A stretch of DNA of 56,080 nt from Mycolicibacterium chubuense (GTDB lineage: Bacteria > Actinomycetota > Actinomycetes > Mycobacteriales > Mycobacteriaceae), in assembly GCF_001044255.1 (NCBI RefSeq), contig NZ_JYNX01000020.1:1-56080 (forward strand), read 5' to 3'. The notes under the pieces are model-generated. The model did no database searches and was not told the DNA's origin. It saw only the letters and a list, made by a program, of their open reading frames with translations. Position 1 is the first letter of the stretch, and the number at the start of each line of letters is the position of its first letter. Below, one piece after another: positions 1 through 56,080 of this stretch. Both the position numbers and the translations under genes were made by a program.

Positions 1-170
1 GCCCACCGAGGTCGGCGTGCTCGACGAGCACCGGGAGCGGGACCAGCTACGACCGCAACGGGAAGTTCGTCGACCCCGCGGGCGGGACTGGCATCTTCGC
101 CCCCGGAGCTGACAAACTGGCGCCCGCAGAGAACTGGGTCGACCTGATGTTGTCCCCGAAGCAGGTATAG
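1..170 (+). CDS. mce4F: Mce-family protein, C-terminal end (probably Mce4F)
   Basis: Only the last 55 or so codons are present; the gene begins before the window. The readable tail contains SYDRNGKFVDPAGG and ends in AENWVDLMLSPKQV followed by TAG. Such tails close Mce proteins, which form the periplasmic substrate-binding part of Mce lipid importers. Assignment to Mce4F rests on context: the next two genes look like the Mce-associated proteins that follow mce4F and precede otsA in M. tuberculosis. Mce4 imports cholesterol in that species. The family is fairly sure; the exact paralogue is inferred. Confidence 0.7.
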   Translation, partial: PPRSACSTSTGSGTSYDRNGKFVDPAGGTGIFAPGADKLAPAENWVDLMLSPKQV

Positions 171-208
171 GCAGTCCGTTTGTGGTTGAAGAAGTAGTGG
201 GAGAAGCC

Positions 209-871
209 GTGTCCAGGCCTGCCCGGCGCCGCGCCTCGCGTGCCGCCGGGCCGGCCAGTGTCACCGAACCCGAGAGCGTCACGGCCGTCGTCGTCGACGC
301 CCCCACCGCGAAGGTGCGTCCGTCGATATCGGCCGCGCCGCCGCCGCGACGTCCCGCCCACCGCGGACTGGTGGCCCTGGTGTCGCTGCTCACGCTGGTC
401 GTGCTCGCCGGCGCGGTGGCCGGGGGAGTGGCCTGGATGCTCGCCACCCAGCGCACCGAGAAGGCTCAGCTGGCCCGCGACCAGCGCTTCGTCGACACCG
501 CGTCACAACTGGTGATCAACATGTTCAGCTACAACCAGGACGACATCGACGACAGCGTGAACCGCTTCGTCAACAGCACCAGCGGGCCGCTGCGCGACAT
601 GCTCAGCCAGGACAACAACGTCGACAACCTCAAGGCCATCTTCCGGGACACCAACGCCAGCTCGGAGGCCGTCATCAACGGCGCCGCGCTGGAGAAGGTC
701 GACAACGTCAGCGGCAACGCGGCGGTGCTGGTGTCGGCGCGGGTGACCGTGACCGACATCGACGGCACCAACAAACCCTCGCAGCCCTACCGGATGCGGG
801 TGATCGTGCACGAAGACGACAACGGACACATGACCGGCTATGACCTCAAGTACCCCGACGGCGGCAACTGA
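209..871 (+). CDS. mam4A: Mce-associated membrane protein (Mam4A-like)
   Basis: The product is about 220 residues: a basic, Ala/Pro-rich cytoplasmic N-terminus, one hydrophobic segment (GLVALVSLLTLVVLAGAVAG, roughly residues 52-75), then an extracytoplasmic domain. This is the usual layout of Mce-associated proteins, which stabilise Mce complexes (compare Rv3493c). GTG at 209 is preferred because GGGAG lies five bases upstream; an in-frame GTG at 182 would add nine residues. The gene lies 38 bases behind the Mce tail and overlaps the next gene as TGATG, so the three are co-transcribed and translationally coupled. Confidence 0.8.
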   Translation: MSRPARRRASRAAGPASVTEPESVTAVVVDAPTAKVRPSISAAPPPRRPAHRGLVALVSLLTLVVLAGAVAGGVAWMLATQRTEKAQLARDQRFVDTASQLVINMFSYNQDDIDDSVNRFVNSTSGPLRDMLSQDNNVDNLKAIFRDTNASSEAVINGAALEKVDNVSGNAAVLVSARVTVTDIDGTNKPSQPYRMRVIVHEDDNGHMTGYDLKYPDGGN

Positions 872-1365
872 TGGGTGATCGGGTCGCCAAGTTCGTCGCG
901 GCGCTGGGCGTGCTGCTGGCTCTCGGGCTGGTCGTCCTGGGCGCCGTCGGCGGGCGGCTGTATTGGAGCGGCGTCGAGCTGCGGGGCGAGCAGACCGCCC
1001 GCGCTGAGCTGGCCCCCCTTGCCCAGCAACAGATTCCGAAGGTCTTCGGGTACGACTACCAGACCGTCGAGCGCAGCCTCAACGAGATCTATCCGCTGCT
1101 GACACCGACCTACCGCAGGGAATTCGAGGACCGCGCGACCAAGGACATCATCCCGCAGGCGCGCGACCGTCAGCTCGTCAGCCAGGCGAACGTCGTGGGC
1201 GTGGGAGTGCTGGAGGCGCAACGTAATTCGGCGTCGGTGATGGTCTACATGAACCGCACCGTCACCGACAAGTCGCGTCAGCCCGTCTACGACGGGAGCC
1301 GGCTGCGCGTCGACTACCAGAAGGTCGACGGCAAATGGCTGATCAACTACATCACGCCGATCTAG
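871..1365 (+). CDS. mam4B: Mce-associated membrane protein (Mam4B-like)
   Basis: This 164-residue protein has an N-terminal transmembrane anchor (residues about 8-32) followed by an extracytoplasmic domain of the same fold type as the preceding gene, including the late [20 protein letters not shown] stretch and the ending [14 protein letters not shown]. Length and position match Rv3492c, the last gene of the mce4 operon. Its start codon overlaps the stop of the previous gene by one base. Its TAG stop shares a CTAG tetranucleotide with the stop of convergent otsA, leaving no room for a terminator between the two units. Confidence 0.8.
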
Positions 1366-2855
1366 TCCGACGTCCCGGCCAGCGCCTCCAGGAATGACCG
1401 CGCCCAGCGGTCCACGTCGTGGGCGAGCACCTGCCGGCGCAATGCCCGCATCCGCCGCCTGCCCTCTTCGGGCGCCTGCGTCAGCGCCGCCTCGATCGCG
1501 TCCTTGACGCCCTCCAGGTGATGCGGGTTGGTCAGGTAGGCCTGGCGCAATTCGGCTGCGGCTCCGGTGAATTCGCTCAGCACCAGGGCGCCGCCGAGAT
1601 CGCTGCGGCACGCGACGTACTCCTTGGCCACCAGGTTCATCCCGTCCCGCAGCGGGGTCACCAGCATGACGTCGGCGGCGACGTAGAACGCGATCAGATC
1701 CTCGCGGGGCACGGGGCGGTGCAGGTAGTGCAGGACGGGGTGGCCCACCTCCCCGTACTCGCCGTTGATGTGCCCGACCTGGCGCTCGATGTCCTCACGC
1801 ATCGCGATGTAGCTCTCCACCCGCTCGCGGCTGGGGGTGGCCAGCTGGACCAGCACAGTGTCGTTCGGGTCGACCCGGTGCTCGTCGAGCAGCTCGGAGA
1901 ACGCCCGCAGCCGCACGTCGATGCCCTTGGTGTAGTCCAGCCGGTCGACACCGAGCAGGACCTTGCGCGGGTTGCCCAGCTCGGCGCGGATCTCGCGGGC
2001 CCGCTGGCGGATCTTGCGGGTGCGGGCCTGCTGGTCGAGATCGCCGGCGTCGATCGAGATCGGGAACGCGCCCACCTTGACGGTGCGGAACCCGACGTTG
2101 ACCTCACCGAAGCGGGACCGCACGCCCACGCTGCCGCGTGAGGTGTTCGCGCCGACCAGGCGGCGGGCCAGGATCAGGAAGTTCTGCGCGCCGCCGGGCA
2201 GGTGGAACCCGACCAGGTCGGCGCCCAGCAGACCCTCGGTGATCTCGGTGCGCCACGGCATCTGCATGAACAGCTCGACCGGCGGGAACGGGATGTGCAG
2301 GAAGAAGCCGATGGTCAGATCGGGCCGCAGCATGCGCAGCATCTTGGGCACCAGCTGCAGCTGGTAATCCTGCACCCACACGGTGGCGCCTTCGGCGGCG
2401 GTCCGCGCGGTCGCCTCGGCGAAGCGGCGGTTGACCTCGACGTAGCGGTCCCACCACTCCCGGTGATAGATCGGCTTGACGATGACGTCGTGGTAGAGAG
2501 GCCACAGCGTGGCGTTGGAGAAACCCTCGTAGTACTCGGCGACGTCGTCGGCGGACAGCCGCACCGGCACGAGCGTCATGCCGTCCTGCTCGATCGGATC
2601 GTCGAAGCTGTCCGGGTCGTCGGCGTCCTGCGGCACGCCCGGCCAGCCGACCCAGGCGCCGCTGCGCTTTCGCAGCAGCGGCTCGAGTGCGGTCACCAGC
2701 CCGCCCGGACTGCGCTTGAACTCGGTGGTGCCGTCGGGCAGGAACACCATGTCGATCGGCAGCCGGTTGGCGACGACCACGAAGTCGGCCTTCGCCGACG
2801 GTGGAGCGGACTGCGCCGCGCCCGAGCGGTCCTCGGGGCCGCTCGGGTCGGTCAT
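1362..2855 (-). CDS. otsA: trehalose-6-phosphate synthase OtsA
   Basis: A GT20 glycosyltransferase that makes trehalose 6-phosphate from a nucleotide-activated glucose and glucose 6-phosphate; trehalose is needed for mycolate transfer and stress tolerance. The sequence shows [12 protein letters not shown] near the N-terminus, the [11 protein letters not shown] loop, [33 protein letters not shown] and the donor-binding end [19 protein letters not shown] at 2855 gives 497 residues, the normal length; an upstream in-frame start at 2909 would lie inside the preceding small gene and was rejected. The start overlaps the small gene's stop as TGATG, so they form one operon. Confidence 0.95.
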
Positions 2856-3019
2856 CAGGCGTCGAGCTTCGCCGGTCCGATGCCGAGCATCGACAGGAAG
2901 ACGCGGCACTCGTCGGCGTCGGTGGCGTAGGCGGCGACGACGCGGCGCGCCTGGCGTTCGGTGCTGTCGGCGATCGGCTCGACGTCGCCGAGCTCGGCGG
3001 GATCAGATTTGGCAGGCAT
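2855..3019 (-). CDS. conserved 54-residue protein (Rv3489-like)
   Basis: A short gene immediately upstream of otsA. It encodes 54 residues beginning [20 protein letters not shown] and ending [11 protein letters not shown]. Its TGA stop overlaps the otsA ATG by one base. The middle section ([20 protein letters not shown]) would form an amphipathic helix. Its size and place match Rv3489 of M. tuberculosis, an uncharacterised protein also beside otsA. No function can be read from the sequence; the coupling suggests a link to trehalose synthesis. Confidence 0.75.
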
Positions 3020-3054
3020 GCCACAACTCTAGCCAACGCCCGGCGCAGGGCCGT

Positions 3055-3060
3055 TACTGT
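3055..3060 (+). promoter_or_regulatory. -10 element TACTGT, leaderless promoter of the hydratase gene
   Basis: TACTGT lies seven bases before the GTG at 3068. This is the spacing of actinobacterial leaderless promoters, where transcription starts at the first base of the start codon. It favours 3068 over the GTG at 3059, which overlaps the element itself. Confidence 0.5.
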
Positions 3061-3067
3061 GCTCGAT

Positions 3068-3964
3068 GTGGCCGACGCCGAGCAGGTGACGTACGAAACC
3101 CTCGACGACGGGCGGATCGCCCGGATCTGGCTGAATCGCCCCGACGCGCACAACGCGCAGTCCCGCACACTGCTGGTGGCACTCGACGAGGCGTTCGGCC
3201 GCGCCGAGGCCGACGACGAGGTGCGGGTGGTCATCCTGGCCGCCCGTGGGAGGAACTTCTCGGCCGGCCACGACCTCGGCTCCGAGGCTGCGCTGGCCGA
3301 GAGGGCCCCCGGCCCCGACCAGCACCCGACGTTCCGGATCAACGGCGCGACCCGGCCCGCGATCGCCGAACGGACCTATCTGCAGGAGTGGCACTACTTC
3401 TACGAGAACACCTGCCGGTGGCGTGACCTCCGCAAGATCACCATCGCCTCGGTGCAGGGCAATGCGATCTCCGCCGCGCTGATGCTGATCTGGGCCTGCG
3501 ACCTGATCGTGGCCGCCGACGACGCCAGATTCAGCGACGTCGTCGCGGTCCGGATGGGCATGCCCGGCGTCGAGTACTACGCCCATCCGTGGGAGTTCGG
3601 CGCCCGCAAGGCCAAGGAGCTGCTGCTCACCGGCGATTCGATCGACGCCGACGAGGCACACCGGCTGGGCATGGTGTCGAAGGTGTTCGCCCGCGCCGAG
3701 CTCGAGGACAAGACCGTGGAGTTCGCGCGGCGCATCGCCGAGCGCCCGACCATGGCCGCGCTGCTGGTCAAGGACTCGGTGAATGCCGCCAGCGATGCGA
3801 TGGGCTTCGCCGAGGCGCTGCGTCACGCCTTTCACATCCACGAACTCGGTCACGCCCACTGGGCGGCGCACAACGAGAACCGGTATCCGATCGGCCTGCC
3901 GCCCGAGGTTCCGGACTGGCGCACGTCGGGACCGCCAAAGCCTGCTCGCCGCGACCAGCCGTGA
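3068..3964 (+). CDS. enoyl-CoA hydratase/isomerase family protein
   Basis: Crotonase-fold enzyme of about 298 residues, probably acting on an acyl- or steroid-derived CoA thioester. It shows the oxyanion-hole segments GRNFSAGHDLGSE and QGNAISAALMLIWACDLIVA and the helix MGMPGVEYYAHPWEFGARKAKELLLTG, with a C-terminal SVNAASDAMGFAEALRHAFH segment. The insert after GHDLGSE is longer than in the shortest family members. The start is GTG 3068, chosen from the -10 spacing. It is divergent from the otsA operon across 48 bases. The next gene carries a KstR-type box, so steroid or fatty acid breakdown is plausible, but the exact substrate cannot be read. Confidence 0.85.
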   Translation: MADAEQVTYETLDDGRIARIWLNRPDAHNAQSRTLLVALDEAFGRAEADDEVRVVILAARGRNFSAGHDLGSEAALAERAPGPDQHPTFRINGATRPAIAERTYLQEWHYFYENTCRWRDLRKITIASVQGNAISAALMLIWACDLIVAADDARFSDVVAVRMGMPGVEYYAHPWEFGARKAKELLLTGDSIDADEAHRLGMVSKVFARAELEDKTVEFARRIAERPTMAALLVKDSVNAASDAMGFAEALRHAFHIHELGHAHWAAHNENRYPIGLPPEVPDWRTSGPPKPARRDQP

Positions 3965-3972
3965 CGTATAAC

Positions 3973-3986
3973 TGGAACCTGTTCTA
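3973..3986 (+). promoter_or_regulatory. KstR operator-like palindrome
   Basis: TGGAACCTGTTCTA fits the published KstR consensus TnnAACnnGTTnnA at every fixed position. KstR is the TetR-type repressor of mycobacterial cholesterol catabolism. The site is 24 bases before the GTG of the SDR gene at 4011 and eight bases after the stop of the hydratase gene. Confidence 0.7.
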
Positions 3987-4010
3987 GTTAGGTCGTCGAA
4001 GGAGTCGAGC

Positions 4011-4832
4011 GTGGAGATCTCGTTGTCGGGACGGACGGTGCTCGTCACCGGTGGGGGCAGTGGGATCGGCAAGGCGGTGGCCACGGCCGTGGTGGAGGCC
4101 GGCGGCAACGCGATGCTGATGGGACGCAACGCCGACAAACTCGCCGCCGCCGTCGAGGAGATCGGCGGCTCGGCGCGCTACGAGCCCGGCGACGTCACCA
4201 ACGAGGACGAGGTGGCGCGCACCGTGGCGGCGGCCGCCGCGTGGACGGGCCGGCTCGACGGCGTCGTGCACTGCGCCGGCGGCAGCGACACGATCGGCCC
4301 GATCACTCATCTGGACTCCACGGCGTGGCGTCGGCTGATCGACCTGAACATCAACGGCACCTTCTATGTCCTCAAGCACGCGTCCCGCGAGATGGTCCGC
4401 GGCGGCGGCGGATCGTTCGTCGGCATCTCCTCGATCGCGGCGAGCAACACCCACCGGTGGTTCGGCGCCTACGGCGTCTCCAAGGCCGGCCTCGACCACA
4501 TGATGCAGCTGGCGGCCGACGAGCTCGGGCCGTCGCTGGTACGGGTGAACTCGCTGCGGCCGGGCCTGATCCGCACCGACCTGGTGGCGGCGATCTTCAT
4601 GTCACCGGAGGTCAGCGGGGACTACGCGGCGGCCACCCCGTTGCCCAGGCCGGGAGAGGCCGAGGACGTCGCCAACGCGGCACTGTTCCTGCTCAGCGAT
4701 GCCGCGAGCTACATCACCGGCCAGCTGATCAACGTCGACGGCGGCATGATGCTGCGCCGCGGGCCCGACTTCTCGGCGATGCTCGAACCCGTGTTCGGCG
4801 CCGAGGGTCTGCGCGGGGTGGTGACGGACTAG
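4011..4832 (+). CDS. short-chain dehydrogenase/reductase, putative KstR regulon member
   Basis: Classical SDR of 273 residues. It has the NAD(P)-binding TGGGSGIGKAV motif at about residues 14-24, the structural CAGG motif, catalytic Ser in GISSIAA, YGVSK as the Tyr-x-x-x-Lys pair and the closing YITGQLINVDGG. AAGGAG at 3999-4004 sits six bases before the GTG start. The KstR-like box just upstream suggests induction during sterol catabolism, so a hydroxysteroid or hydroxyacyl-CoA substrate is likely; this is inference. It ends in a CTAG shared with the stop of the convergent 2Fe-2S subunit gene. Confidence 0.9.
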   Translation: MEISLSGRTVLVTGGGSGIGKAVATAVVEAGGNAMLMGRNADKLAAAVEEIGGSARYEPGDVTNEDEVARTVAAAAAWTGRLDGVVHCAGGSDTIGPITHLDSTAWRRLIDLNINGTFYVLKHASREMVRGGGGSFVGISSIAASNTHRWFGAYGVSKAGLDHMMQLAADELGPSLVRVNSLRPGLIRTDLVAAIFMSPEVSGDYAAATPLPRPGEAEDVANAALFLLSDAASYITGQLINVDGGMMLRRGPDFSAMLEPVFGAEGLRGVVTD

Positions 4833-5314
4833 CTGCCCGCCGCGTCGAGCACCTCCGCGGCGCGCCGGACCGCGTTCACGATGCCCTGGTAGCCGGTGCA
4901 CCGGCAGAAGTTGCCCGACAGACCCTCGCGGATCTCGTCGTCGCTGGGGTGCGGGTTGTCGCGCAGTAGTGCGGTGATGCTCGTGACGAAACCCGGCGTG
5001 CAAAAACCACATTGGAGTCCGTGGCACTCGCGAAGCGCGGCCTGCACGGGCGAGAGCGTGCCGTCGGCGTCGGCGACGCCCTCGACGGTGGTGACCTCCT
5101 GCCCGTCGACCTGGACGGCGAAGATCAGGCAGGAGCGCACCGCCTGCCCGTCGAGCAGCACCGTGCAGGCGCCGCACGCGCCGTGCTCGCAGCCCAGGTG
5201 GGTGCCGGTGAGCCCGCACCGCTCCCGCAGATAGTCGGCCAGCGTCACCCGCGGCTCGACGGACGCGCGGTGGCGCCGGCCATTAACCGACACCTCGACG
5301 GGGATCTCATGCAC
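4829..5314 (-). CDS. molybdenum hydroxylase 2Fe-2S small subunit (CoxS/XdhC-type iron-sulfur subunit)
   Basis: 161-residue iron-sulfur subunit. The N-terminal plant-type cluster is held by GCEHGACGACTV plus RSC; the C-terminal cluster by CGFCTPGF and CRCTGYQ. Both clusters are complete. It passes electrons from the molybdenum site to FAD in a three-subunit hydroxylase. The start is GTG 5314, overlapping the end of the FAD subunit gene by eight bases. It is the last gene of the operon xdhC-like, large, CoxG-like, FAD, 2Fe-2S. Confidence 0.92.
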   Translation of the reverse strand: MHEIPVEVSVNGRRHRASVEPRVTLADYLRERCGLTGTHLGCEHGACGACTVLLDGQAVRSCLIFAVQVDGQEVTTVEGVADADGTLSPVQAALRECHGLQCGFCTPGFVTSITALLRDNPHPSDDEIREGLSGNFCRCTGYQGIVNAVRRAAEVLDAAGS

Positions 5315-6182
5315 GACGGGCCTCCGTGGTCGCCTCGAGCCAGGCCCGCGCCGCCATCGTGGCGCCGACCTTCCTGCGATAGTCCGCGCTGCCCTGCAGG
5401 TCGGCGGGGATGTCCTCGAGGGCCGACACCGCGAGCCGACCCACCTCCTCGGCGGTGACGTCGGTGACGGGTCGGCCGACCAGCGCACGCTCGGCCGGGG
5501 TGCCGCGCTGCGGCTTCGAGCCCATGCCGAGCAACCCGATGCCGCAGCGGGCGACGGTGTCGGCATCGTCGAGTTCGACCGCCACGGTGGCGCCGGCGAT
5601 CGCGAAATCGCCGTGGCGACGCGCGAATTCGTGCACCGAGAAGCCGACCCGGCCGGACCACACCGGGAAGGTGACCGCGGTGAGGATCTCGTCGGCGGCC
5701 AGCGCGGTCTCCCACAGGCCGGTGAAGAAATCGGCGGCCGGGACCCGGCGGGTGCCCCGCACCGAGGTCGCCTCGATCTCGGCGTCGAGGGTCAGCGCGA
5801 CGGCGGCGTACTCGGCGGCCGGGTCGGCGTGCGCGATCGCGCCGCCGAGGGTGCCCCGCGTGCGGATCTGGAAGTGACCGATGTGCGGTGTGGACAGCGT
5901 CAGCAGCGGAACCGCTTCGGCCACTTCGTCGTCCAGTCCGACCAGGGCGTGCGGTGTGCCCGCGGCGATGCGCACGGTGTCGACGCGCCGCTCGATGTCA
6001 CACAGTTCCCCGATGCGCGAGATGTCGATCAGGTTGTCGAAGTGGGTGAGTCGCATCGCGAGCATCGGCACCAGGCTCTGCCCTCCGGCGAGGATCTTCG
6101 CGTCCTCGCCGAGGTCGGCGAGCAGCGACAGCGCACCGGCGACGGTGTCGGGCCGGTGGTAGGCGAACGGGGCCGCTTTCAC
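5307..6182 (-). CDS. molybdenum hydroxylase FAD-binding medium subunit (CoxM-like)
   Basis: 291-residue FAD subunit starting MKAAPFAYHRPDTVAGAL. It has the two FAD motifs of this family, AGGQSLVPM and TRGTLGGAIAHADPAAE, and the C-terminal CO dehydrogenase flavoprotein domain. GTG 6182 overlaps the TGA of the CoxG-like gene as GTGA, which indicates coupled translation. It would accept electrons from the iron-sulfur subunit and pass them to an acceptor not encoded here. Confidence 0.92.
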   Translation of the reverse strand: MKAAPFAYHRPDTVAGALSLLADLGEDAKILAGGQSLVPMLAMRLTHFDNLIDISRIGELCDIERRVDTVRIAAGTPHALVGLDDEVAEAVPLLTLSTPHIGHFQIRTRGTLGGAIAHADPAAEYAAVALTLDAEIEATSVRGTRRVPAADFFTGLWETALAADEILTAVTFPVWSGRVGFSVHEFARRHGDFAIAGATVAVELDDADTVARCGIGLLGMGSKPQRGTPAERALVGRPVTDVTAEEVGRLAVSALEDIPADLQGSADYRRKVGATMAARAWLEATTEARRA

Positions 6183-6838
6183 GACAGCAGCCGGGCCAGG
6201 GCGGCCTGCAGATCCTCGGCCAGCATCGCAGCCGGGCCTCTGCGCCTGCGGCGGCCGAGCAGGAAGCCGGCCGCACCCGAGAGGGCGGCCGCGACGAGCA
6301 CCGGGGCGTAGCGTTTGGCGATCGGCGCGGCGACCACCCGCAGCAGGTCGACGGAGTCGTCGGCGGGCGCCGCGGATGTGGTCGCGGCCGGTGTTGTTCC
6401 GCCCAGTTCGGCCTCCAGGGCGCGGGCGAACTGGGCGATCAGATTCCCCGAGACGTCGGCGAGCACGCCGCGGCCGAACTGGGCGGCCTTGCCGGAGATG
6501 GCCAGGTCGGTCGCGATGGCGACGTAGGTCGACTCGCCCTCGTCCTTGAGGTGGGCGGTGACGGTGGCCGCGGCGGTGCCGTTGCCCCGGGTCTCCCGGC
6601 CCTCGGCGCGCAGCACGATGCGTCCGGCCGTCGCATCCTTCTCCTGATAGGACGCAACCCCTTTGTAGGACACCGTGATCGGGCCGACCTTGACCTTGAC
6701 CGCGCCGTCGAAGCTGTCGCCGTCGACCGACAGCAGGGTGGCGCCGGGCAGGCACGGCGCGACGCGCTCGACGTCGGTGAACACCTCCCACACCTGAGCG
6801 GCGGGGACGGCGACCCGGAAGTCGTTGTTCAGCTCCAC
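6179..6838 (-). CDS. CoxG-like SRPBCC protein with C-terminal membrane anchor
   Basis: 219 residues. The N-terminal 150 or so form an SRPBCC/CoxG domain (FRVAVPAAQVWEVFTDVERVAPCLPGATL, then VKVKVGPITVSYKGVASYQEKD). An Ala/Thr/Pro linker leads to a hydrophobic stretch (APVLVAAALSGAAGFLLG) followed by RRRRRG, so the protein is probably tethered to the inner face of the membrane. CoxG is known to anchor CO dehydrogenase to the membrane in Oligotropha and M. smegmatis. GTG 6838 overlaps the large-subunit stop by ten bases. The same role for this hydroxylase is inferred. Confidence 0.85.
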   Translation of the reverse strand: MELNNDFRVAVPAAQVWEVFTDVERVAPCLPGATLLSVDGDSFDGAVKVKVGPITVSYKGVASYQEKDATAGRIVLRAEGRETRGNGTAAATVTAHLKDEGESTYVAIATDLAISGKAAQFGRGVLADVSGNLIAQFARALEAELGGTTPAATTSAAPADDSVDLLRVVAAPIAKRYAPVLVAAALSGAAGFLLGRRRRRGPAAMLAEDLQAALARLLS

Positions 6839-9180
6839 TGTTCGTGGTCCTTTCCTCTGCCGGCGCGTTCGATGAGGTCGACGATCGTGGCCGGGGTGGC
6901 GGGCAGGTCGGTCACCGTGACGCCGAGCGGGGCCAGCGCATCGTTGATCGCGTTGATGACCGCCGGCGGGGAGCCGATGGCCCCGCCCTCGCCGGCGCCC
7001 TTGTAGCCGCCGACACCCGGGCCGGGGATCTCGACGTGACCGAACTCGATCGGCGGGACCTCGGTGGCGGTCGGCAGCAGATAGTCCACGAAGGTGGACG
7101 CGACGGGGTTGCCCGCGTCGTCGTAGGCCAGGTTCTCCAGCAGTGCACCGCCGATGCCCTGCACGGTCCCTCCGGCCACCTGTCCCTCGACCACGTTGGG
7201 GTTGATCATCGGGCCGACGTCCTCGCTGACGATGTAGCGGGTCAGCGTGACCTTCCCGGTGTCGACGTCGACCTCGCAGGTGCACACGTGAGTCGCGTTG
7301 GCCCAGTGGATCATCGCCTGGGAGGTGAATCGGGCGGTGGCCTCCAGGGTGGCCGGGACACCGCCGAGCTGCGCCGGCTCGTAGTAGGAGCGGTAGGCGA
7401 TCTCGGCGAACGTCACGCTGCGGGCCGGATCGGTGCGCAGGGTGGCCCGCGAGTCGGCCAGTTCGATGTCGGTCTCGGCCGCCCCGAGCATCTGCGCGGC
7501 GATCGCGAGGATCTGGCCGCGCAGGATCGCGCCGGCCTCGTGGACGGCGCCTGCCGTCATGGGTCCGCTGCGGCTGCCCTGGGTGCCTGCGCCGTACGGG
7601 GTGACCGCGGTGTCGCCCTGAATGGTGGACACGTCGTCGATGTCGGCGCCCAACGCATCCGCGGTCAGCTGCACCACGGTCGTCTCGATGCTGTTGCCGG
7701 CCGAGCCGCCGTTGACGTAGACGTTGACCTTGCCGGTCGGCTCCATGCGCACCGTCGCGCCCTCGGTCGCGAGGTGACCGGTCGCGGCACCGGTGGGTTC
7801 GATGTAGGCCGAGAAACCGAGCCCCACATAGCGGCCTTGCGCGAGCGCGTCGGCCTGCTCCTTGCGGAACCCCTCGTGGTCGAGGATCTTCACCGCCTGC
7901 TCGAACGTGTCGGCGGGCGCGCAGTTGTCGTACGGCATGCCGTTGGGGTTGACGTACGGCATCTCGTCGCCGCGCAGGATGTTGATGCGGCGCAGCTCGA
8001 CCGGGTCGATCCCGATCTTGCGGGCCGCGCTGTCGAGAAGCATTTCGCGCGTCAGGGTTTCGTACTGCCACGGGCCGCGGTAGGCGTGCAGGCCGGGGGT
8101 GTTCGAGAACACCGTCTTGTAGGCGAAACTGGCCTTGGGCACCCGGTAGGGGCCGGGGAAGAACATGCCGATCGCGGCGGTGGTGAGCACCGGGTAGGGC
8201 GTGGGGTAGGCGCCGACGTCCTGGACGAAGTCGATGTCGGCGGCCAGGATCTTGCCGTCGTCGTCGAACGCCATCCGCACGGTGCCGTCGACGTGGCGTG
8301 ACTGCCCGGCCGACATCAGGTTTTCGCGCCGGTCCTCGATCCACTTCAGCGCGGCCGGTACCTTGCGGGCAGCCAGCAGGATGCACATGTCCTCGCGCAT
8401 CGGCACCACCTTCTGGCCGAACGCGCCGCCGGTGTCCCGCATGATGACGCGCACCCCCTGGGCGGGGATGCCGAGCAGTCGGGCGGCGAACGCGCGCAAC
8501 TCGTGCGGCGTCTGCGTCGAGGCCCAGACGGTGAGCTCGCCGGTGCTCGACGACCACTCCACGACCATGCCGCGCGTCTCCATCGGCACCGGCACGTACA
8601 TCTGCTGGTAGATGTGTTCCTCGACGACGTGCGGTGCGGAGGCGAACAGATCCTCGTCGGGCGGCGCGCCGGCGAGGCCGCCCGCGACGTTGTCGGGGTA
8701 GGCGGCGTGCACGATCACGTCGCTGCCGACGGCGTTGCGGAAATCGGCGACGGCCGGCAGCGGGGTGTAGCCGACCTCGACGAGGTCGACGGCGTCCTCG
8801 GCGACGTAGCGGCTGTCGGCGACGACCAGCGCGACGGGATCGCCGACGAACTTCACCTCGCCCTCGGCCAGCGGCGGGCGCGGGGTGTCCGGGATGTCCT
8901 TGCCGGCGACCGCGTGCCACGCCTCCACGACGTCGGGGTTGAGGTCGGCGGCGGTGAACACGGCGTGCACGCCGGGCAGGGCCAGCGCAGCCGCGGTGTC
9001 GATGTCGTCGATCGTGGCGTGGGCGAACGGGCTGCGCACGAAGCAGGCGTGCAGCATTCCCGGGCGGGTGACGTCGTCGACGAAAGCGCCGTGACCGGTC
9101 AGAAGACGGCCGTCCTCGACCCGCGGGACGCGTCTGCCGGCATAGCGCGTGCTGACGGTGTCGACGGCGGTGTCGGTCAC
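6829..9180 (-). CDS. molybdenum hydroxylase large (molybdopterin cytosine dinucleotide) subunit, not a form I CO dehydrogenase
   Basis: 783-residue catalytic subunit of the xanthine/aldehyde/CO dehydrogenase family. It shows GRRVPRVEDGRLLTGHGAFVDD at the start, DTGGAFGQKV in the substrate channel, and GYKGAGEGGAIGSPPAV, containing the catalytic Glu, near the C-terminus. The active-site loop reads HAYRGPWQYE. Form I CO dehydrogenases have AYxCSFR there and form II AYRGAGR, so neither signature is present and the substrate is unknown. Start is ATG 9180. The intergenic stretch 9181-9253 holds GAGAGTGAC and GAGAGCGAC as a near direct repeat, possibly regulatory. Confidence 0.92.
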   Translation of the reverse strand: MTDTAVDTVSTRYAGRRVPRVEDGRLLTGHGAFVDDVTRPGMLHACFVRSPFAHATIDDIDTAAALALPGVHAVFTAADLNPDVVEAWHAVAGKDIPDTPRPPLAEGEVKFVGDPVALVVADSRYVAEDAVDLVEVGYTPLPAVADFRNAVGSDVIVHAAYPDNVAGGLAGAPPDEDLFASAPHVVEEHIYQQMYVPVPMETRGMVVEWSSSTGELTVWASTQTPHELRAFAARLLGIPAQGVRVIMRDTGGAFGQKVVPMREDMCILLAARKVPAALKWIEDRRENLMSAGQSRHVDGTVRMAFDDDGKILAADIDFVQDVGAYPTPYPVLTTAAIGMFFPGPYRVPKASFAYKTVFSNTPGLHAYRGPWQYETLTREMLLDSAARKIGIDPVELRRINILRGDEMPYVNPNGMPYDNCAPADTFEQAVKILDHEGFRKEQADALAQGRYVGLGFSAYIEPTGAATGHLATEGATVRMEPTGKVNVYVNGGSAGNSIETTVVQLTADALGADIDDVSTIQGDTAVTPYGAGTQGSRSGPMTAGAVHEAGAILRGQILAIAAQMLGAAETDIELADSRATLRTDPARSVTFAEIAYRSYYEPAQLGGVPATLEATARFTSQAMIHWANATHVCTCEVDVDTGKVTLTRYIVSEDVGPMINPNVVEGQVAGGTVQGIGGALLENLAYDDAGNPVASTFVDYLLPTATEVPPIEFGHVEIPGPGVGGYKGAGEGGAIGSPPAVINAINDALAPLGVTVTDLPATPATIVDLIERAGRGKDHEQWS

Positions 9181-9253
9181 GGGGAATCACCCTCCTGAAG
9201 GCTCTGAGAGTGACGTTATCGCAATCGAGAGCGACATTTCCAGCATTGGTGTC

Positions 9254-10375
9254 TCACGACGGGTGGTGGATCCGCCCGTCGGTCTCGGCCAGCGGTCGGC
9301 CGCCGCCGCCCCAGCGACGGGCGATGATCTCCGCGGCGATCGACACCGCGGTCTCCTCGGGCGTGCGGGCGCCGAGGTCGAGTCCGATCGGGCTGGACAG
9401 GCGGCTCAGTTCGGCGTCGGTCAGACCGGCCTCCCGCAAGCGGCGCAGCCGGTCGTCGTGCGTGCGCCGCGACCCCATCACCCCGACGTAGCCCACCTCG
9501 GGTAACCGCAGCGCGACCTCGAGCACCGGCACGTCGAACTTCGCGTCGTGGGTGAGCACGCAGATCGCTGTGCGGGCGTCGATCGCCCCCCGCTCGGCCT
9601 CGCCGGCGAGGTACCGGTGCGGCCAGTCCACCACCACGTCCTCGGCGGCCGGAAAGCGTGGCGCGGTCGCGAACACCGGGCGGGCGTCGCACACGGTCAC
9701 CCGGTACCCGAGCAGTGCCGCCTGCGCGGCCAGCGCCGAGGCGAAGTCGATGGCGCCGAACACCAGCATTCGCGGTCGGGGAGCGTGGCTGGCGACGAAG
9801 ACCTCCATGCCGGCGTCCTGTCGTTGTCCGTCGGGGCCGTAGGTCAGCACGCCGGTGCGCCCGGCCGCGAGGAACCCCCTGGCGTCGTCGGCGATCGCGT
9901 CGTCGGCGCGCGCGGAGCCGACCGACCCCTGGGTCGTGTCCGCGCCGATGACCAGGCGCCGCCCCACCCACGCGCGGTCCGGATGGGCGATGACCGTGGC
10001 GACGGCCACCGCGCGGTGCGCGGCGATGTCGTCGGCGACGTCCTGCAGGTGCGGAAACGTCTGCTGCGAAACGGCTTCGGTGAAGATGTCGATGGTGCCG
10101 CCGCACGTCAGGCCGACAGCGAACGCGTCGTCGTCGCTGACCCCGTAGCGCTGCAGGTCGGGGCGCCCGCTCGCCGCGACGCCTACGGCGGCCTCGTACA
10201 CCGCGGACTCGACGCAGCCGCCCGACACCGACCCGGTCACGCTGCCGTCGGGAGAGACCAGCATCGCGGCTCCGGGCGGGCGCGGCGCCGAGCGCATCGT
10301 GCGCACCACCGTGGCCAGCCCTGCGGTGCCGCCGGTCTGCCAGACCGCCAGCAACTCGTCGAGGACGTCACGCAC
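9254..10375 (-). CDS. XdhC/CoxI-family molybdenum hydroxylase maturation factor
   Basis: 373-residue protein. The N-terminal XdhC domain holds GSVTGSVSGGCVE, and VGLTCGGTIDIF follows; the C-terminal Rossmann domain has LVFGAIDFASALAAQAALLGYRVTVCDAR and GYVGVMGSRRTHDDRL. Relatives help insert sulfurated cofactor into molybdenum hydroxylases. It lies 73 bases upstream of the large subunit on the same strand and probably belongs to its operon. The GTG start at 10375 follows a TACACT box by six bases, so its mRNA may be leaderless. Confidence 0.88.
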   Translation of the reverse strand: MRDVLDELLAVWQTGGTAGLATVVRTMRSAPRPPGAAMLVSPDGSVTGSVSGGCVESAVYEAAVGVAASGRPDLQRYGVSDDDAFAVGLTCGGTIDIFTEAVSQQTFPHLQDVADDIAAHRAVAVATVIAHPDRAWVGRRLVIGADTTQGSVGSARADDAIADDARGFLAAGRTGVLTYGPDGQRQDAGMEVFVASHAPRPRMLVFGAIDFASALAAQAALLGYRVTVCDARPVFATAPRFPAAEDVVVDWPHRYLAGEAERGAIDARTAICVLTHDAKFDVPVLEVALRLPEVGYVGVMGSRRTHDDRLRRLREAGLTDAELSRLSSPIGLDLGARTPEETAVSIAAEIIARRWGGGGRPLAETDGRIHHPS

Positions 10376-10381
10376 GAGCGC

Positions 10382-10387
10382 AGTGTA
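10382..10387 (-). promoter_or_regulatory. -10 element TACACT, leaderless promoter of the xdhC-like gene
   Basis: Read on the minus strand, TACACT is followed by six bases and then the GTG start at 10375. The spacing fits a leaderless actinobacterial transcript. It lies in the 42-base divergent gap between this gene and the lipoprotein gene. Confidence 0.5.
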
Positions 10388-10417
10388 TGCCCGCAGCCGA
10401 CGTGCTTCGATGGTCAC

Positions 10418-11287
10418 ATGCGCCCGATCGTCGCCGCCGCTGTGGCGATGCTGGCCGCGCTGGTGGTGGGCTGCGCGCACGACGACGCGCCGAGTTCGAT
10501 GTTCGACGATGCCGGCTACCACGTTCGCGGCGGCGCCGTGTACTTCCTGAACCCGTTTCCCGGTAAGGCTTTTCGGATCGTCAGCGCCGATCCGGCCACG
10601 TTCGAGCCGATCGACCGCACCTATGCGCGCGACCACGAGCGCGTGTACATCGACGGTCATCCTCTCCCGGGTGCCCGGGCCGGCACGTTCGAACTCCTCG
10701 ACCGGCCGGGGCTGGCCCGCGACAGTGCACGGGTCTACCTTCGCGACCGGATCATCAGCACCGATCCGGACGGCTTCGAGTTGCTCGACGGCGGCCTCGC
10801 GCGCGACCGGACCCGCGTGTACTGGTCGGACGGATCGGTGTTGTCCGACGATCCCCGGCACTTCACGATCGTCTCCGACCGGGCCGGCTACCTCTACGCC
10901 AAGGACGGCCGGGCGGTGTACGTCAACGGCGCCGCCATCGACGGTGCGTCACCGCAGGGCTTCCGGATTCTCGACGGCGCCTACTCGACCGACGGCGTCG
11001 CCGTCTTCTCCTTCGACCGGCAGATCCCCGGCGCCGACCCGCGCAGCTTCCGGACCGTGGGCGGGCCGTATGCGGTTGACGCGCAGCAGGTTTACTGGAT
11101 GGGCCGGGTCATCGATGGGGCCGACCCGACCACCTTCACCGTGCTCAACGCCAACTTCGAGTGCTCGGCCGACCGGCACCGCGCGTACTACCGGCAGACC
11201 GTGATCGCCGACGCCGACCCCGCCGGGTTCCCACCGGAGCGACCGGTCACAGGCTGCTCGGATTCGACGATCTCGTTCGGCCGCTGA
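10418..11287 (+). CDS. DKNYY-repeat lipoprotein
   Basis: 289 residues. The N-terminus is a short lipoprotein signal (MRPIVAAAVAMLAALVVGC) with Cys19 as the acylation site. The rest is built from about seven repeats of roughly 28-30 residues with the pattern Asp-xx-Arg-Val-Tyr, then an Ile-xx-Ala-Asp-Pro-xx-Phe element, as in YARDHERVYIDG, LARDSARVYLRD, LARDRTRVYWSD, KDGRAVYVNGAAIDGASPQGF and DAQQVYWMGRVIDGADPTTF. This matches the DKNYY family of surface repeats of unknown function. It is divergent from the xdhC-like gene and ends one base before the stop of the convergent DUF4185 gene. Confidence 0.8.
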   Translation: MRPIVAAAVAMLAALVVGCAHDDAPSSMFDDAGYHVRGGAVYFLNPFPGKAFRIVSADPATFEPIDRTYARDHERVYIDGHPLPGARAGTFELLDRPGLARDSARVYLRDRIISTDPDGFELLDGGLARDRTRVYWSDGSVLSDDPRHFTIVSDRAGYLYAKDGRAVYVNGAAIDGASPQGFRILDGAYSTDGVAVFSFDRQIPGADPRSFRTVGGPYAVDAQQVYWMGRVIDGADPTTFTVLNANFECSADRHRAYYRQTVIADADPAGFPPERPVTGCSDSTISFGR

Positions 11288-11288
11288 G

Positions 11289-13334
11289 CTACACCTTGGT
11301 CAGGTCGGTGTGCATCAGCATGACGTCATAGCTCGACCACAGCGACAGGTTCCAATACAGATCCGACCCCGTGCCCAGCGTCGACGGAGACCAGGGATGC
11401 AGCATCGGGGCGTAGATGCCGCCCGGCTGCTGGGTCATCAGCACCGCCGCATCGGACCACACGCCCTCGGGGGTGTCGGAGGTCCGCATGACGATGCTGT
11501 TGTTCTGATCCCCGTAGAGCACCACGTACTTGCCGAGATAGTCGTTGTACTGCACCGACATCTCGCTGACGGTGTAGCCGGGCTTGAAGGAGCCCAGGAA
11601 CCCGCCGGACTTTCCGATGATCGCCGTCGCCGCCGACGGATTGCCCTTCACCCACGCGGCCGGCGTGGTGCCGAAGAAGCTGGACTTGGCCCCCTTGTAG
11701 TACTCGTACTTCGACGCGTCGAGGATGTTCTCCGGTGCGACGCGGGCGAGATACGCCGCTCCCTGGCGCCCGTTCGGAGTGCCGTACATGTAGACGTAGC
11801 CGTCATCGCCCTTGACGAACGCCGACTGCTGGAAGTTCTTGTTGCTGCTCAGGAACGAGTTGTAGCGCACGCTCTTCGGGTCGACGGTGAAGTTCTCGCC
11901 GTTGTCGTAGGAGTACGCGATCGCCGAGTAGTTCGTGGTCCACTTGCCCGAGGAACCCCACTTCGACACCGACATGAAGCTGACGTACTGCACTGTGCCG
12001 AAGGGCGTCTTCTCGGTGACTTCGGTGGGCAGCGAGACACCCGCGGTCGGGATCAGCGTCACCGAGTTCGGCAGCCAGCCCGGCCGGTTGATGATCGGCC
12101 GCGCGTTGACCGGCCCGTCCAGCGGCGCGCCGCCGAACATGTTGCCGGTGAACCACTCTCCGTTGGGGATCGTGATGCCGTCGGACAGATCGGTGTCCGA
12201 GCTGCGGAACAGCGTGTTGTAGATGTGCCGCGGGGTCATGTTGGGTCCGGCGAAGGTGTCGCCGACCGCGATGAGGACCTGGTGTTCGTTGTACGGCGTC
12301 GTGGGGTCGTCGACCATGCCGTTGTCCCACATGGTCCCGACGTCGGTGCCGTAGACGCTGAACCGGTTGAGGGTGTTGGCCAGCGTCTTGTCCCCGTAGA
12401 CGTAGTTGCCCGTCACCCAGCTGACGAAGTTCGTCGATGGACTGACCTGGGGATTGAGCCACGGCGAGTACGGGGTCAGCGCTGCGGCGGCGGCCTGCTG
12501 GTCGGTGGCCGTCAGAGCGGCGGTCTCCACACGCGGAGTGCGGGCCGCCGACAAGGTCTCGAGTTCACGGCGGGCGACCGACATCAGCGCCCACAGGAAC
12601 GGCGGCGCGGGGGACTGGCCTTGGCCGCCGGAGTCGGCGCGCTGGTGGGCCCAGTCGACCATGCTGCGTACGACATTGACGACGGCCTTCACCAGGGGCC
12701 GGTCGACGGGGTCGGCCTGCTGGTCGGTGCTCACCGCCGACGAGGTGACGGTGCGTGATGCGGTGCTCGGCGCGGCGGTGCCGGTTTCGGTGTCGTTTTT
12801 GGTGTCGGTGCGCAGCGTCAGCGTGGCCGACTGCCGGGGCGGCTCGGCGGGGTCCGTCGGGGTTGCGGTGATCCGCGACAGGCGCGTGGGGCGGGTCTCG
12901 TCCGTGGCCGCGGAGGGCGCGTCTTCGGTCTCCGAGTCACTCTTCGTCGTCGTCTTCTCCGACGACGCACCGGCGGTCGCCCGCGCCGGCTTCTTCCACG
13001 ACAGGCCCTGTTTGCGCTTGGTGGTCGGCGCCGGATCCTCGGCGTCGGCGTCCGATGCGCCGACCCTGTCCGGCTTGTCGGCCTTGCCCGGCTTGTCGGT
13101 CCTGTCCGGCTTGTCGGTCTTGTCGGTGGTATCCGGTGCGCTGCCGGCCGCGGCCGAGGTGTCGGTGCGCTCGGACTTATCGGTGCGATCGGACTTATCT
13201 GCGCTCGCCGAGGCCGCCGGCTTCGACGCCGAGGACGTGTCGTCGGCCATCGCATGTCCTGCGAACACCACTGAACCGATACCCAACGCGACGGCCAGGG
13301 CGCCGACACGGCCGACGTACGCTGCGGAACTCAA
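11289..13334 (-). CDS. secreted DUF4185 protein with a Lys/Asp/Arg-rich low-complexity linker
   Basis: About 681 residues from a TTG start at 13334. TTG is chosen because a strong GGAGGG lies seven bases upstream and because translation then opens directly into a signal peptide (LSSAAYVGRVGALAVALGIG, cleavage near HAMA-DD); no better ATG or GTG fits. Next come about 250 residues of disordered repeats rich in DKSDRTDKSERTD and TDKTDKPDRTDKPGK-like units, then a C-terminal domain of about 350 residues (SPWLNPQVSPSTNFVSWVTGN, VLIAVGDTFAG, SYDNGENFTVDP) typical of DUF4185, a beta-propeller-like, possibly sugar-active domain. The function is unknown; it is exported by Sec. Confidence 0.8.
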   Translation of the reverse strand: MSSAAYVGRVGALAVALGIGSVVFAGHAMADDTSSASKPAASASADKSDRTDKSERTDTSAAAGSAPDTTDKTDKPDRTDKPGKADKPDRVGASDADAEDPAPTTKRKQGLSWKKPARATAGASSEKTTTKSDSETEDAPSAATDETRPTRLSRITATPTDPAEPPRQSATLTLRTDTKNDTETGTAAPSTASRTVTSSAVSTDQQADPVDRPLVKAVVNVVRSMVDWAHQRADSGGQGQSPAPPFLWALMSVARRELETLSAARTPRVETAALTATDQQAAAAALTPYSPWLNPQVSPSTNFVSWVTGNYVYGDKTLANTLNRFSVYGTDVGTMWDNGMVDDPTTPYNEHQVLIAVGDTFAGPNMTPRHIYNTLFRSSDTDLSDGITIPNGEWFTGNMFGGAPLDGPVNARPIINRPGWLPNSVTLIPTAGVSLPTEVTEKTPFGTVQYVSFMSVSKWGSSGKWTTNYSAIAYSYDNGENFTVDPKSVRYNSFLSSNKNFQQSAFVKGDDGYVYMYGTPNGRQGAAYLARVAPENILDASKYEYYKGAKSSFFGTTPAAWVKGNPSAATAIIGKSGGFLGSFKPGYTVSEMSVQYNDYLGKYVVLYGDQNNSIVMRTSDTPEGVWSDAAVLMTQQPGGIYAPMLHPWSPSTLGTGSDLYWNLSLWSSYDVMLMHTDLTKV

Positions 13335-13559
13335 AAGAAAACCCTCCAGAAGCGGTAAGCGTCCCCCGACGTACACGTCATTCAATCGCAACACAACAGG
13401 GGCGGCCGGCAAAAGGGAAGTTCGGCATCGGTTTCGTTTCCCGACCGTGACCGCGCAGACGGGGCGTGCGGGCGTCGGCGTGCAGTAGCCCACTACTGAT
13501 TCCGTCCGGGAAGTGACGCGTCATGGTTCATGTCGAGGTGCACTGCGAGAGGACGCACA
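13335..13559. other. divergent intergenic region between the DUF4185 and P450 genes
   Basis: 225 bases with no gene. It holds the Shine-Dalgarno sequence of the DUF4185 gene at its left end, the CAGTAG/CTACTG palindrome at 13480-13498, and GAGAGGA seven bases before the P450 start at its right end. On the minus strand GGGAAACGAAACC near 13430 could be a sigma-factor element, but no matching second element is convincing. Confidence 0.6.
13480..13498 (+). promoter_or_regulatory. palindromic operator candidate GTGCAGTAG-CCCA-CTACTG
   Basis: CAGTAG (13483-13488) and CTACTG (13493-13498) are exact inverted repeats around four bases. The same arms with the same N4 spacer, and the same GTG prefix, recur at 19446-19467 upstream of the ABC exporter operon. 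The site is 61 bases before the P450 start. A shared TetR-type regulator is the likely reader, but no regulator gene is adjacent. Confidence 0.6.
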
Positions 13560-14861
13560 ATGGGCCGGACTCCGCCGACTGTGAGGTCGCCCAGGCTGGT
13601 GCAGGGTGTCGAGTTCGCCGTGCTCCGGCGCCGCGCGATGCACACCTGGACGAGCCGGCGCGGGCGCGTCTTCGCCATCGACGTCCCGTTCTTCGGCCGC
13701 TCCGTCGTCGTCTCCGATCCCGCGGTGGTCAGGTCGATCTGCGCTGCGGATCCGCAACGACTGGTCAACGTGCGGCCCAACATGAGCAATCTGTTCGGCT
13801 CGGGTTCGATCTTCGCCCTGGACGGCGCCGCCCATCACGAGCGACGCCGGGTGCTCGCCCCCGCCCTGCGCGGGCACCGGCTCGCCGCCTGCGAGCAGAT
13901 CATCGAGCGGGAGACGCTCCGCGAGTGCGCCACCTGGCCCGACGGTGTCGAGTTCGCGACGCTGAGGCCGATGAGCCGGATCACGCTCAACGTGATCCTG
14001 CGGATCGTCTTCGGCGACGCACCGGACGAGATCGCCGCGTTGCGCCGTCTGGTCCCGCCCTTCATGCGGCTCGGGCAGGTGCTGGCGTTCGCGCCCGCGC
14101 CCCCGCCGTGGATCCGGGGCTGCACGCCGTGGCGCAGGCTCGACGCCTTCCGCGCCGACTTCGACCGGATCGTGACCACCCTCGTCGACAAGGCCCGCGC
14201 CGATCCGCGGTGCGCGGAGCGCACGGACATCCTGTCTCTGCTGCTGCGGTGCGGCCGGTGCGAGGGTCTCGCGGCGCTGAGCGACGAACTGCTGACCCTC
14301 ATCGGTGCGGGGTACGAGACGACTGCAGCGGCGCTCGCGTGGACGTTCGAGCGATTGCGGCGGCACCCGGATGTCCTTGCCGATCTGGTACGGGAGGTCG
14401 ACGACGGCGGCGCGGCGCTCCGACGGGCCGCTGTCTTCGAGGTGCTGCGTTCCCGGACGGTGCTCGACGTGGCCGGCCGTCGCGTCGAGGGGCCGACCAT
14501 CGACCTCGGTGGCTGGCAGGTTTCACGTCACCGCACCGTGCTCATCCGCATCGCCGATCTGCACGAGGATCCCGAGAACTTCACCGACCCAGGCGCCTTC
14601 GATCCGCACCGATTCCTCGGGGTCAAGCCGGCGGCTCCGACATGGCTGGCGTTCGGCGGCGGCACGCGACGGTGTCTCGGCGCGGACTTCGCCATCACCG
14701 AGATGGATGTCGTGCTGCGCACCGTCCTGCGGCACGTGCGCATCCACACCGATGACGCCGCCGACGAGAAGTCCCGTTTCCACGGCGTAACGAACGCGCC
14801 GAAGCGCGGCGGCCGCATCGTCGTCGACCATCGAACGGAGCCGTCATGGCCACCCACCTGA
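13560..14861 (+). CDS. cytochrome P450 of the accessory group
   Basis: 433 residues. It has the I-helix motif GAGYETTAAAL (AGxET form), the ExxR motif FEVLR and the heme loop AFGGGTRRCLGADFA with the Cys ligand. The overall form resembles class-E-type mycobacterial P450s such as the CYP135/CYP138 group; this placement is tentative. ATG 13560 has GAGAGGA seven bases upstream; an earlier ATG at 13530 lacks one. It overlaps the acyltransferase gene by 16 bases, so the two are translated together and probably act on one substrate. The redox partner is not encoded beside it. Confidence 0.9.
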   Translation: MGRTPPTVRSPRLVQGVEFAVLRRRAMHTWTSRRGRVFAIDVPFFGRSVVVSDPAVVRSICAADPQRLVNVRPNMSNLFGSGSIFALDGAAHHERRRVLAPALRGHRLAACEQIIERETLRECATWPDGVEFATLRPMSRITLNVILRIVFGDAPDEIAALRRLVPPFMRLGQVLAFAPAPPPWIRGCTPWRRLDAFRADFDRIVTTLVDKARADPRCAERTDILSLLLRCGRCEGLAALSDELLTLIGAGYETTAAALAWTFERLRRHPDVLADLVREVDDGGAALRRAAVFEVLRSRTVLDVAGRRVEGPTIDLGGWQVSRHRTVLIRIADLHEDPENFTDPGAFDPHRFLGVKPAAPTWLAFGGGTRRCLGADFAITEMDVVLRTVLRHVRIHTDDAADEKSRFHGVTNAPKRGGRIVVDHRTEPSWPPT

Positions 14862-16153
14862 TCCGGCCGCAGTCGGTGCGACCGCTCGACATCCGGTGCA
14901 GTGTCGGAGACGTCATCGTGGCGAACCTGGCTGTGCACGTCGTCTTCTTCTTCGAAAAGCGTTTGGAGACAAACGCACTGATGAAGTCCCTGGCCCGCGC
15001 TCTGGCCGGTGTGCCGATCTTCGCCGGACGGTTGCGCTGGGCCGAGGGCGGATTGCAGATCCGGTGCACCGGGCAGGGTGTTCCGTTCTCCGAGGCGTCG
15101 GCCGGCGTGACGATCGGTGAGGCCGTGCGTTCGGTGGCGGCGGACAGAGGACTCTGGTTGGTCGACCCGGTGAACGCGGTGGCGGCCCGATGGGGATGGG
15201 GCCCGCTGTGCACGGTCCGGGCCACCCATCTGGCCGGAGGTGCCACCGCGATCGGGATGTCCTGGCATCACTCGGTCGGTGACCTGCAGACGATGATGTT
15301 CCTGATGAACGCGTGGGCGGCAGCCGAGGCCGGCGAACCGATCACCGCGCCGCTGATCGTCGAGGACCGCGCCGCTCATCTCGCCGAGTACCTGCCCGCC
15401 GACACGGCGCGTGAGCCGGGCGTGCGCCACCTCGGTCTTGGTGAATTCGTCCGCAGCGCCGTGTATCTGGCCAAGGACGCGCGCAGGCAACGGACGCTCA
15501 GCCTCTATTTCGGCGACGAGGAGATGGGCCGCATGCGCGACGCGTATGGATCGCGGATCCGGCTGTCCGACAACGACATCGTGTGCGCTCATGTCGCTGA
15601 AGCCCTGATGAGATCGGACCCGACCGTGCTCCGACGCCGGCTCGCGATCGCGGTGAATGTCCGCCGCAGGTGCGGGCTGGATCCCCTGCTCGCCGGCAAC
15701 ATCCTCACCACACTGTCGGTCGAGCTGCACAGTGGTGAGGCCGCGAGCGAGATCGCCGAGCGCATCCGCCACCACGTCGACCGGTTCGGCCAGGAGCACT
15801 GCGACCTGCGCGGCAATCAGCGAATCCTGGACAGCAGCCGCGGCTCACAGGCGGCGCGCTGCGTGTCCACTGCTTTCGAACCCGCGCACTGGAATCCCCT
15901 CCTGTCGAACTGGAGCGGGTTCGGCCTCTACGGCATCCGGCTCGGCGACGCCCATCCCTGCTTCTGCACGGCCGTGCTGAGGCCACCGGTCGCGGGGCTG
16001 GGCGCCGTGCTGGAGGGGGCGGGTGGCCGCGGCCTGATGGTCCAGATGTCCCTGCCGCCCAACGACTTCGCGGCGTTTCAGCGCGTCGCGGCCGACGGGG
16101 ATCTGCATCGCTTCCGCCGGACCGGCGACCAGATCCCCGCGGTCCACGTCTAG
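14846..16153 (+). CDS. BAHD-type acyltransferase
   Basis: 435 residues resembling the plant/fungal BAHD (Pfam Transferase) family that moves acyl groups from CoA to hydroxyl or amine acceptors. The catalytic HxxxD is visible in SWHHSVGDLQ (His142, Asp146), and the late NWSGFGLYGIRLGDAHP stretch lines up with the structural DFGWG region, though that motif is degenerate; the residue after the catalytic Asp is Leu, not the usual Gly. It starts inside the P450 gene. Its stop shares CTAG with the ABC permease stop. The pairing suggests hydroxylation followed by acylation of an unknown metabolite. Confidence 0.75.
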   Translation: MATHLIRPQSVRPLDIRCSVGDVIVANLAVHVVFFFEKRLETNALMKSLARALAGVPIFAGRLRWAEGGLQIRCTGQGVPFSEASAGVTIGEAVRSVAADRGLWLVDPVNAVAARWGWGPLCTVRATHLAGGATAIGMSWHHSVGDLQTMMFLMNAWAAAEAGEPITAPLIVEDRAAHLAEYLPADTAREPGVRHLGLGEFVRSAVYLAKDARRQRTLSLYFGDEEMGRMRDAYGSRIRLSDNDIVCAHVAEALMRSDPTVLRRRLAIAVNVRRRCGLDPLLAGNILTTLSVELHSGEAASEIAERIRHHVDRFGQEHCDLRGNQRILDSSRGSQAARCVSTAFEPAHWNPLLSNWSGFGLYGIRLGDAHPCFCTAVLRPPVAGLGAVLEGAGGRGLMVQMSLPPNDFAAFQRVAADGDLHRFRRTGDQIPAVHV

Positions 16154-18711
16154 CTGTCGCGCAATACCTCGGCCGTCTCCAGCCGGCGTGACCGGATCAC
16201 CGGATACGCCGCGGCGGTCAGGACGAGCCCGAACACGGCGACGATCCCGGTCCGCACGGGCAGCGCCGGCACCCCCCAGTCGATGGCGATGCCGTAGTAG
16301 ACCGGTGAGCCCAGCGACCACAGATAGGTCAGACCGATACCGCCGAGCACCGCCACGACGGCGACCAGCGAGGCGAGCAGGACCGCGTTGGCCACGATCG
16401 TCAGCTGCTCCTGCACGGAGGTCGCCCCGACCGCCCGCAGCACCGCCCGCTCGCGGGTGCGCTGCACCAGCCCCAGCACGAAAACGTTCAGCACGCTCAC
16501 ACCGGCGGCCGCCATCACCACATAGCCGGCGATCGTGAACGGTTGCAGGAAGCGGGTGATGCCGCGGGTGGCTTCCGAGCGCCACTGCTCGTCGTCGTAC
16601 ACGCGCAGACCGGCGTCGAGCCCGGTGAAGTCGGTACGGTGTGCGGTGGCCTCGGCGGGGGAGGAGTAGGCCACCGCGACCTGATCGCGCAGCGCGGCCC
16701 AGTCGGTGCGGGCCAACGGGGCCGATACCAGCACGATGTCGCCCACTGCGGCGTCGTTGACCATCCGCGGACGGAAGATCCCTGCGACGTCGAACGTCTT
16801 CGGACCTGCCACGGTGGGCAGCGTGACCGTGTCGCCCGGACCGACACCCAGCCGGCTCGCGGCGATCGTGCTCAGCCCGACGGCCCCGTGGGCCAGCCCC
16901 GTCCAGAAGCGCTCCGGGGCGTCCGGCCCGTACAGCGCGGTGCTGTACCAATCGCCCGGCGTGACGCCGACGACCAGCCGCGCGTCCGCGCCCGACGAGA
17001 TCGTCGAGCGCCACCGCGACGACACGCTGCGGCCCCCTGCGGCCTCGGCGATCGCCGGGTAGGTGTCCTCGGCGAGCCGGCCGTCCCGCTGATCCAGGAC
17101 TGACTGGGGGGAGATCAGCAGGGCGGCCGGCAGTCTGGAGGCCTTCTGCGCGGCGATCTGCTCGGTGCCGAGCACCTGCATGCTCTGCGACCCGATGGCC
17201 AGGCTGGTGGCTTCGGCGAGCAGGGCGGCCGACAGTGCGAACAACAGGGCGTAGCGGCGGAAGTCGGCGCCCAGCAGACGTCCGAGCGCCGGATGGGCAG
17301 TCGTGATCAGGGCGATCAACGGGCCGGCGGCACGCGGCGCGATCCACACCGTCGTGAGCACCACGCCGCACAACCCGACCGTCATCGCGTCGACCCCGAC
17401 GCGCACCGGCCACGGCCCGCGCGCGAACACCGTCGACACCGCGACGGCTCCCACCAGCAGGCTGACGCCGGCGAGCAACGGCCACAACGGGATTCGTCGT
17501 TCCCTCTGCATACCACCGACACTTGCCATCGAGGCCAGCGGGCCGGTGCGCATCAGCCGGGCCGCCGGTCCGGTCATCGCGAAGGTGCCACAGACGGCAC
17601 CGGAGATCGCCCCGGTGACGACCAGGGTCGGGGTGAAGTGTGCGGTGATCGTCGCGCCGGATCCGGCCAGCATCGACTGCCCGAACCGATCCACCAGGTA
17701 CGTCCCCAGCAGGAAACCGCTCGGCACCCCCAGCAGACCGCCGAGCACGCCGACCACGGCGCCCTCGCCCAGCATTCCGCCGAACAGCCCGACCGGCCCG
17801 GCGCCGATCGCGCCGACGGTTCCCATCACCGTGCGCCGGTCCTCGACCGCCAGCAGGATCGTGTTCACCGCGATGAGAATCCCGACGATGATGCCGGCCA
17901 GCGCGACCAGGTCGAGACTCTGCTTGCTGTTCTCGAACACCGCCGGCAGCTGCGGGCGGGGTGGCCCGGTGGTCGCCACCCCGGCGACGACCCGGTCGAC
18001 ATCGGCCGCGACGCGCGGCGCATCTGCGCCCGGCACGACGAAGGCGGCGGTGGCGTAGCCCGGCGCGCCGAGCAGACGTGCCGCGAGTTCGGCGCTGGGT
18101 GCCAGCAGCACGTAGCCGTCGTTGATGCCTTTCACGCGCTCGAATTCCGGAAACGTCCAGCCGAGGTGCGCCGCGCCGCGGGGCAGCCCCGGGATGCGGA
18201 TCTCGTCACCCGTGTGCAGGCCCAGCCGTTCGGCGATCACAACCGGAATCTGCAGCGGCACGCCGGGACCGGCCGCCGGCGGGTCGCTGCGGGCGCGGCG
18301 CTCGCAGTCGAACGGGCCGACCAGCAATTCGATCTGACACGACCCGCCGAGCAGGAAGAAGCCGTGGCTGCCGGTCGCGTCGCCCACCGGTGTCAGGTTC
18401 CCCACGACCGGGATGACCGCCTCGGCTCCGGTCACCTCCGTGCGCAGCCGCTCGACGACGTCGAACGGCAGCCGGCCTTCGACGTTCGGGGTCACCGCGA
18501 TGACCTCGGCACCGGCCGCTCGCACGAGGGACGGACCGAACGAGTCGAACGGGCGGACGAGTTCGGCTTTGAGGATGAGGACCCCCAGAACCACCGTCAC
18601 GCCGAGCGCGACTCCGATGATGCTGAGCAGGGTCCGGTGCCAGTCTGCGGCCAGCGCGGCGAGGTGGATGCGTCGGAACGACAACCACTGCGCGCGGAGC
18701 CTGCGCGTCAC
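16150..18711 (-). CDS. FtsX/MacB-type ABC transporter permease
   Basis: 853 residues with duplicated architecture. An N-terminal membrane segment (LLSIIGVALGVTVVLGVLIL), an extracytoplasmic domain of about 200 residues, and three membrane spans (IIVGILIAVNTILLAVEDRRT and after) are repeated in the second half, which ends with TYLWSLGSPVYYG and a last span near PVRTGIVAVFGLVL. Such permeases export lipids, peptides or drugs, or extract lipoproteins, by mechanotransmission. The start overlaps the ATPase gene stop as ATGA. Its tail meets the acyltransferase gene at a shared CTAG. Confidence 0.88.
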   Translation of the reverse strand: MTRRLRAQWLSFRRIHLAALAADWHRTLLSIIGVALGVTVVLGVLILKAELVRPFDSFGPSLVRAAGAEVIAVTPNVEGRLPFDVVERLRTEVTGAEAVIPVVGNLTPVGDATGSHGFFLLGGSCQIELLVGPFDCERRARSDPPAAGPGVPLQIPVVIAERLGLHTGDEIRIPGLPRGAAHLGWTFPEFERVKGINDGYVLLAPSAELAARLLGAPGYATAAFVVPGADAPRVAADVDRVVAGVATTGPPRPQLPAVFENSKQSLDLVALAGIIVGILIAVNTILLAVEDRRTVMGTVGAIGAGPVGLFGGMLGEGAVVGVLGGLLGVPSGFLLGTYLVDRFGQSMLAGSGATITAHFTPTLVVTGAISGAVCGTFAMTGPAARLMRTGPLASMASVGGMQRERRIPLWPLLAGVSLLVGAVAVSTVFARGPWPVRVGVDAMTVGLCGVVLTTVWIAPRAAGPLIALITTAHPALGRLLGADFRRYALLFALSAALLAEATSLAIGSQSMQVLGTEQIAAQKASRLPAALLISPQSVLDQRDGRLAEDTYPAIAEAAGGRSVSSRWRSTISSGADARLVVGVTPGDWYSTALYGPDAPERFWTGLAHGAVGLSTIAASRLGVGPGDTVTLPTVAGPKTFDVAGIFRPRMVNDAAVGDIVLVSAPLARTDWAALRDQVAVAYSSPAEATAHRTDFTGLDAGLRVYDDEQWRSEATRGITRFLQPFTIAGYVVMAAAGVSVLNVFVLGLVQRTRERAVLRAVGATSVQEQLTIVANAVLLASLVAVVAVLGGIGLTYLWSLGSPVYYGIAIDWGVPALPVRTGIVAVFGLVLTAAAYPVIRSRRLETAEVLRDS

Positions 18712-19427
18712 GCCTGCCCCGCGACGGCGGTGACCGCGCCGGCGTGCCCGTCGACCAGGTGCAGTTCGCGGGACCCGTAGCTCGCTGCTGTCCGGTCGTG
18801 GGTCACCATCACGACCGCGGTGCCGTCCTCGTCGGTCAACGCGCGCAGAAGGTCCAGCACCTCGGCCGATGAGTGGCTGTCGAGATTTCCGGTGGGCTCG
18901 TCGGCGAGCACCATCGACGGTCGGGCCACCAGTGCGCGCGCCACCGCCACGCGCTGCAGCTGACCGCCGGAGAGTTCGGCCGGCCGGTGCCGGGCCCGGT
19001 CGGCGAGCCCGACCCGGGCCAGCAGCTCGGCGGCGCGGGCGTCGGCCCGGCGTGCGGGCACGCCGTCGAGCACCAGCGGCAGGGACACGTTCTCGACGGC
19101 GGTCAGCATCGGCACCAGGTTGAAGAACTGGAACACGAAGCCCAGGTTGCGGCGACGGAAGGCGGCACGGGCCGCGACGCTCATCGACCAGACGTCCCGC
19201 CCGGCGACCGCCACGGTGCCACGGTCCGGTTCGTCCAGTCCGCCCGCGACGTGCAGCAGGGTGGACTTGCCGGCCCCCGACGGTCCGGTCACGACGACGA
19301 ATTCGCCTGCGAACAAGGTGAAGTCGACGCCGACCAGCACGCGAACCTGTTCGTCGCCTCTGCGGTACGTCTTGTCGACGTTCTCGAGTCGCAGTACCGG
19401 ATCCCCGCTCACCCGGGTAATGGTCAC
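18708..19427 (-). CDS. ABC transporter ATPase (LolD/MacB type)
   Basis: 239 residues with Walker A GPSGAGKST, Q-loop FVFQFFNLVP, signature ELSGGQLQRVAVARAL, Walker B MVLADEPTGNLDS and the H-loop VTHD, all intact. It forms the motor of the exporter with the permease encoded directly downstream. GTG 19427 is the first codon after the palindrome at 19446-19467, which leaves an 18-base gap, so a regulator bound there would block transcription or initiation. Confidence 0.92.
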   Translation of the reverse strand: MTITRVSGDPVLRLENVDKTYRRGDEQVRVLVGVDFTLFAGEFVVVTGPSGAGKSTLLHVAGGLDEPDRGTVAVAGRDVWSMSVAARAAFRRRNLGFVFQFFNLVPMLTAVENVSLPLVLDGVPARRADARAAELLARVGLADRARHRPAELSGGQLQRVAVARALVARPSMVLADEPTGNLDSHSSAEVLDLLRALTDEDGTAVVMVTHDRTAASYGSRELHLVDGHAGAVTAVAGQA

Positions 19428-19445
19428 GCCGGTGTGCGGCTGCGC

Positions 19446-19467
19446 GTGCAGTAGCGCGCTACTGCAC
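19446..19467 (-). promoter_or_regulatory. perfect 22-base palindrome upstream of the ABC exporter operon
   Basis: The 11-base arm GTGCAGTAGCG is followed at once by its exact reverse complement. It contains CAGTAG-CGCG-CTACTG, the same arms as at 13480-13498. It lies between the tRNA-Thr gene and the ATPase start. Confidence 0.65.
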
Positions 19468-19476
19468 TTCGCGCGG

Positions 19477-19551
19477 TGGAGCCCCCTGTCAGGATTGAAC
19501 TGACGACCTACGCTTTACAAGAGCGTTGCTCTACCGCTGAGCTAAGGAGGC
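19477..19551 (-). tRNA. tRNA-Thr (anticodon TGT)
   Basis: The minus strand folds into a full cloverleaf. The acceptor GCCTCCT pairs with AGGGGGC; the anticodon arm is ACGCT-CTTGTAA-AGCGT, giving anticodon TGT; the T arm is GTCAG-TTCAATC-CTGAC; CCA is encoded at the 3' end (19477-19479). The 3' end faces the P450/acyltransferase/ABC group. Confidence 0.95.
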
Positions 19552-19580
19552 GTGCGGGGGTCAGCTTATCGGGTCCGGGC

Positions 19581-20315
19581 TCACTCCTCGACGTCGATAA
19601 CCCTCTGCGTGGTCGCCGGGCGGGAAGAGAAGCGGCCGCGGGGGCGCCGCCCCGGCAGCGGGATCCGATCGGCGATGTTGCTCAGCGGGTTCACCACCTG
19701 GCTGAGCACGATCACCGCCTCGCGCAGCGCCTCGATCGTCGGCTCCAGAGCCTCCAGACCGGGCGTCAGGCGGTTCAACGTGTCGGCGACCGTCGCGAGT
19801 TGTTCGAGCGGGCCGTTGCGGGCGGTGAGCGTGTCGACGACGCCGCCCTCGGCGAACAGCCGGTCGGCCACTCCGTCCTCGGCGAGCAACCGGTCCACCA
19901 GGCCGTCCTCGGCCAGCAGCTGGTCGACCAGCCCGCCAGGCTCGATGGCGCGCATCAAGCCGCCGTCATCCTGGGTGAGCCGGTCCAGCGCGCCGCCGGG
20001 AGCGGTCAGCCGATCCACCACGCCGCCGGGTTTGAGCAGCCGGTCCAGCGCACCGTCCGGCGCGAGGGCACGGCCCAGCGGTTGGTCCTCGTCCATCAGC
20101 CGGGCCAGCCGGTTGGCCCGTTCGACCGCGTCCTGGACACCCAGCATCGACGCGAACGATGTCGGCGTCTGACGGACTCCGTCCCGGGTCTCACCCAGCG
20201 CCCTGCGGGCGATGCCGAGACCGCCGCCGGCCACCCCGAGGCCCACGTCGGCGACCGCGAGGCCCACCCGCATGGGGGCCAACGCGACATCGCTGAGTGA
20301 TCTGCCGAGATTCAT
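19581..20315 (-). CDS. decapeptide-repeat protein (Rv0756c-like)
   Basis: 244 residues, no recognised catalytic domain. The N-terminus is Gly/Ala/Leu-rich (VGLAVADVGLGVAGGGLG). Residues about 81-190 consist of eleven consecutive ten-residue units with consensus Asp-Arg-Leu-Leu-Ala-x-x-Gly-x-Val, for example DRLLKPGGVV, DRLTAPGGAL, DQLLAEDGLV and DRLLAEDGVA. The C-terminus is basic and Pro-rich. The place beside phoP, in divergent orientation, matches Rv0756c of M. tuberculosis, an uncharacterised protein. The repeats could form a solenoid or amphipathic surface; that is a guess. Expression could be affected by PhoP sites in the shared promoter region. Confidence 0.75.
   Translation of the reverse strand: MNLGRSLSDVALAPMRVGLAVADVGLGVAGGGLGIARRALGETRDGVRQTPTSFASMLGVQDAVERANRLARLMDEDQPLGRALAPDGALDRLLKPGGVVDRLTAPGGALDRLTQDDGGLMRAIEPGGLVDQLLAEDGLVDRLLAEDGVADRLFAEGGVVDTLTARNGPLEQLATVADTLNRLTPGLEALEPTIEALREAVIVLSQVVNPLSNIADRIPLPGRRPRGRFSSRPATTQRVIDVEE
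19746..20075 (-). repeat. eleven 30-base coding repeats
   Basis: The region encodes eleven in-register decapeptides of the consensus DRLLAxxGxV. Codon-level copies differ (cggtccagc, cggtcgacc, cggtccacc and similar), so the repeat is old or under selection at the protein level, not a recent duplication. Confidence 0.75.
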
Positions 20316-20347
20316 GCGCCCAGTCTAGGAACAGCGCAAGATGAAAC

Positions 20348-20376
20348 TCACAGGAAGTGCACAGCGAGCGTGCAGC
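20348..20376 (+). promoter_or_regulatory. triple PhoP box upstream of phoP
   Basis: Three seven-base direct repeats, TCACAGG, GCACAGC and GTGCAGC, are each separated by four bases (AAGT, GAGC), an 11-base period. This matches the known PhoP recognition repeat TCACAGC-N4-TCACAGC, and three such repeats are described in the M. tuberculosis phoP promoter. It indicates autoregulation of phoP and possibly control of the divergent repeat-protein gene. Confidence 0.75.
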
Positions 20377-20416
20377 ACCCTGCCAATCGCAGAGTTGAAC
20401 ATTGAGGGCTATGGCC

Positions 20417-21127
20417 ATGCCTGCGCACGAACACGTCCCCGAAGCACGCATCCTGGTGGTCGACGACGAGACCAACATCGTCGAGCTCCTCTCGGTGAGC
20501 CTGAAGTTCCAGGGCTTCGAGGTGTACACCGCATCGAACGGTCCCGCCGCCCTCGACATCGCCCGCGAGACGAGGCCGGACGCGATCATCCTCGACGTGA
20601 TGATGCCCGGCATGGACGGCTTCGGGCTGCTCCGCCGGCTGCGCGCCGACGGTATCGACGCGCCCGCGCTGTTCCTCACCGCCCGCGACTCCCTGCAGGA
20701 CAAGATCGCGGGGCTGACCCTCGGCGGCGACGACTACGTGACCAAGCCGTTCAGCCTCGAAGAGGTGGTGGCGAGGCTGCGGGTGATTCTGCGCCGCACC
20801 GGCGGCGGCGTGCAGGAGCCCCGCACCTCGCGGCTGACGTTCGCCGACATCGAACTCGACGAGGACACCCACGAGGTGTGGAAGGCCGGCGAGCCCGTCT
20901 CGCTGTCGCCGACGGAGTTCACGCTGCTGCGCTACTTCATCATCAACGCGGGCACGGTGCTGTCGAAGCCGAAGATCCTCGACCACGTGTGGCGGTACGA
21001 CTTCGGCGGTGACGTCAACGTCGTCGAGTCCTACGTGTCGTACCTGCGCCGCAAGATCGACACCGGCGACAAGCGTCTGCTGCACACCCTGCGGGGTGTG
21101 GGCTACGTCCTGCGCGAACCGCGCTAG
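20417..21127 (+). CDS. phoP: response regulator PhoP
   Basis: 236-residue OmpR-family regulator. The receiver domain has VVDDETN, the phosphoacceptor Asp in LDVMMPGMDGFG, and LFLTARD plus KPFSLEE. The winged-helix domain (EFTLLRYFIINAGTVLSKPKILDHVW, then NVVESYVSYLRRKID) is nearly identical to my recollection of M. tuberculosis PhoP. ATG 20417 is taken because GAGGG lies eight bases upstream; TTG 20402 and ATG 20411 are alternatives. PhoP controls complex lipids, acid response and virulence functions in M. tuberculosis. The gene lies 18 bases before phoR and behind a triple PhoP box. Confidence 0.96.
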   Translation: MPAHEHVPEARILVVDDETNIVELLSVSLKFQGFEVYTASNGPAALDIARETRPDAIILDVMMPGMDGFGLLRRLRADGIDAPALFLTARDSLQDKIAGLTLGGDDYVTKPFSLEEVVARLRVILRRTGGGVQEPRTSRLTFADIELDEDTHEVWKAGEPVSLSPTEFTLLRYFIINAGTVLSKPKILDHVWRYDFGGDVNVVESYVSYLRRKIDTGDKRLLHTLRGVGYVLREPR

Positions 21128-21145
21128 ACGTTCGCGCCCACACCG

Positions 21146-22621
21146 GTGGTCACCGTTGACAATGGAGGCGTGGATCAGATCAGACGCGGGATCCCGCTCC
21201 GCGTAGGACTCGTCGCCGCCACGCTCCTCCTGGTGGCCTGTGGATTGCTGGCGTCCGGGATCGCGGTCACCACGATCATGCATCACAGCCTGATCAACCG
21301 CGTCGACGACACCTTGCTCGATGCGTCGCGGGGCTGGGCACAGGTTCCGCGGCAGACCCCGGCCATCCCGGCCGACCAGGGCCCGAACCCGGCCCGTCCG
21401 CCGTCGGACTACTACGTACGCGGGATCGACCCAGACGGCCACGCGTGGGTCGCGGACAACGACCGCGACGCCGAGCCCGCGCTGCCGGCGAACAACGACG
21501 TCGGACCGGGGCCGGTCACCGTCGGCAGCGTCGACAACGCCGACGTCGAGTGGCGCGCCATGACGGTCCGCGGTCCCCGCGGTGAGCTGACGACGGTCGC
21601 GATCGATCTCTCGGACGTGAAGTCCACGACCCGCGCGCTGGTCTACGCCCAGGTCGGCATCGGTGTCGCGGTGCTGATCGTGCTCGGCATCGTCGGCTAC
21701 GCGGTGGTGCACCGCAGCCTCAAACCGCTGGCCGAGGTGGAACAGACGGCAGCCGCCATTGCGTCGGGCCAGCTGGACCGCCGCGTGCCCGAACGCGATC
21801 CACGCACCGAGGTCGGCCGGCTGTCGCTGGCGCTCAATGGCATGCTCGCCCAGATCCAGCGGGCGCTGGCGTCGTCGGAGTCGTCGGCCGAGCAGGCGCG
21901 CGAGTCCGAGGACCGGATGCGCCGGTTCATCACCGACGCCAGCCACGAGTTGCGGACGCCGTTGACGACGATCCGAGGCTTCGCCGAGCTGTACCGGCAG
22001 GGCGCCGCCCGCGACGTCGAGATGCTGATGGGTCGGATCGAAAGCGAGTCCCGCCGGATGGGGCTGCTCGTCGAGGATCTGCTGCTGCTGGCCCGCCTCG
22101 ACGCGCAACGTCCCCTCGAGCAGCACCGGGTGGACCTGCTCGCGCTGGCCAGCGACGCCGTGCACGACGCGCAGTCGATCGCGCCGCGGCGGCCCATCCG
22201 CATGGAGGTCTTCGACGGACCCGGCACTCCCGAGGTGCTCGGTGACGAGGCGCGGCTGCGGCAGGTGCTGTCCAATCTGGTGGCCAACGCGCTGCAGCAC
22301 ACGCCGGAAACCGCCGGGGTCACCGTCCGCGTCGGCACTGATGGCGACACCGCGGTGCTCGAGGTGTGCGACGAGGGGCCGGGCATGAGCGACGAGGACG
22401 CGCAGCGGGTGTTCGAGCGGTTCTATCGGGCCGACTCGTCACGGGCCCGGGCCAGCGGCGGCACCGGACTGGGCCTGTCGATCGTCGACTCGCTGGTCTA
22501 CGCGCACGGCGGCAAGGTCACGGTGACCACCGCGCCGGGCCGCGGCTGCCGGTTCCGGGTCAGCCTGCCCCGCATCGCCGAGGCGGCGGTGCCGGAGGAG
22601 CCGTCGGTACCGGTCAGCTGA
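21146..22621 (+). CDS. phoR: sensor histidine kinase PhoR
   Basis: About 491 residues. It has two membrane spans ([20 protein letters not shown] near residues 20-40 and [17 protein letters not shown] near 170-190) with a sensor loop of about 120 residues between them, a HAMP domain, the phosphoacceptor His in [16 protein letters not shown], and the ATPase motifs [22 protein letters not shown] and [10 protein letters not shown]. It phosphorylates PhoP. The start is uncertain: GTG 21146 lacks a ribosome site, while GTG 21170 has GGAGG only one base away but would give an N-terminus closer to M. tuberculosis PhoR. It overlaps the convergent HIT gene by eight bases. Confidence 0.94.
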
Positions 22622-23018
22622 GTTCGGCGATCGCGGCCTTGATCCTGCGCTGCGCGTCGTCGAGCGATTCCGGCGACGGATTGTTGTCGACATTGGCGAA
22701 TCCGAAGTCCGACAGGTCGCGCGCCGGGAAGACGTGCACGTGCAGATGCGGCACCTCGAGACCGGCGATGATGACGCCCGAGCGTTCGGTGTCGAAGGCC
22801 CGGCACACGGCCTTGCCGATCAACTGGGCGACCTCCATGACGCGGGCGAACACCGGGGCGTCGATGTCCTGCCAGTTGTCGATCTCAGCGCGCGGCACCA
22901 CGAGGGTGTGACCGGGCGTCATCGGCTGAATGGTCAGGAACGCCACGATGTCGTCGTCTTCGTAGACGAATCGGCCCGGCAGTTCGCCGTTGATGATCTT
23001 CGTGAACACGGTCGCCAT
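22614..23018 (-). CDS. HIT-family nucleotide hydrolase/transferase (Rv0759c-like)
   Basis: 134 residues starting [20 protein letters not shown]. It has the histidine triad HLHVHVFP in the order His-x-His-x-His, and the upstream [10 protein letters not shown] strand. HIT proteins hydrolyse nucleotide phosphoramidates or related mononucleotides. ATG 23018 gives the family N-terminus; an in-frame start at 23060 adds unconserved residues. In M. tuberculosis the same gene is also convergent with phoR. Confidence 0.9.
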
Positions 23019-23093
23019 GATCACGAGCATGCCATCCGCGGCGGCTGTGGCTCCGAACACATCACATGGACCGTCGGACGTGGCCCGCGCGTC

Positions 23094-24626
23094 CTACGTC
23101 GACCGCCGGCGCACGCCGACCTGATCGCTCTCGAGAGCGAACACCTGGAGGGGTGCCGACTTTCCTTTCAGTACATGAAAGCCGCGGTCGGTCAGCCCGG
23201 ACGGCCGGGTGGCCATCGCGTCGACGCACTGCTGGGTGAGCAGGATGCCGTCCCCGGTGGTCTTGGTCAGTTGCTCCACGCGGGATGCGACGTTCGTCGT
23301 GTCGCCGATGACCGCGAACTCGAGATGGCCGCCTGCGCCGATGGTCCCGGCAATCACCACCCCTGAGTTGATCCCGATGCCGATCCGCATCCCGCTGCCG
23401 AAGCGGTCGGCGACGAGACGCTGGATCACGAGAGCGGCGGACACGGCGGCGTCGGCGTGATCGGCGATCTCGTTGGGTGCGCCGAACACCGCCATCGTGC
23501 CGTCGCCGAGGAACTTGTTGATGTGCCCGCCGGCGTCGACGACGGCGGGGACGACGATCTCGAACAGCGCGTTGAGCCGAGCGACGGTGTCCTCGGCGGT
23601 GTTGACTTCGGCGAACGCGGTGAAGTCGCGGATATCGAGGAACATGACGCTGACCTCGCGGCGTTCGCCGGTGAATGCATCGTCGCCCTGTTCGAGAAGC
23701 CGCGCCGACAAAGCCGGATCCACGTAGTTTCCGAAAGCCGCGTGGAGTCGTTGTCGCTCAGCCAAACCTGCCTGCATGCGATTGAACGACGCCGCAAGCG
23801 CACCCAGATCGTCGTCCTGGACCACCGGCAGCCGTTGGCTGTAATCCCCCGCCGCAACGCGCTCGGTGCCCCTCGCGAGGTCGCGTATCGGTAAGAACGA
23901 CTGGGAGGATGCCGCGCCGACGGTGATCGGAACCGCGAAGCCGACCGTCATCCCAGCGCCGACCAGGACGGCGAGTGCGGGTTCCGGAGCGGCCCGAAGA
24001 ATCACCGCCCCCAATATCGCACCGGATATCGCGTTCCCGAACACGGCCGCGAGCAGGGCCATGTTCGACCAGGCGGCGAAACTCGGCCGTGAGCGGGGCA
24101 GCGAGTCACCGATTTCGCTGTCGCCAACGATGTCGATCCTGACCGGTCGCATCGCGCCCTCCAGGAAGCTGCGTGCACCGACCAGTTGGGCGCCGGCGCC
24201 GACGGCGACACCCAGGATCGCCCACTGCGCCAGTCGTGACGCGCCGGCCCCGGCACTTGTCCCGACGGCGATCGCGGTAGCGGCCATCGCGAGACCGGTG
24301 GCGACCACGGTCCGGGTCACGGTCTGCCGAGCCCAGCTGTAGGTGGCTGTCAGTGCACTTCGGCGATCGACCTCCTGGCCTGCGGCCCACCGTTCCACGA
24401 CACGTATTGCGCCCAGGCCGGGCAGGATGTTGACGAACGTCATCACCGGCACGGCGATCGCCACGATCACGGCGGCCGCGACATAGCGATCGGATTCTTC
24501 GAAAGCGACGATCGCGAACGCCGACAGGAGAAAGACCGCGACGCCGATGCCGCACGCGACTGCGTAGACCACCCAGGAGTATCTCGTCGCGCAGTACTTC
24601 CAAGCCCACTGCCAGATGCGGTCCAT
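23094..24626 (-). CDS. membrane-bound class III adenylate/guanylate cyclase with HAMP domain
   Basis: 510 residues. About 260 residues carry six hydrophobic spans in two groups, then a HAMP domain (LARGTERVAAGDYSQRLPVVQDDDLGAL) and a cyclase homology domain. The metal-binding Asp residues lie in MFLDIRDFTAFAE and FLGDGTMAVFG; the substrate-defining Lys is in HINKFLGD, and the VIGDTTNVASRVEQLT transition-state segment is intact. This layout matches the Rv1318c-Rv1320c and Rv3645 cyclases of M. tuberculosis. It probably makes cAMP in response to a membrane signal. TAACCT six bases before the ATG suggests a leaderless transcript. Confidence 0.92.
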   Translation of the reverse strand: MDRIWQWAWKYCATRYSWVVYAVACGIGVAVFLLSAFAIVAFEESDRYVAAAVIVAIAVPVMTFVNILPGLGAIRVVERWAAGQEVDRRSALTATYSWARQTVTRTVVATGLAMAATAIAVGTSAGAGASRLAQWAILGVAVGAGAQLVGARSFLEGAMRPVRIDIVGDSEIGDSLPRSRPSFAAWSNMALLAAVFGNAISGAILGAVILRAAPEPALAVLVGAGMTVGFAVPITVGAASSQSFLPIRDLARGTERVAAGDYSQRLPVVQDDDLGALAASFNRMQAGLAERQRLHAAFGNYVDPALSARLLEQGDDAFTGERREVSVMFLDIRDFTAFAEVNTAEDTVARLNALFEIVVPAVVDAGGHINKFLGDGTMAVFGAPNEIADHADAAVSAALVIQRLVADRFGSGMRIGIGINSGVVIAGTIGAGGHLEFAVIGDTTNVASRVEQLTKTTGDGILLTQQCVDAMATRPSGLTDRGFHVLKGKSAPLQVFALESDQVGVRRRST

Positions 24627-24632
24627 GCCGGG

Positions 24633-24638
24633 AGGTTA
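24633..24638 (-). promoter_or_regulatory. -10 element TAACCT of the cyclase gene (leaderless)
   Basis: On the minus strand TAACCT is followed by CCCGGC and then the ATG at 24626. The spacing fits a leaderless start. The remaining 131-base divergent gap to 24757 shows no gene. Confidence 0.5.
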
Positions 24639-24745
24639 GAGTGCTGCCCCCACCGTCATCGGCGTTTCGGGGGCCTCGGTGAGACGGTGGTCGACGGCAT
24701 CCTGGCGAATATCCCCGTGCCGCCGACGCCCGAGCCGCGGTTGGC

Positions 24746-24751
24746 TAGCCT
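24746..24751 (+). promoter_or_regulatory. -10 element TAGCCT of the acyl-CoA ligase gene (leaderless)
   Basis: TAGCCT is followed by GGCCGC and then ATG 24758. No Shine-Dalgarno sequence is present, so leaderless initiation is likely. Confidence 0.5.
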
Positions 24752-24757
24752 GGCCGC

Positions 24758-26399
<1,642 letters not shown>

Positions 26400-26410
<11 letters not shown>

Positions 26411-27269
26411 CCTGTGCCGAGACTTTCTGGGAGATCTCCTCGACGGTCCACGGCGGCGCGTCGTGGTGATCCCGGTAGGCGACGATCGACGGGATAGGAC
26501 GATCGAAGCGGCCGACGAATCCGCCTGCGGCGATGAAGATCTGGCCGGTGACGTCGGCAGCCAGATCACTGACCAGATGGGCGTAGGTGGGCGCCGCGTA
26601 CTCCGGCGGCGCGGCGTCCAGGGCGCCCTGCATGCTGACGTCGTCGAGTAGGCCGCGGCGGTTCAAGGCGGCGATGTGCGCTTCGTACTCGGGCCCGGTG
26701 GACAGCCGGGTCTTCGCGCCGGGGCACACCACATTGGCGCGCACCCCGTGTTCGGCGAGTTCGGCGGCGATGGCCAGCGTCAGACCGTTGACCGCGCCCT
26801 TGCCCGCCGGATACCCGGTGCCGCCGTAGTCCCCGAGGAACGCGAACGAGCTGGTGTTGACTATTGCGCCCGTTCCCTGTTTCGCCATCAACGGCGCTGC
26901 GGCGCGGCAGGTCTGGAACACCGTGCCCAGGTGCGCGTCGATCAGGTCCTGGAACTGTGCGGGGGTGATGGTCAGGATCGAGGAGCCGGTGGGCTCGGCG
27001 GTGCCGGCGCAGTTGACCAGGATGTCGATGTGGCCGAACTCGCGCACGCACACGTCGATCAGTGCGTCGGCGACCGCCGGGTCCGACGGCGAACCCGCAT
27101 GCCCGACCGCGCCGGAAATCCCCTGCGCCGCTTGCGCGACGGCGTCCGGGTCGCGTCCGTTGACCACGACACGGGCGCCCAGGTCGGCCAGCAACGTGGC
27201 CACCGCGAGTCCGACGCCCCGCGTGCCGCCCACCACGACCGCGCCGCGACCGGACAGCGGTGCGCTAAT
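26400..27269 (-). CDS. short-chain dehydrogenase with a probable ATT start codon
   Basis: About 289 residues. The reading frame begins ISAPLSGRGAVVVGGTRGVG, which is a normal SDR first strand and nucleotide-binding motif, and continues to NCAGTAEP, VNTSSFAFLG, the catalytic YPAGK and VTGQIFIAAGG. Between the in-frame TGA further upstream and this motif there is no ATG, GTG or TTG. ATT at 27269 has AGGGA six bases before it and overlaps the TAG of the upstream KSI-like gene, so rare AUU initiation with coupling is the best reading. The first conventional start, GTG 27236, would delete the first strand. A C-terminal extension (YRDHHDAPPWTVEEISQKV) follows. Confidence 0.75.
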
Positions 27270-27693
27270 CCGTGGTCCCTGCTTCGGAGAACGTCATCGC
27301 GTCCATGTTCCAGTAGCCGCGCAGGTTGGTGATCAGGCCGGCCGCGTCGACGCGGTAGGTGAACACCCCGCGAACCGTCGCGACGAAGCCGTTGGGGAAC
27401 GTGGTCTCCAGCACCAGGATGTAAGCGATCTCCGTCGGACTGCTGGACGGAAACGTCTCCTCGCACGTGACGCGCAGCCGGTTCGGCCCGATGTTGGCGT
27501 CGTAGAACGCGGCGAGCGCCTCCTTGCCGCGCACCCCGGTGCCGTCGGGATTGGTGACGGCCTCACCGATCGGGTCCTCGACGACGATGTCGTCGGCCAT
27601 CAGGGCGAGCCAGCCCTCCCGGTCGCCGCTCTGGACGCACTTCCACGACGCGCGGGACGCGGCGACGACGGGTGCGAGCTCGAGATCTGTCAT
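27265..27693 (-). CDS. SnoaL/NTF2-like ketosteroid-isomerase homologue (Rv0760c-like)
   Basis: 142 residues of the NTF2 fold (ASWKCVQSGDREGWLALMADDIVVEDPIG, then VRGKEALAAFYDANIG and FTYRVDAAGLITNLRGYWN). Position and length match Rv0760c of M. tuberculosis, described as a steroid-binding KSI homologue of uncertain activity. ATG 27693 follows AAGGAG by five bases; a GTG at 27699 is an alternative. Its stop overlaps the SDR gene by five bases. Confidence 0.85.
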   Translation of the reverse strand: MTDLELAPVVAASRASWKCVQSGDREGWLALMADDIVVEDPIGEAVTNPDGTGVRGKEALAAFYDANIGPNRLRVTCEETFPSSSPTEIAYILVLETTFPNGFVATVRGVFTYRVDAAGLITNLRGYWNMDAMTFSEAGTTD

Positions 27694-27726
27694 GCGCACT
27701 CCTTCAGCGACGACCTAGGCGCCGAA

Positions 27727-27775
27727 ATTGCATTCCAGCAGGGCTCTACTCGAACTTCCGCTGCCGGAATGCAAT
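27727..27775. repeat. 15-base inverted repeat between adhB and the KSI-like gene
   Basis: Left arm ATTGCATTCCAGCAG (27727-27741) and right arm CTGCCGGAATGCAAT (27761-27775) pair at 14 of 15 positions around a 19-base loop. There is no T-run. It could be a transcription terminator/attenuator for adhB, or two half-sites of an operator. Confidence 0.6.
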
Positions 27776-27794
27776 GTCGCGCGAAGGGTCGGGG

Positions 27795-28928
27795 TCAGCG
27801 GTCGGCGTCGGTGTAGCGGATCACGCCGCGGATGTTGCGGCCCTCCAGCATGTCCTTGTAGCCGTCGTTGATCTGCTCGAGCTTGTACTGCCGGGTCACC
27901 ATGTCATCGAGGTTGAGCCGGCCGGCCTTGTACATCGACAGCAGCTGGGGGATGTCGAAGTGCGGGTTGCCGCCGCCGAAGATGGTGCCCTGCAGGTTCT
28001 TCTGCAGCAGGGTGAGCATCGACAGGTTCAGCGTCACGTCGGAGCTGGCCATGTTCGCGACCGCGGTCACGACGCAGGTGCCGCCCTTGGCGGTGATGTT
28101 GAGGTAGTTGTCGATCTCTTCGCCCTTGAGCTCACCGGTGGTGATGATGGTCTTCGAGGCCATCCGGCCCTGGGTGACCTCGGCGACGCCCATCATGGCG
28201 CTGCCGATGTCGGGGTAGGCGTGCGTGGCACCGAACTTGAGCGCCTGATCGCGCTTCCACTCGACCGGGTCGATGGCGAAGATGTTGCGGGCGCCCGCAT
28301 TGAGCGCACCCTGCAGCGCACCCATGCCGACGCCGCCGATGCCGGCGATCACGACGTCGTCGCCTGGGCGGACGTTCGCGCTGCGCACCGCCGAGCCGTA
28401 GCCGGTGGTCACACCGCAGCCGACCAGGCAGGCCACCTCGAACGGGATGGACGGGTCGATCTTCACAACCGAGCTCTTGTGGACGACCATGTACGGGCTG
28501 AACGTGCCGAGCAGGGTCATCGGGATGACGGGGGTGCCGTCCTTGACCGCGTGGATGCGGTGGGTGTTGTCGGACACCGCGGTGCCCTGCAGCAGCATGG
28601 CGCCCAGATCGCAGAGGTTGCGCAGACCGGCCTGACAGGACGGGCAGGAACCACAGGACGGGATGAAGGAGAGCACGACGTGGTCACCCGGCTCGAGACC
28701 CTCGACGCCGGGGCCGACCTCGGTGACGATGCCGGCGCCCTCGTGGCCGCCCAGAACAGGGAAACCGGCCATCGGGATGTCGCCGGTGACCAGGTGGTGG
28801 TCGGAATGGCACATTCCGGACGCTTCCATCTGGATCTTGACCTCGTCCTTGACGGGGTCGCCGATCTCGATCTCCTCGATCGACCAGGGCTGATTGAACT
28901 CCCAGATCAGAGCGCCTTTGGTCTTCAT
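27795..28928 (-). CDS. adhB: zinc-dependent alcohol dehydrogenase AdhB (NDMA-dependent type)
   Basis: 377-residue medium-chain dehydrogenase. Catalytic zinc ligands lie in ASGMCHSDHH and GGHEGAGIV; the structural zinc site is CGSCPSCQAGLRNLC; the coenzyme fold has GIGGVGMGALQGA. The sequence agrees with Rv0761c (AdhB) and with the NDMA-dependent alcohol dehydrogenase group, whose members are associated with the mycofactocin redox cofactor and tightly bound nicotinamide. AGGAGAT precedes ATG 28928. The upstream region contains a perfect ACTAGAG-G-CTCTAGT palindrome. Confidence 0.93.
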   Translation of the reverse strand: MKTKGALIWEFNQPWSIEEIEIGDPVKDEVKIQMEASGMCHSDHHLVTGDIPMAGFPVLGGHEGAGIVTEVGPGVEGLEPGDHVVLSFIPSCGSCPSCQAGLRNLCDLGAMLLQGTAVSDNTHRIHAVKDGTPVIPMTLLGTFSPYMVVHKSSVVKIDPSIPFEVACLVGCGVTTGYGSAVRSANVRPGDDVVIAGIGGVGMGALQGALNAGARNIFAIDPVEWKRDQALKFGATHAYPDIGSAMMGVAEVTQGRMASKTIITTGELKGEEIDNYLNITAKGGTCVVTAVANMASSDVTLNLSMLTLLQKNLQGTIFGGGNPHFDIPQLLSMYKAGRLNLDDMVTRQYKLEQINDGYKDMLEGRNIRGVIRYTDADR

Positions 28929-28963
28929 ATCTCCTGCTTTCCGACGGGTGCCTCTGTCACCAC

Positions 28964-28978
28964 ACTAGAGGCTCTAGT
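28964..28978 (-). promoter_or_regulatory. 15-base palindrome ACTAGAG-G-CTCTAGT upstream of adhB
   Basis: Perfect seven-base arms around one central base, 35 bases before the adhB start. It contains two CTAG tetranucleotides, which are rare in such GC-rich DNA. It does not fit the KstR consensus. An operator for an unknown regulator is inferred. Confidence 0.5.
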
Positions 28979-28985
28979 TAGCCAC

Positions 28986-29021
28986 ATCACACCGCCCCCA
29001 AGCAACCGCTTGGTGGTGTGA

Positions 29022-29022
<1 letters not shown>
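28986..29022 (-). terminator. hairpin terminator after the Rv0762c-like gene
   Basis: Outer arms ATCACACC (28986-28993) and GGTGTGAT (29015-29022), inner arms CCAAGC (28998-29003) and GCTTGG (29008-29013), loop AACC. The right arm touches the stop codon of the Rv0762c-like gene. It would end the cyp123-cyp51 operon before adhB. Confidence 0.65.
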
Positions 29023-31171
<2,149 letters not shown>

Positions 31172-31175
<4 letters not shown>

Positions 31176-31996
31176 GAATTCAGCGCTTCCTCGTCGACTT
31201 TGAGTTGCTGGCGTTCTTTCGTGTGCGCCAGGGGAGCCTCGGGTTGCAGTTCCATGTTCGCGATGAAGCCGCCGCGCGGCGTCTCGGCGACGAAGGTGAT
31301 CGCCCGGGCGAGGTCAGCGGCGCGCAGGAAGTAGTCGTGACGGGCCTGACCCCACTTGGCCCAGTCCTCGAGCGCGGGCCCGATCAGCTCGGCGGGAAGG
31401 CTCCAGCCCATCGAGGTCTTCGTGGGCCCGGGATGCACGATCGACGCGCGTACCCCGGTGCCTTCGAGTTCCATCTGGTAGTTGGTGACCATGGCGACCA
31501 GCGCGGCCTTCGCCGCGCCGTAGGCGCCCATGTGCGGCCTCTGGCGCAGTGCCACATCGGATCCCACGAAGATCAGGTCTCCGCGTTGGCGTTCGATCAT
31601 GCCGGGCAGCACCGCGGTGGCGACACGGTTGGCGCCGATGAGGTGGATCTGGACCTGGGACTCGAACTGCTCGGTGCTGATCGCGTCGAGCTTGCCGAAG
31701 TAGGTGTCGCCGGCGCCGGCGACGAGCACCTCGATGTCGCCGAGTTCGGCGGTGGTCTGCTCGACGCAGGCCTTCACCGAGTCGGGGTCGGTGACGTCGA
31801 GGTGCACCGCGATGGCCTCGCCCCCGTCGGCGCGGATCTGTTCGACGATCTCCTGGCACTTCTCCACCCGTCGGGCACCGAGGGCGACCGGAAACCCGTG
31901 CGCGGCGAGGTCGACGGCGGTGGCCGCGCCGATGCCGGAGGACGCTCCGGCGATCAGGGCGGGCCTGCGGTCGGGAAGGGGATCGAATCGCGGCAT
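31172..31996 (-). CDS. short-chain dehydrogenase (Rv0765c-like)
   Basis: 274 residues with IAGASSGIGAATA at the N-terminus, AGAGDTYFG, Ser in IFVGSDVA, and the catalytic pair YGAAK. It lies between cyp123 and cyp51 in one operon, with a 12-base gap behind cyp123 and a four-base overlap onto cyp51. Oxidation or reduction of a hydroxylated lipid made by one of the P450s is likely; the substrate is not known. Confidence 0.9.
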
Positions 31997-32008
31997 GCGA
32001 CAGGCCTT

Positions 32009-33217
32009 TCAGCGCACTTTCACGTGGATGGGCAGATGGGCGAACCCGCGGACGTTGCTCGAGTGCACGCGGACGGCGTTGGCCTCGTCCACCTCGTAGC
32101 CACGGATTCGGGTGAACAGTTCGGCCAGCGCCACCCGGGCTTCCATCCGGGCGAGGTGCGCGCCGAGACAGAAGTGCGCGCCGCTGCCGAAGCTCATCAG
32201 CTTCGAGCCGATCTCGCGTCCGATGACGTAGTCGTCGGGGTCGTCGAAGACGCGTTCGTCGCGGTGTGCCGAACCGGGCAGCAGCAACAGCACCTCCCCG
32301 TCGGGGATCACGGTGTCATAGAGGGTGAGCTCACCGACGACGGTGCGGGCGAGGATTTGGCTGGACGTGTCGTAGCGCAGCGTCTCCTCGACCCACAGCG
32401 GCACCCGGCTCGGATCGTCGTACACCGGGGTGAGCTGATCCGGATTGCGGTGGCCCCAGAAGGCGGCATTGGCAAGGAGTTTGGTGGTCGTCTCGTTGCC
32501 GGCGATCACCATCAGGAACATGAAGCCCAGGATCTCGTCGTCGGTGAGGCGGTCCCCGTCGATCTCGGCTTCGAGCAGCGCCGAGGTCAGGTCGTCGGTG
32601 AGCGCGGCACGGCGCTCGGCCACCATGTTCTGGTAGTAAACGATCAGGTTGAGCGAGGCCTCGACCGCCGCGGGCGGGACATCGGTGACCCCTTCGTCGC
32701 GGTGCATCACGCCGTCGGCCCAGGCGCGGACCTGCGCGCGATCGGCCTGGGGAACCCCCATCAGTTCGGAGATGACGTCCATCGGCAGCTTGCCGGCGAA
32801 TTCGTCGACGTAGTCCACGGTTTCGCCGTCCGCGGCCATCTCGAGCAGGGTGTCGAGGTGCGCGACGGCGATCTCGGTGACCCGGGGTTCCAGCTCGCGG
32901 ATCCGGCGTGGAGTGAAGCCCTTGGAGACCAGGGTGCGCAGGCGCAGGTGGGCAGGATCGTCCATCGCCAGGAACGACATCGTCTTCGACGCGTGCGGGC
33001 CGCGGGACGCCGGGTCGAGCGACACCCCGAACTTGTTGGACAGCGTTGTGCTGTTGCGGAATCCGGTCAACACGTCCCGGTGCCGCGACAACGCCCAGAA
33101 GCCCAGATCCGGGTTGTGATACAGCGGGGCCTCGTCGCGCAACCGCTGGTAGTACGGGTACGGATCTTCGTGGAAGTCGTAGTCGTACGGGTCGAGCAGG
33201 ATCTCGCTCGTGGTCAT
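32009..33217 (-). CDS. cyp123: cytochrome P450 CYP123
   Basis: 402 residues with the I-helix motif MVIAGNETTTKLLANA, ETLR as ExxR, and the heme loop SFGSGAHFCLGAHLARMEAR. Placement between the TetR gene and the Rv0765c-like SDR matches cyp123 (Rv0766c). The ATG overlaps the TetR stop as ATGA, so repression by that regulator probably covers the P450 operon. The natural substrate is unknown. Confidence 0.92.
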   Translation of the reverse strand: MTTSEILLDPYDYDFHEDPYPYYQRLRDEAPLYHNPDLGFWALSRHRDVLTGFRNSTTLSNKFGVSLDPASRGPHASKTMSFLAMDDPAHLRLRTLVSKGFTPRRIRELEPRVTEIAVAHLDTLLEMAADGETVDYVDEFAGKLPMDVISELMGVPQADRAQVRAWADGVMHRDEGVTDVPPAAVEASLNLIVYYQNMVAERRAALTDDLTSALLEAEIDGDRLTDDEILGFMFLMVIAGNETTTKLLANAAFWGHRNPDQLTPVYDDPSRVPLWVEETLRYDTSSQILARTVVGELTLYDTVIPDGEVLLLLPGSAHRDERVFDDPDDYVIGREIGSKLMSFGSGAHFCLGAHLARMEARVALAELFTRIRGYEVDEANAVRVHSSNVRGFAHLPIHVKVR

Positions 33218-33810
33218 TTCTCGTCTCCGACGATGAGGCCCACCACGTAGCTGAGGCGGTCGGCGATCTGGTGGTAGGTGAACGCGCCGCTGCCCGCGTT
33301 GACCAGCGCGCCGAAGAACGTCATCTCCAGCGCGGCCAGGGTGCGGGGATCGGCGTCGGGGCCTACGGCCGAGCGGATGCGCCGGTGGATCTCGCCGCCG
33401 ATGCGTTCGCGCACGGCGCGCACCGCCGGATCGTTGCCGGACAGCAGGGCCGTGGTGCAGGCGGCCGCCACCTCGGGTTCGTCGGCCACCGTCAGAGCCA
33501 TGCTGCGCAGCGTCTTCTCGACCCGGTTGGTGGTGCTGTCGTTGACATCGGTGAAGTACTCCACCTGCTGTACGAGATCCAGGTAGATCTCGGCGATCAG
33601 GTGGTTCTTCGACGAGAAGTAGGTGTAGGCGGTCGCCGGTGCGACCTTCGCCCGGGCCGCCACCGCGCGCACGGTCAGTTCCGCGTAGGACGATTCGCGC
33701 AGCATCTGCAGGCCGGCGTCGAGCACCTTGCGGAACGTCTCTTCCTGCCGCCGGTTGCGGCGCGCCGACCGGTCGGCCTCGGTGATCGCGGCAGCGGCAT
33801 CACTGGACAC
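33214..33810 (-). CDS. TetR-family regulator of the cyp123-cyp51 and aldA operons (Rv0767c-like)
   Basis: 198 residues. The N-terminal helix-turn-helix domain reads ELTVRAVAARAKVAPATAYTYFSSKNHLIAEI; the ligand-binding half is helical, with a C-terminal MTFFGALVNAGSGAFTYHQIADRLSYVV. GTG 33810 is the only suitable start after the HTH frame opens, and it sits inside an inverted repeat, TGGACA-CA-TGTCCA; a second copy precedes aldA. This suggests the protein represses both its own operon and the divergent aldA operon. Confidence 0.9.
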   Translation of the reverse strand: MSSDAAAAITEADRSARRNRRQEETFRKVLDAGLQMLRESSYAELTVRAVAARAKVAPATAYTYFSSKNHLIAEIYLDLVQQVEYFTDVNDSTTNRVEKTLRSMALTVADEPEVAAACTTALLSGNDPAVRAVRERIGGEIHRRIRSAVGPDADPRTLAALEMTFFGALVNAGSGAFTYHQIADRLSYVVGLIVGDEK

Positions 33811-33817
33811 ATGTCCA
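33804..33817. promoter_or_regulatory. TetR operator 1: TGGACA-CA-TGTCCA
   Basis: Six-base inverted arms around two bases, spanning the GTG start codon of the TetR gene. The same arms recur at 33949-33962. Confidence 0.65.
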
Positions 33818-33948
33818 ACGTATCCGACGCCGTGCTCGCCAGGCAAGCGGTTGGGCAAAGAGCCTGCTGCGAGCGGTGAATGGATGGAGCGACGCAGCCA
33901 CTCTTGCCTGTCGAGCTGGGCGCGGGCTATGGTGCGACAGACATATTC

Positions 33949-33962
33949 CGGACAACTGTCCA
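33949..33962. promoter_or_regulatory. TetR operator 2: CGGACA-AC-TGTCCA
   Basis: Five of the six arm positions pair, with the same N2 spacer as operator 1. It is 22 bases before the aldA start, where it would block initiation of aldA transcription. The 174-base stretch 33811-33984 otherwise has no gene. Confidence 0.65.
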
Positions 33963-33984
33963 GGGACGCAGACAGGGAGGTCGG

Positions 33985-35451
33985 ATGGGAATCCTGGCCG
34001 ATCGCGAGAGCAGACTGCTCATCGACGGCACGCTCGTCGCGGGAAGCGCGGGAACCTTCCCCACGGTGAACCCGGCGACCGAGGAGACGCTCGGGGTGGC
34101 CGCGGACGCGAGCGCCGAGGACATGTCTGCGGCCATCGCCGCGGCGCGCCGGGCGTTCGACGAGACCGGCTGGTCGACCGACACCGCGCTGCGGGTCCGG
34201 TGCATCCGCCAGCTGCAGCAGGCCATGCGCGACCACGTCGACGAACTGCGCGAGCTGACGATCGCCGAGGTGGGCGCGCCCCGGATGCTGACCGCCGCAG
34301 CTCAGCTCGAAGGACCGGTCGAGGACCTGAGCTTCTGCGCGGACACCGCCGAGTCGTACTCGTGGTCCACCGACCTCGGCATCGCGGCGCCGATGGGCAT
34401 CAAGACACGGCGCACTGTCGCCCGGGAGGCCATCGGTGTCGTCGGCGCCATCACGCCCTGGAACTTCCCGCACCAGATCAACCTCGCGAAGATCGGGCCG
34501 GCGCTGGCGGCGGGAAACACGCTGGTGCTCAAGCCCGCTCCCGACACCCCCTGGGCCGCAGCGATTCTCGGCGAGTTGATCACCGAGCACACCGACTTCC
34601 CGGCCGGCGTCGTCAACATCGTCACCTCCAGTGATCACGGGGTGGGTGCGCTGCTCTCACAGGATGCCCGGGTGGACATGGTGTCGTTCACCGGTTCCAC
34701 CAACACCGGCCGCGCGGTGATGGCCGACAGCGCCGCCACCCTGAAGAAGGTGTTCCTCGAACTCGGTGGCAAGTCGGCGTTCCTCGTGCTCGACGACGCC
34801 GACCTCGCCGGCGCGTGTGCAATGGCGGCGTTCACCGCCTCGATGCACGCCGGGCAGGGGTGCGCGATCACGACGCGACTCGTGGTGCCGCGCAACCACT
34901 ACGATGCGGCGGTGGAGGCCGCGGCGGCCACCATGGGCGGTCTCAAGCCCGGGGATCCGGACAAGCCGGGCACGATCTGCGGCCCGCTGATCTCGGAGCG
35001 GCAGCGCGAGCGGGTGCAGTCGTACCTCGATTCGGCCACGGCCGAGGGGGGCCGATTCGCCTGTGGCGGTGGCCGTCCCGCCGACCGGGACACCGGCTAT
35101 TTCATCGAGCCGACGGTGATCGCCGGGCTCGACAACACCGCCAAGGTGGCGCGCGAGGAGATCTTCGGTCCCGTACTGACGGTGATCGCGCACGATGGCG
35201 ACGACGACGCCGTGCGGATCGCCAACGACTCCCCGTACGGTCTGTCCGGCACGGTGTTCTCCGGTGACGAGGAGCGCGCCGCGGGGGTCGCGGCGCGGCT
35301 GCGGGTCGGCACGGTGAACGTCAACGGCGGCGTCTGGTATTCGGCCGACATGCCGTTCGGCGGCTACAAGCAGTCCGGCATCGGCCGGGAGATGGGGCTC
35401 GCCGGTTTCGAGGAATACCTCGAGATCAAGGCGATTGCCACGGCGATGTGA
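33985..35451 (+). CDS. aldA: aldehyde dehydrogenase AldA
   Basis: 488-residue NAD(P)-dependent aldehyde dehydrogenase. It shows the ITPWNFPHQINLAKIGPALAAGNT coenzyme segment, FTGSTNTGR, the general base Glu in LELGGKSAF, the nucleophile Cys in HAGQGCAI, and EEIFGPVL. ATG 33985 has GGGAGG six bases upstream; an open frame reaches back to 33880 but lacks a ribosome site. Position and length match Rv0768. It is the first gene of a five-gene operon that would oxidise aldehydes made from P450 or alcohol dehydrogenase products. Confidence 0.94.
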   Translation: MGILADRESRLLIDGTLVAGSAGTFPTVNPATEETLGVAADASAEDMSAAIAAARRAFDETGWSTDTALRVRCIRQLQQAMRDHVDELRELTIAEVGAPRMLTAAAQLEGPVEDLSFCADTAESYSWSTDLGIAAPMGIKTRRTVAREAIGVVGAITPWNFPHQINLAKIGPALAAGNTLVLKPAPDTPWAAAILGELITEHTDFPAGVVNIVTSSDHGVGALLSQDARVDMVSFTGSTNTGRAVMADSAATLKKVFLELGGKSAFLVLDDADLAGACAMAAFTASMHAGQGCAITTRLVVPRNHYDAAVEAAAATMGGLKPGDPDKPGTICGPLISERQRERVQSYLDSATAEGGRFACGGGRPADRDTGYFIEPTVIAGLDNTAKVAREEIFGPVLTVIAHDGDDDAVRIANDSPYGLSGTVFSGDEERAAGVAARLRVGTVNVNGGVWYSADMPFGGYKQSGIGREMGLAGFEEYLEIKAIATAM

Positions 35452-35477
35452 CATGCGAGCGAACTGAGGAGATGCCA

Positions 35478-36242
35478 GTGGGACTGTACGGAGACCAGTT
35501 CAAGGACAAGGTGGCCATCGTCACCGGCGCCGGAGGAGGCATCGGGCAGGCCTACGCCGAGGCGCTCGCCCGGGAGGGTGCGGCCGTCGTCGTCGCCGAC
35601 ATCAACACCGAGGGCGCCCAGAAGGTCGCCGACGGCATCACCGGTGAGGGAGGGAGCGCACTCGCGGTGCGGGTCGACGTCTCGGACCCCGAATCGGCCA
35701 AGGAGATGGCGGCACAGACACTGTCGGAGTTCGGCGGCATCGACTACCTGGTCAACAACGCGGCGATCTTCGGCGGGATGAAGCTCGACTTCCTGGTCAC
35801 CGTCGACCCCGAGTACTACCGCAAGTTCATGAGCGTCAACCTCGACGGCGCGCTGTGGTGCACCCGCGCCGTGTACCGCAAGATGGCCAAGCGCGGCGGC
35901 GGCGCGATCGTCAACCAGTCGTCCACTGCCGCGTGGCTTTATGCGAACTTCTACGGTCTGGCCAAGGTCGGCATCAACGGACTGACCCAGCAGCTCTCGC
36001 GCGAGCTCGGTGGGCACAACATCCGGATCAACGCGATCGCACCGGGCCCCATCGACACCGAGGCCAACCGCACGACCACGCCGCAGGAGATGGTGGCCGA
36101 CATCGTCAAGAACATCCCGCTGTCACGGATGGGACAGCCCGACGACCTCGTGGGCATGTGCCTGTTCCTGCTGTCGGACCAGGCGAAGTGGATCACCGGG
36201 CAGATCTTCAACGTCGACGGCGGACAGATCATCCGGTCATGA
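35478..36242 (+). CDS. short-chain dehydrogenase (Rv0769-like)
   Basis: 254 residues with VTGAGGGIGQAYA, NNAAIFGG, Ser in NQSSTAAW, and a catalytic Tyr-x-x-x-Lys given as FYGLAKVG; Pro-Gly-Pro and ITGQIFNVDGG close the domain. GTG 35478 is preferred because AGGAG lies six bases upstream; ATG 35472 touches the ribosome site. It lies 26 bases after aldA and overlaps the next gene as ATGA. Confidence 0.9.
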   Translation: MGLYGDQFKDKVAIVTGAGGGIGQAYAEALAREGAAVVVADINTEGAQKVADGITGEGGSALAVRVDVSDPESAKEMAAQTLSEFGGIDYLVNNAAIFGGMKLDFLVTVDPEYYRKFMSVNLDGALWCTRAVYRKMAKRGGGAIVNQSSTAAWLYANFYGLAKVGINGLTQQLSRELGGHNIRINAIAPGPIDTEANRTTTPQEMVADIVKNIPLSRMGQPDDLVGMCLFLLSDQAKWITGQIFNVDGGQIIRS

Positions 36243-37102
36243 TCGCCCCCACACTCGGCTACATCGGCCTGGGCAACCAGGGCGCACCGATGGCGAAACG
36301 GCTCGTCGGCTGGCCGGGGGGTCTGGTGGTGTTCGACGTACGGGCAGAGGCGATGACAGCGCTGGCCGAGCTCGGAGCCACGGCGGCCGACACCGTCGCC
36401 GATGTCGCCAAGGCAGCCGACGTGATCAGCGTGACCGTGCTCACCGACGCGCAGGTGCGCGACGTGGTCGGCGAACTCGCCGACCACGCGAAGCCCGGCA
36501 CGGTCATCGCGATCCACTCCACGATCGAACCCGGCACCGCCGCCGAACTGGCGGAGCGGCTGCGTCACAACGGTATTCACGTCGTCGACGCCCCGGTCAG
36601 CGGCGGCGCCGGTGCCGCCGACAAGGGCGAGCTCGCCGTCATGGTCGGCGCCGACGACGATGCCTACGAGACGGTGAAGCCGGTGTTCAAGCAGTGGGCG
36701 TCGATGGTGGTGCGAGCAGGCGAACCGGGGGCCGGCACCCGGATGAAGCTGGCCCGGAACATGTTGACGTTCATCGGCTTCGCCGCGGCGTGCGAGGCCC
36801 AGCGACTGGCCGAGGCGGCCGGCATCGACCTGCAGAAGCTCGGCCGGGTGGTCCGGCACAGTGACGCACAGAGCGGCGGCCCCGGCGCGATCATGGTGCG
36901 CGATCACACCGGTCCGCTACCGGCCGACGACTTCCTGTACGACATGTTCGTCCACACCCGCGGTCTCGCCGAGAAGGACCTGCGGCTGGCCCTCGCCCTC
37001 GGTGAGGACACCGGCGTGGAACTGCCCCTGGCTGAGATCGCGCTACAGAACCTGGCGGCCGGTCTCGGTGTGCCGCATCCGACCTCGACGCCCAAGGAGT
37101 GA
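36239..37102 (+). CDS. 3-hydroxyisobutyrate dehydrogenase-type beta-hydroxyacid dehydrogenase (Rv0770-like)
   Basis: 287 residues. The Rossmann motif is GYIGLGNQGAPMAKRL; the substrate loop is VDAPVSGGAGAADKGEL, and the catalytic Lys lies in MKLARNMLTF. The family oxidises beta-hydroxyacids with NAD(P). Its start overlaps the SDR stop, and the next gene follows after a short gap, so it is mid-operon. In M. tuberculosis the equivalent Rv0770 has the same neighbours. Confidence 0.9.
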   Translation: MIAPTLGYIGLGNQGAPMAKRLVGWPGGLVVFDVRAEAMTALAELGATAADTVADVAKAADVISVTVLTDAQVRDVVGELADHAKPGTVIAIHSTIEPGTAAELAERLRHNGIHVVDAPVSGGAGAADKGELAVMVGADDDAYETVKPVFKQWASMVVRAGEPGAGTRMKLARNMLTFIGFAAACEAQRLAEAAGIDLQKLGRVVRHSDAQSGGPGAIMVRDHTGPLPADDFLYDMFVHTRGLAEKDLRLALALGEDTGVELPLAEIALQNLAAGLGVPHPTSTPKE

Positions 37103-37107
37103 CACCG

Positions 37108-37548
37108 ATGGACGAACTGCGCCGCAAGGGCCTGGACAAGATGAACGAGGTGTACGGCTGGGAGATGCCGGACATGCCGGGGGAGTACTTCGCGCTCACC
37201 GCGGACCACCTCTTCGGCACGATCTGGACGCGGCCCGGCCTGTCCATGCGCGACAAGCGCATCATGACGCTGACCGTGGTGACCGCGCTGGGTATCACCG
37301 ACCTGGCCGAGATCCAGGCCAACGCCGCCCTGGCCAACGAGGAGCTCACCGAGGACGAGCTCAAGGAGATGGCCATCTTCCTGACCCACTACCTCGGCTT
37401 CCCGCTCGGCTCCAAACTCGACGGCGTCGTGACCAAGGTCGCCAAACAACGCAAGAAGGCCGCCGAACGGGGCGGCGGGGAAGACAAGGTGGCGAACGTC
37501 AACGCGGCGCTGAACATGCACTCCGGGAGCACCCTCGATGACCAGTAG
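37108..37548 (+). CDS. carboxymuconolactone decarboxylase-family protein (Rv0771-like)
   Basis: 146 residues. The CMD domain is recognised from FGTIWTRPGLSMRDKRIMTLTVVTALG and LKEMAIFLTHYLGFPLG. The AhpD-type CxxC is absent, so it is not an alkylhydroperoxidase; a decarboxylase or unknown role on a lactone or acyl compound is more likely. AAGGAG lies seven bases before ATG 37108. It overlaps the next gene by 11 bases. Confidence 0.88.
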   Translation: MDELRRKGLDKMNEVYGWEMPDMPGEYFALTADHLFGTIWTRPGLSMRDKRIMTLTVVTALGITDLAEIQANAALANEELTEDELKEMAIFLTHYLGFPLGSKLDGVVTKVAKQRKKAAERGGGEDKVANVNAALNMHSGSTLDDQ

Positions 37549-38764
37549 GTACGCGGCGCTGACCCGCGAGCAGCTCGCCGTGCTGGTACCCGAGCTGCTG
37601 CTCATCGGGCAGATGATCGATCGCTCCGGAATGGCCTGGTGCATCAGTAATTTCGGCCGCGAGGAAATGCTGCAGATCGCCATCGAGGAGTGGATGGGCG
37701 CGAGCCCGATCTACACCCGGCGGATGCAGAAGGCGTTGCGCTACGAGGGCACCGACGTCGTCACGATCTTCAAGGGCCTGCAGCTCGACATCGGCGCCCC
37801 TCCGCAATTCATGGATTTCCGTTACACGGTGCACGATCGCTGGCACGGTGAGTTCCACCTCGACCACTGCGGCGCACTGCTCGACGTGGAGCCCATGGGC
37901 GAGGACTACGTGCGCGGCATGTGCCACGACATCGAGGACCCGACGTTCGACGCCACCGCGGTGGCCACCAACCGCAGGGCGCAGATCAGGCCCATCCACC
38001 GGCCGCCGCGGACTCCGGCCGACCGCCAACCCCACTGTGCGTGGACGGTCGTCATCGACGAATCGCACCCCGAGGTCGCCGACCATCCGGTTCTCGAGGT
38101 GATCGCGCGCACCCGCGCCGCCCACACCGAGCTCGACCCGATCGAGACCGCCGACGAGGGACAGAGCGACTACTCCGGAGAACTGCTGTCGGACTTCGAC
38201 TTCGGCGCGTTCTCGCATTCGGCGCTGGTCCGGATGGCCGACGAGGTGTGCCTGCAGATGCACCTGCTGAACCTGTCGTTCGTGATCGCGGTGGGTGCCC
38301 GCGCGGGGGCGAATCTCGAACTGGCGAACGACATCTGCACCAAGCAGCTCATCGGCGTGGCCGGCCTCGCCGCCGAGCGCATCCACCACGCGCTCGGACT
38401 GCCCGTCGGCATCGACGGCGCGATCGCGATGCTGCGGCTGCATCCGCTGCTGAATCCGGCCGCCTATGTCGAGGCGGAGTTCGGTGCCGACACGGTGCGG
38501 GTGGAACGGTCGCCGGCGCACGAGGACGGCGCCTGGGTGGCGCTGGTGCATCCGGACGAGGCCCGCCCGCTGCAGGCTGCGGTCGCCGCGATCGACCCGC
38601 ACCTCGACGTGGAGCTCACCGGCACCCGCGCCGATTGGACCGCGCAGGTGGTGCGGCGCGACACCCCCGCGCGCGAGATGGGCGAGGTGTCGGTGGTGAA
38701 GTTCAGCGGCGGCGCGTCGTTCGAGTTCCAGCCGCGCCGCTCTCTGCCGCTGACGGTCGTCTAG
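37538..38764 (+). CDS. unrecognised 408-residue protein, last gene of the aldA operon
   Basis: No family is firmly recognised. Residues about 100-170 are rich in His and Cys: RWHGEFHLDHCGALLDVEPM, then GMCHDIEDPTFDATA, PIHRPPR and PHCAWT. The spacing of LDHCGALL and MCHDIEDPTFD recalls, weakly, the core of the ATC-hydrolase-like family and could bind a metal. The N-terminal half resembles an all-helical AhpD-like or redox scaffold only loosely; the C-terminal third (residues 250-408) is a separate alpha/beta region. The start overlaps the CMD gene, so it is part of the operon. It ends in CTAG shared with the convergent TetR gene. M. tuberculosis lacks it here (Rv0771 is followed by purD). Confidence 0.8.
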   Translation: MTSRYAALTREQLAVLVPELLLIGQMIDRSGMAWCISNFGREEMLQIAIEEWMGASPIYTRRMQKALRYEGTDVVTIFKGLQLDIGAPPQFMDFRYTVHDRWHGEFHLDHCGALLDVEPMGEDYVRGMCHDIEDPTFDATAVATNRRAQIRPIHRPPRTPADRQPHCAWTVVIDESHPEVADHPVLEVIARTRAAHTELDPIETADEGQSDYSGELLSDFDFGAFSHSALVRMADEVCLQMHLLNLSFVIAVGARAGANLELANDICTKQLIGVAGLAAERIHHALGLPVGIDGAIAMLRLHPLLNPAAYVEAEFGADTVRVERSPAHEDGAWVALVHPDEARPLQAAVAAIDPHLDVELTGTRADWTAQVVRRDTPAREMGEVSVVKFSGGASFEFQPRRSLPLTVV

Positions 38765-39351
38765 CCCCGGAGTGCGCCGCCCACCCACCGCCGCAGATAG
38801 GCGCGCAGCGCCGCCCCGCGGCGCGGTGGTCGCCCGGGATCGATGACGAAGGACTGGATCACCCGCAGTAGATGCTCGGCCAGGTCGTCGAGGTCGTCGT
38901 CGCCGTATCCGGTGCCCGCCCAGTCGACGTCGAGACGTCCGACCATGTCCCGCGCGAACCTCAGCGCGACATCGGAGGTGACCGATTCCACGTGCGCCGC
39001 CCCGCCCGGCACCATCAGCAGCCCGATGTACTTCTCGCGCGGCAGCCACTCCAGCGCAGTGGCAACGGCTTCGGTGACCGCGTCGGCCGGGTCGGTGATG
39101 CCGGCGACGTGCGCGGCCAGCCGTTCCAGGAAGCCGTCGACGGCATGCACCGCCGCCGCCACCAGCAGCGCCTCGGTGCTGGGGAAGTACCGGTACACCG
39201 TCTGCCGGGTGACCCCGACGGTGCGGGCCACATCGGAGATCGAGAAGTCGGCGCCGTGGTCCTCGATGGCCTTGCCCGCGGCAGCGAGGATCCGGCCGGC
39301 CGCCTCCTCGTCCGAGGCGGGCTTGGCTCCGGACCAGCCGTGGGTGCGCAC
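38761..39351 (-). CDS. TetR-family regulator, co-transcribed with the CYP125-like gene
   Basis: 196 residues with the helix-turn-helix ISDVARTVGVTRQTVYRYFPSTEALLVAAA and a C-terminal helical domain (LLMVPGGAAHVESVTSDVALRFARDM). It starts 19 bases after the P450 stop, on the same strand, so both lie in one operon. The likely target is the dyad at 40736-40761 in front of the P450 gene. Neither gene has a counterpart at this place in M. tuberculosis. Confidence 0.88.
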   Translation of the reverse strand: MRTHGWSGAKPASDEEAAGRILAAAGKAIEDHGADFSISDVARTVGVTRQTVYRYFPSTEALLVAAAVHAVDGFLERLAAHVAGITDPADAVTEAVATALEWLPREKYIGLLMVPGGAAHVESVTSDVALRFARDMVGRLDVDWAGTGYGDDDLDDLAEHLLRVIQSFVIDPGRPPRRGAALRAYLRRWVGGALRG

Positions 39352-39370
39352 GATGGCACCCTAGTCCCGA

Positions 39371-40696
39371 TCAGTGATACGAGACCCGCAGCTCCTTCAC
39401 CCCGTTGATCCACCCCGACCGCAGCCGCTGCGGTTCCGCCAGCTTCGCGATGTCGGGGATCTGCTCGGCGATCTCGTCGAACATCAGCTTGATCTCCATC
39501 CGCGCGAGGTTCGCGCCGATGCAGTAGTGCGCGCCGTTGCCGCCGAACGCCAGGTGCGGATTGGGGTTGCGCAGGATGTCGAACTCGAAGGGGCGGTCGA
39601 ACACGTCGTCGTCGAAGTTCGCGGAACTGTAGAACAACCCCACCCGCTGGCCCTCGGCGATCGTCACGCCGCCGAGCTCGACGTCGCGGGTGGCGGTGCG
39701 CTGGAAGCAGTGCACCGGTGTCGCCCAGCGGATGATCTCGTCGACGGCGGTCTGCGGCCGCTCGCGCTTGAACAGCTCCCACTGGTCGGGGTTCTCCAGG
39801 AACGCGTTCATGCCGTGGGTCATCGCGTTGCGCGTGGTCTCGTTGCCGGCGACGGCGAGCAGGATGACGAAGAACGCGAACTCGACGTCGGTGATGGCCT
39901 CGCCCTCCTCTGCGTTCATGTCGGCCTGCACGAGCCGGGTGACGATGTCGTCGGCAGGGCAGCGTCGCCGCTCTTCGGCCATCGCGTACGCGTAGCCCAT
40001 CAACTCGGCGTTGGCGGCGACGTGATCGGTGTCGAAGTCGGGGTCGTCGGTGTTCATGATCGTGTTGGTCCAGGCGAACAACTTCTCGCGGTCGGCCTCC
40101 GGGACGCCGATCAGATCGGCGATGGCCAGCAGGGGCAGACCCATCGCGACGTCATCGACGAAATCGCCGCTGTCCTTCGCGGCGGCGGCCGCGACGATGT
40201 CCCGCGCGGCCACGGCGAGCTTTCGCTCCAGCGTCGCGATCGCCCGCGGGGTGAACAGCCGCGACACGATCTTGCGCAGCCGGGTGTGCTCGGGGGCGTC
40301 GTGGTTGATCAGCAGCGCCTTGGTCAGTTCCAGCTGATCGGAGGTCACGCCGTCGGGCAGCCGCATCACCGCACCCTTGCGGTTGGTCGACCACAGTGCG
40401 CCGTCACGCGAGATCGCCTTGATGTCGGCGTGGCGGGAGATCACCCAGTAGCCGCCGTCGCCGAAGACCGACTCCTGCTGCTCGTTCCACCACACCGGCG
40501 CTGTCCGGCGCAACTCGGCGAACTCGGTGACCGGGATGCCGGCGAGCAGCACGTCCGGGTCGGTGAAGTCGTACCCCGGGGGCAGGAGCGAAGCGACTCG
40601 GGGGGAGGTGGAGCCCGGGGGCAGGAGCGAAGCGACTCGGGGGGAGGTGGAGCCCGGGGGCAGGAAGGGGCAGGCAGCTGCGGGCGTCGTGGTCAT
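39371..40696 (-). CDS. CYP125-like cytochrome P450 with a repeat insertion at its N-terminus
   Basis: 441 residues. It has LPPGYDFTDPDVLL, AELRRTAPVWWNEQ, HTRLRKIVSRLFTPRAI, the I-helix LAVAGNETTRNAM, EIIR as ExxR, the heme loop AFGGNGAHYCIGANLARME, and RLRSGWINGVKEL near the end. These lie closer to CYP125 (steroid C26/27 hydroxylase) than to CYP142 or CYP124 as I recall them. Context is not that of the cholesterol-locus cyp125, so it is a paralogue. AGGAG lies eight bases before ATG 40696. Residues about 12-42 contain LPPGSTSPRVASL twice in tandem before the family's own LPPG start. Confidence 0.92.
   Translation of the reverse strand: MTTTPAAACPFLPPGSTSPRVASLLPPGSTSPRVASLLPPGYDFTDPDVLLAGIPVTEFAELRRTAPVWWNEQQESVFGDGGYWVISRHADIKAISRDGALWSTNRKGAVMRLPDGVTSDQLELTKALLINHDAPEHTRLRKIVSRLFTPRAIATLERKLAVAARDIVAAAAAKDSGDFVDDVAMGLPLLAIADLIGVPEADREKLFAWTNTIMNTDDPDFDTDHVAANAELMGYAYAMAEERRRCPADDIVTRLVQADMNAEEGEAITDVEFAFFVILLAVAGNETTRNAMTHGMNAFLENPDQWELFKRERPQTAVDEIIRWATPVHCFQRTATRDVELGGVTIAEGQRVGLFYSSANFDDDVFDRPFEFDILRNPNPHLAFGGNGAHYCIGANLARMEIKLMFDEIAEQIPDIAKLAEPQRLRSGWINGVKELRVSYH
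40575..40665 (-). repeat. 39-base tandem repeat in the 5' codons of the CYP125-like gene
   Basis: Two identical 39-base units (40575-40613 and 40614-40652) and 13 bases of a third. Each encodes LPPGSTSPRVASL and contains GCAGGAGCGAAGCGAC, the core shared with cyp51. The perfect identity points to a recent duplication. It keeps the reading frame. Confidence 0.85.
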
Positions 40697-40735
40697 GGCG
40701 ATCACTCCTGTGTGATGTGAAGCACTTTCCTCGAC

Positions 40736-40761
40736 CATACACTCACTGAGTCAACTGTATG
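40736..40761. promoter_or_regulatory. operator-like dyad upstream of the CYP125-like/TetR operon
   Basis: CATACA and TGTATG are inverted around 14 bases that include the 11-base palindrome ACTCA-C-TGAGT. The dyad lies 39 bases before the P450 ATG and 35 bases before the purD -10 box, so it may affect both. Confidence 0.5.
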
Positions 40762-40796
40762 CCCAGATGGTCCGCGCGGCGCCGTCGTCGGACGAT

Positions 40797-40802
40797 TAGG
40801 GT
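40797..40802 (+). promoter_or_regulatory. -10 element TAGGGT of purD (leaderless)
   Basis: TAGGGT, then eight bases, then GTG 40811 with no Shine-Dalgarno sequence. Confidence 0.5.
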
Positions 40803-40810
40803 GGGCACCT

Positions 40811-42079
40811 GTGCACGTCCTGGTGATCGGCTCCGGAGCCCGTGAACACGCGCTGCTGCTCGCGCTGCGCCGAGACCCGGAGGTCGACGCCCTCTCGGTG
40901 GCGCCGGGCAACGCGGGCACCACGGCCCTGGCCAACCAGTACGACGTCGACGTGACGTCGGGCGAGGACGTCGTGGCATTGGCGCGCCGGGTGGGGGCCG
41001 ATCTCGTCGTCATCGGCCCCGAGGTGCCGCTGGTGCTCGGGGGCGCGGACGCGGTGCGGGCCGCCGGCATCGCCTGCTTCGGTCCGACGCGTGACGCCGC
41101 CCGCATCGAGGGCGCCAAGTCGTTCGCCAAGGACGTCATGACCGCCGCCGGGGTACGCACCGCGACCAGCGAGATCGTCGACAACCCGGCCCATCTCGAC
41201 GCTGCGCTTGACCGCTTCGGTCCGCCCGGCGGCGACCGGGCGTGGGTCGTCAAAGACGACGGACTGGCGGCGGGCAAGGGCGTGGTGGTCACCGACGACC
41301 GCAACGCGGCCCGCGCGCACGCCGCCAGCCTGCTGGAGGCCGGCCATCCGGTGCTGCTCGAATCCTTCCTCGACGGACCCGAGGTGTCGCTGTTCTGCCT
41401 CGTCGACGGCGAGACCGTGGTGCCCCTGCTGCCGGCGCAGGACTTCAAGCGGGTCGGCGACGGCGACACCGGACCCAACACCGGAGGCATGGGCGCCTAC
41501 ACGCCGCTGCCGTGGCTGCCGTCCGACATGACCGACCGCATCGTCGACGAGATCGTCACACCCGTTGCCGCCGAACTGGTTCGGCGGGGCAGCGCCTTCT
41601 CGGGTCTGCTCTATGCGGGTCTGGCGATCACCTCCAACGGACCTGCTGTCGTCGAATTCAACTGCCGTTTCGGCGATCCGGAGACTCAGGCGGTGCTGGC
41701 GCTTCTCGACTCCCCGCTGGGCCAGCTGCTGCGCGCGACGGCCACCGGGGAGCTGGCCTCCGCGCCCGCGCTGCGCTGGCGTGACGGCGCGGCCGTCACG
41801 GTCGTCGTCGCCGCGGAGAACTATCCCGGCCGCCCGCGGGTCGGCGACGTCATCCACGGCGCCGACGCCGACGGAGTCCTGCACGCCGGAACCGCCCGCC
41901 GCGACGACGGGGCGCTGGTCTCGTCAGGCGGGCGAGTGCTCTCGGTGGTCGGCACCGGTGCCGACCTGACGGCCGCGCGCGCCTCGGCCTACGCCATCCT
42001 GGACGGAATCCGGTTGCCCGGCAGTCACTTCCGCACCGACATCGGGCAGGCGGCGGCCGAAGGGCGGATCAGCCTCTAA
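40811..42079 (+). CDS. purD: phosphoribosylamine--glycine ligase PurD
   Basis: 422-residue GARS enzyme, step two of de novo purine synthesis: phosphoribosylamine plus glycine plus ATP. It shows [29 protein letters not shown], the ATP-grasp loop [36 protein letters not shown] and [14 protein letters not shown] 40811 gives the exact family N-terminus. Corresponds to Rv0772. Its TAA overlaps the stop of the convergent esterase gene by three bases within CTAA. Confidence 0.97.
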
Positions 42080-42924
42080 GCCGTCAGCAGCGGCGCCATC
42101 CAGCTCAGTTCGGAACTGAGCTGCGATGACCAGAACGCCGCGTTGTGCCCACCGGGGGAGAACCCGCCGGCCGGCGGAGTCGGCAGCTGGCCGATGAACT
42201 GCCGGGTGGCCGACGCGAACGGATCGTCGTCGCCGCAGTCGACACGCACGGGAATGCCGTTGAGCCCGGCCAGACCCCAGACGCTGTTGGCCTCGTAATC
42301 GGCGGCGCTGTCGAAGGCGCCTGGCGCGGCGGCGCCCGCCGACGTCCACAACGCCGGACTCACGGCACAGATCGCCGCGGTGCGCGCGGCGCCCAGCCGG
42401 GCGCCGAGCAGCAGCGCGCCGTAACCGCCCATCGACCACCCCAGGAACCCGACGCGGGACGTGTCGAGCCCCTGCGCGGCGAGCAGCGGCAGGAACTCGT
42501 CGAGCACCATCGCCCCGGAGTCGTCACCCGAAGCGCGCCGATGCCAATAGCCGTTGCCGCCGTCGACCGCGGCCAGCGCGAACGGCGGCAGACCGGCCCG
42601 CACGGCGTCGGCGAGGAACTGCTCGGCCCCCATGGACATCACCGTCTGCGCACTGCTGTCCTTCCCGTGCAGCAGGATCACCGGCCGCAGCGGCGCCGTC
42701 TGCCCGGGCGGGCGGGCGATGATCCAGTTGGTCGGGGCGCCGCCGCGCGCCGCCGACGGGAACGATCCCGCGGCGTACGTCGGCGCGACCGCCGGGGGCG
42801 CCCCCGCGGCCACCGCCCGGCTCATCGCGGACACTCCGGCTACACCTGCTGCGGTCGCGAGGCCCGCCCGGAAACCGAGCCCGAGCATCTCCCGCCGGCT
42901 GATCGTCGGCATGCGCGCCATCAT
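42076..42924 (-). CDS. Tat-exported alpha/beta-hydrolase esterase (Rv0774c-like, FbpA-related)
   Basis: 282 residues. The N-terminus has a twin-arginine signal ([14 protein letters not shown] and a hydrophobic stretch, ending near SRAVAAG). The hydrolase has the nucleophile elbow GWSMGGYG, Asp in DCGDDDPF and His in SPGGHN, in the order of antigen-85-like and esterase D-like enzymes. The neighbourhood matches Rv0774c, a cell-wall esterase of M. tuberculosis reported as iron-stress induced. ATG 42924 is preferred with weak GGTGGGA upstream; ATG 42921 is equivalent. Confidence 0.88.
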
Positions 42925-42995
42925 GCCAGTCCCACCTGTTCCAACATCCGGGCGAATTGCCGAAAGCGCGATGCCGCAACCCTGTGACTGGCACG

Positions 42996-43604
42996 ATGTC
43001 AAGCGTGACGGCAGCAGTCACTCCCAAGGGAGAACGTCGGCGGTATGCGCTGGTCAGCGCCGCTGCCGACCTGCTGTGCGAAGGCGGCTTCGACGCGGTT
43101 CGGCACCGCGCCGTGGCCCGCCGGGCCGGACTGCCGCTGGCGTCGACGACCTATTATTTTTCTTCGCTGGATGACCTGATCGCCAAGGCCGTGGAGTACG
43201 TCGGAACGCTGGAAACCCAGGCGTTGCAGGACCGGGTGGCCACGTTGTCGCGGCGCCGGCGCGGCGCGGAGTCGACCGCCGACATCCTCGTCGATTTGCT
43301 CGTCGGGGACAGTCGCGAACGCGTGACCGAACAATTGATCTCGCGCTACGAACGTCTCATCGCCTGCGCGCGCCAGCCCGGACTGCGTGACATCCAGAGC
43401 AGAATCCTCAAGCACCGCACCGATGCCGTCATCGAGGTCGTCGAGCGGTGCGGGCGATCCGTGCGCGCGGAACTGCTCACCGCGCTCGTGTGTGCGGTGG
43501 ACGGCGCGGTGGTCGCGGCGCTCGTCGGCGACGGCGACGGACCGCGTGCCACGGCCCGGGCCACGTTGATCGACGTGATCGACGTGCTCGCCCCCTTCGA
43601 CTAG
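42996..43604 (+). CDS. TetR-family regulator (Rv0775-like)
   Basis: 202 residues. The helix-turn-helix is ALVSAAADLLCEGGFDAVRHRAVARRAGLPLASTTYYFSSLDDL, split here around the family's GF and YYF positions; the C-terminal half is helical with VCAVDGAVVAALVGDGDG. It is divergent from the esterase gene across 71 bases, the order seen for Rv0774c/Rv0775, so the esterase is a probable target. No clear ribosome site precedes ATG 42996; GTG 43005 is an alternative. No convincing palindrome was seen in the gap. Confidence 0.85.
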   Translation: MSSVTAAVTPKGERRRYALVSAAADLLCEGGFDAVRHRAVARRAGLPLASTTYYFSSLDDLIAKAVEYVGTLETQALQDRVATLSRRRRGAESTADILVDLLVGDSRERVTEQLISRYERLIACARQPGLRDIQSRILKHRTDAVIEVVERCGRSVRAELLTALVCAVDGAVVAALVGDGDGPRATARATLIDVIDVLAPFD

Positions 43605-43626
43605 CGACGTTTGTCTTCGACGGCCG

Positions 43627-44631
43627 ATGGTTAACCACTTTCCGGTGATCCTCACCGACTCCCTGGGTGCCGTGGTGGACACGGTCCTGGACCGTTCGGT
43701 GGTGCTGGGCTACACGAAGATCGGTTCCCGGTTGCGCGGGCTGTGGTGGCCAGCCGATCCCGCCCCCGACGCGATGGCCGGTAAGCGGGTGGTGGTCACC
43801 GGTGCCACGGCCGGCATCGGATCGGCGATGGCCGCATCTTTCGCGCGCCTCGGCGCCACCGTCCATCTGCTCGGGCGCGACCCGGGCAGAGTGGCCCGAT
43901 CGGCGGCGACCGTGCGCGCCGCCGTCGCCGGCGCCGACGTGGTGGAGGAGGTCTGCGACGTCGCCGATCTGGCGGCCGTCCGGTCGTGGACCGCCGACCT
44001 GATCGCACGCGTCGAGGCGCTGCACGGGCTGGTGCACAACGCGGGGGTGATGCCCAAGCAGCGCGCCGAGACCGCACAGGGCCACGAGGTGCAGTTGGCC
44101 TGCCACGTGCTGGGCCCGCATCTGATGACCGACACCCTGTCGGGGCTGCTGCGCGCGGCCGGCGAGTCGGCCGTCGTCTTCATGTCGTCCGGAGGTATGT
44201 ACAGCGCGCCGGTGAAGCACTGGACCCTCGACGAACTCGAATCCCGCGACGGGCCGTACAACGGGGTGCGCGTCTATGCGCGGACCAAACGCATGCAGGT
44301 TCTCCTCGCCGACGCGTGGGCGAACCGCTTGAGCGACAGCGGTATTCGGGTGTACAGCACGCACCCGGGCTGGGTCGAGACGCCGGGCGTCGCCGAGGCG
44401 CTGCCGGTCTTCCGCCGCGTGACCCGGCCGCTGCTGCGCGACACCGCCGACGGCGCCGACACCGCCGTCTGGCTGGTGGCCACCCGTCCCGAGTCCGGTC
44501 CCGGCCACTTCTGGCACGACCGCGCCCAGCGCCCGACGACGTTCGGGTGGGAGCGAGGCGCCGACCCGCAACGGGCCGCAGCGTTCCTCGACGAGGTTTC
44601 CGCGTTGGCCCTGCGGAGCACTGAAGAGTGA
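43627..44631 (+). CDS. SDR of the DHRS12 type
   Basis: 334 residues. A 45-residue N-terminal segment (FPVILTDSLGAVVDTVLDRS) precedes the Rossmann motif TGATAGIGSAMA; then HNAGVMPKQR, FMSSGGMYSAPV and a YARTK catalytic pair. The layout, with the long leader and late VYSTHPGWVETPGV, is that of the DHRS12-like SDRs, whose substrate is not settled. It begins 22 bases after the TetR gene. M. tuberculosis has no gene here between Rv0775 and Rv0776c. Confidence 0.88.
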   Translation: MVNHFPVILTDSLGAVVDTVLDRSVVLGYTKIGSRLRGLWWPADPAPDAMAGKRVVVTGATAGIGSAMAASFARLGATVHLLGRDPGRVARSAATVRAAVAGADVVEEVCDVADLAAVRSWTADLIARVEALHGLVHNAGVMPKQRAETAQGHEVQLACHVLGPHLMTDTLSGLLRAAGESAVVFMSSGGMYSAPVKHWTLDELESRDGPYNGVRVYARTKRMQVLLADAWANRLSDSGIRVYSTHPGWVETPGVAEALPVFRRVTRPLLRDTADGADTAVWLVATRPESGPGHFWHDRAQRPTTFGWERGADPQRAAAFLDEVSALALRSTEE

Positions 44632-44673
44632 TCGATGATGGGTGAGCCGAGCGACGAATAAGGGGGAGGCGTG

Positions 44674-46113
44674 ATGGCGGAATCGTTGACCAGCCAGGAG
44701 AGCGCGGACAGACAACCCGAACTGAAGCGGGTGATGGGTCCGGGTCTGCTGCTGTTGTTCATCGTCGGCGACATCCTCGGCACCGGCGTCTACGCGCTCG
44801 TCGGCGACGTGGCCGCTGAAGTCGGTGGTGCGGCCTGGCTTCCGTTCCTCGTCGCGTTCGGCATCGCAGCCGTCACGGCCTTCAGCTACCTGGAGCTGGT
44901 GACGAAGTACCCCCAGGCCGCGGGCGCCGCGCTGTACGCGCACAAGGCTTTCGGCATCCACTTCATCACGTTCCTGGTGGCGTTTGTGGTGATGTGCTCC
45001 GGGATCACCTCGGCCTCAACGGCTTCCAGGGCATTCGCGGCGAACTTCTTCGAAGGCATCGACGTCGACGCGCCCAAGCTCGGTGTGGCGATACTCGCAC
45101 TGGCGTTCATGGCGGCGCTCGCAGCGATCAACTTCCGCGGCGTCGGGGAGAGCGTCAAGCTCAACGTCGTCCTCACCATCGTCGAGATCACCGGCCTGGT
45201 GGTGGTGATCCTCGTCGGGCTGTGGGCGTTCACCGGCTCGGGCGACGTCGACTTCTCCCGCATCGTCGCGTTCGAGACGGCCAGCGACAAGAACACCTTT
45301 CTCGCCGTGACCGCGGCCACCTCCCTGGCGTTCTTCGCCATGGTCGGCTTCGAGGACTCGGTGAACATGGCCGAGGAGACCAAGGACCCGGTCAACACGT
45401 TCCCCAAGATCCTGCTGACCGGCCTGTCGATCGCCGGGGTGGTCTACGTCCTGGTGTCGATCGTCGCCGTGGCGCTGGTGCCGATCGGCACGCTGGAGGA
45501 GAGCGACACCCCGCTGGTCGAGGTGGTCAAAGCCGGTGCGCCGGGCCTGCCCATCGACACGATCCTGCCCTTCATCACCATGTTCGCGGTGTCGAACACC
45601 GCGCTGATCAACATGCTGATGGCGAGTCGCCTCATCTACGGCATGGCCCGCCAGCGGGTGCTGCCGCCGGTGCTCGGGACGGTGCACCCGACCCGCCGCT
45701 CGCCGTGGGTGGCCATCGTGTTCACCACGCTGATCGCGTTCGGGCTGATCCTCTACGTCAGCACCTTCGCCAGCAGCAACGCGATCTCCATCCTCGGTGG
45801 CACCACCAGCTTGCTGCTGCTCGCCGTGTTCGCGGTGGTCAACGTCGCGGTGCTGGTGCTGCGGCGCGATGTGCGGCAGGCCGGCGGGCACTTCAAGACG
45901 CCGACGATCATGCCGGTGATCGGGTTCGTGGTCTCGCTGTATCTGGTCACCCCGCTGTCCGGGCGGCCCGCGCAGCAGTACATCGTCGCGGGCGGGCTGG
46001 TCGCCCTCGGGGTGGTGCTGTTCTTCCTCACCCAGCTGATCAACCGTCAGCTCGGGATCCGCGATGCCCGCATCACGGACCCGACACACCTGGGCACAGG
46101 CCCCAACGACTGA
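44674..46113 (+). CDS. APC-superfamily amino acid permease
   Basis: About 479 residues and twelve predicted membrane spans. The first span contains GDILGTGVYALVG, the APC unwound-helix signature; later VGFEDSVNMAEETKDPVNTFPK and FAVSNTALINMLMASRLIYGMAR are typical of cationic and neutral amino acid carriers. ATG 44674 lies five bases after GGGGGAGG. Substrate is likely an amino acid, unknown which. A strong hairpin follows the stop. Confidence 0.9.
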   Translation: MAESLTSQESADRQPELKRVMGPGLLLLFIVGDILGTGVYALVGDVAAEVGGAAWLPFLVAFGIAAVTAFSYLELVTKYPQAAGAALYAHKAFGIHFITFLVAFVVMCSGITSASTASRAFAANFFEGIDVDAPKLGVAILALAFMAALAAINFRGVGESVKLNVVLTIVEITGLVVVILVGLWAFTGSGDVDFSRIVAFETASDKNTFLAVTAATSLAFFAMVGFEDSVNMAEETKDPVNTFPKILLTGLSIAGVVYVLVSIVAVALVPIGTLEESDTPLVEVVKAGAPGLPIDTILPFITMFAVSNTALINMLMASRLIYGMARQRVLPPVLGTVHPTRRSPWVAIVFTTLIAFGLILYVSTFASSNAISILGGTTSLLLLAVFAVVNVAVLVLRRDVRQAGGHFKTPTIMPVIGFVVSLYLVTPLSGRPAQQYIVAGGLVALGVVLFFLTQLINRQLGIRDARITDPTHLGTGPND

Positions 46114-46127
46114 CCCGGCCAGCTCTG

Positions 46128-46177
46128 GTGTGCGTCCAGATCGCTCACGGGGCCGCGTACGCGATCTGGCCGCACAC
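46128..46177. terminator. bidirectional hairpin terminator between the permease and relZ-like genes
   Basis: Left arm GTGTGCG-t-CCAGATCGC (46128-46144), right arm GCGATCTGG-c-CGCACAC (46161-46177), 16 paired positions with one mismatch and a 16-base loop. It fills the gap between two convergent genes and reaches the relZ-like stop. Confidence 0.75.
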
Positions 46178-47904
46178 TAGGCCGGCGGACGTCCCTGGCT
46201 GAGGCGAGCAGACCTGTTCTCCAGCAACTTGATTCGATGAGCGTTGCCGGGCAGGTCGATGTAGCGCGCACCGTAGACCGCCAGCAGCGCGTCGTCGAGG
46301 CGACGGACCGCGCCGGCGGGGAAGCGGTAATCCATCGCCGCGTTGACGGCGTCGGTGTCGACGCCCGCCAGCAGCGCGTCGACCTCGTCGATCGAGTCGA
46401 CGCCCAGGTCCAGCAGCAGCCCCGCCATCCAGCCGTAGTGGTCGGTGCGGGACCAGCCGGCTTCGGGGAAGCGGTTGGCCAGATAGGTCGCCAGCACCGG
46501 CGTCGGGATGCCGGCTCCCTCAGCGGACTGCGGCGCCCGATCGGCCGGTGTCGTGGACCGCAGCCGTTCGCGGATCGCCGAGAACTCCAGGTCCGCCAGC
46601 TCGAGCAGCCCGGCGGCGAGGGTGAACCGGCGATCCAGGTCGGGGGCGTCCTCCTCCGGGATCGACCCCTTGTAACGCACGTCGTGCTCGAACTCGGCCC
46701 ACGCGTGCTGCAGGATCGTGCGCACCTGCACCGACGCCGGCTGCTGCTCGCCCTCGATGCCCAGCAGCAGATGCCTGCTCGCGTAGCCCCAGCGGCCCTC
46801 GCTGGCCGTTTCCACCCCCATGTCGCGGTCGTCGAGCAGCCGCATCTCCTCACCGAGCAGCCGGGCCACCGCGGCCACGTCGTCGCGCAGGTAGGTGATG
46901 ACGCGCAACCCGATCTGGTCGGTGATCTCCGAGAGCGGATCGGCGTACAACCGGCGCCCGTCGACATGGCGATCGGCCTTGGCCGCGAAGGAGGCCACCG
47001 ACTTGGTCCGCGCCGTCACGCTGAGGTAGTTGATACCGGCGTCGTCCAGCAGTGCGGTCACCGCGGCTAGATACCGCTCGGTGGAGGCCACCAGGTGTGG
47101 ACGCCGCTCGGCATAGGTGGCGATGGCGTCGTGCACCGCCCCCGGCGTCGGCTCGGGCGGCGCGGGCTCCAGATCCGACGGCAGGGTGGGCGTGACGATG
47201 TAGCCGGTCTCGGCGTCCCCGTAGCACGTCACGCCGTCCGGCCGGCGCGCCGCGTACATCGCCACGTACGCGCACACCACCGCGTCGACCGGATCCTCGA
47301 CCCGGCGCAATTCGCTTTTGCGCTCGGCCTTCTCGGCCATCGCGCGCAGCCCGATCCAGTCCTCGCAGTCAACCACCCGCAACGACGGGTCCGCGGTGGC
47401 CAGCCCCTCGACGAGCTCCATGAGCCGCAGCAGTTCCGCGCGCAGTTGCGCGACGCCGCGGCCGGGCTTCGCCTTGTACTTCAGCGTGCGGCCCAACCGG
47501 AACAGCGCCACCGTCGCCGCGTGCGGATACACCTCCAGCGCGCGCCGGGGCGACCCCGAGAGTGGATCGATGTCGAGGTCGAGTGCCTCGGCGAGGCGGC
47601 CCGCGCGGGTGCCGTCGGCGAACTCCGGTTTCCCGGTGTTCGACGGGTGCGTGCCGGCCTGAAACCGCGCGAAGTCGGCGTTGAGCGCGCGCTCGGCGGG
47701 CCGCTGGCCGGTCGCGTTGGTGACGATGATCGGCGCGTCGATGCCGACGACGCAGTCGCCCTCCACGAAGGGGGCCACCGCGGACCGGATGCTGGCGTCG
47801 TCGGTGACCGCAGAGGCCGCCACCAGCCGTCCGCCGTCGTCGACGACGGCGACCCCGGTGGGTTTGCGCTGGCCCCAGGCCAGGTCCAGACCGACGAAAT
47901 ACAT
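46177..47904 (-). CDS. relZ: DUF429-RelA/SpoT synthetase fusion (RelZ-like small alarmone synthetase)
   Basis: 575 residues. Residues 1 to about 245 are a DUF429 domain of RNase H fold (GLDLAWGQRKPTGVAVV, VVGIDAPI, ALEVYPHAA and EDPVDAVVCAYVA). Residues about 258-420 are a (p)ppGpp synthetase domain: SVTARTKSVASFAAK, EITDQIGLRVI with Asp329, GYASRH, SVQVRTILQHAWAEFEHDVRYKG. No HD hydrolase, TGS or ACT domain is present. A remaining 150 residues are helical. M. smegmatis RelZ (MS_RHII-RSD, MSMEG_5849) is known with an RNase HII-like domain fused to a synthetase and seems to be the same protein. The place corresponds to Rv0776c, which is much shorter. Confidence 0.88.
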   Translation of the reverse strand: MYFVGLDLAWGQRKPTGVAVVDDGGRLVAASAVTDDASIRSAVAPFVEGDCVVGIDAPIIVTNATGQRPAERALNADFARFQAGTHPSNTGKPEFADGTRAGRLAEALDLDIDPLSGSPRRALEVYPHAATVALFRLGRTLKYKAKPGRGVAQLRAELLRLMELVEGLATADPSLRVVDCEDWIGLRAMAEKAERKSELRRVEDPVDAVVCAYVAMYAARRPDGVTCYGDAETGYIVTPTLPSDLEPAPPEPTPGAVHDAIATYAERRPHLVASTERYLAAVTALLDDAGINYLSVTARTKSVASFAAKADRHVDGRRLYADPLSEITDQIGLRVITYLRDDVAAVARLLGEEMRLLDDRDMGVETASEGRWGYASRHLLLGIEGEQQPASVQVRTILQHAWAEFEHDVRYKGSIPEEDAPDLDRRFTLAAGLLELADLEFSAIRERLRSTTPADRAPQSAEGAGIPTPVLATYLANRFPEAGWSRTDHYGWMAGLLLDLGVDSIDEVDALLAGVDTDAVNAAMDYRFPAGAVRRLDDALLAVYGARYIDLPGNAHRIKLLENRSARLSQGRPPA

Positions 47905-47922
47905 GGCCCCTACTGTGCCCGA

Positions 47923-47928
47923 TAGGCT
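47923..47928 (+). promoter_or_regulatory. -10 element TAGGCT of purB (leaderless)
   Basis: TAGGCT is followed by eight bases and GTG 47937. It is the same hexamer as in front of purC. Confidence 0.5.
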
Positions 47929-47936
47929 GTTGGGCC

Positions 47937-49364
47937 GTGAGCATCCCTAACGTCCTGGCCAGTCGCTACGCCAGCGAGGAGATGGTCGCCATCTGGTCGC
48001 CGCAGGCCAAGATCGTCGCCGAACGCCGGCTGTGGCTCGCCGTCCTGCGGGCCCAGATAGAGCTCGGCATAAAGGGCGCAGACGTCCCCGCGGGTGTGGT
48101 CGACGACTACGAGCGGGTGATCGACGACGTCGACCTCGACTCGATCGCCGCGCGCGAGCGGGTGCTGCGCCACGACGTCAAGGCGCGCATCGAGGAGTTC
48201 AACGCACTCGCCGGCCACGAGCACGTGCACAAGGGCATGACCAGCCGCGACCTGACCGAGAACGTCGAGCAGATGCAGATCCGGCGCTCGCTGCAGCTCG
48301 TGCACGCCCGCGGCGTCGCCGTCGTCGCCCGGCTGGCCGAGCGGGCTTCGCTCTACCGCGACCTGGTGATGGCCGGCCGCAGCCACAACGTCGCCGCGCA
48401 GGCCACCACCCTGGGCAAGCGGTTCGCGTCGGCGGCCGAGGAGACGCTGGTGGCGCTGCAGCGGGTCAGCGAGCTCATCGACCGGTATCCGCTGCGCGGC
48501 ATCAAGGGCCCGATGGGCACCGGCCAGGACATGCTCGACCTGTTCGACGGGGACACCCGCCGGCTGGCCGACCTCGAGACGCGGGTGGCGCAGTTCCTCG
48601 GGTTCACCGAGATCCTGACCAGCGTCGGCCAGGTGTATCCGCGCTCCCTGGACCACGACGTCGTGTCGGCGCTCGTGCAGCTCGGCGCCGGACCGTCCTC
48701 GCTGGCCCACACCATCCGGCTGATGGCCGGCCACGAACTGGTGACCGAAGGGTTCGCCCCCGGTCAGGTCGGATCGTCGGCCATGCCGCACAAGATGAAC
48801 ACCCGCAGCTGCGAACGGGTCAACGGACTGCAGGTCGTACTGCGCGGATATGCCTCCATGGCAGCCGAATTGGCGGGTGCGCAGTGGAACGAGGGTGACG
48901 TGTTCTGCTCAGTGGTGCGCCGGGTCGCGCTGCCCGACGCGTTCTTCGCCCTCGACGGACAGACCGAGACCTTCCTGACCGTCCTCGACGAGTTCGGCGC
49001 CTACCCGGCGGTGATCCAACGCGAACTGGACCGCTACCTCCCGTTCCTGGCGACGACGCGCATGCTCATCGCGGCGGTGCGCGCGGGTGTCGGGCGGGAG
49101 ACCGCGCACGAGGTGATCAAGGAACACGCGGTCGCGGTGGCGCTGGCGATGCGCGAGCGCGGGGCCGAACCCGACCTGCTCGACCGGTTGGCCGCCGATC
49201 CGCGGCTGCCGCTGGACCGGGCCGCGCTCGACGCCGCGCTGGCCGACAAGCAGGTCTTCACCGGCGCCGCGGGCGATCAGGTCGACCGGGTGGTCGCCGC
49301 CGTCGACGACCTCGTCGCGCGCTATCCCGACGCCGCCGCGTACACCTCCGGCGCGATCCTGTGA
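47937..49364 (+). CDS. purB: adenylosuccinate lyase PurB
   Basis: 475-residue lyase acting twice in purine synthesis, on SAICAR and adenylosuccinate. It has [34 protein letters not shown], and the signature [17 protein letters not shown], whose Ser is the general-acid/base residue. GTG 47937 fits a leaderless start. Corresponds to Rv0777. Its TGA overlaps the cyp126 GTG. Confidence 0.97.
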
Positions 49365-50590
49365 CGGTGACCGCGGGCATGCTGGCCGGGATCGACTTCA
49401 CCGATCTCGACAACTTCGCCGCGGGATTCCCGCACGAGCTGTTCGCGCTGCACCGCGAGCAGGCGCCGGTCCACTGGCACGAACCGACCGAGAACACCCC
49501 CGACGGCGAAGGCTTCTGGTCGGTGGCCACGCACGCCGAAACCCTTGCCGTGCTGCGGGATCCGGAGACGTACTCGTCGGTGACCGGAGGCGACCGGCCG
49601 TTCGGCGGGACGCTGCTGCAGGACCTGTCCATCGCCGGTCAGCTGCTGAACATGATGGACGACCCGCGCCACGGCGCGGTGCGCCGGCTGGTCAGCTCCG
49701 GCCTGACCCCGCGCATGATCCGGCGCGTCGAGGACGACCTGCGCACCCGGGCGCGCCGTCTGCTCGATCAGGTGAACCCCGCCGAGCCGTTCGATTTCGT
49801 CACCGACATCGCCGCCGAAGTGCCGATGCAGATGATCTGCATCCTGCTCGGAGTGCCGGAATCCGAACGGCATTGGCTCTTCGAGGCGATCGAACCCAGC
49901 TTCGACTTCGGCGGATCCCGGCGGGCCGCGATCACCCGGCTCTCGGTCGAGGAGGCCGGCTCGCGGATGTTCGCCTACGGCCAGGAACTGATCGCCGCGA
50001 AGAAGGCCGCGCCGAGCGACGACATGCTCTCGGTGGTGGTGAACTCCGGCGACCCGGAGCTGACCGACATCGAGAGCTACCTGTTCTTCAACCTGCTGTT
50101 CAGCGCCGGCGCCGAGACCACCCGCAACGCCATCGCCGGCGGACTGCTGGCCCTGGTCGAGAACCCGCAGGCCTACGCGGCGCTGCGCGCGGACCCCGGC
50201 CTCCTGCCGACAGCGATCGAGGAGATGGTGCGCTGGACCTCGCCGTCACCGTCCAAGCGGCGCACCGCCACCCGGCCGGCAACGCTCGGCGGACACCGCA
50301 TCGAGCCCGGGCAGAAGGTCCTGGTCTGGGAGGGCTCGGCGAACCGCGACGCGGCGGTGTTCACCGACCCCGACCGCTTCGACATCGCGCGCAAACCCAA
50401 TCCGCACTTGGGTTTCGGCCAGGGTGTGCACTACTGCCTGGGCGCCAACCTCGCCCGGCTCGAGCTGCGGGTGATCTTCGAGGAACTGCTCGGGCGTTTC
50501 TCGACGGTGCGGCTGGCCGCGCCCGTGGAGTGGACCCGTAGCAATCGGCACACCGGCATTCGCCACCTGGTGGTCGAACTGCGGGCGTGA
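49361..50590 (+). CDS. cyp126: cytochrome P450 CYP126
   Basis: 409 residues. I-helix [16 protein letters not shown], ExxR in EEMVR, heme loop [21 protein letters not shown]. The location between purB and purC, with the start overlapping purB as GTGA, is that of Rv0778 (CYP126). Co-transcription with a purine gene is notable; the natural substrate remains unclear, although azole binding of CYP126A1 is reported. Confidence 0.94.
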
Positions 50591-50596
50591 CCCCTC

Positions 50597-50602
50597 TACC
50601 CT
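50597..50602 (+). promoter_or_regulatory. -10 element TACCCT of the DUF1707 gene (leaderless)
   Basis: TACCCT, seven bases, ATG 50610. Confidence 0.45.
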
Positions 50603-50609
50603 GGAGCCG

Positions 50610-51191
50610 ATGGACTCTGAACAACCCGATCTGAGGGTCTCGGATGCCGACCGGGCCGCGGTGACGCGGGCTCTCGAAAGCGCCGTGGGGCAGGGAATGC
50701 TCTCACTCGACGAGTACACCGAACGCGTCGACGCCGTGCTGGCCGCCCGCACCCGAAGTGAACTCGATGCCGTGATCGCCGACCTGCCGGTGAATCGCCG
50801 ACCGGTGGCCGGCATCGACGGGCAGCCGCATGAGCTGCGCAGCTGGATGTCGAGCATCTCCCGCAAAGGTCGGTGGACGGTGCCGCCGCGGCTGCTGCTG
50901 AGGACCCGGATGTGTTCCACCACTCTCGATTTCACCGGCGCGGTCGTGCACGGGGCGCTGGTGGAGATCGAGATCGACGACTATCTCGGTTCCACCGAGC
51001 TGATCCTGCCCGACGGGGCGACCGCCGACCTCAACGGTGTGGCGAATTTCGCCGCCTCCACCGCGGTCAAGGTGGCGGCCAGCCCGCCGTCGAGCCGGCT
51101 GCACGTGGTCGTCAGGGGCCGGGTGCGATTCGGCTCGCTGACGGCGCGGCATCCGTTCGGGACGACGCTGCGCCACTGGATGTCGCACTGA
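50610..51191 (+). CDS. DUF1707 (SHOCT-like) protein
   Basis: 193 residues. The first 55 (LRVSDADRAAVTRALESAVG then LSLDEYTERVDAVLAARTRSELDAVIADLP) are the DUF1707 domain found in many actinobacterial proteins, often beside membrane or regulatory modules. The rest resembles a beta-rich cell-wall-active antibiotics-response type domain (VEIEIDDYLGSTELILPDGATADLNG). No membrane span is clear. Probably a stress-response protein; function unknown. Not present at this spot in M. tuberculosis as far as I recall. Confidence 0.8.
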   Translation: MDSEQPDLRVSDADRAAVTRALESAVGQGMLSLDEYTERVDAVLAARTRSELDAVIADLPVNRRPVAGIDGQPHELRSWMSSISRKGRWTVPPRLLLRTRMCSTTLDFTGAVVHGALVEIEIDDYLGSTELILPDGATADLNGVANFAASTAVKVAASPPSSRLHVVVRGRVRFGSLTARHPFGTTLRHWMSH

Positions 51192-51206
51192 CGCGGTTCG
51201 CCGGGG

Positions 51207-51848
51207 TCACGTGTGGCGCAGATTGGCCGCGCGGATGCCCGTCGCCCGCAGTTCCAGGGCGGCCAGCCCGCGGATCGCGGTGCGGTCCTGACTGCGCCAC
51301 GCGCCGACCGGGTCCGGGCTGACGGCGGCGAGCTTGGCCAGCGGGCGGTTCGCCAGCGCCCGCAGCGCCAGCAGTTCCTCGCCGGCGGCGGTCGACGCCA
51401 GTGTGATGGCGGTCCACTGACGCCGGAAGAAGCGCACGCGCAGAAACAGCCACGGCATCATCAGCGCGAGAATCGGTGGTGCAGCCACGGCCAGGGCCAG
51501 CAGCCAGGCCAGCCACCCGGCCGTCACCCCCAGGGACTGCCCGGCACCGGCGATCTCGCGGGCGGCGTCACCGGCCGCGCTGAGCGGACTGGCCAGCGAA
51601 TCGCCGATCAGGGGCACGTTGTCGGCGCTGCGGCCCGCGGAGTCGAGGTTGCCCGCCACCCCGTTGGCGCCGCTCTCCACCCGATAGCCGAACTCGGCGA
51701 TCGTCGCGACCGCCGAGTGCACGGCCATGCCGACGAACACCCAGACCGCCGTCCAGGCGATCACCACCAGGTCGCTGAACAGCTGGGACAGCAGCCGGCC
51801 GGGCGTTGTGGCGTAGGGGACCCACCGCGATTTCATGCGATCGATCAC
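51207..51848 (-). CDS. membrane protein (Rv0779c-like)
   Basis: 213 residues with two strong hydrophobic segments: LFSDLVVIAWTAVWVFVGMAV (about 22-42) and WLAWLLALAVAAPPILALMM (about 110-135). Both flank an extracytoplasmic loop of about 65 residues, and a basic cytoplasmic C-terminal half follows. Position between cyp126 and purC matches Rv0779c, uncharacterised. Start GTG 51848 or ATG 51836 (MKSRWVPYATT); neither has a clear ribosome site. Confidence 0.82.
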   Translation of the reverse strand: MIDRMKSRWVPYATTPGRLLSQLFSDLVVIAWTAVWVFVGMAVHSAVATIAEFGYRVESGANGVAGNLDSAGRSADNVPLIGDSLASPLSAAGDAAREIAGAGQSLGVTAGWLAWLLALAVAAPPILALMMPWLFLRVRFFRRQWTAITLASTAAGEELLALRALANRPLAKLAAVSPDPVGAWRSQDRTAIRGLAALELRATGIRAANLRHT

Positions 51849-51876
51849 AGCACACAGAGCGTCTCCGGTGGACCGA

Positions 51877-51882
51877 TAGGCT
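51877..51882 (+). promoter_or_regulatory. -10 element TAGGCT of purC (leaderless)
   Basis: TAGGCT, six bases, ATG 51889, with no Shine-Dalgarno sequence. Confidence 0.5.
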
Positions 51883-51888
51883 GACCCG

Positions 51889-52782
51889 ATGCGCCCCGCT
51901 CTGTCCGACTATAAGCACGTCGCCAGCGGAAAGGTTCGCGAGATCTACCGCGTGGACGACCGGCACCTGTTGTTCGTCGCCACTGACCGCATCTCGGCCT
52001 ACGACTACATCCTCGACAGCGAGATCCCCGACAAGGGCCGCATCCTGACCGCGATGAGCGTGTTCTTCTTCGACCATCTGCAGGTGCCCCACCACCTGGC
52101 CGGTGCGCCCGACGACGCCCGGATCCCCGAGGAGGTACTCGGCCGTGCGCTGGTGGTGCGGCAGCTGGACATGCTGCCGGTCGAGGCGGTGGCCCGCGGC
52201 TACCTCACCGGATCGGGGCTGATCGACTACCAGAAGACCGGCAGCGTCTGTGGGATCCCGCTGCCGCCGGGGCTGGTGGAGGCCAGTCGGTTCGCCGAGC
52301 CGCTGTTCACCCCCGCGACCAAAGCCGAACTCGGTGAGCACGACGTCAACATCACGTTCGACGACGTCGTCGGCTTGATCGGGGCGGAGCGAGCCGAACA
52401 GCTGAAGGAGCGCACGCTGCAGACCTACCGCCGGGGCGCCGAGCACGCGTTGACCAAGGGCATCATCGTCGCCGACACCAAGTTCGAGTTCGGTGTCGAC
52501 GGATCCGGTGAACTGGTCCTCGCCGACGAGGTGTTCACCCCCGACTCGTCGCGCTACTGGCCCGCCGATGACTACACCGAAGGCGTCGTGCAGAACAGCT
52601 TCGACAAGCAATTCGTGCGCAACTGGTTGACCGGCCCCGAGTCGGGGTGGGACCGCCACGGCGACCGGCCCCCACCGCCGCTGCCCGCCGACATCGTCGA
52701 CGCCACGCGAGCGCGCTACATCGAAGCTTACGAACGCATTTCAGGGTTGCGTTTCGACGACTGGATCGGAGGGCGGCTGTGA
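51889..52782 (+). CDS. purC: SAICAR synthase PurC
   Basis: 297 residues of phosphoribosylaminoimidazole-succinocarboxamide synthase: [46 protein letters not shown] and [12 protein letters not shown] are all family signatures. Corresponds to Rv0780. Overlaps ptrB as GTGA. Confidence 0.97.
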
Positions 52783-54893
52783 AGCCACCGGTGGCCAAGC
52801 GGGTCGACCATCACCGGGAACACCACGGTGACGTGTTCGTCGACCCCTACGAATGGCTGCGGGAGAAGGCCAGCACCGAGGTGATCGAGCATCTCGAGGC
52901 CGAGAACGCCTACACCGAGCACGTGACGGCCGATCTGGCGCCGTTGCGGCAGCAGATCTTCGACGAGATCAAGGCGCGCACCAAGGAGACCGACCTTTCG
53001 GTTCCGACCAGGCGCGGGGACTGGTGGTATTACGGCCGCAGCTTCGCCGGCAAGCAGTACGGAGTGCAGTGCCGTTGCCCCGTCACCGATCCCGACGACT
53101 GGACACCGCCCCAGCTGACCGAGGACGTCGACATTCCCGGCGAGCAGGTGCTGCTCGACGAGAACGTCGAGGCCGAGGGACACGACTTCTTCTCCCTCGG
53201 CGCCGCCAGCGTCAGCGTGGACGGCAACATCCTGGCCTACTCCGTGGACGTCAAGGGCGACGAGCGATACACGTTGCGCTTCAAGGACTTGCGGACCGGA
53301 GAGCGCTACGACGACGAGATCGTCGGCATCGGCGCCGGGGCGACGTGGGCCGCCGACAACAAAACCGTCTACTACGTGACCGTGGACGACGCGTGGCGGC
53401 CCGACACCGTGTGGCGGCACCGGCTGGGCGGGGGACTGCCGGCCGAGAAGGTGTATCACGAACCCGACGAACGCTTCTGGGTCGCGGCGGGGCGGACCCG
53501 CAGCAACCGGTACGTGATCATCGCGGCGGGCAGCGCCGTCACCTCGGAACTGCGGTACGCCGACGCGACCGACGGCGAGGCCGAGTTCACCACGATCTGG
53601 CCGCGTCGGGAGTCGGTCGAGTACTCCGTCGAGCACGCCGTCGTGGGCGGCGAGGACCGGTTCCTCATCCTGCACAACGACGGTGCGGAGAACTTCTCCC
53701 TGGTCGAGGCGCCGGTCGCCGACCCGTCGAACTACCGCACGCTGATCGAACACCGCAGCGATGTGCGGCTGGACGCGGTCGACGCCTTCGAGAACCTGTT
53801 GGTGGTCAGCTACCGCAGCGAGGCGCTGCCCCGCATCCAGCTGTGGCCGCTGCGCGGCACCGGATACGGTGAGCCGCAGGACATCCGGTTCGACTCCGAG
53901 CTGATGTCGGTGGGTCTGTCGGCCAATCCGAACTGGAGCGCGCCGAAACTGCGGATCGGGGCGACGTCGTTCGTGACGCCGGTGCGCATCTACGACCTCG
54001 ACCTCGCCACCGGCGTGCGCACGCTGCTGCGTGAGCAGCCGGTGCTGGGCGACTACCGGCCCGAGGACTATGTCGAGCGGCGGGACTGGGCGATCGCCGA
54101 AGACGGTGCGCGCGTGCCCATCTCGATCGTGCACCGCGTCGGGCTGGGCACACCGGCGCCGCTGCTGCTCTACGGCTACGGCGCCTACGAATCCTGCGAG
54201 GACCCCCGGTTCTCGATCGCGCGGCTCTCGCTGCTCGACCGCGGCATGATCTACGCCGTGGCGCATGTGCGCGGCGGCGGGGAACTCGGCCGGCTCTGGT
54301 ACGAGCGCGGCAAGCTGCTGGAGAAGCGGAACACCTTCACCGACTTCATCGCCGCGGGACGCCATCTCGTCGACACCGGCGTCACGGTGCCGGAGAAGAT
54401 GGTGGCCTACGGCGGCAGCGCCGGTGGTCTGCTCATGGGCGCGGTGGCCAACATGGCACCTGAGCTGTTCGCCGGGATCCTGGCCGCGGTGCCGTTCGTC
54501 GACCCGCTCACCACGATCCTCGATCCGTCGCTGCCGCTGACGGTCACCGAGTGGGACGAGTGGGGCAATCCGCTGGAGGATCCCGACGTCTACCACTACA
54601 TGAAGTCGTATTCGCCGTACGAGAACGTCGAGGCCAAGCGGTACCCGGCAATCCTGGCGATGACGTCGCTCAACGACACCCGTGTCTACTACGTCGAACC
54701 CGCGAAATGGATTGCCGCACTGCGCCATGTGCAGGTCGATCCCGGCAGCGACGGTGCGCGGGTCCTGCTGAAGACCGAGATGAACGCCGGTCACGGCGGA
54801 ATCAGCGGACGCTACGAGCGCTGGAAGGAAGCCGCGTTCCAGTACGCGTGGCTACTGGACGTGGCCGGCGCCGGGAATGATTCCAGCGCCTAA
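52779..54893 (+). CDS. ptrB: oligopeptidase B (prolyl oligopeptidase family), intact
   Basis: 704-residue serine peptidase. The N-terminal seven-bladed propeller region follows [26 protein letters not shown]; the catalytic part has the nucleophile Ser in [13 protein letters not shown], the Asp region [12 protein letters not shown] and His in [14 protein letters not shown] 52779 overlaps the purC stop, so it is translationally coupled. In M. tuberculosis this gene is split into Rv0781/Rv0782 (ptrBa, ptrBb); here it reads through without a break. It cleaves small peptides after basic residues. Confidence 0.95.
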
Positions 54894-55306
54894 TCGGTCC
54901 GGCCGTCGTGATCCCCATCGGCCTCGTCGAGTCGCCGAAAGGCGTCCTGCCAGTCCGGAGGGAAATGGCCTTCAGGCTCCCAGAAGGTGAAAACGGAGTC
55001 GGCCATCCTCCTTCTGAACCTGGTCATCGTTGCGGCGTGCGGTTGCCTGGCCACCGCCGCATCCAGCGCGGAGCGATCGCGCCAGGCCGATAGCGTGAAG
55101 AAGGTTCTCCTCATCGGTCGGGCGATCAGGGATACACCGCTGACGCCGGGCGACCGCAGCATTTGACGGCGTATTCGCAACGCCGCAACGAAGAAGCAGG
55201 GCACGTCTCGCCATCGTCTCAGCTCGAAGCTGGAAGCCATCACCAGGGCTGCAGGTTCGTGGTGGGCATGGTTGCCAGTGGGTGTGGTCCACGGAAGGGT
55301 CGGCAT
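54890..55306 (-). CDS. DUF3291-like small protein
   Basis: 138 residues. The order of strands and helices (FELRRWRDVPCFFVAALRIRRQ, GVSGVSLIARPMRRTFFTLSAWRDRSAL, HAATMTRFRRRMADSVFTFWEP) suggests a dimeric alpha-beta barrel such as DUF3291 or spheroidene-monooxygenase-like proteins. ATG 55306 has GGAGAGG six bases before it. It is divergent from the TetR gene across 113 bases with two shared operators, so it is the probable regulated gene. Its stop overlaps the ptrB TAA within CTAA. Confidence 0.7.
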   Translation of the reverse strand: MPTLPWTTPTGNHAHHEPAALVMASSFELRRWRDVPCFFVAALRIRRQMLRSPGVSGVSLIARPMRRTFFTLSAWRDRSALDAAVARQPHAATMTRFRRRMADSVFTFWEPEGHFPPDWQDAFRRLDEADGDHDGRTD

Positions 55307-55345
55307 GAAGAACCTCTCCAACTCGGTCTGCTGACGGTAGACGAC

Positions 55346-55364
55346 ATCTAGTCATTGTCTAGAT
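55346..55364. promoter_or_regulatory. TetR operator copy 1: ATCTAG-TCATTGT-CTAGAT
   Basis: Perfect six-base arms in a 19-base site, 39 bases from the DUF3291-like start. Confidence 0.7.
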
Positions 55365-55380
55365 CGCACGCTAGGCGGAT

Positions 55381-55399
55381 ATCTAGTCGCTGTCAAGAT
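55381..55399. promoter_or_regulatory. TetR operator copy 2: ATCTAG-TCGCTGT-CAAGAT
   Basis: Same length and nearly the same sequence as copy 1 (one arm mismatch), with 35 bases between centres. It lies just upstream of the TetR gene's -10 box, suggesting autorepression. Confidence 0.7.
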
Positions 55400-55407
55400 A
55401 GTCGGGC

Positions 55408-55413
55408 TATCAT
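55408..55413 (+). promoter_or_regulatory. -10 element TATCAT of the TetR gene (leaderless)
   Basis: TATCAT, six bases, ATG 55420. It starts nine bases after operator copy 2. Confidence 0.55.
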
Positions 55414-55419
55414 GCCCGC

Positions 55420-55974
55420 ATGGCCAAAGCCACGTACCACCACGGCGATCTCAAGGCGACGATCCTGGCGCAGGCCGCGGTGCTGGTGGCCGAGCGCGGA
55501 GCCGACGGCATCTCGCTGCGCGAACTGGCCCGCACCGCAGGGGTGTCGCACGCCGCGCCCGCGCACCACTTCACCGACCGCCGCGGTCTGTTCACCGCCC
55601 TGGCCGCGCAGGGCTGGCGGATGCTGGCCGCCGCGCTGTCCGAGGCACGGCCCGAATTCCGCGAGGCCGCACTGGCCTATGTGCGGTTCGCAGTCGAGCA
55701 CCCCGGCCACTACGCGGTGATGTTCGACCGGTCGCTCGTCGACCCCGACGACACCGACCTCGACGCGGCCCGATCGGCTGCGGGGGCAGAACTCGCCGCG
55801 GGCGTGGGAACACTGGACGACCCACGAGCAGAACAGGATCCGCAGGCCGCCGGGCTGGCGGCATGGTCGCTCGTGCACGGCTTCGCGATGCTGTGGCTCA
55901 ACGACGCGATCGACACCCACGGCGACCCGGTCCAGACCGCGCAGCGGGTGGCCCGGATGCTGTTCACCCCGTGA
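55420..55974 (+). CDS. TetR-family regulator with WHG domain
   Basis: 184 residues. The N-terminal domain reads YHHGDLKATILAQAAVLVAE and ISLRELARTAGVSHAAPAHHF; the C-terminal domain has the AWSLVHGFAML motif of WHG-type TetR proteins. Two copies of an ATCTAG-type operator lie between it and the divergent DUF3291-like gene. It therefore probably controls both. Confidence 0.9.
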   Translation: MAKATYHHGDLKATILAQAAVLVAERGADGISLRELARTAGVSHAAPAHHFTDRRGLFTALAAQGWRMLAAALSEARPEFREAALAYVRFAVEHPGHYAVMFDRSLVDPDDTDLDAARSAAGAELAAGVGTLDDPRAEQDPQAAGLAAWSLVHGFAMLWLNDAIDTHGDPVQTAQRVARMLFTP

Positions 55975-56000
55975 GCGGTAGCGTCTGACTCAGTGTCAGG

Positions 56001-56080
56001 GTGAGGTCGCCGCTTCTCGCGGTGGTTGGGATCCTGATCATCTGGTGTCTGGCTCGTAGCATCGGTGCCGCCTTCGGGTT
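56001..56080 (+). CDS. start of a further gene, cut by the window end
   Basis: GTG 56001 opens a frame of 26 codons (VRSPLLAVVGILIIWCLARS then IGAAFG) that begins with a hydrophobic, membrane-span-like segment. Too short to identify. The preceding 26 bases after the TetR stop contain CTGACTCAGTGTCAG, an inverted CTGAC/GTCAG pair that could be regulatory. Confidence 0.4.
   Translation, partial: MRSPLLAVVGILIIWCLARSIGAAFG

Follow-up and report, generated by a model that had tools for sequence, protein, structure and literature searches.

A cytochrome P450, BAHD-type acyltransferase and exporter module of Mycolicibacterium chubuense with two like promoters and a candidate LAL-type activator

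TpdR of Rhodococcus jostii TMP1 is an LAL activator of P-TTMP, the promoter of a degradation operon, with repeat boxes spanning -51 to -37 and -79 to -65, and a direct repeat of 15 nt was proposed as its site (PMC6099782). IniR (Rv0339c) is described as a large mycobacterial signal-transduction ATPase activating the iniBAC envelope-stress operon, with a ChIP peak before iniBAC (PMC5760070). In open-licence PMC papers we found no mycobacterial LAL-like regulator with a mapped target other than IniR. As for the enzymes, BAHD chemistry is known chiefly from plants and fungi. Open-licence PMC papers on BAHD proteins together with Mycobacterium or Streptomyces contained none on the module considered here, which does not imply its absence from print.

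The window, i.e. the whole stretch of 56,080 nt of M. chubuense that was analysed, had been described in a sequence-only reading as containing a P450 and a BAHD-type acyltransferase met tail to tail by a two-gene exporter. Pfam profile searches of the window ORFs identified the same four genes: a cytochrome P450 (13560..14861, + strand; PF00067, 3.5e-39; heme Cys, ExxR and AGxETT), a BAHD-type acyltransferase (14846..16153, + strand; PF02458, 6.6e-31; H142xxxD146, without DFGWG), an FtsX/MacB-type permease with two FtsX domains (16150..18711, - strand; PF02687, 9.7e-21 in 2 stretches; weak MacB/ADOP matches) and a LolD/MacB/DevA-like ABC ATPase (18708..19412, - strand; PF00005, 2.3e-32; ORF extendable to 19427). 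The 16-base overlap of the P450 and BAHD genes (14846-14861) and the convergent orientation of the exporter pair were both borne out, the 3' ends of BAHD and FtsX overlapping by 4 bases.

BAHD and exporter genes co-occur in 19 named loci (BAHD identity 56-96%, with 96% in M. chlorophenolicum DSM 43826), and the P450 was not found in two of them, L077 and L094. As a rough gene caller missed genes, absence of P450, FtsX, ABC or LAL in the named loci was judged by tblastn. Beyond these loci BAHD genes are scarce (2 of 396 Actinomycetota genomes, this genome counted). All 10 sampled genomes with the BAHD gene also carry the exporter, and in the loci that were read the two lie no more than a few kb apart; the named loci and the sampled genomes overlap (e.g. 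L079 = G112), so the two counts are not additive. A BAHD match in G139 was discarded as spurious (35% over about 100 residues). Among plasmids, a single distant BAHD (31%) was found, on a Streptomyces plasmid, with no recognisable module genes within 10 kb, and the PHROGs search gave no specific match.

Each unit is preceded by an exact palindrome. The left one, CAGTAG-CCCA-CTACTG (CAGTAGCCCACTACTG; 13483..13498, + strand), is a candidate activator-type operator of the P450-BAHD unit, and the right one, CAGTAG-CGCG-CTACTG (CAGTAGCGCGCTACTG; 19449..19464, - strand), a candidate operator of the ABC-FtsX unit. The claim that the palindrome lies before both units and nowhere else in the window was confirmed by exact-match search, as CAGTAGCCCACTACTG and CAGTAGCGCGCTACTG are the only exact CAGTAG-N4-CTACTG there; at up to 3 mismatches we counted 10 palindromes vs 6.9 expected, and therefore considered only the exact ones in the window informative. 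The genome-wide search that had also been proposed returned 6 perfect palindromes in 5.95 Mb. With at most 1 mismatch the total was 11 vs 8 in the reversed control, so isolated near-matches are weak evidence; the tighter pattern CAGTAGYRCRCTACTG occurred 4 times in this genome vs 0 in the control. None of four exact palindromes looked for was found in the literature (open-licence PMC papers).

A -10-like hexamer at a fixed distance accompanies these sites. Precisely, A..ATT lies exactly 24 bp downstream of the palindrome in 20 of 46 sites, with at most one occurrence at each other offset from 10 to 59, and 31 of the 46 reach a hexamer score of at least 5/6 at 24 bp; the set includes orthologous loci, so its sites are partly dependent. 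The hexamer score and the LAL-clade threshold given below were chosen post hoc; the count of A..ATT at all offsets and a model built without this genome or the module serve as checks on this. This promoter model, trained on 17 sites all outside this genome and outside module promoters, ranks the 19449 site second in the 5.95-Mb genome (E 1.2e-5), and places the 13483 palindrome 8th of 19 rows at E 0.002, by the palindrome part only (model positions 3-32), with the hexamer uncovered. Both window promoters follow the 24-bp rule: ATGGTT (13523..13528, + strand), present also in M. chlorophenolicum (L076), lies between the left palindrome and the P450, and ACCATT (19419..19424, - strand) between the right palindrome and the ABC gene. 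Given the fixed spacing, the palindrome centre would lie near -44, a class II activator position. About half of the promoters carry an extra GTA[GC] roughly 30 bp further upstream.

The hexamers also bear on the gene starts. For the P450, ATG 13560 is more likely than 13530, because the -10-like hexamer occupies 13523-13528; for the ABC gene, GTG 19412 is more likely than 19427, and the hexamer at 19419..19424 would set the transcription start near GTG 19412, possibly giving a leaderless mRNA. Use of the 19449 site in both directions is disfavoured: AGGATT, 26 bp away on the other strand beside tRNA-Thr, was taken as chance, and since each palindrome of the window has one better direction, we do not favour a bidirectional single site there.

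The same design was found in relatives. Upstream of the P450, a palindrome with at most 2 mismatches occurs in 17/17 named loci in which the P450 was found (15/17 with a hexamer of at least 5/6 at 24 bp), and such a palindrome occurs at 14/17 named ABC genes having upstream sequence; the best site within 700 bp was ranked by mismatches and hexamer jointly, which biases these figures toward good hexamers. Departures from the design at the ABC gene are L093, where the 700 bp searched contain no palindrome, L086, where the only one carries 3 mismatches, and L079, whose palindrome lacks a hexamer at 24 bp. BAHD, FtsX and ABC genes are present in L077 (titled Williamsia), and neither palindrome nor P450 was found in it. 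L078, L092 and L094 have divergent units, yet each unit retains a separate palindrome that faces outward, the two being 32-33 bp apart. The test of palindrome conservation in orthologous loci, set beforehand as one that could refute the module, was survived, and the proposal of a single co-regulated four-gene module is supported. The palindrome is not exclusive to the module and marks a wider promoter set.

We considered as candidate regulators the LAL proteins, i.e. large proteins with an N-terminal ATPase and a C-terminal LuxR/GerE HTH, whose genes lie outside the window. All five LAL proteins scanned have GerE above its cut-off (9.7e-11 to 1e-13), and four have AAA_16, in three of these under the Pfam cut-off; the remaining one, L042, comes from a gene call truncated at its start. 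Promoter matches occur in 40 of 148 genomes, and 38 of these 40 carry the LAL clade vs 56 of 148 overall (Fisher 4e-19; clade threshold of 700 bits and at least 48% identity, picked after the data were seen). Linkage is the stronger test, as genome relatedness inflates co-occurrence: 21 of 82 promoter places have a LAL gene within 1 kb vs 0.1 expected. The LAL clade is present in all 10 sampled genomes carrying this BAHD; in L089 the module itself contains a LAL gene, and in 7/19 named loci one occurs on the fetched stretch. G107 and G078 have promoter matches without a LAL of this clade, and 18 of the 56 LAL-clade genomes have no promoter match at E<=0.001 under stricter filters. M. chubuense has three clade members (G000:C60:142018-144651, G000:C36:76397-78976 and G000:C66:26792-29413); the site beside the C60 gene faces away, and the site at the start of the C36 gene lacks a good hexamer. 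The recognition helix SVRTVE[GS]H, present in 7/7 LAL proteins, does not discriminate, because it is typical across the LuxR family. Cyclase-domain STAND proteins near many sites were rejected as DNA binders, since the one scanned is without GerE and the others showed no HTH-like C-terminus by eye.

The module is thus probably activated by a LAL regulator through two like promoters, and would oxidise, acylate and export a small molecule. We infer direct binding, activation rather than repression, the order of the steps and the direction of transport from sequence. A signal would turn on the ATPase/sensor part of the LAL protein, which as a dimer would bind the palindrome centred near -44 and activate RNA polymerase at the hexamer 24 bp downstream. 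The P450 would then hydroxylate a small substrate, perhaps lipid- or terpenoid-like, the BAHD enzyme would acylate the new or another hydroxyl with acyl-CoA as donor, and the FtsX/ABC pair would export the product from the cytoplasm. The LAL type is shared with TpdR, and the TpdR boxes lie near the positions of the module's palindrome and upstream GTA[GC]; the site proposed there is a direct repeat and the target a degradation operon (PMC6099782), whereas here the candidate site is an exact palindrome and the target an export module. Like IniR (PMC5760070), the candidate is a large mycobacterial ATPase, but the LAL protein tested matches the IniR model over the HTH only (41.6 bits vs a cut-off of 750).

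Co-regulation by LAL could also hold for genes of separate pathways, with the exporter in an envelope or stress role and P450-BAHD as an unrelated passenger. In fact, the permease occurs without adjoining P450-BAHD in G054, G041 and G119, L077 and L094 have BAHD and exporter without a detected P450, and such promoters also precede apparently secreted beta-propeller, PE-PPE-domain and GSDH-PKD proteins. We nevertheless regard this as unlikely, though worth keeping in mind, in view of the constant company of exporter and BAHD in the sampled genomes and of the other biosynthetic genes beside or near the permease in G041 (Asn-synthase-like, crotonase, carrier, hexapeptide-transferase, ligase, TauD) and G119 (P450, methyltransferase, NRPS-type neighbourhood). 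Tentatively, and with somewhat less than even confidence, the FtsX permease may be a shared export chassis carrying different biosynthetic cassettes in different mycobacteria under a hitherto undescribed LAL-LuxR regulon that has its own palindromic -44 promoter, i.e. a signal-gated, exchangeable export. With its LolD/MacB-like ATPase (best NCBIfam model LolD, 5.2e-73, under its cut-off) and FtsX permease, the pair resembles MacB, LolCDE and DevBCA-type exporters, and differs from them in an 853-residue permease carrying two FtsX domains; no MacA/HlyD-type partner was noticed in the locus, and the unit in the window consists of ABC and FtsX alone.

The sequence-only reading had suggested a TetR regulator, which we did not find supported; co-occurrence, linkage and spacing favour a LuxR-family LAL activator. 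A TetR- or GntR-type repressor encoded elsewhere is improbable: repressors typically use short perfect palindromes, and inspection by eye showed sporadic TetR-like genes close to the module or exporter (L026, L081, L124) or to another site (L036), but the 24-bp spacing is constant over unrelated targets and suits an activator near -44, and LAL genes recur beside the sites while no recurring repressor was seen by eye among the neighbours.

Returning to the enzymes of the module, P450 residues C372, E294/R297, A250-G251 and E253-T255 are unchanged in 15 aligned sequences (the window plus 14 of 17 named P450s). The acyltransferase is a BAHD protein by profile, HxxxD and predicted fold, despite the missing DFGWG. 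Its PF02458 match (107.9 bits vs a cut-off of 22.7) spans residues 15-413, nearly the full length, and H142 and D146 are unchanged in 21/21 aligned sequences. The AlphaFold2 model from 21 sequences (pLDDT 74.4, pTM 0.80) replaced one from 10 sequences (pLDDT 43.9) too poor for structure search; BAHD or CER2-like proteins account for its best 41 PDB matches, with a plant HCT at E 4.0e-23 and TM 0.72. The BAHD identity, which a differing predicted fold was to overturn, therefore survived. Pfam family, HxxxD and predicted fold are shared with plant HCT and fungal TRI101, unlike which the window enzyme is bacterial, about 20% identical, without DFGWG and adjoining an exporter. The DFGWG position reads IRLGD in the window protein and is mostly xFEDT-like in relatives, and for this reason we describe the protein as an enzyme of the BAHD fold whose second motif has diverged. 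A protein that does not catalyse acyl transfer and has another role, as in plant CER2-like proteins, would fit the loss of DFGWG in all 19 aligned mycobacterial-type sequences and the CER2/CER26-like chains among the structure matches, but is very doubtful given the invariant H142 and D146, DFGWG being considered structural, not catalytic.

Exported small molecules of mycobacteria are of broad interest, and this module of an environmental-type mycobacterium, probably turned on by a little-studied LuxR-family sensor protein, offers through it a route to signal and product. The promoter is recognisable (palindrome, 24 bp, A..ATT) and its design recurs in part of the genus, so that promoter, candidate regulator clade and an unusual tailoring-enzyme pair adjoining an exporter form a testable set.

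The DUF4185 gene, proposed as a possible further member through the left operator, was rejected as part of the core: it is present in 2/19 named loci only (L076, L079), and on its side of the 13483 site the best hexamer scores 3/6 (2/6 at 24 bp in L076). As its start, TTG 13334 is likelier than GTG 13493, which falls within the palindrome. A contrary case is G054: there DUF4185 follows FtsX on the same strand at a distance of about 110 bp and may share a transcript with the exporter.

The P450 gene (13560-14861) and the BAHD gene (14846-16153) lie on the plus strand, and the genes for the FtsX permease (16150-18711) and the ABC ATPase (18708-19412, or to 19427) on the minus strand. As the sequence-only reading had stated, the same palindrome, CAGTAG-N4-CTACTG, lies before both units; it is exact at 13483-13498 and 19449-19464, and a genome-wide search gave six perfect sites across the 5.95-Mb genome. 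Directly outside the right palindrome there is a tRNA-Thr (tgt) gene (19477-19551, minus strand). tRNA genes are common insertion points for islands; at this one, both M. chlorophenolicum and G054, a genome of the genus sample, have syntenic flanks.

To describe the promoter we considered 46 sites with at most one mismatch, drawn from the window, the same genome and relatives. In 20 of them (31 with a looser hexamer score) a hexamer A..ATT followed the palindrome, on either strand, at a distance of exactly 24 bp; at any other offset from 10 to 59 it was found in at most one, the background being about 0.001 per offset. If this hexamer is a -10 element, the palindrome centre would be near -44, the position around which LuxR-type class II activators bind. 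In the window, hexamers at 13523-13528 and 19419-19424 face the P450 and the ABC gene, respectively, and the latter would place the ABC start near the GTG at 19412. About half of 55 promoters, a set selected for the hexamer at 24 bp, also had GTA[GC] 28-31 bp upstream of the palindrome (27, summed counts).

A scan of named genomes returned 19 BAHD loci, M. chlorophenolicum at 96% and the others at 56-63%; the latter group includes four Mycolicibacter, M. gordonae CTRI 14-8773, M. stellerae, an unplaced actinomycete MAG and a record titled Williamsia faeni (UNVERIFIED_CONTAM). FtsX was present in all 19 loci and ABC in 18, the sequence of L085 stopping before the ABC position; among the 19, searches for the P450 gave nothing in L077 or L094, and the BAHD reading of L094 contains a stop codon. 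The palindromes proved to be conserved in these loci, with at most two mismatches at 17/17 P450 genes and at 14 of the 17 ABC genes having upstream sequence; the ABC gene of L086 has one with three mismatches, and within 700 bp of the ABC genes of L077 and L093 none was found. The neighbouring genes vary from lineage to lineage, but the window has its flanks in common with M. chlorophenolicum, G112 and G054. L078, L092 and L094 have the two units in divergent orientation, with two outward-facing promoters 32-33 bp apart. Sites that are conserved despite rearranged gene order are good evidence of selected co-regulation; we consider it very probable that the two units are co-regulated. In Mycolicibacter senuensis the module contains an inserted second P450 of distant kin (L030 9958-11286 / L093 4884-6212), with its own palindrome and hexamer.

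An earlier promoter model, whose training had included these sites, was kept out of the evidence. In an independent model, built from the sequence of 17 promoters, none from this genome or the module, the 19449 site ranked second in the genome (E 1.2e-5, model positions 1-53) and the 13483 palindrome eighth of 19 rows (E 0.002). The latter match spans model positions 3-32 only, hence its unusual hexamer, ATGGTT, contributes nothing to it.

Two sites of the genome adjoin genes for LuxR-family proteins (C60:142018-144651 and C36:76397-78976) with an N-terminal AAA_16 match below the Pfam cut-off and a C-terminal GerE domain; the first site faces away from its gene, and the second, at the gene start, is without a good hexamer. 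We considered as members of this clade of large LuxR-family ATPases (LAL) the proteins matching the C60 protein with at least 700 bits, present in 56 of the 148 genomes of the genus. The independent model matched 40 of the 148 genomes, and 38 of these have the clade, the others being G078 and G107 (closest protein, a 31% partial match); 18 of the 56 LAL genomes had no promoter match at E ≤ 0.001. Of the matches, 21 of 82 distinct promoter places were within 1 kb of a LAL gene, where 0.1 were expected (20 of them 3′ of the gene, 19 on the same strand), as were 20 of the 65 places unused in training. The clade occurs in 20 of 21 genomes with exact sites; of the 26 exact sites in genomes other than this one, 6 are within 7.5 kb of a gene of the clade. 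In L089 a LAL gene lies within the module, between BAHD and FtsX, and one is on the fetched stretch also in L078, L083, L084, L092, L093 and L094. Because of this co-occurrence and linkage, a LAL activator is preferred over the TetR regulator that had been anticipated. We consider it likely that the clade regulates the module, and equally so that it acts by activation; the LAL-activated module as overall explanation is fairly probable. These degrees of confidence are our judgement and were not computed. IniR (PMC5760070) and AbsR2 are related yet distinct, the match covering the HTH only for the former and being below the cut-off for the latter. A LAL-type regulator shown to activate its target promoter is TpdR of Rhodococcus jostii TMP1 (PMC6099782). 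In G107, a very good promoter match (L047, 6068) may reflect a second regulator or recent LAL loss.

The assignment of a BAHD-type acyltransferase was borne out by a PF02458 match across nearly the full length, by PDB matches to plant hydroxycinnamoyltransferases (HCTs) and by H142xxxD146, invariant in 21/21 aligned sequences; DFGWG was missing in the 19 mycobacterial-type sequences among them. The predicted structure (21 sequences; pLDDT 74.4, pTM 0.80) best matches HCTs. Of 396 Actinomycetota genomes, two had PF02458, the present one and G170; orthologues of this BAHD occurred in 10/148 genomes of the genus and 3/301 of the family sample; an eleventh genus genome, G139, was a spurious match. 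The P450 should be active, given that the heme cysteine, ExxR and I-helix motif are kept in 15/15 aligned sequences; family models assigned it only loosely.

FtsX orthologues (E ≤ 1e-60) were found in 13/148 genomes, all within the 56 with the LAL clade: the 10 BAHD genomes, G054, G041 (two copies) and G119. G054 has DUF4185, FtsX and ABC at the same chromosomal place without P450-BAHD (L125 2887-13973), hence the pair would be gained or lost as a unit. DUF4185, suggested before as a possible member, is in just 2/19 named loci, which speaks against it; in G054 it follows FtsX on the same strand at a distance of about 110 bp. The G054 locus also contains a large beta-propeller gene, which has its own promoter of the palindrome-hexamer type. 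In G041 one FtsX gene (C148), for which no ABC gene was called, precedes such a promoter and a six-gene operon (L123 1872-7636: Asn-synthase-like, crotonase, carrier protein, hexapeptide transferase, AMP-ligase, TauD), and the other copy (C266) is near an acyltransferase-domain gene. In G119, a cyclase-type gene and a distance of about 4 kb separate ABC-FtsX from genes for an adenylation/carrier/thioesterase protein, an FAD monooxygenase, an SDR, a P450 and a methyltransferase. This proximity to biosynthetic genes speaks for small molecules as the exported product and hints at biosynthetic cassettes that can be exchanged beside the exporter, but the loci are few and the G119 genes may be unrelated. 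We lean slightly towards a single oxidise-acylate-export pathway.

Behind or next to such promoters there are genes for apparently secreted beta-propeller/Big_9-type, PE-PPE-domain and glucose/sorbosone dehydrogenase-PKD proteins, which gives the regulon an outward-facing look. Near palindromes there are also recurrent large STAND ATPases with a cyclase domain (L034, L038, L040, L041, L044, L046, L049 and L052); they apparently lack a DNA-binding domain and, speculatively, may be signalling partners. One of the best-scoring promoters of the genome (L010 6436-6485) faces no convincing gene on its strand; the stretch that it points at holds a 53-aa ORF (6510-6671), and its target could be a small protein or RNA.
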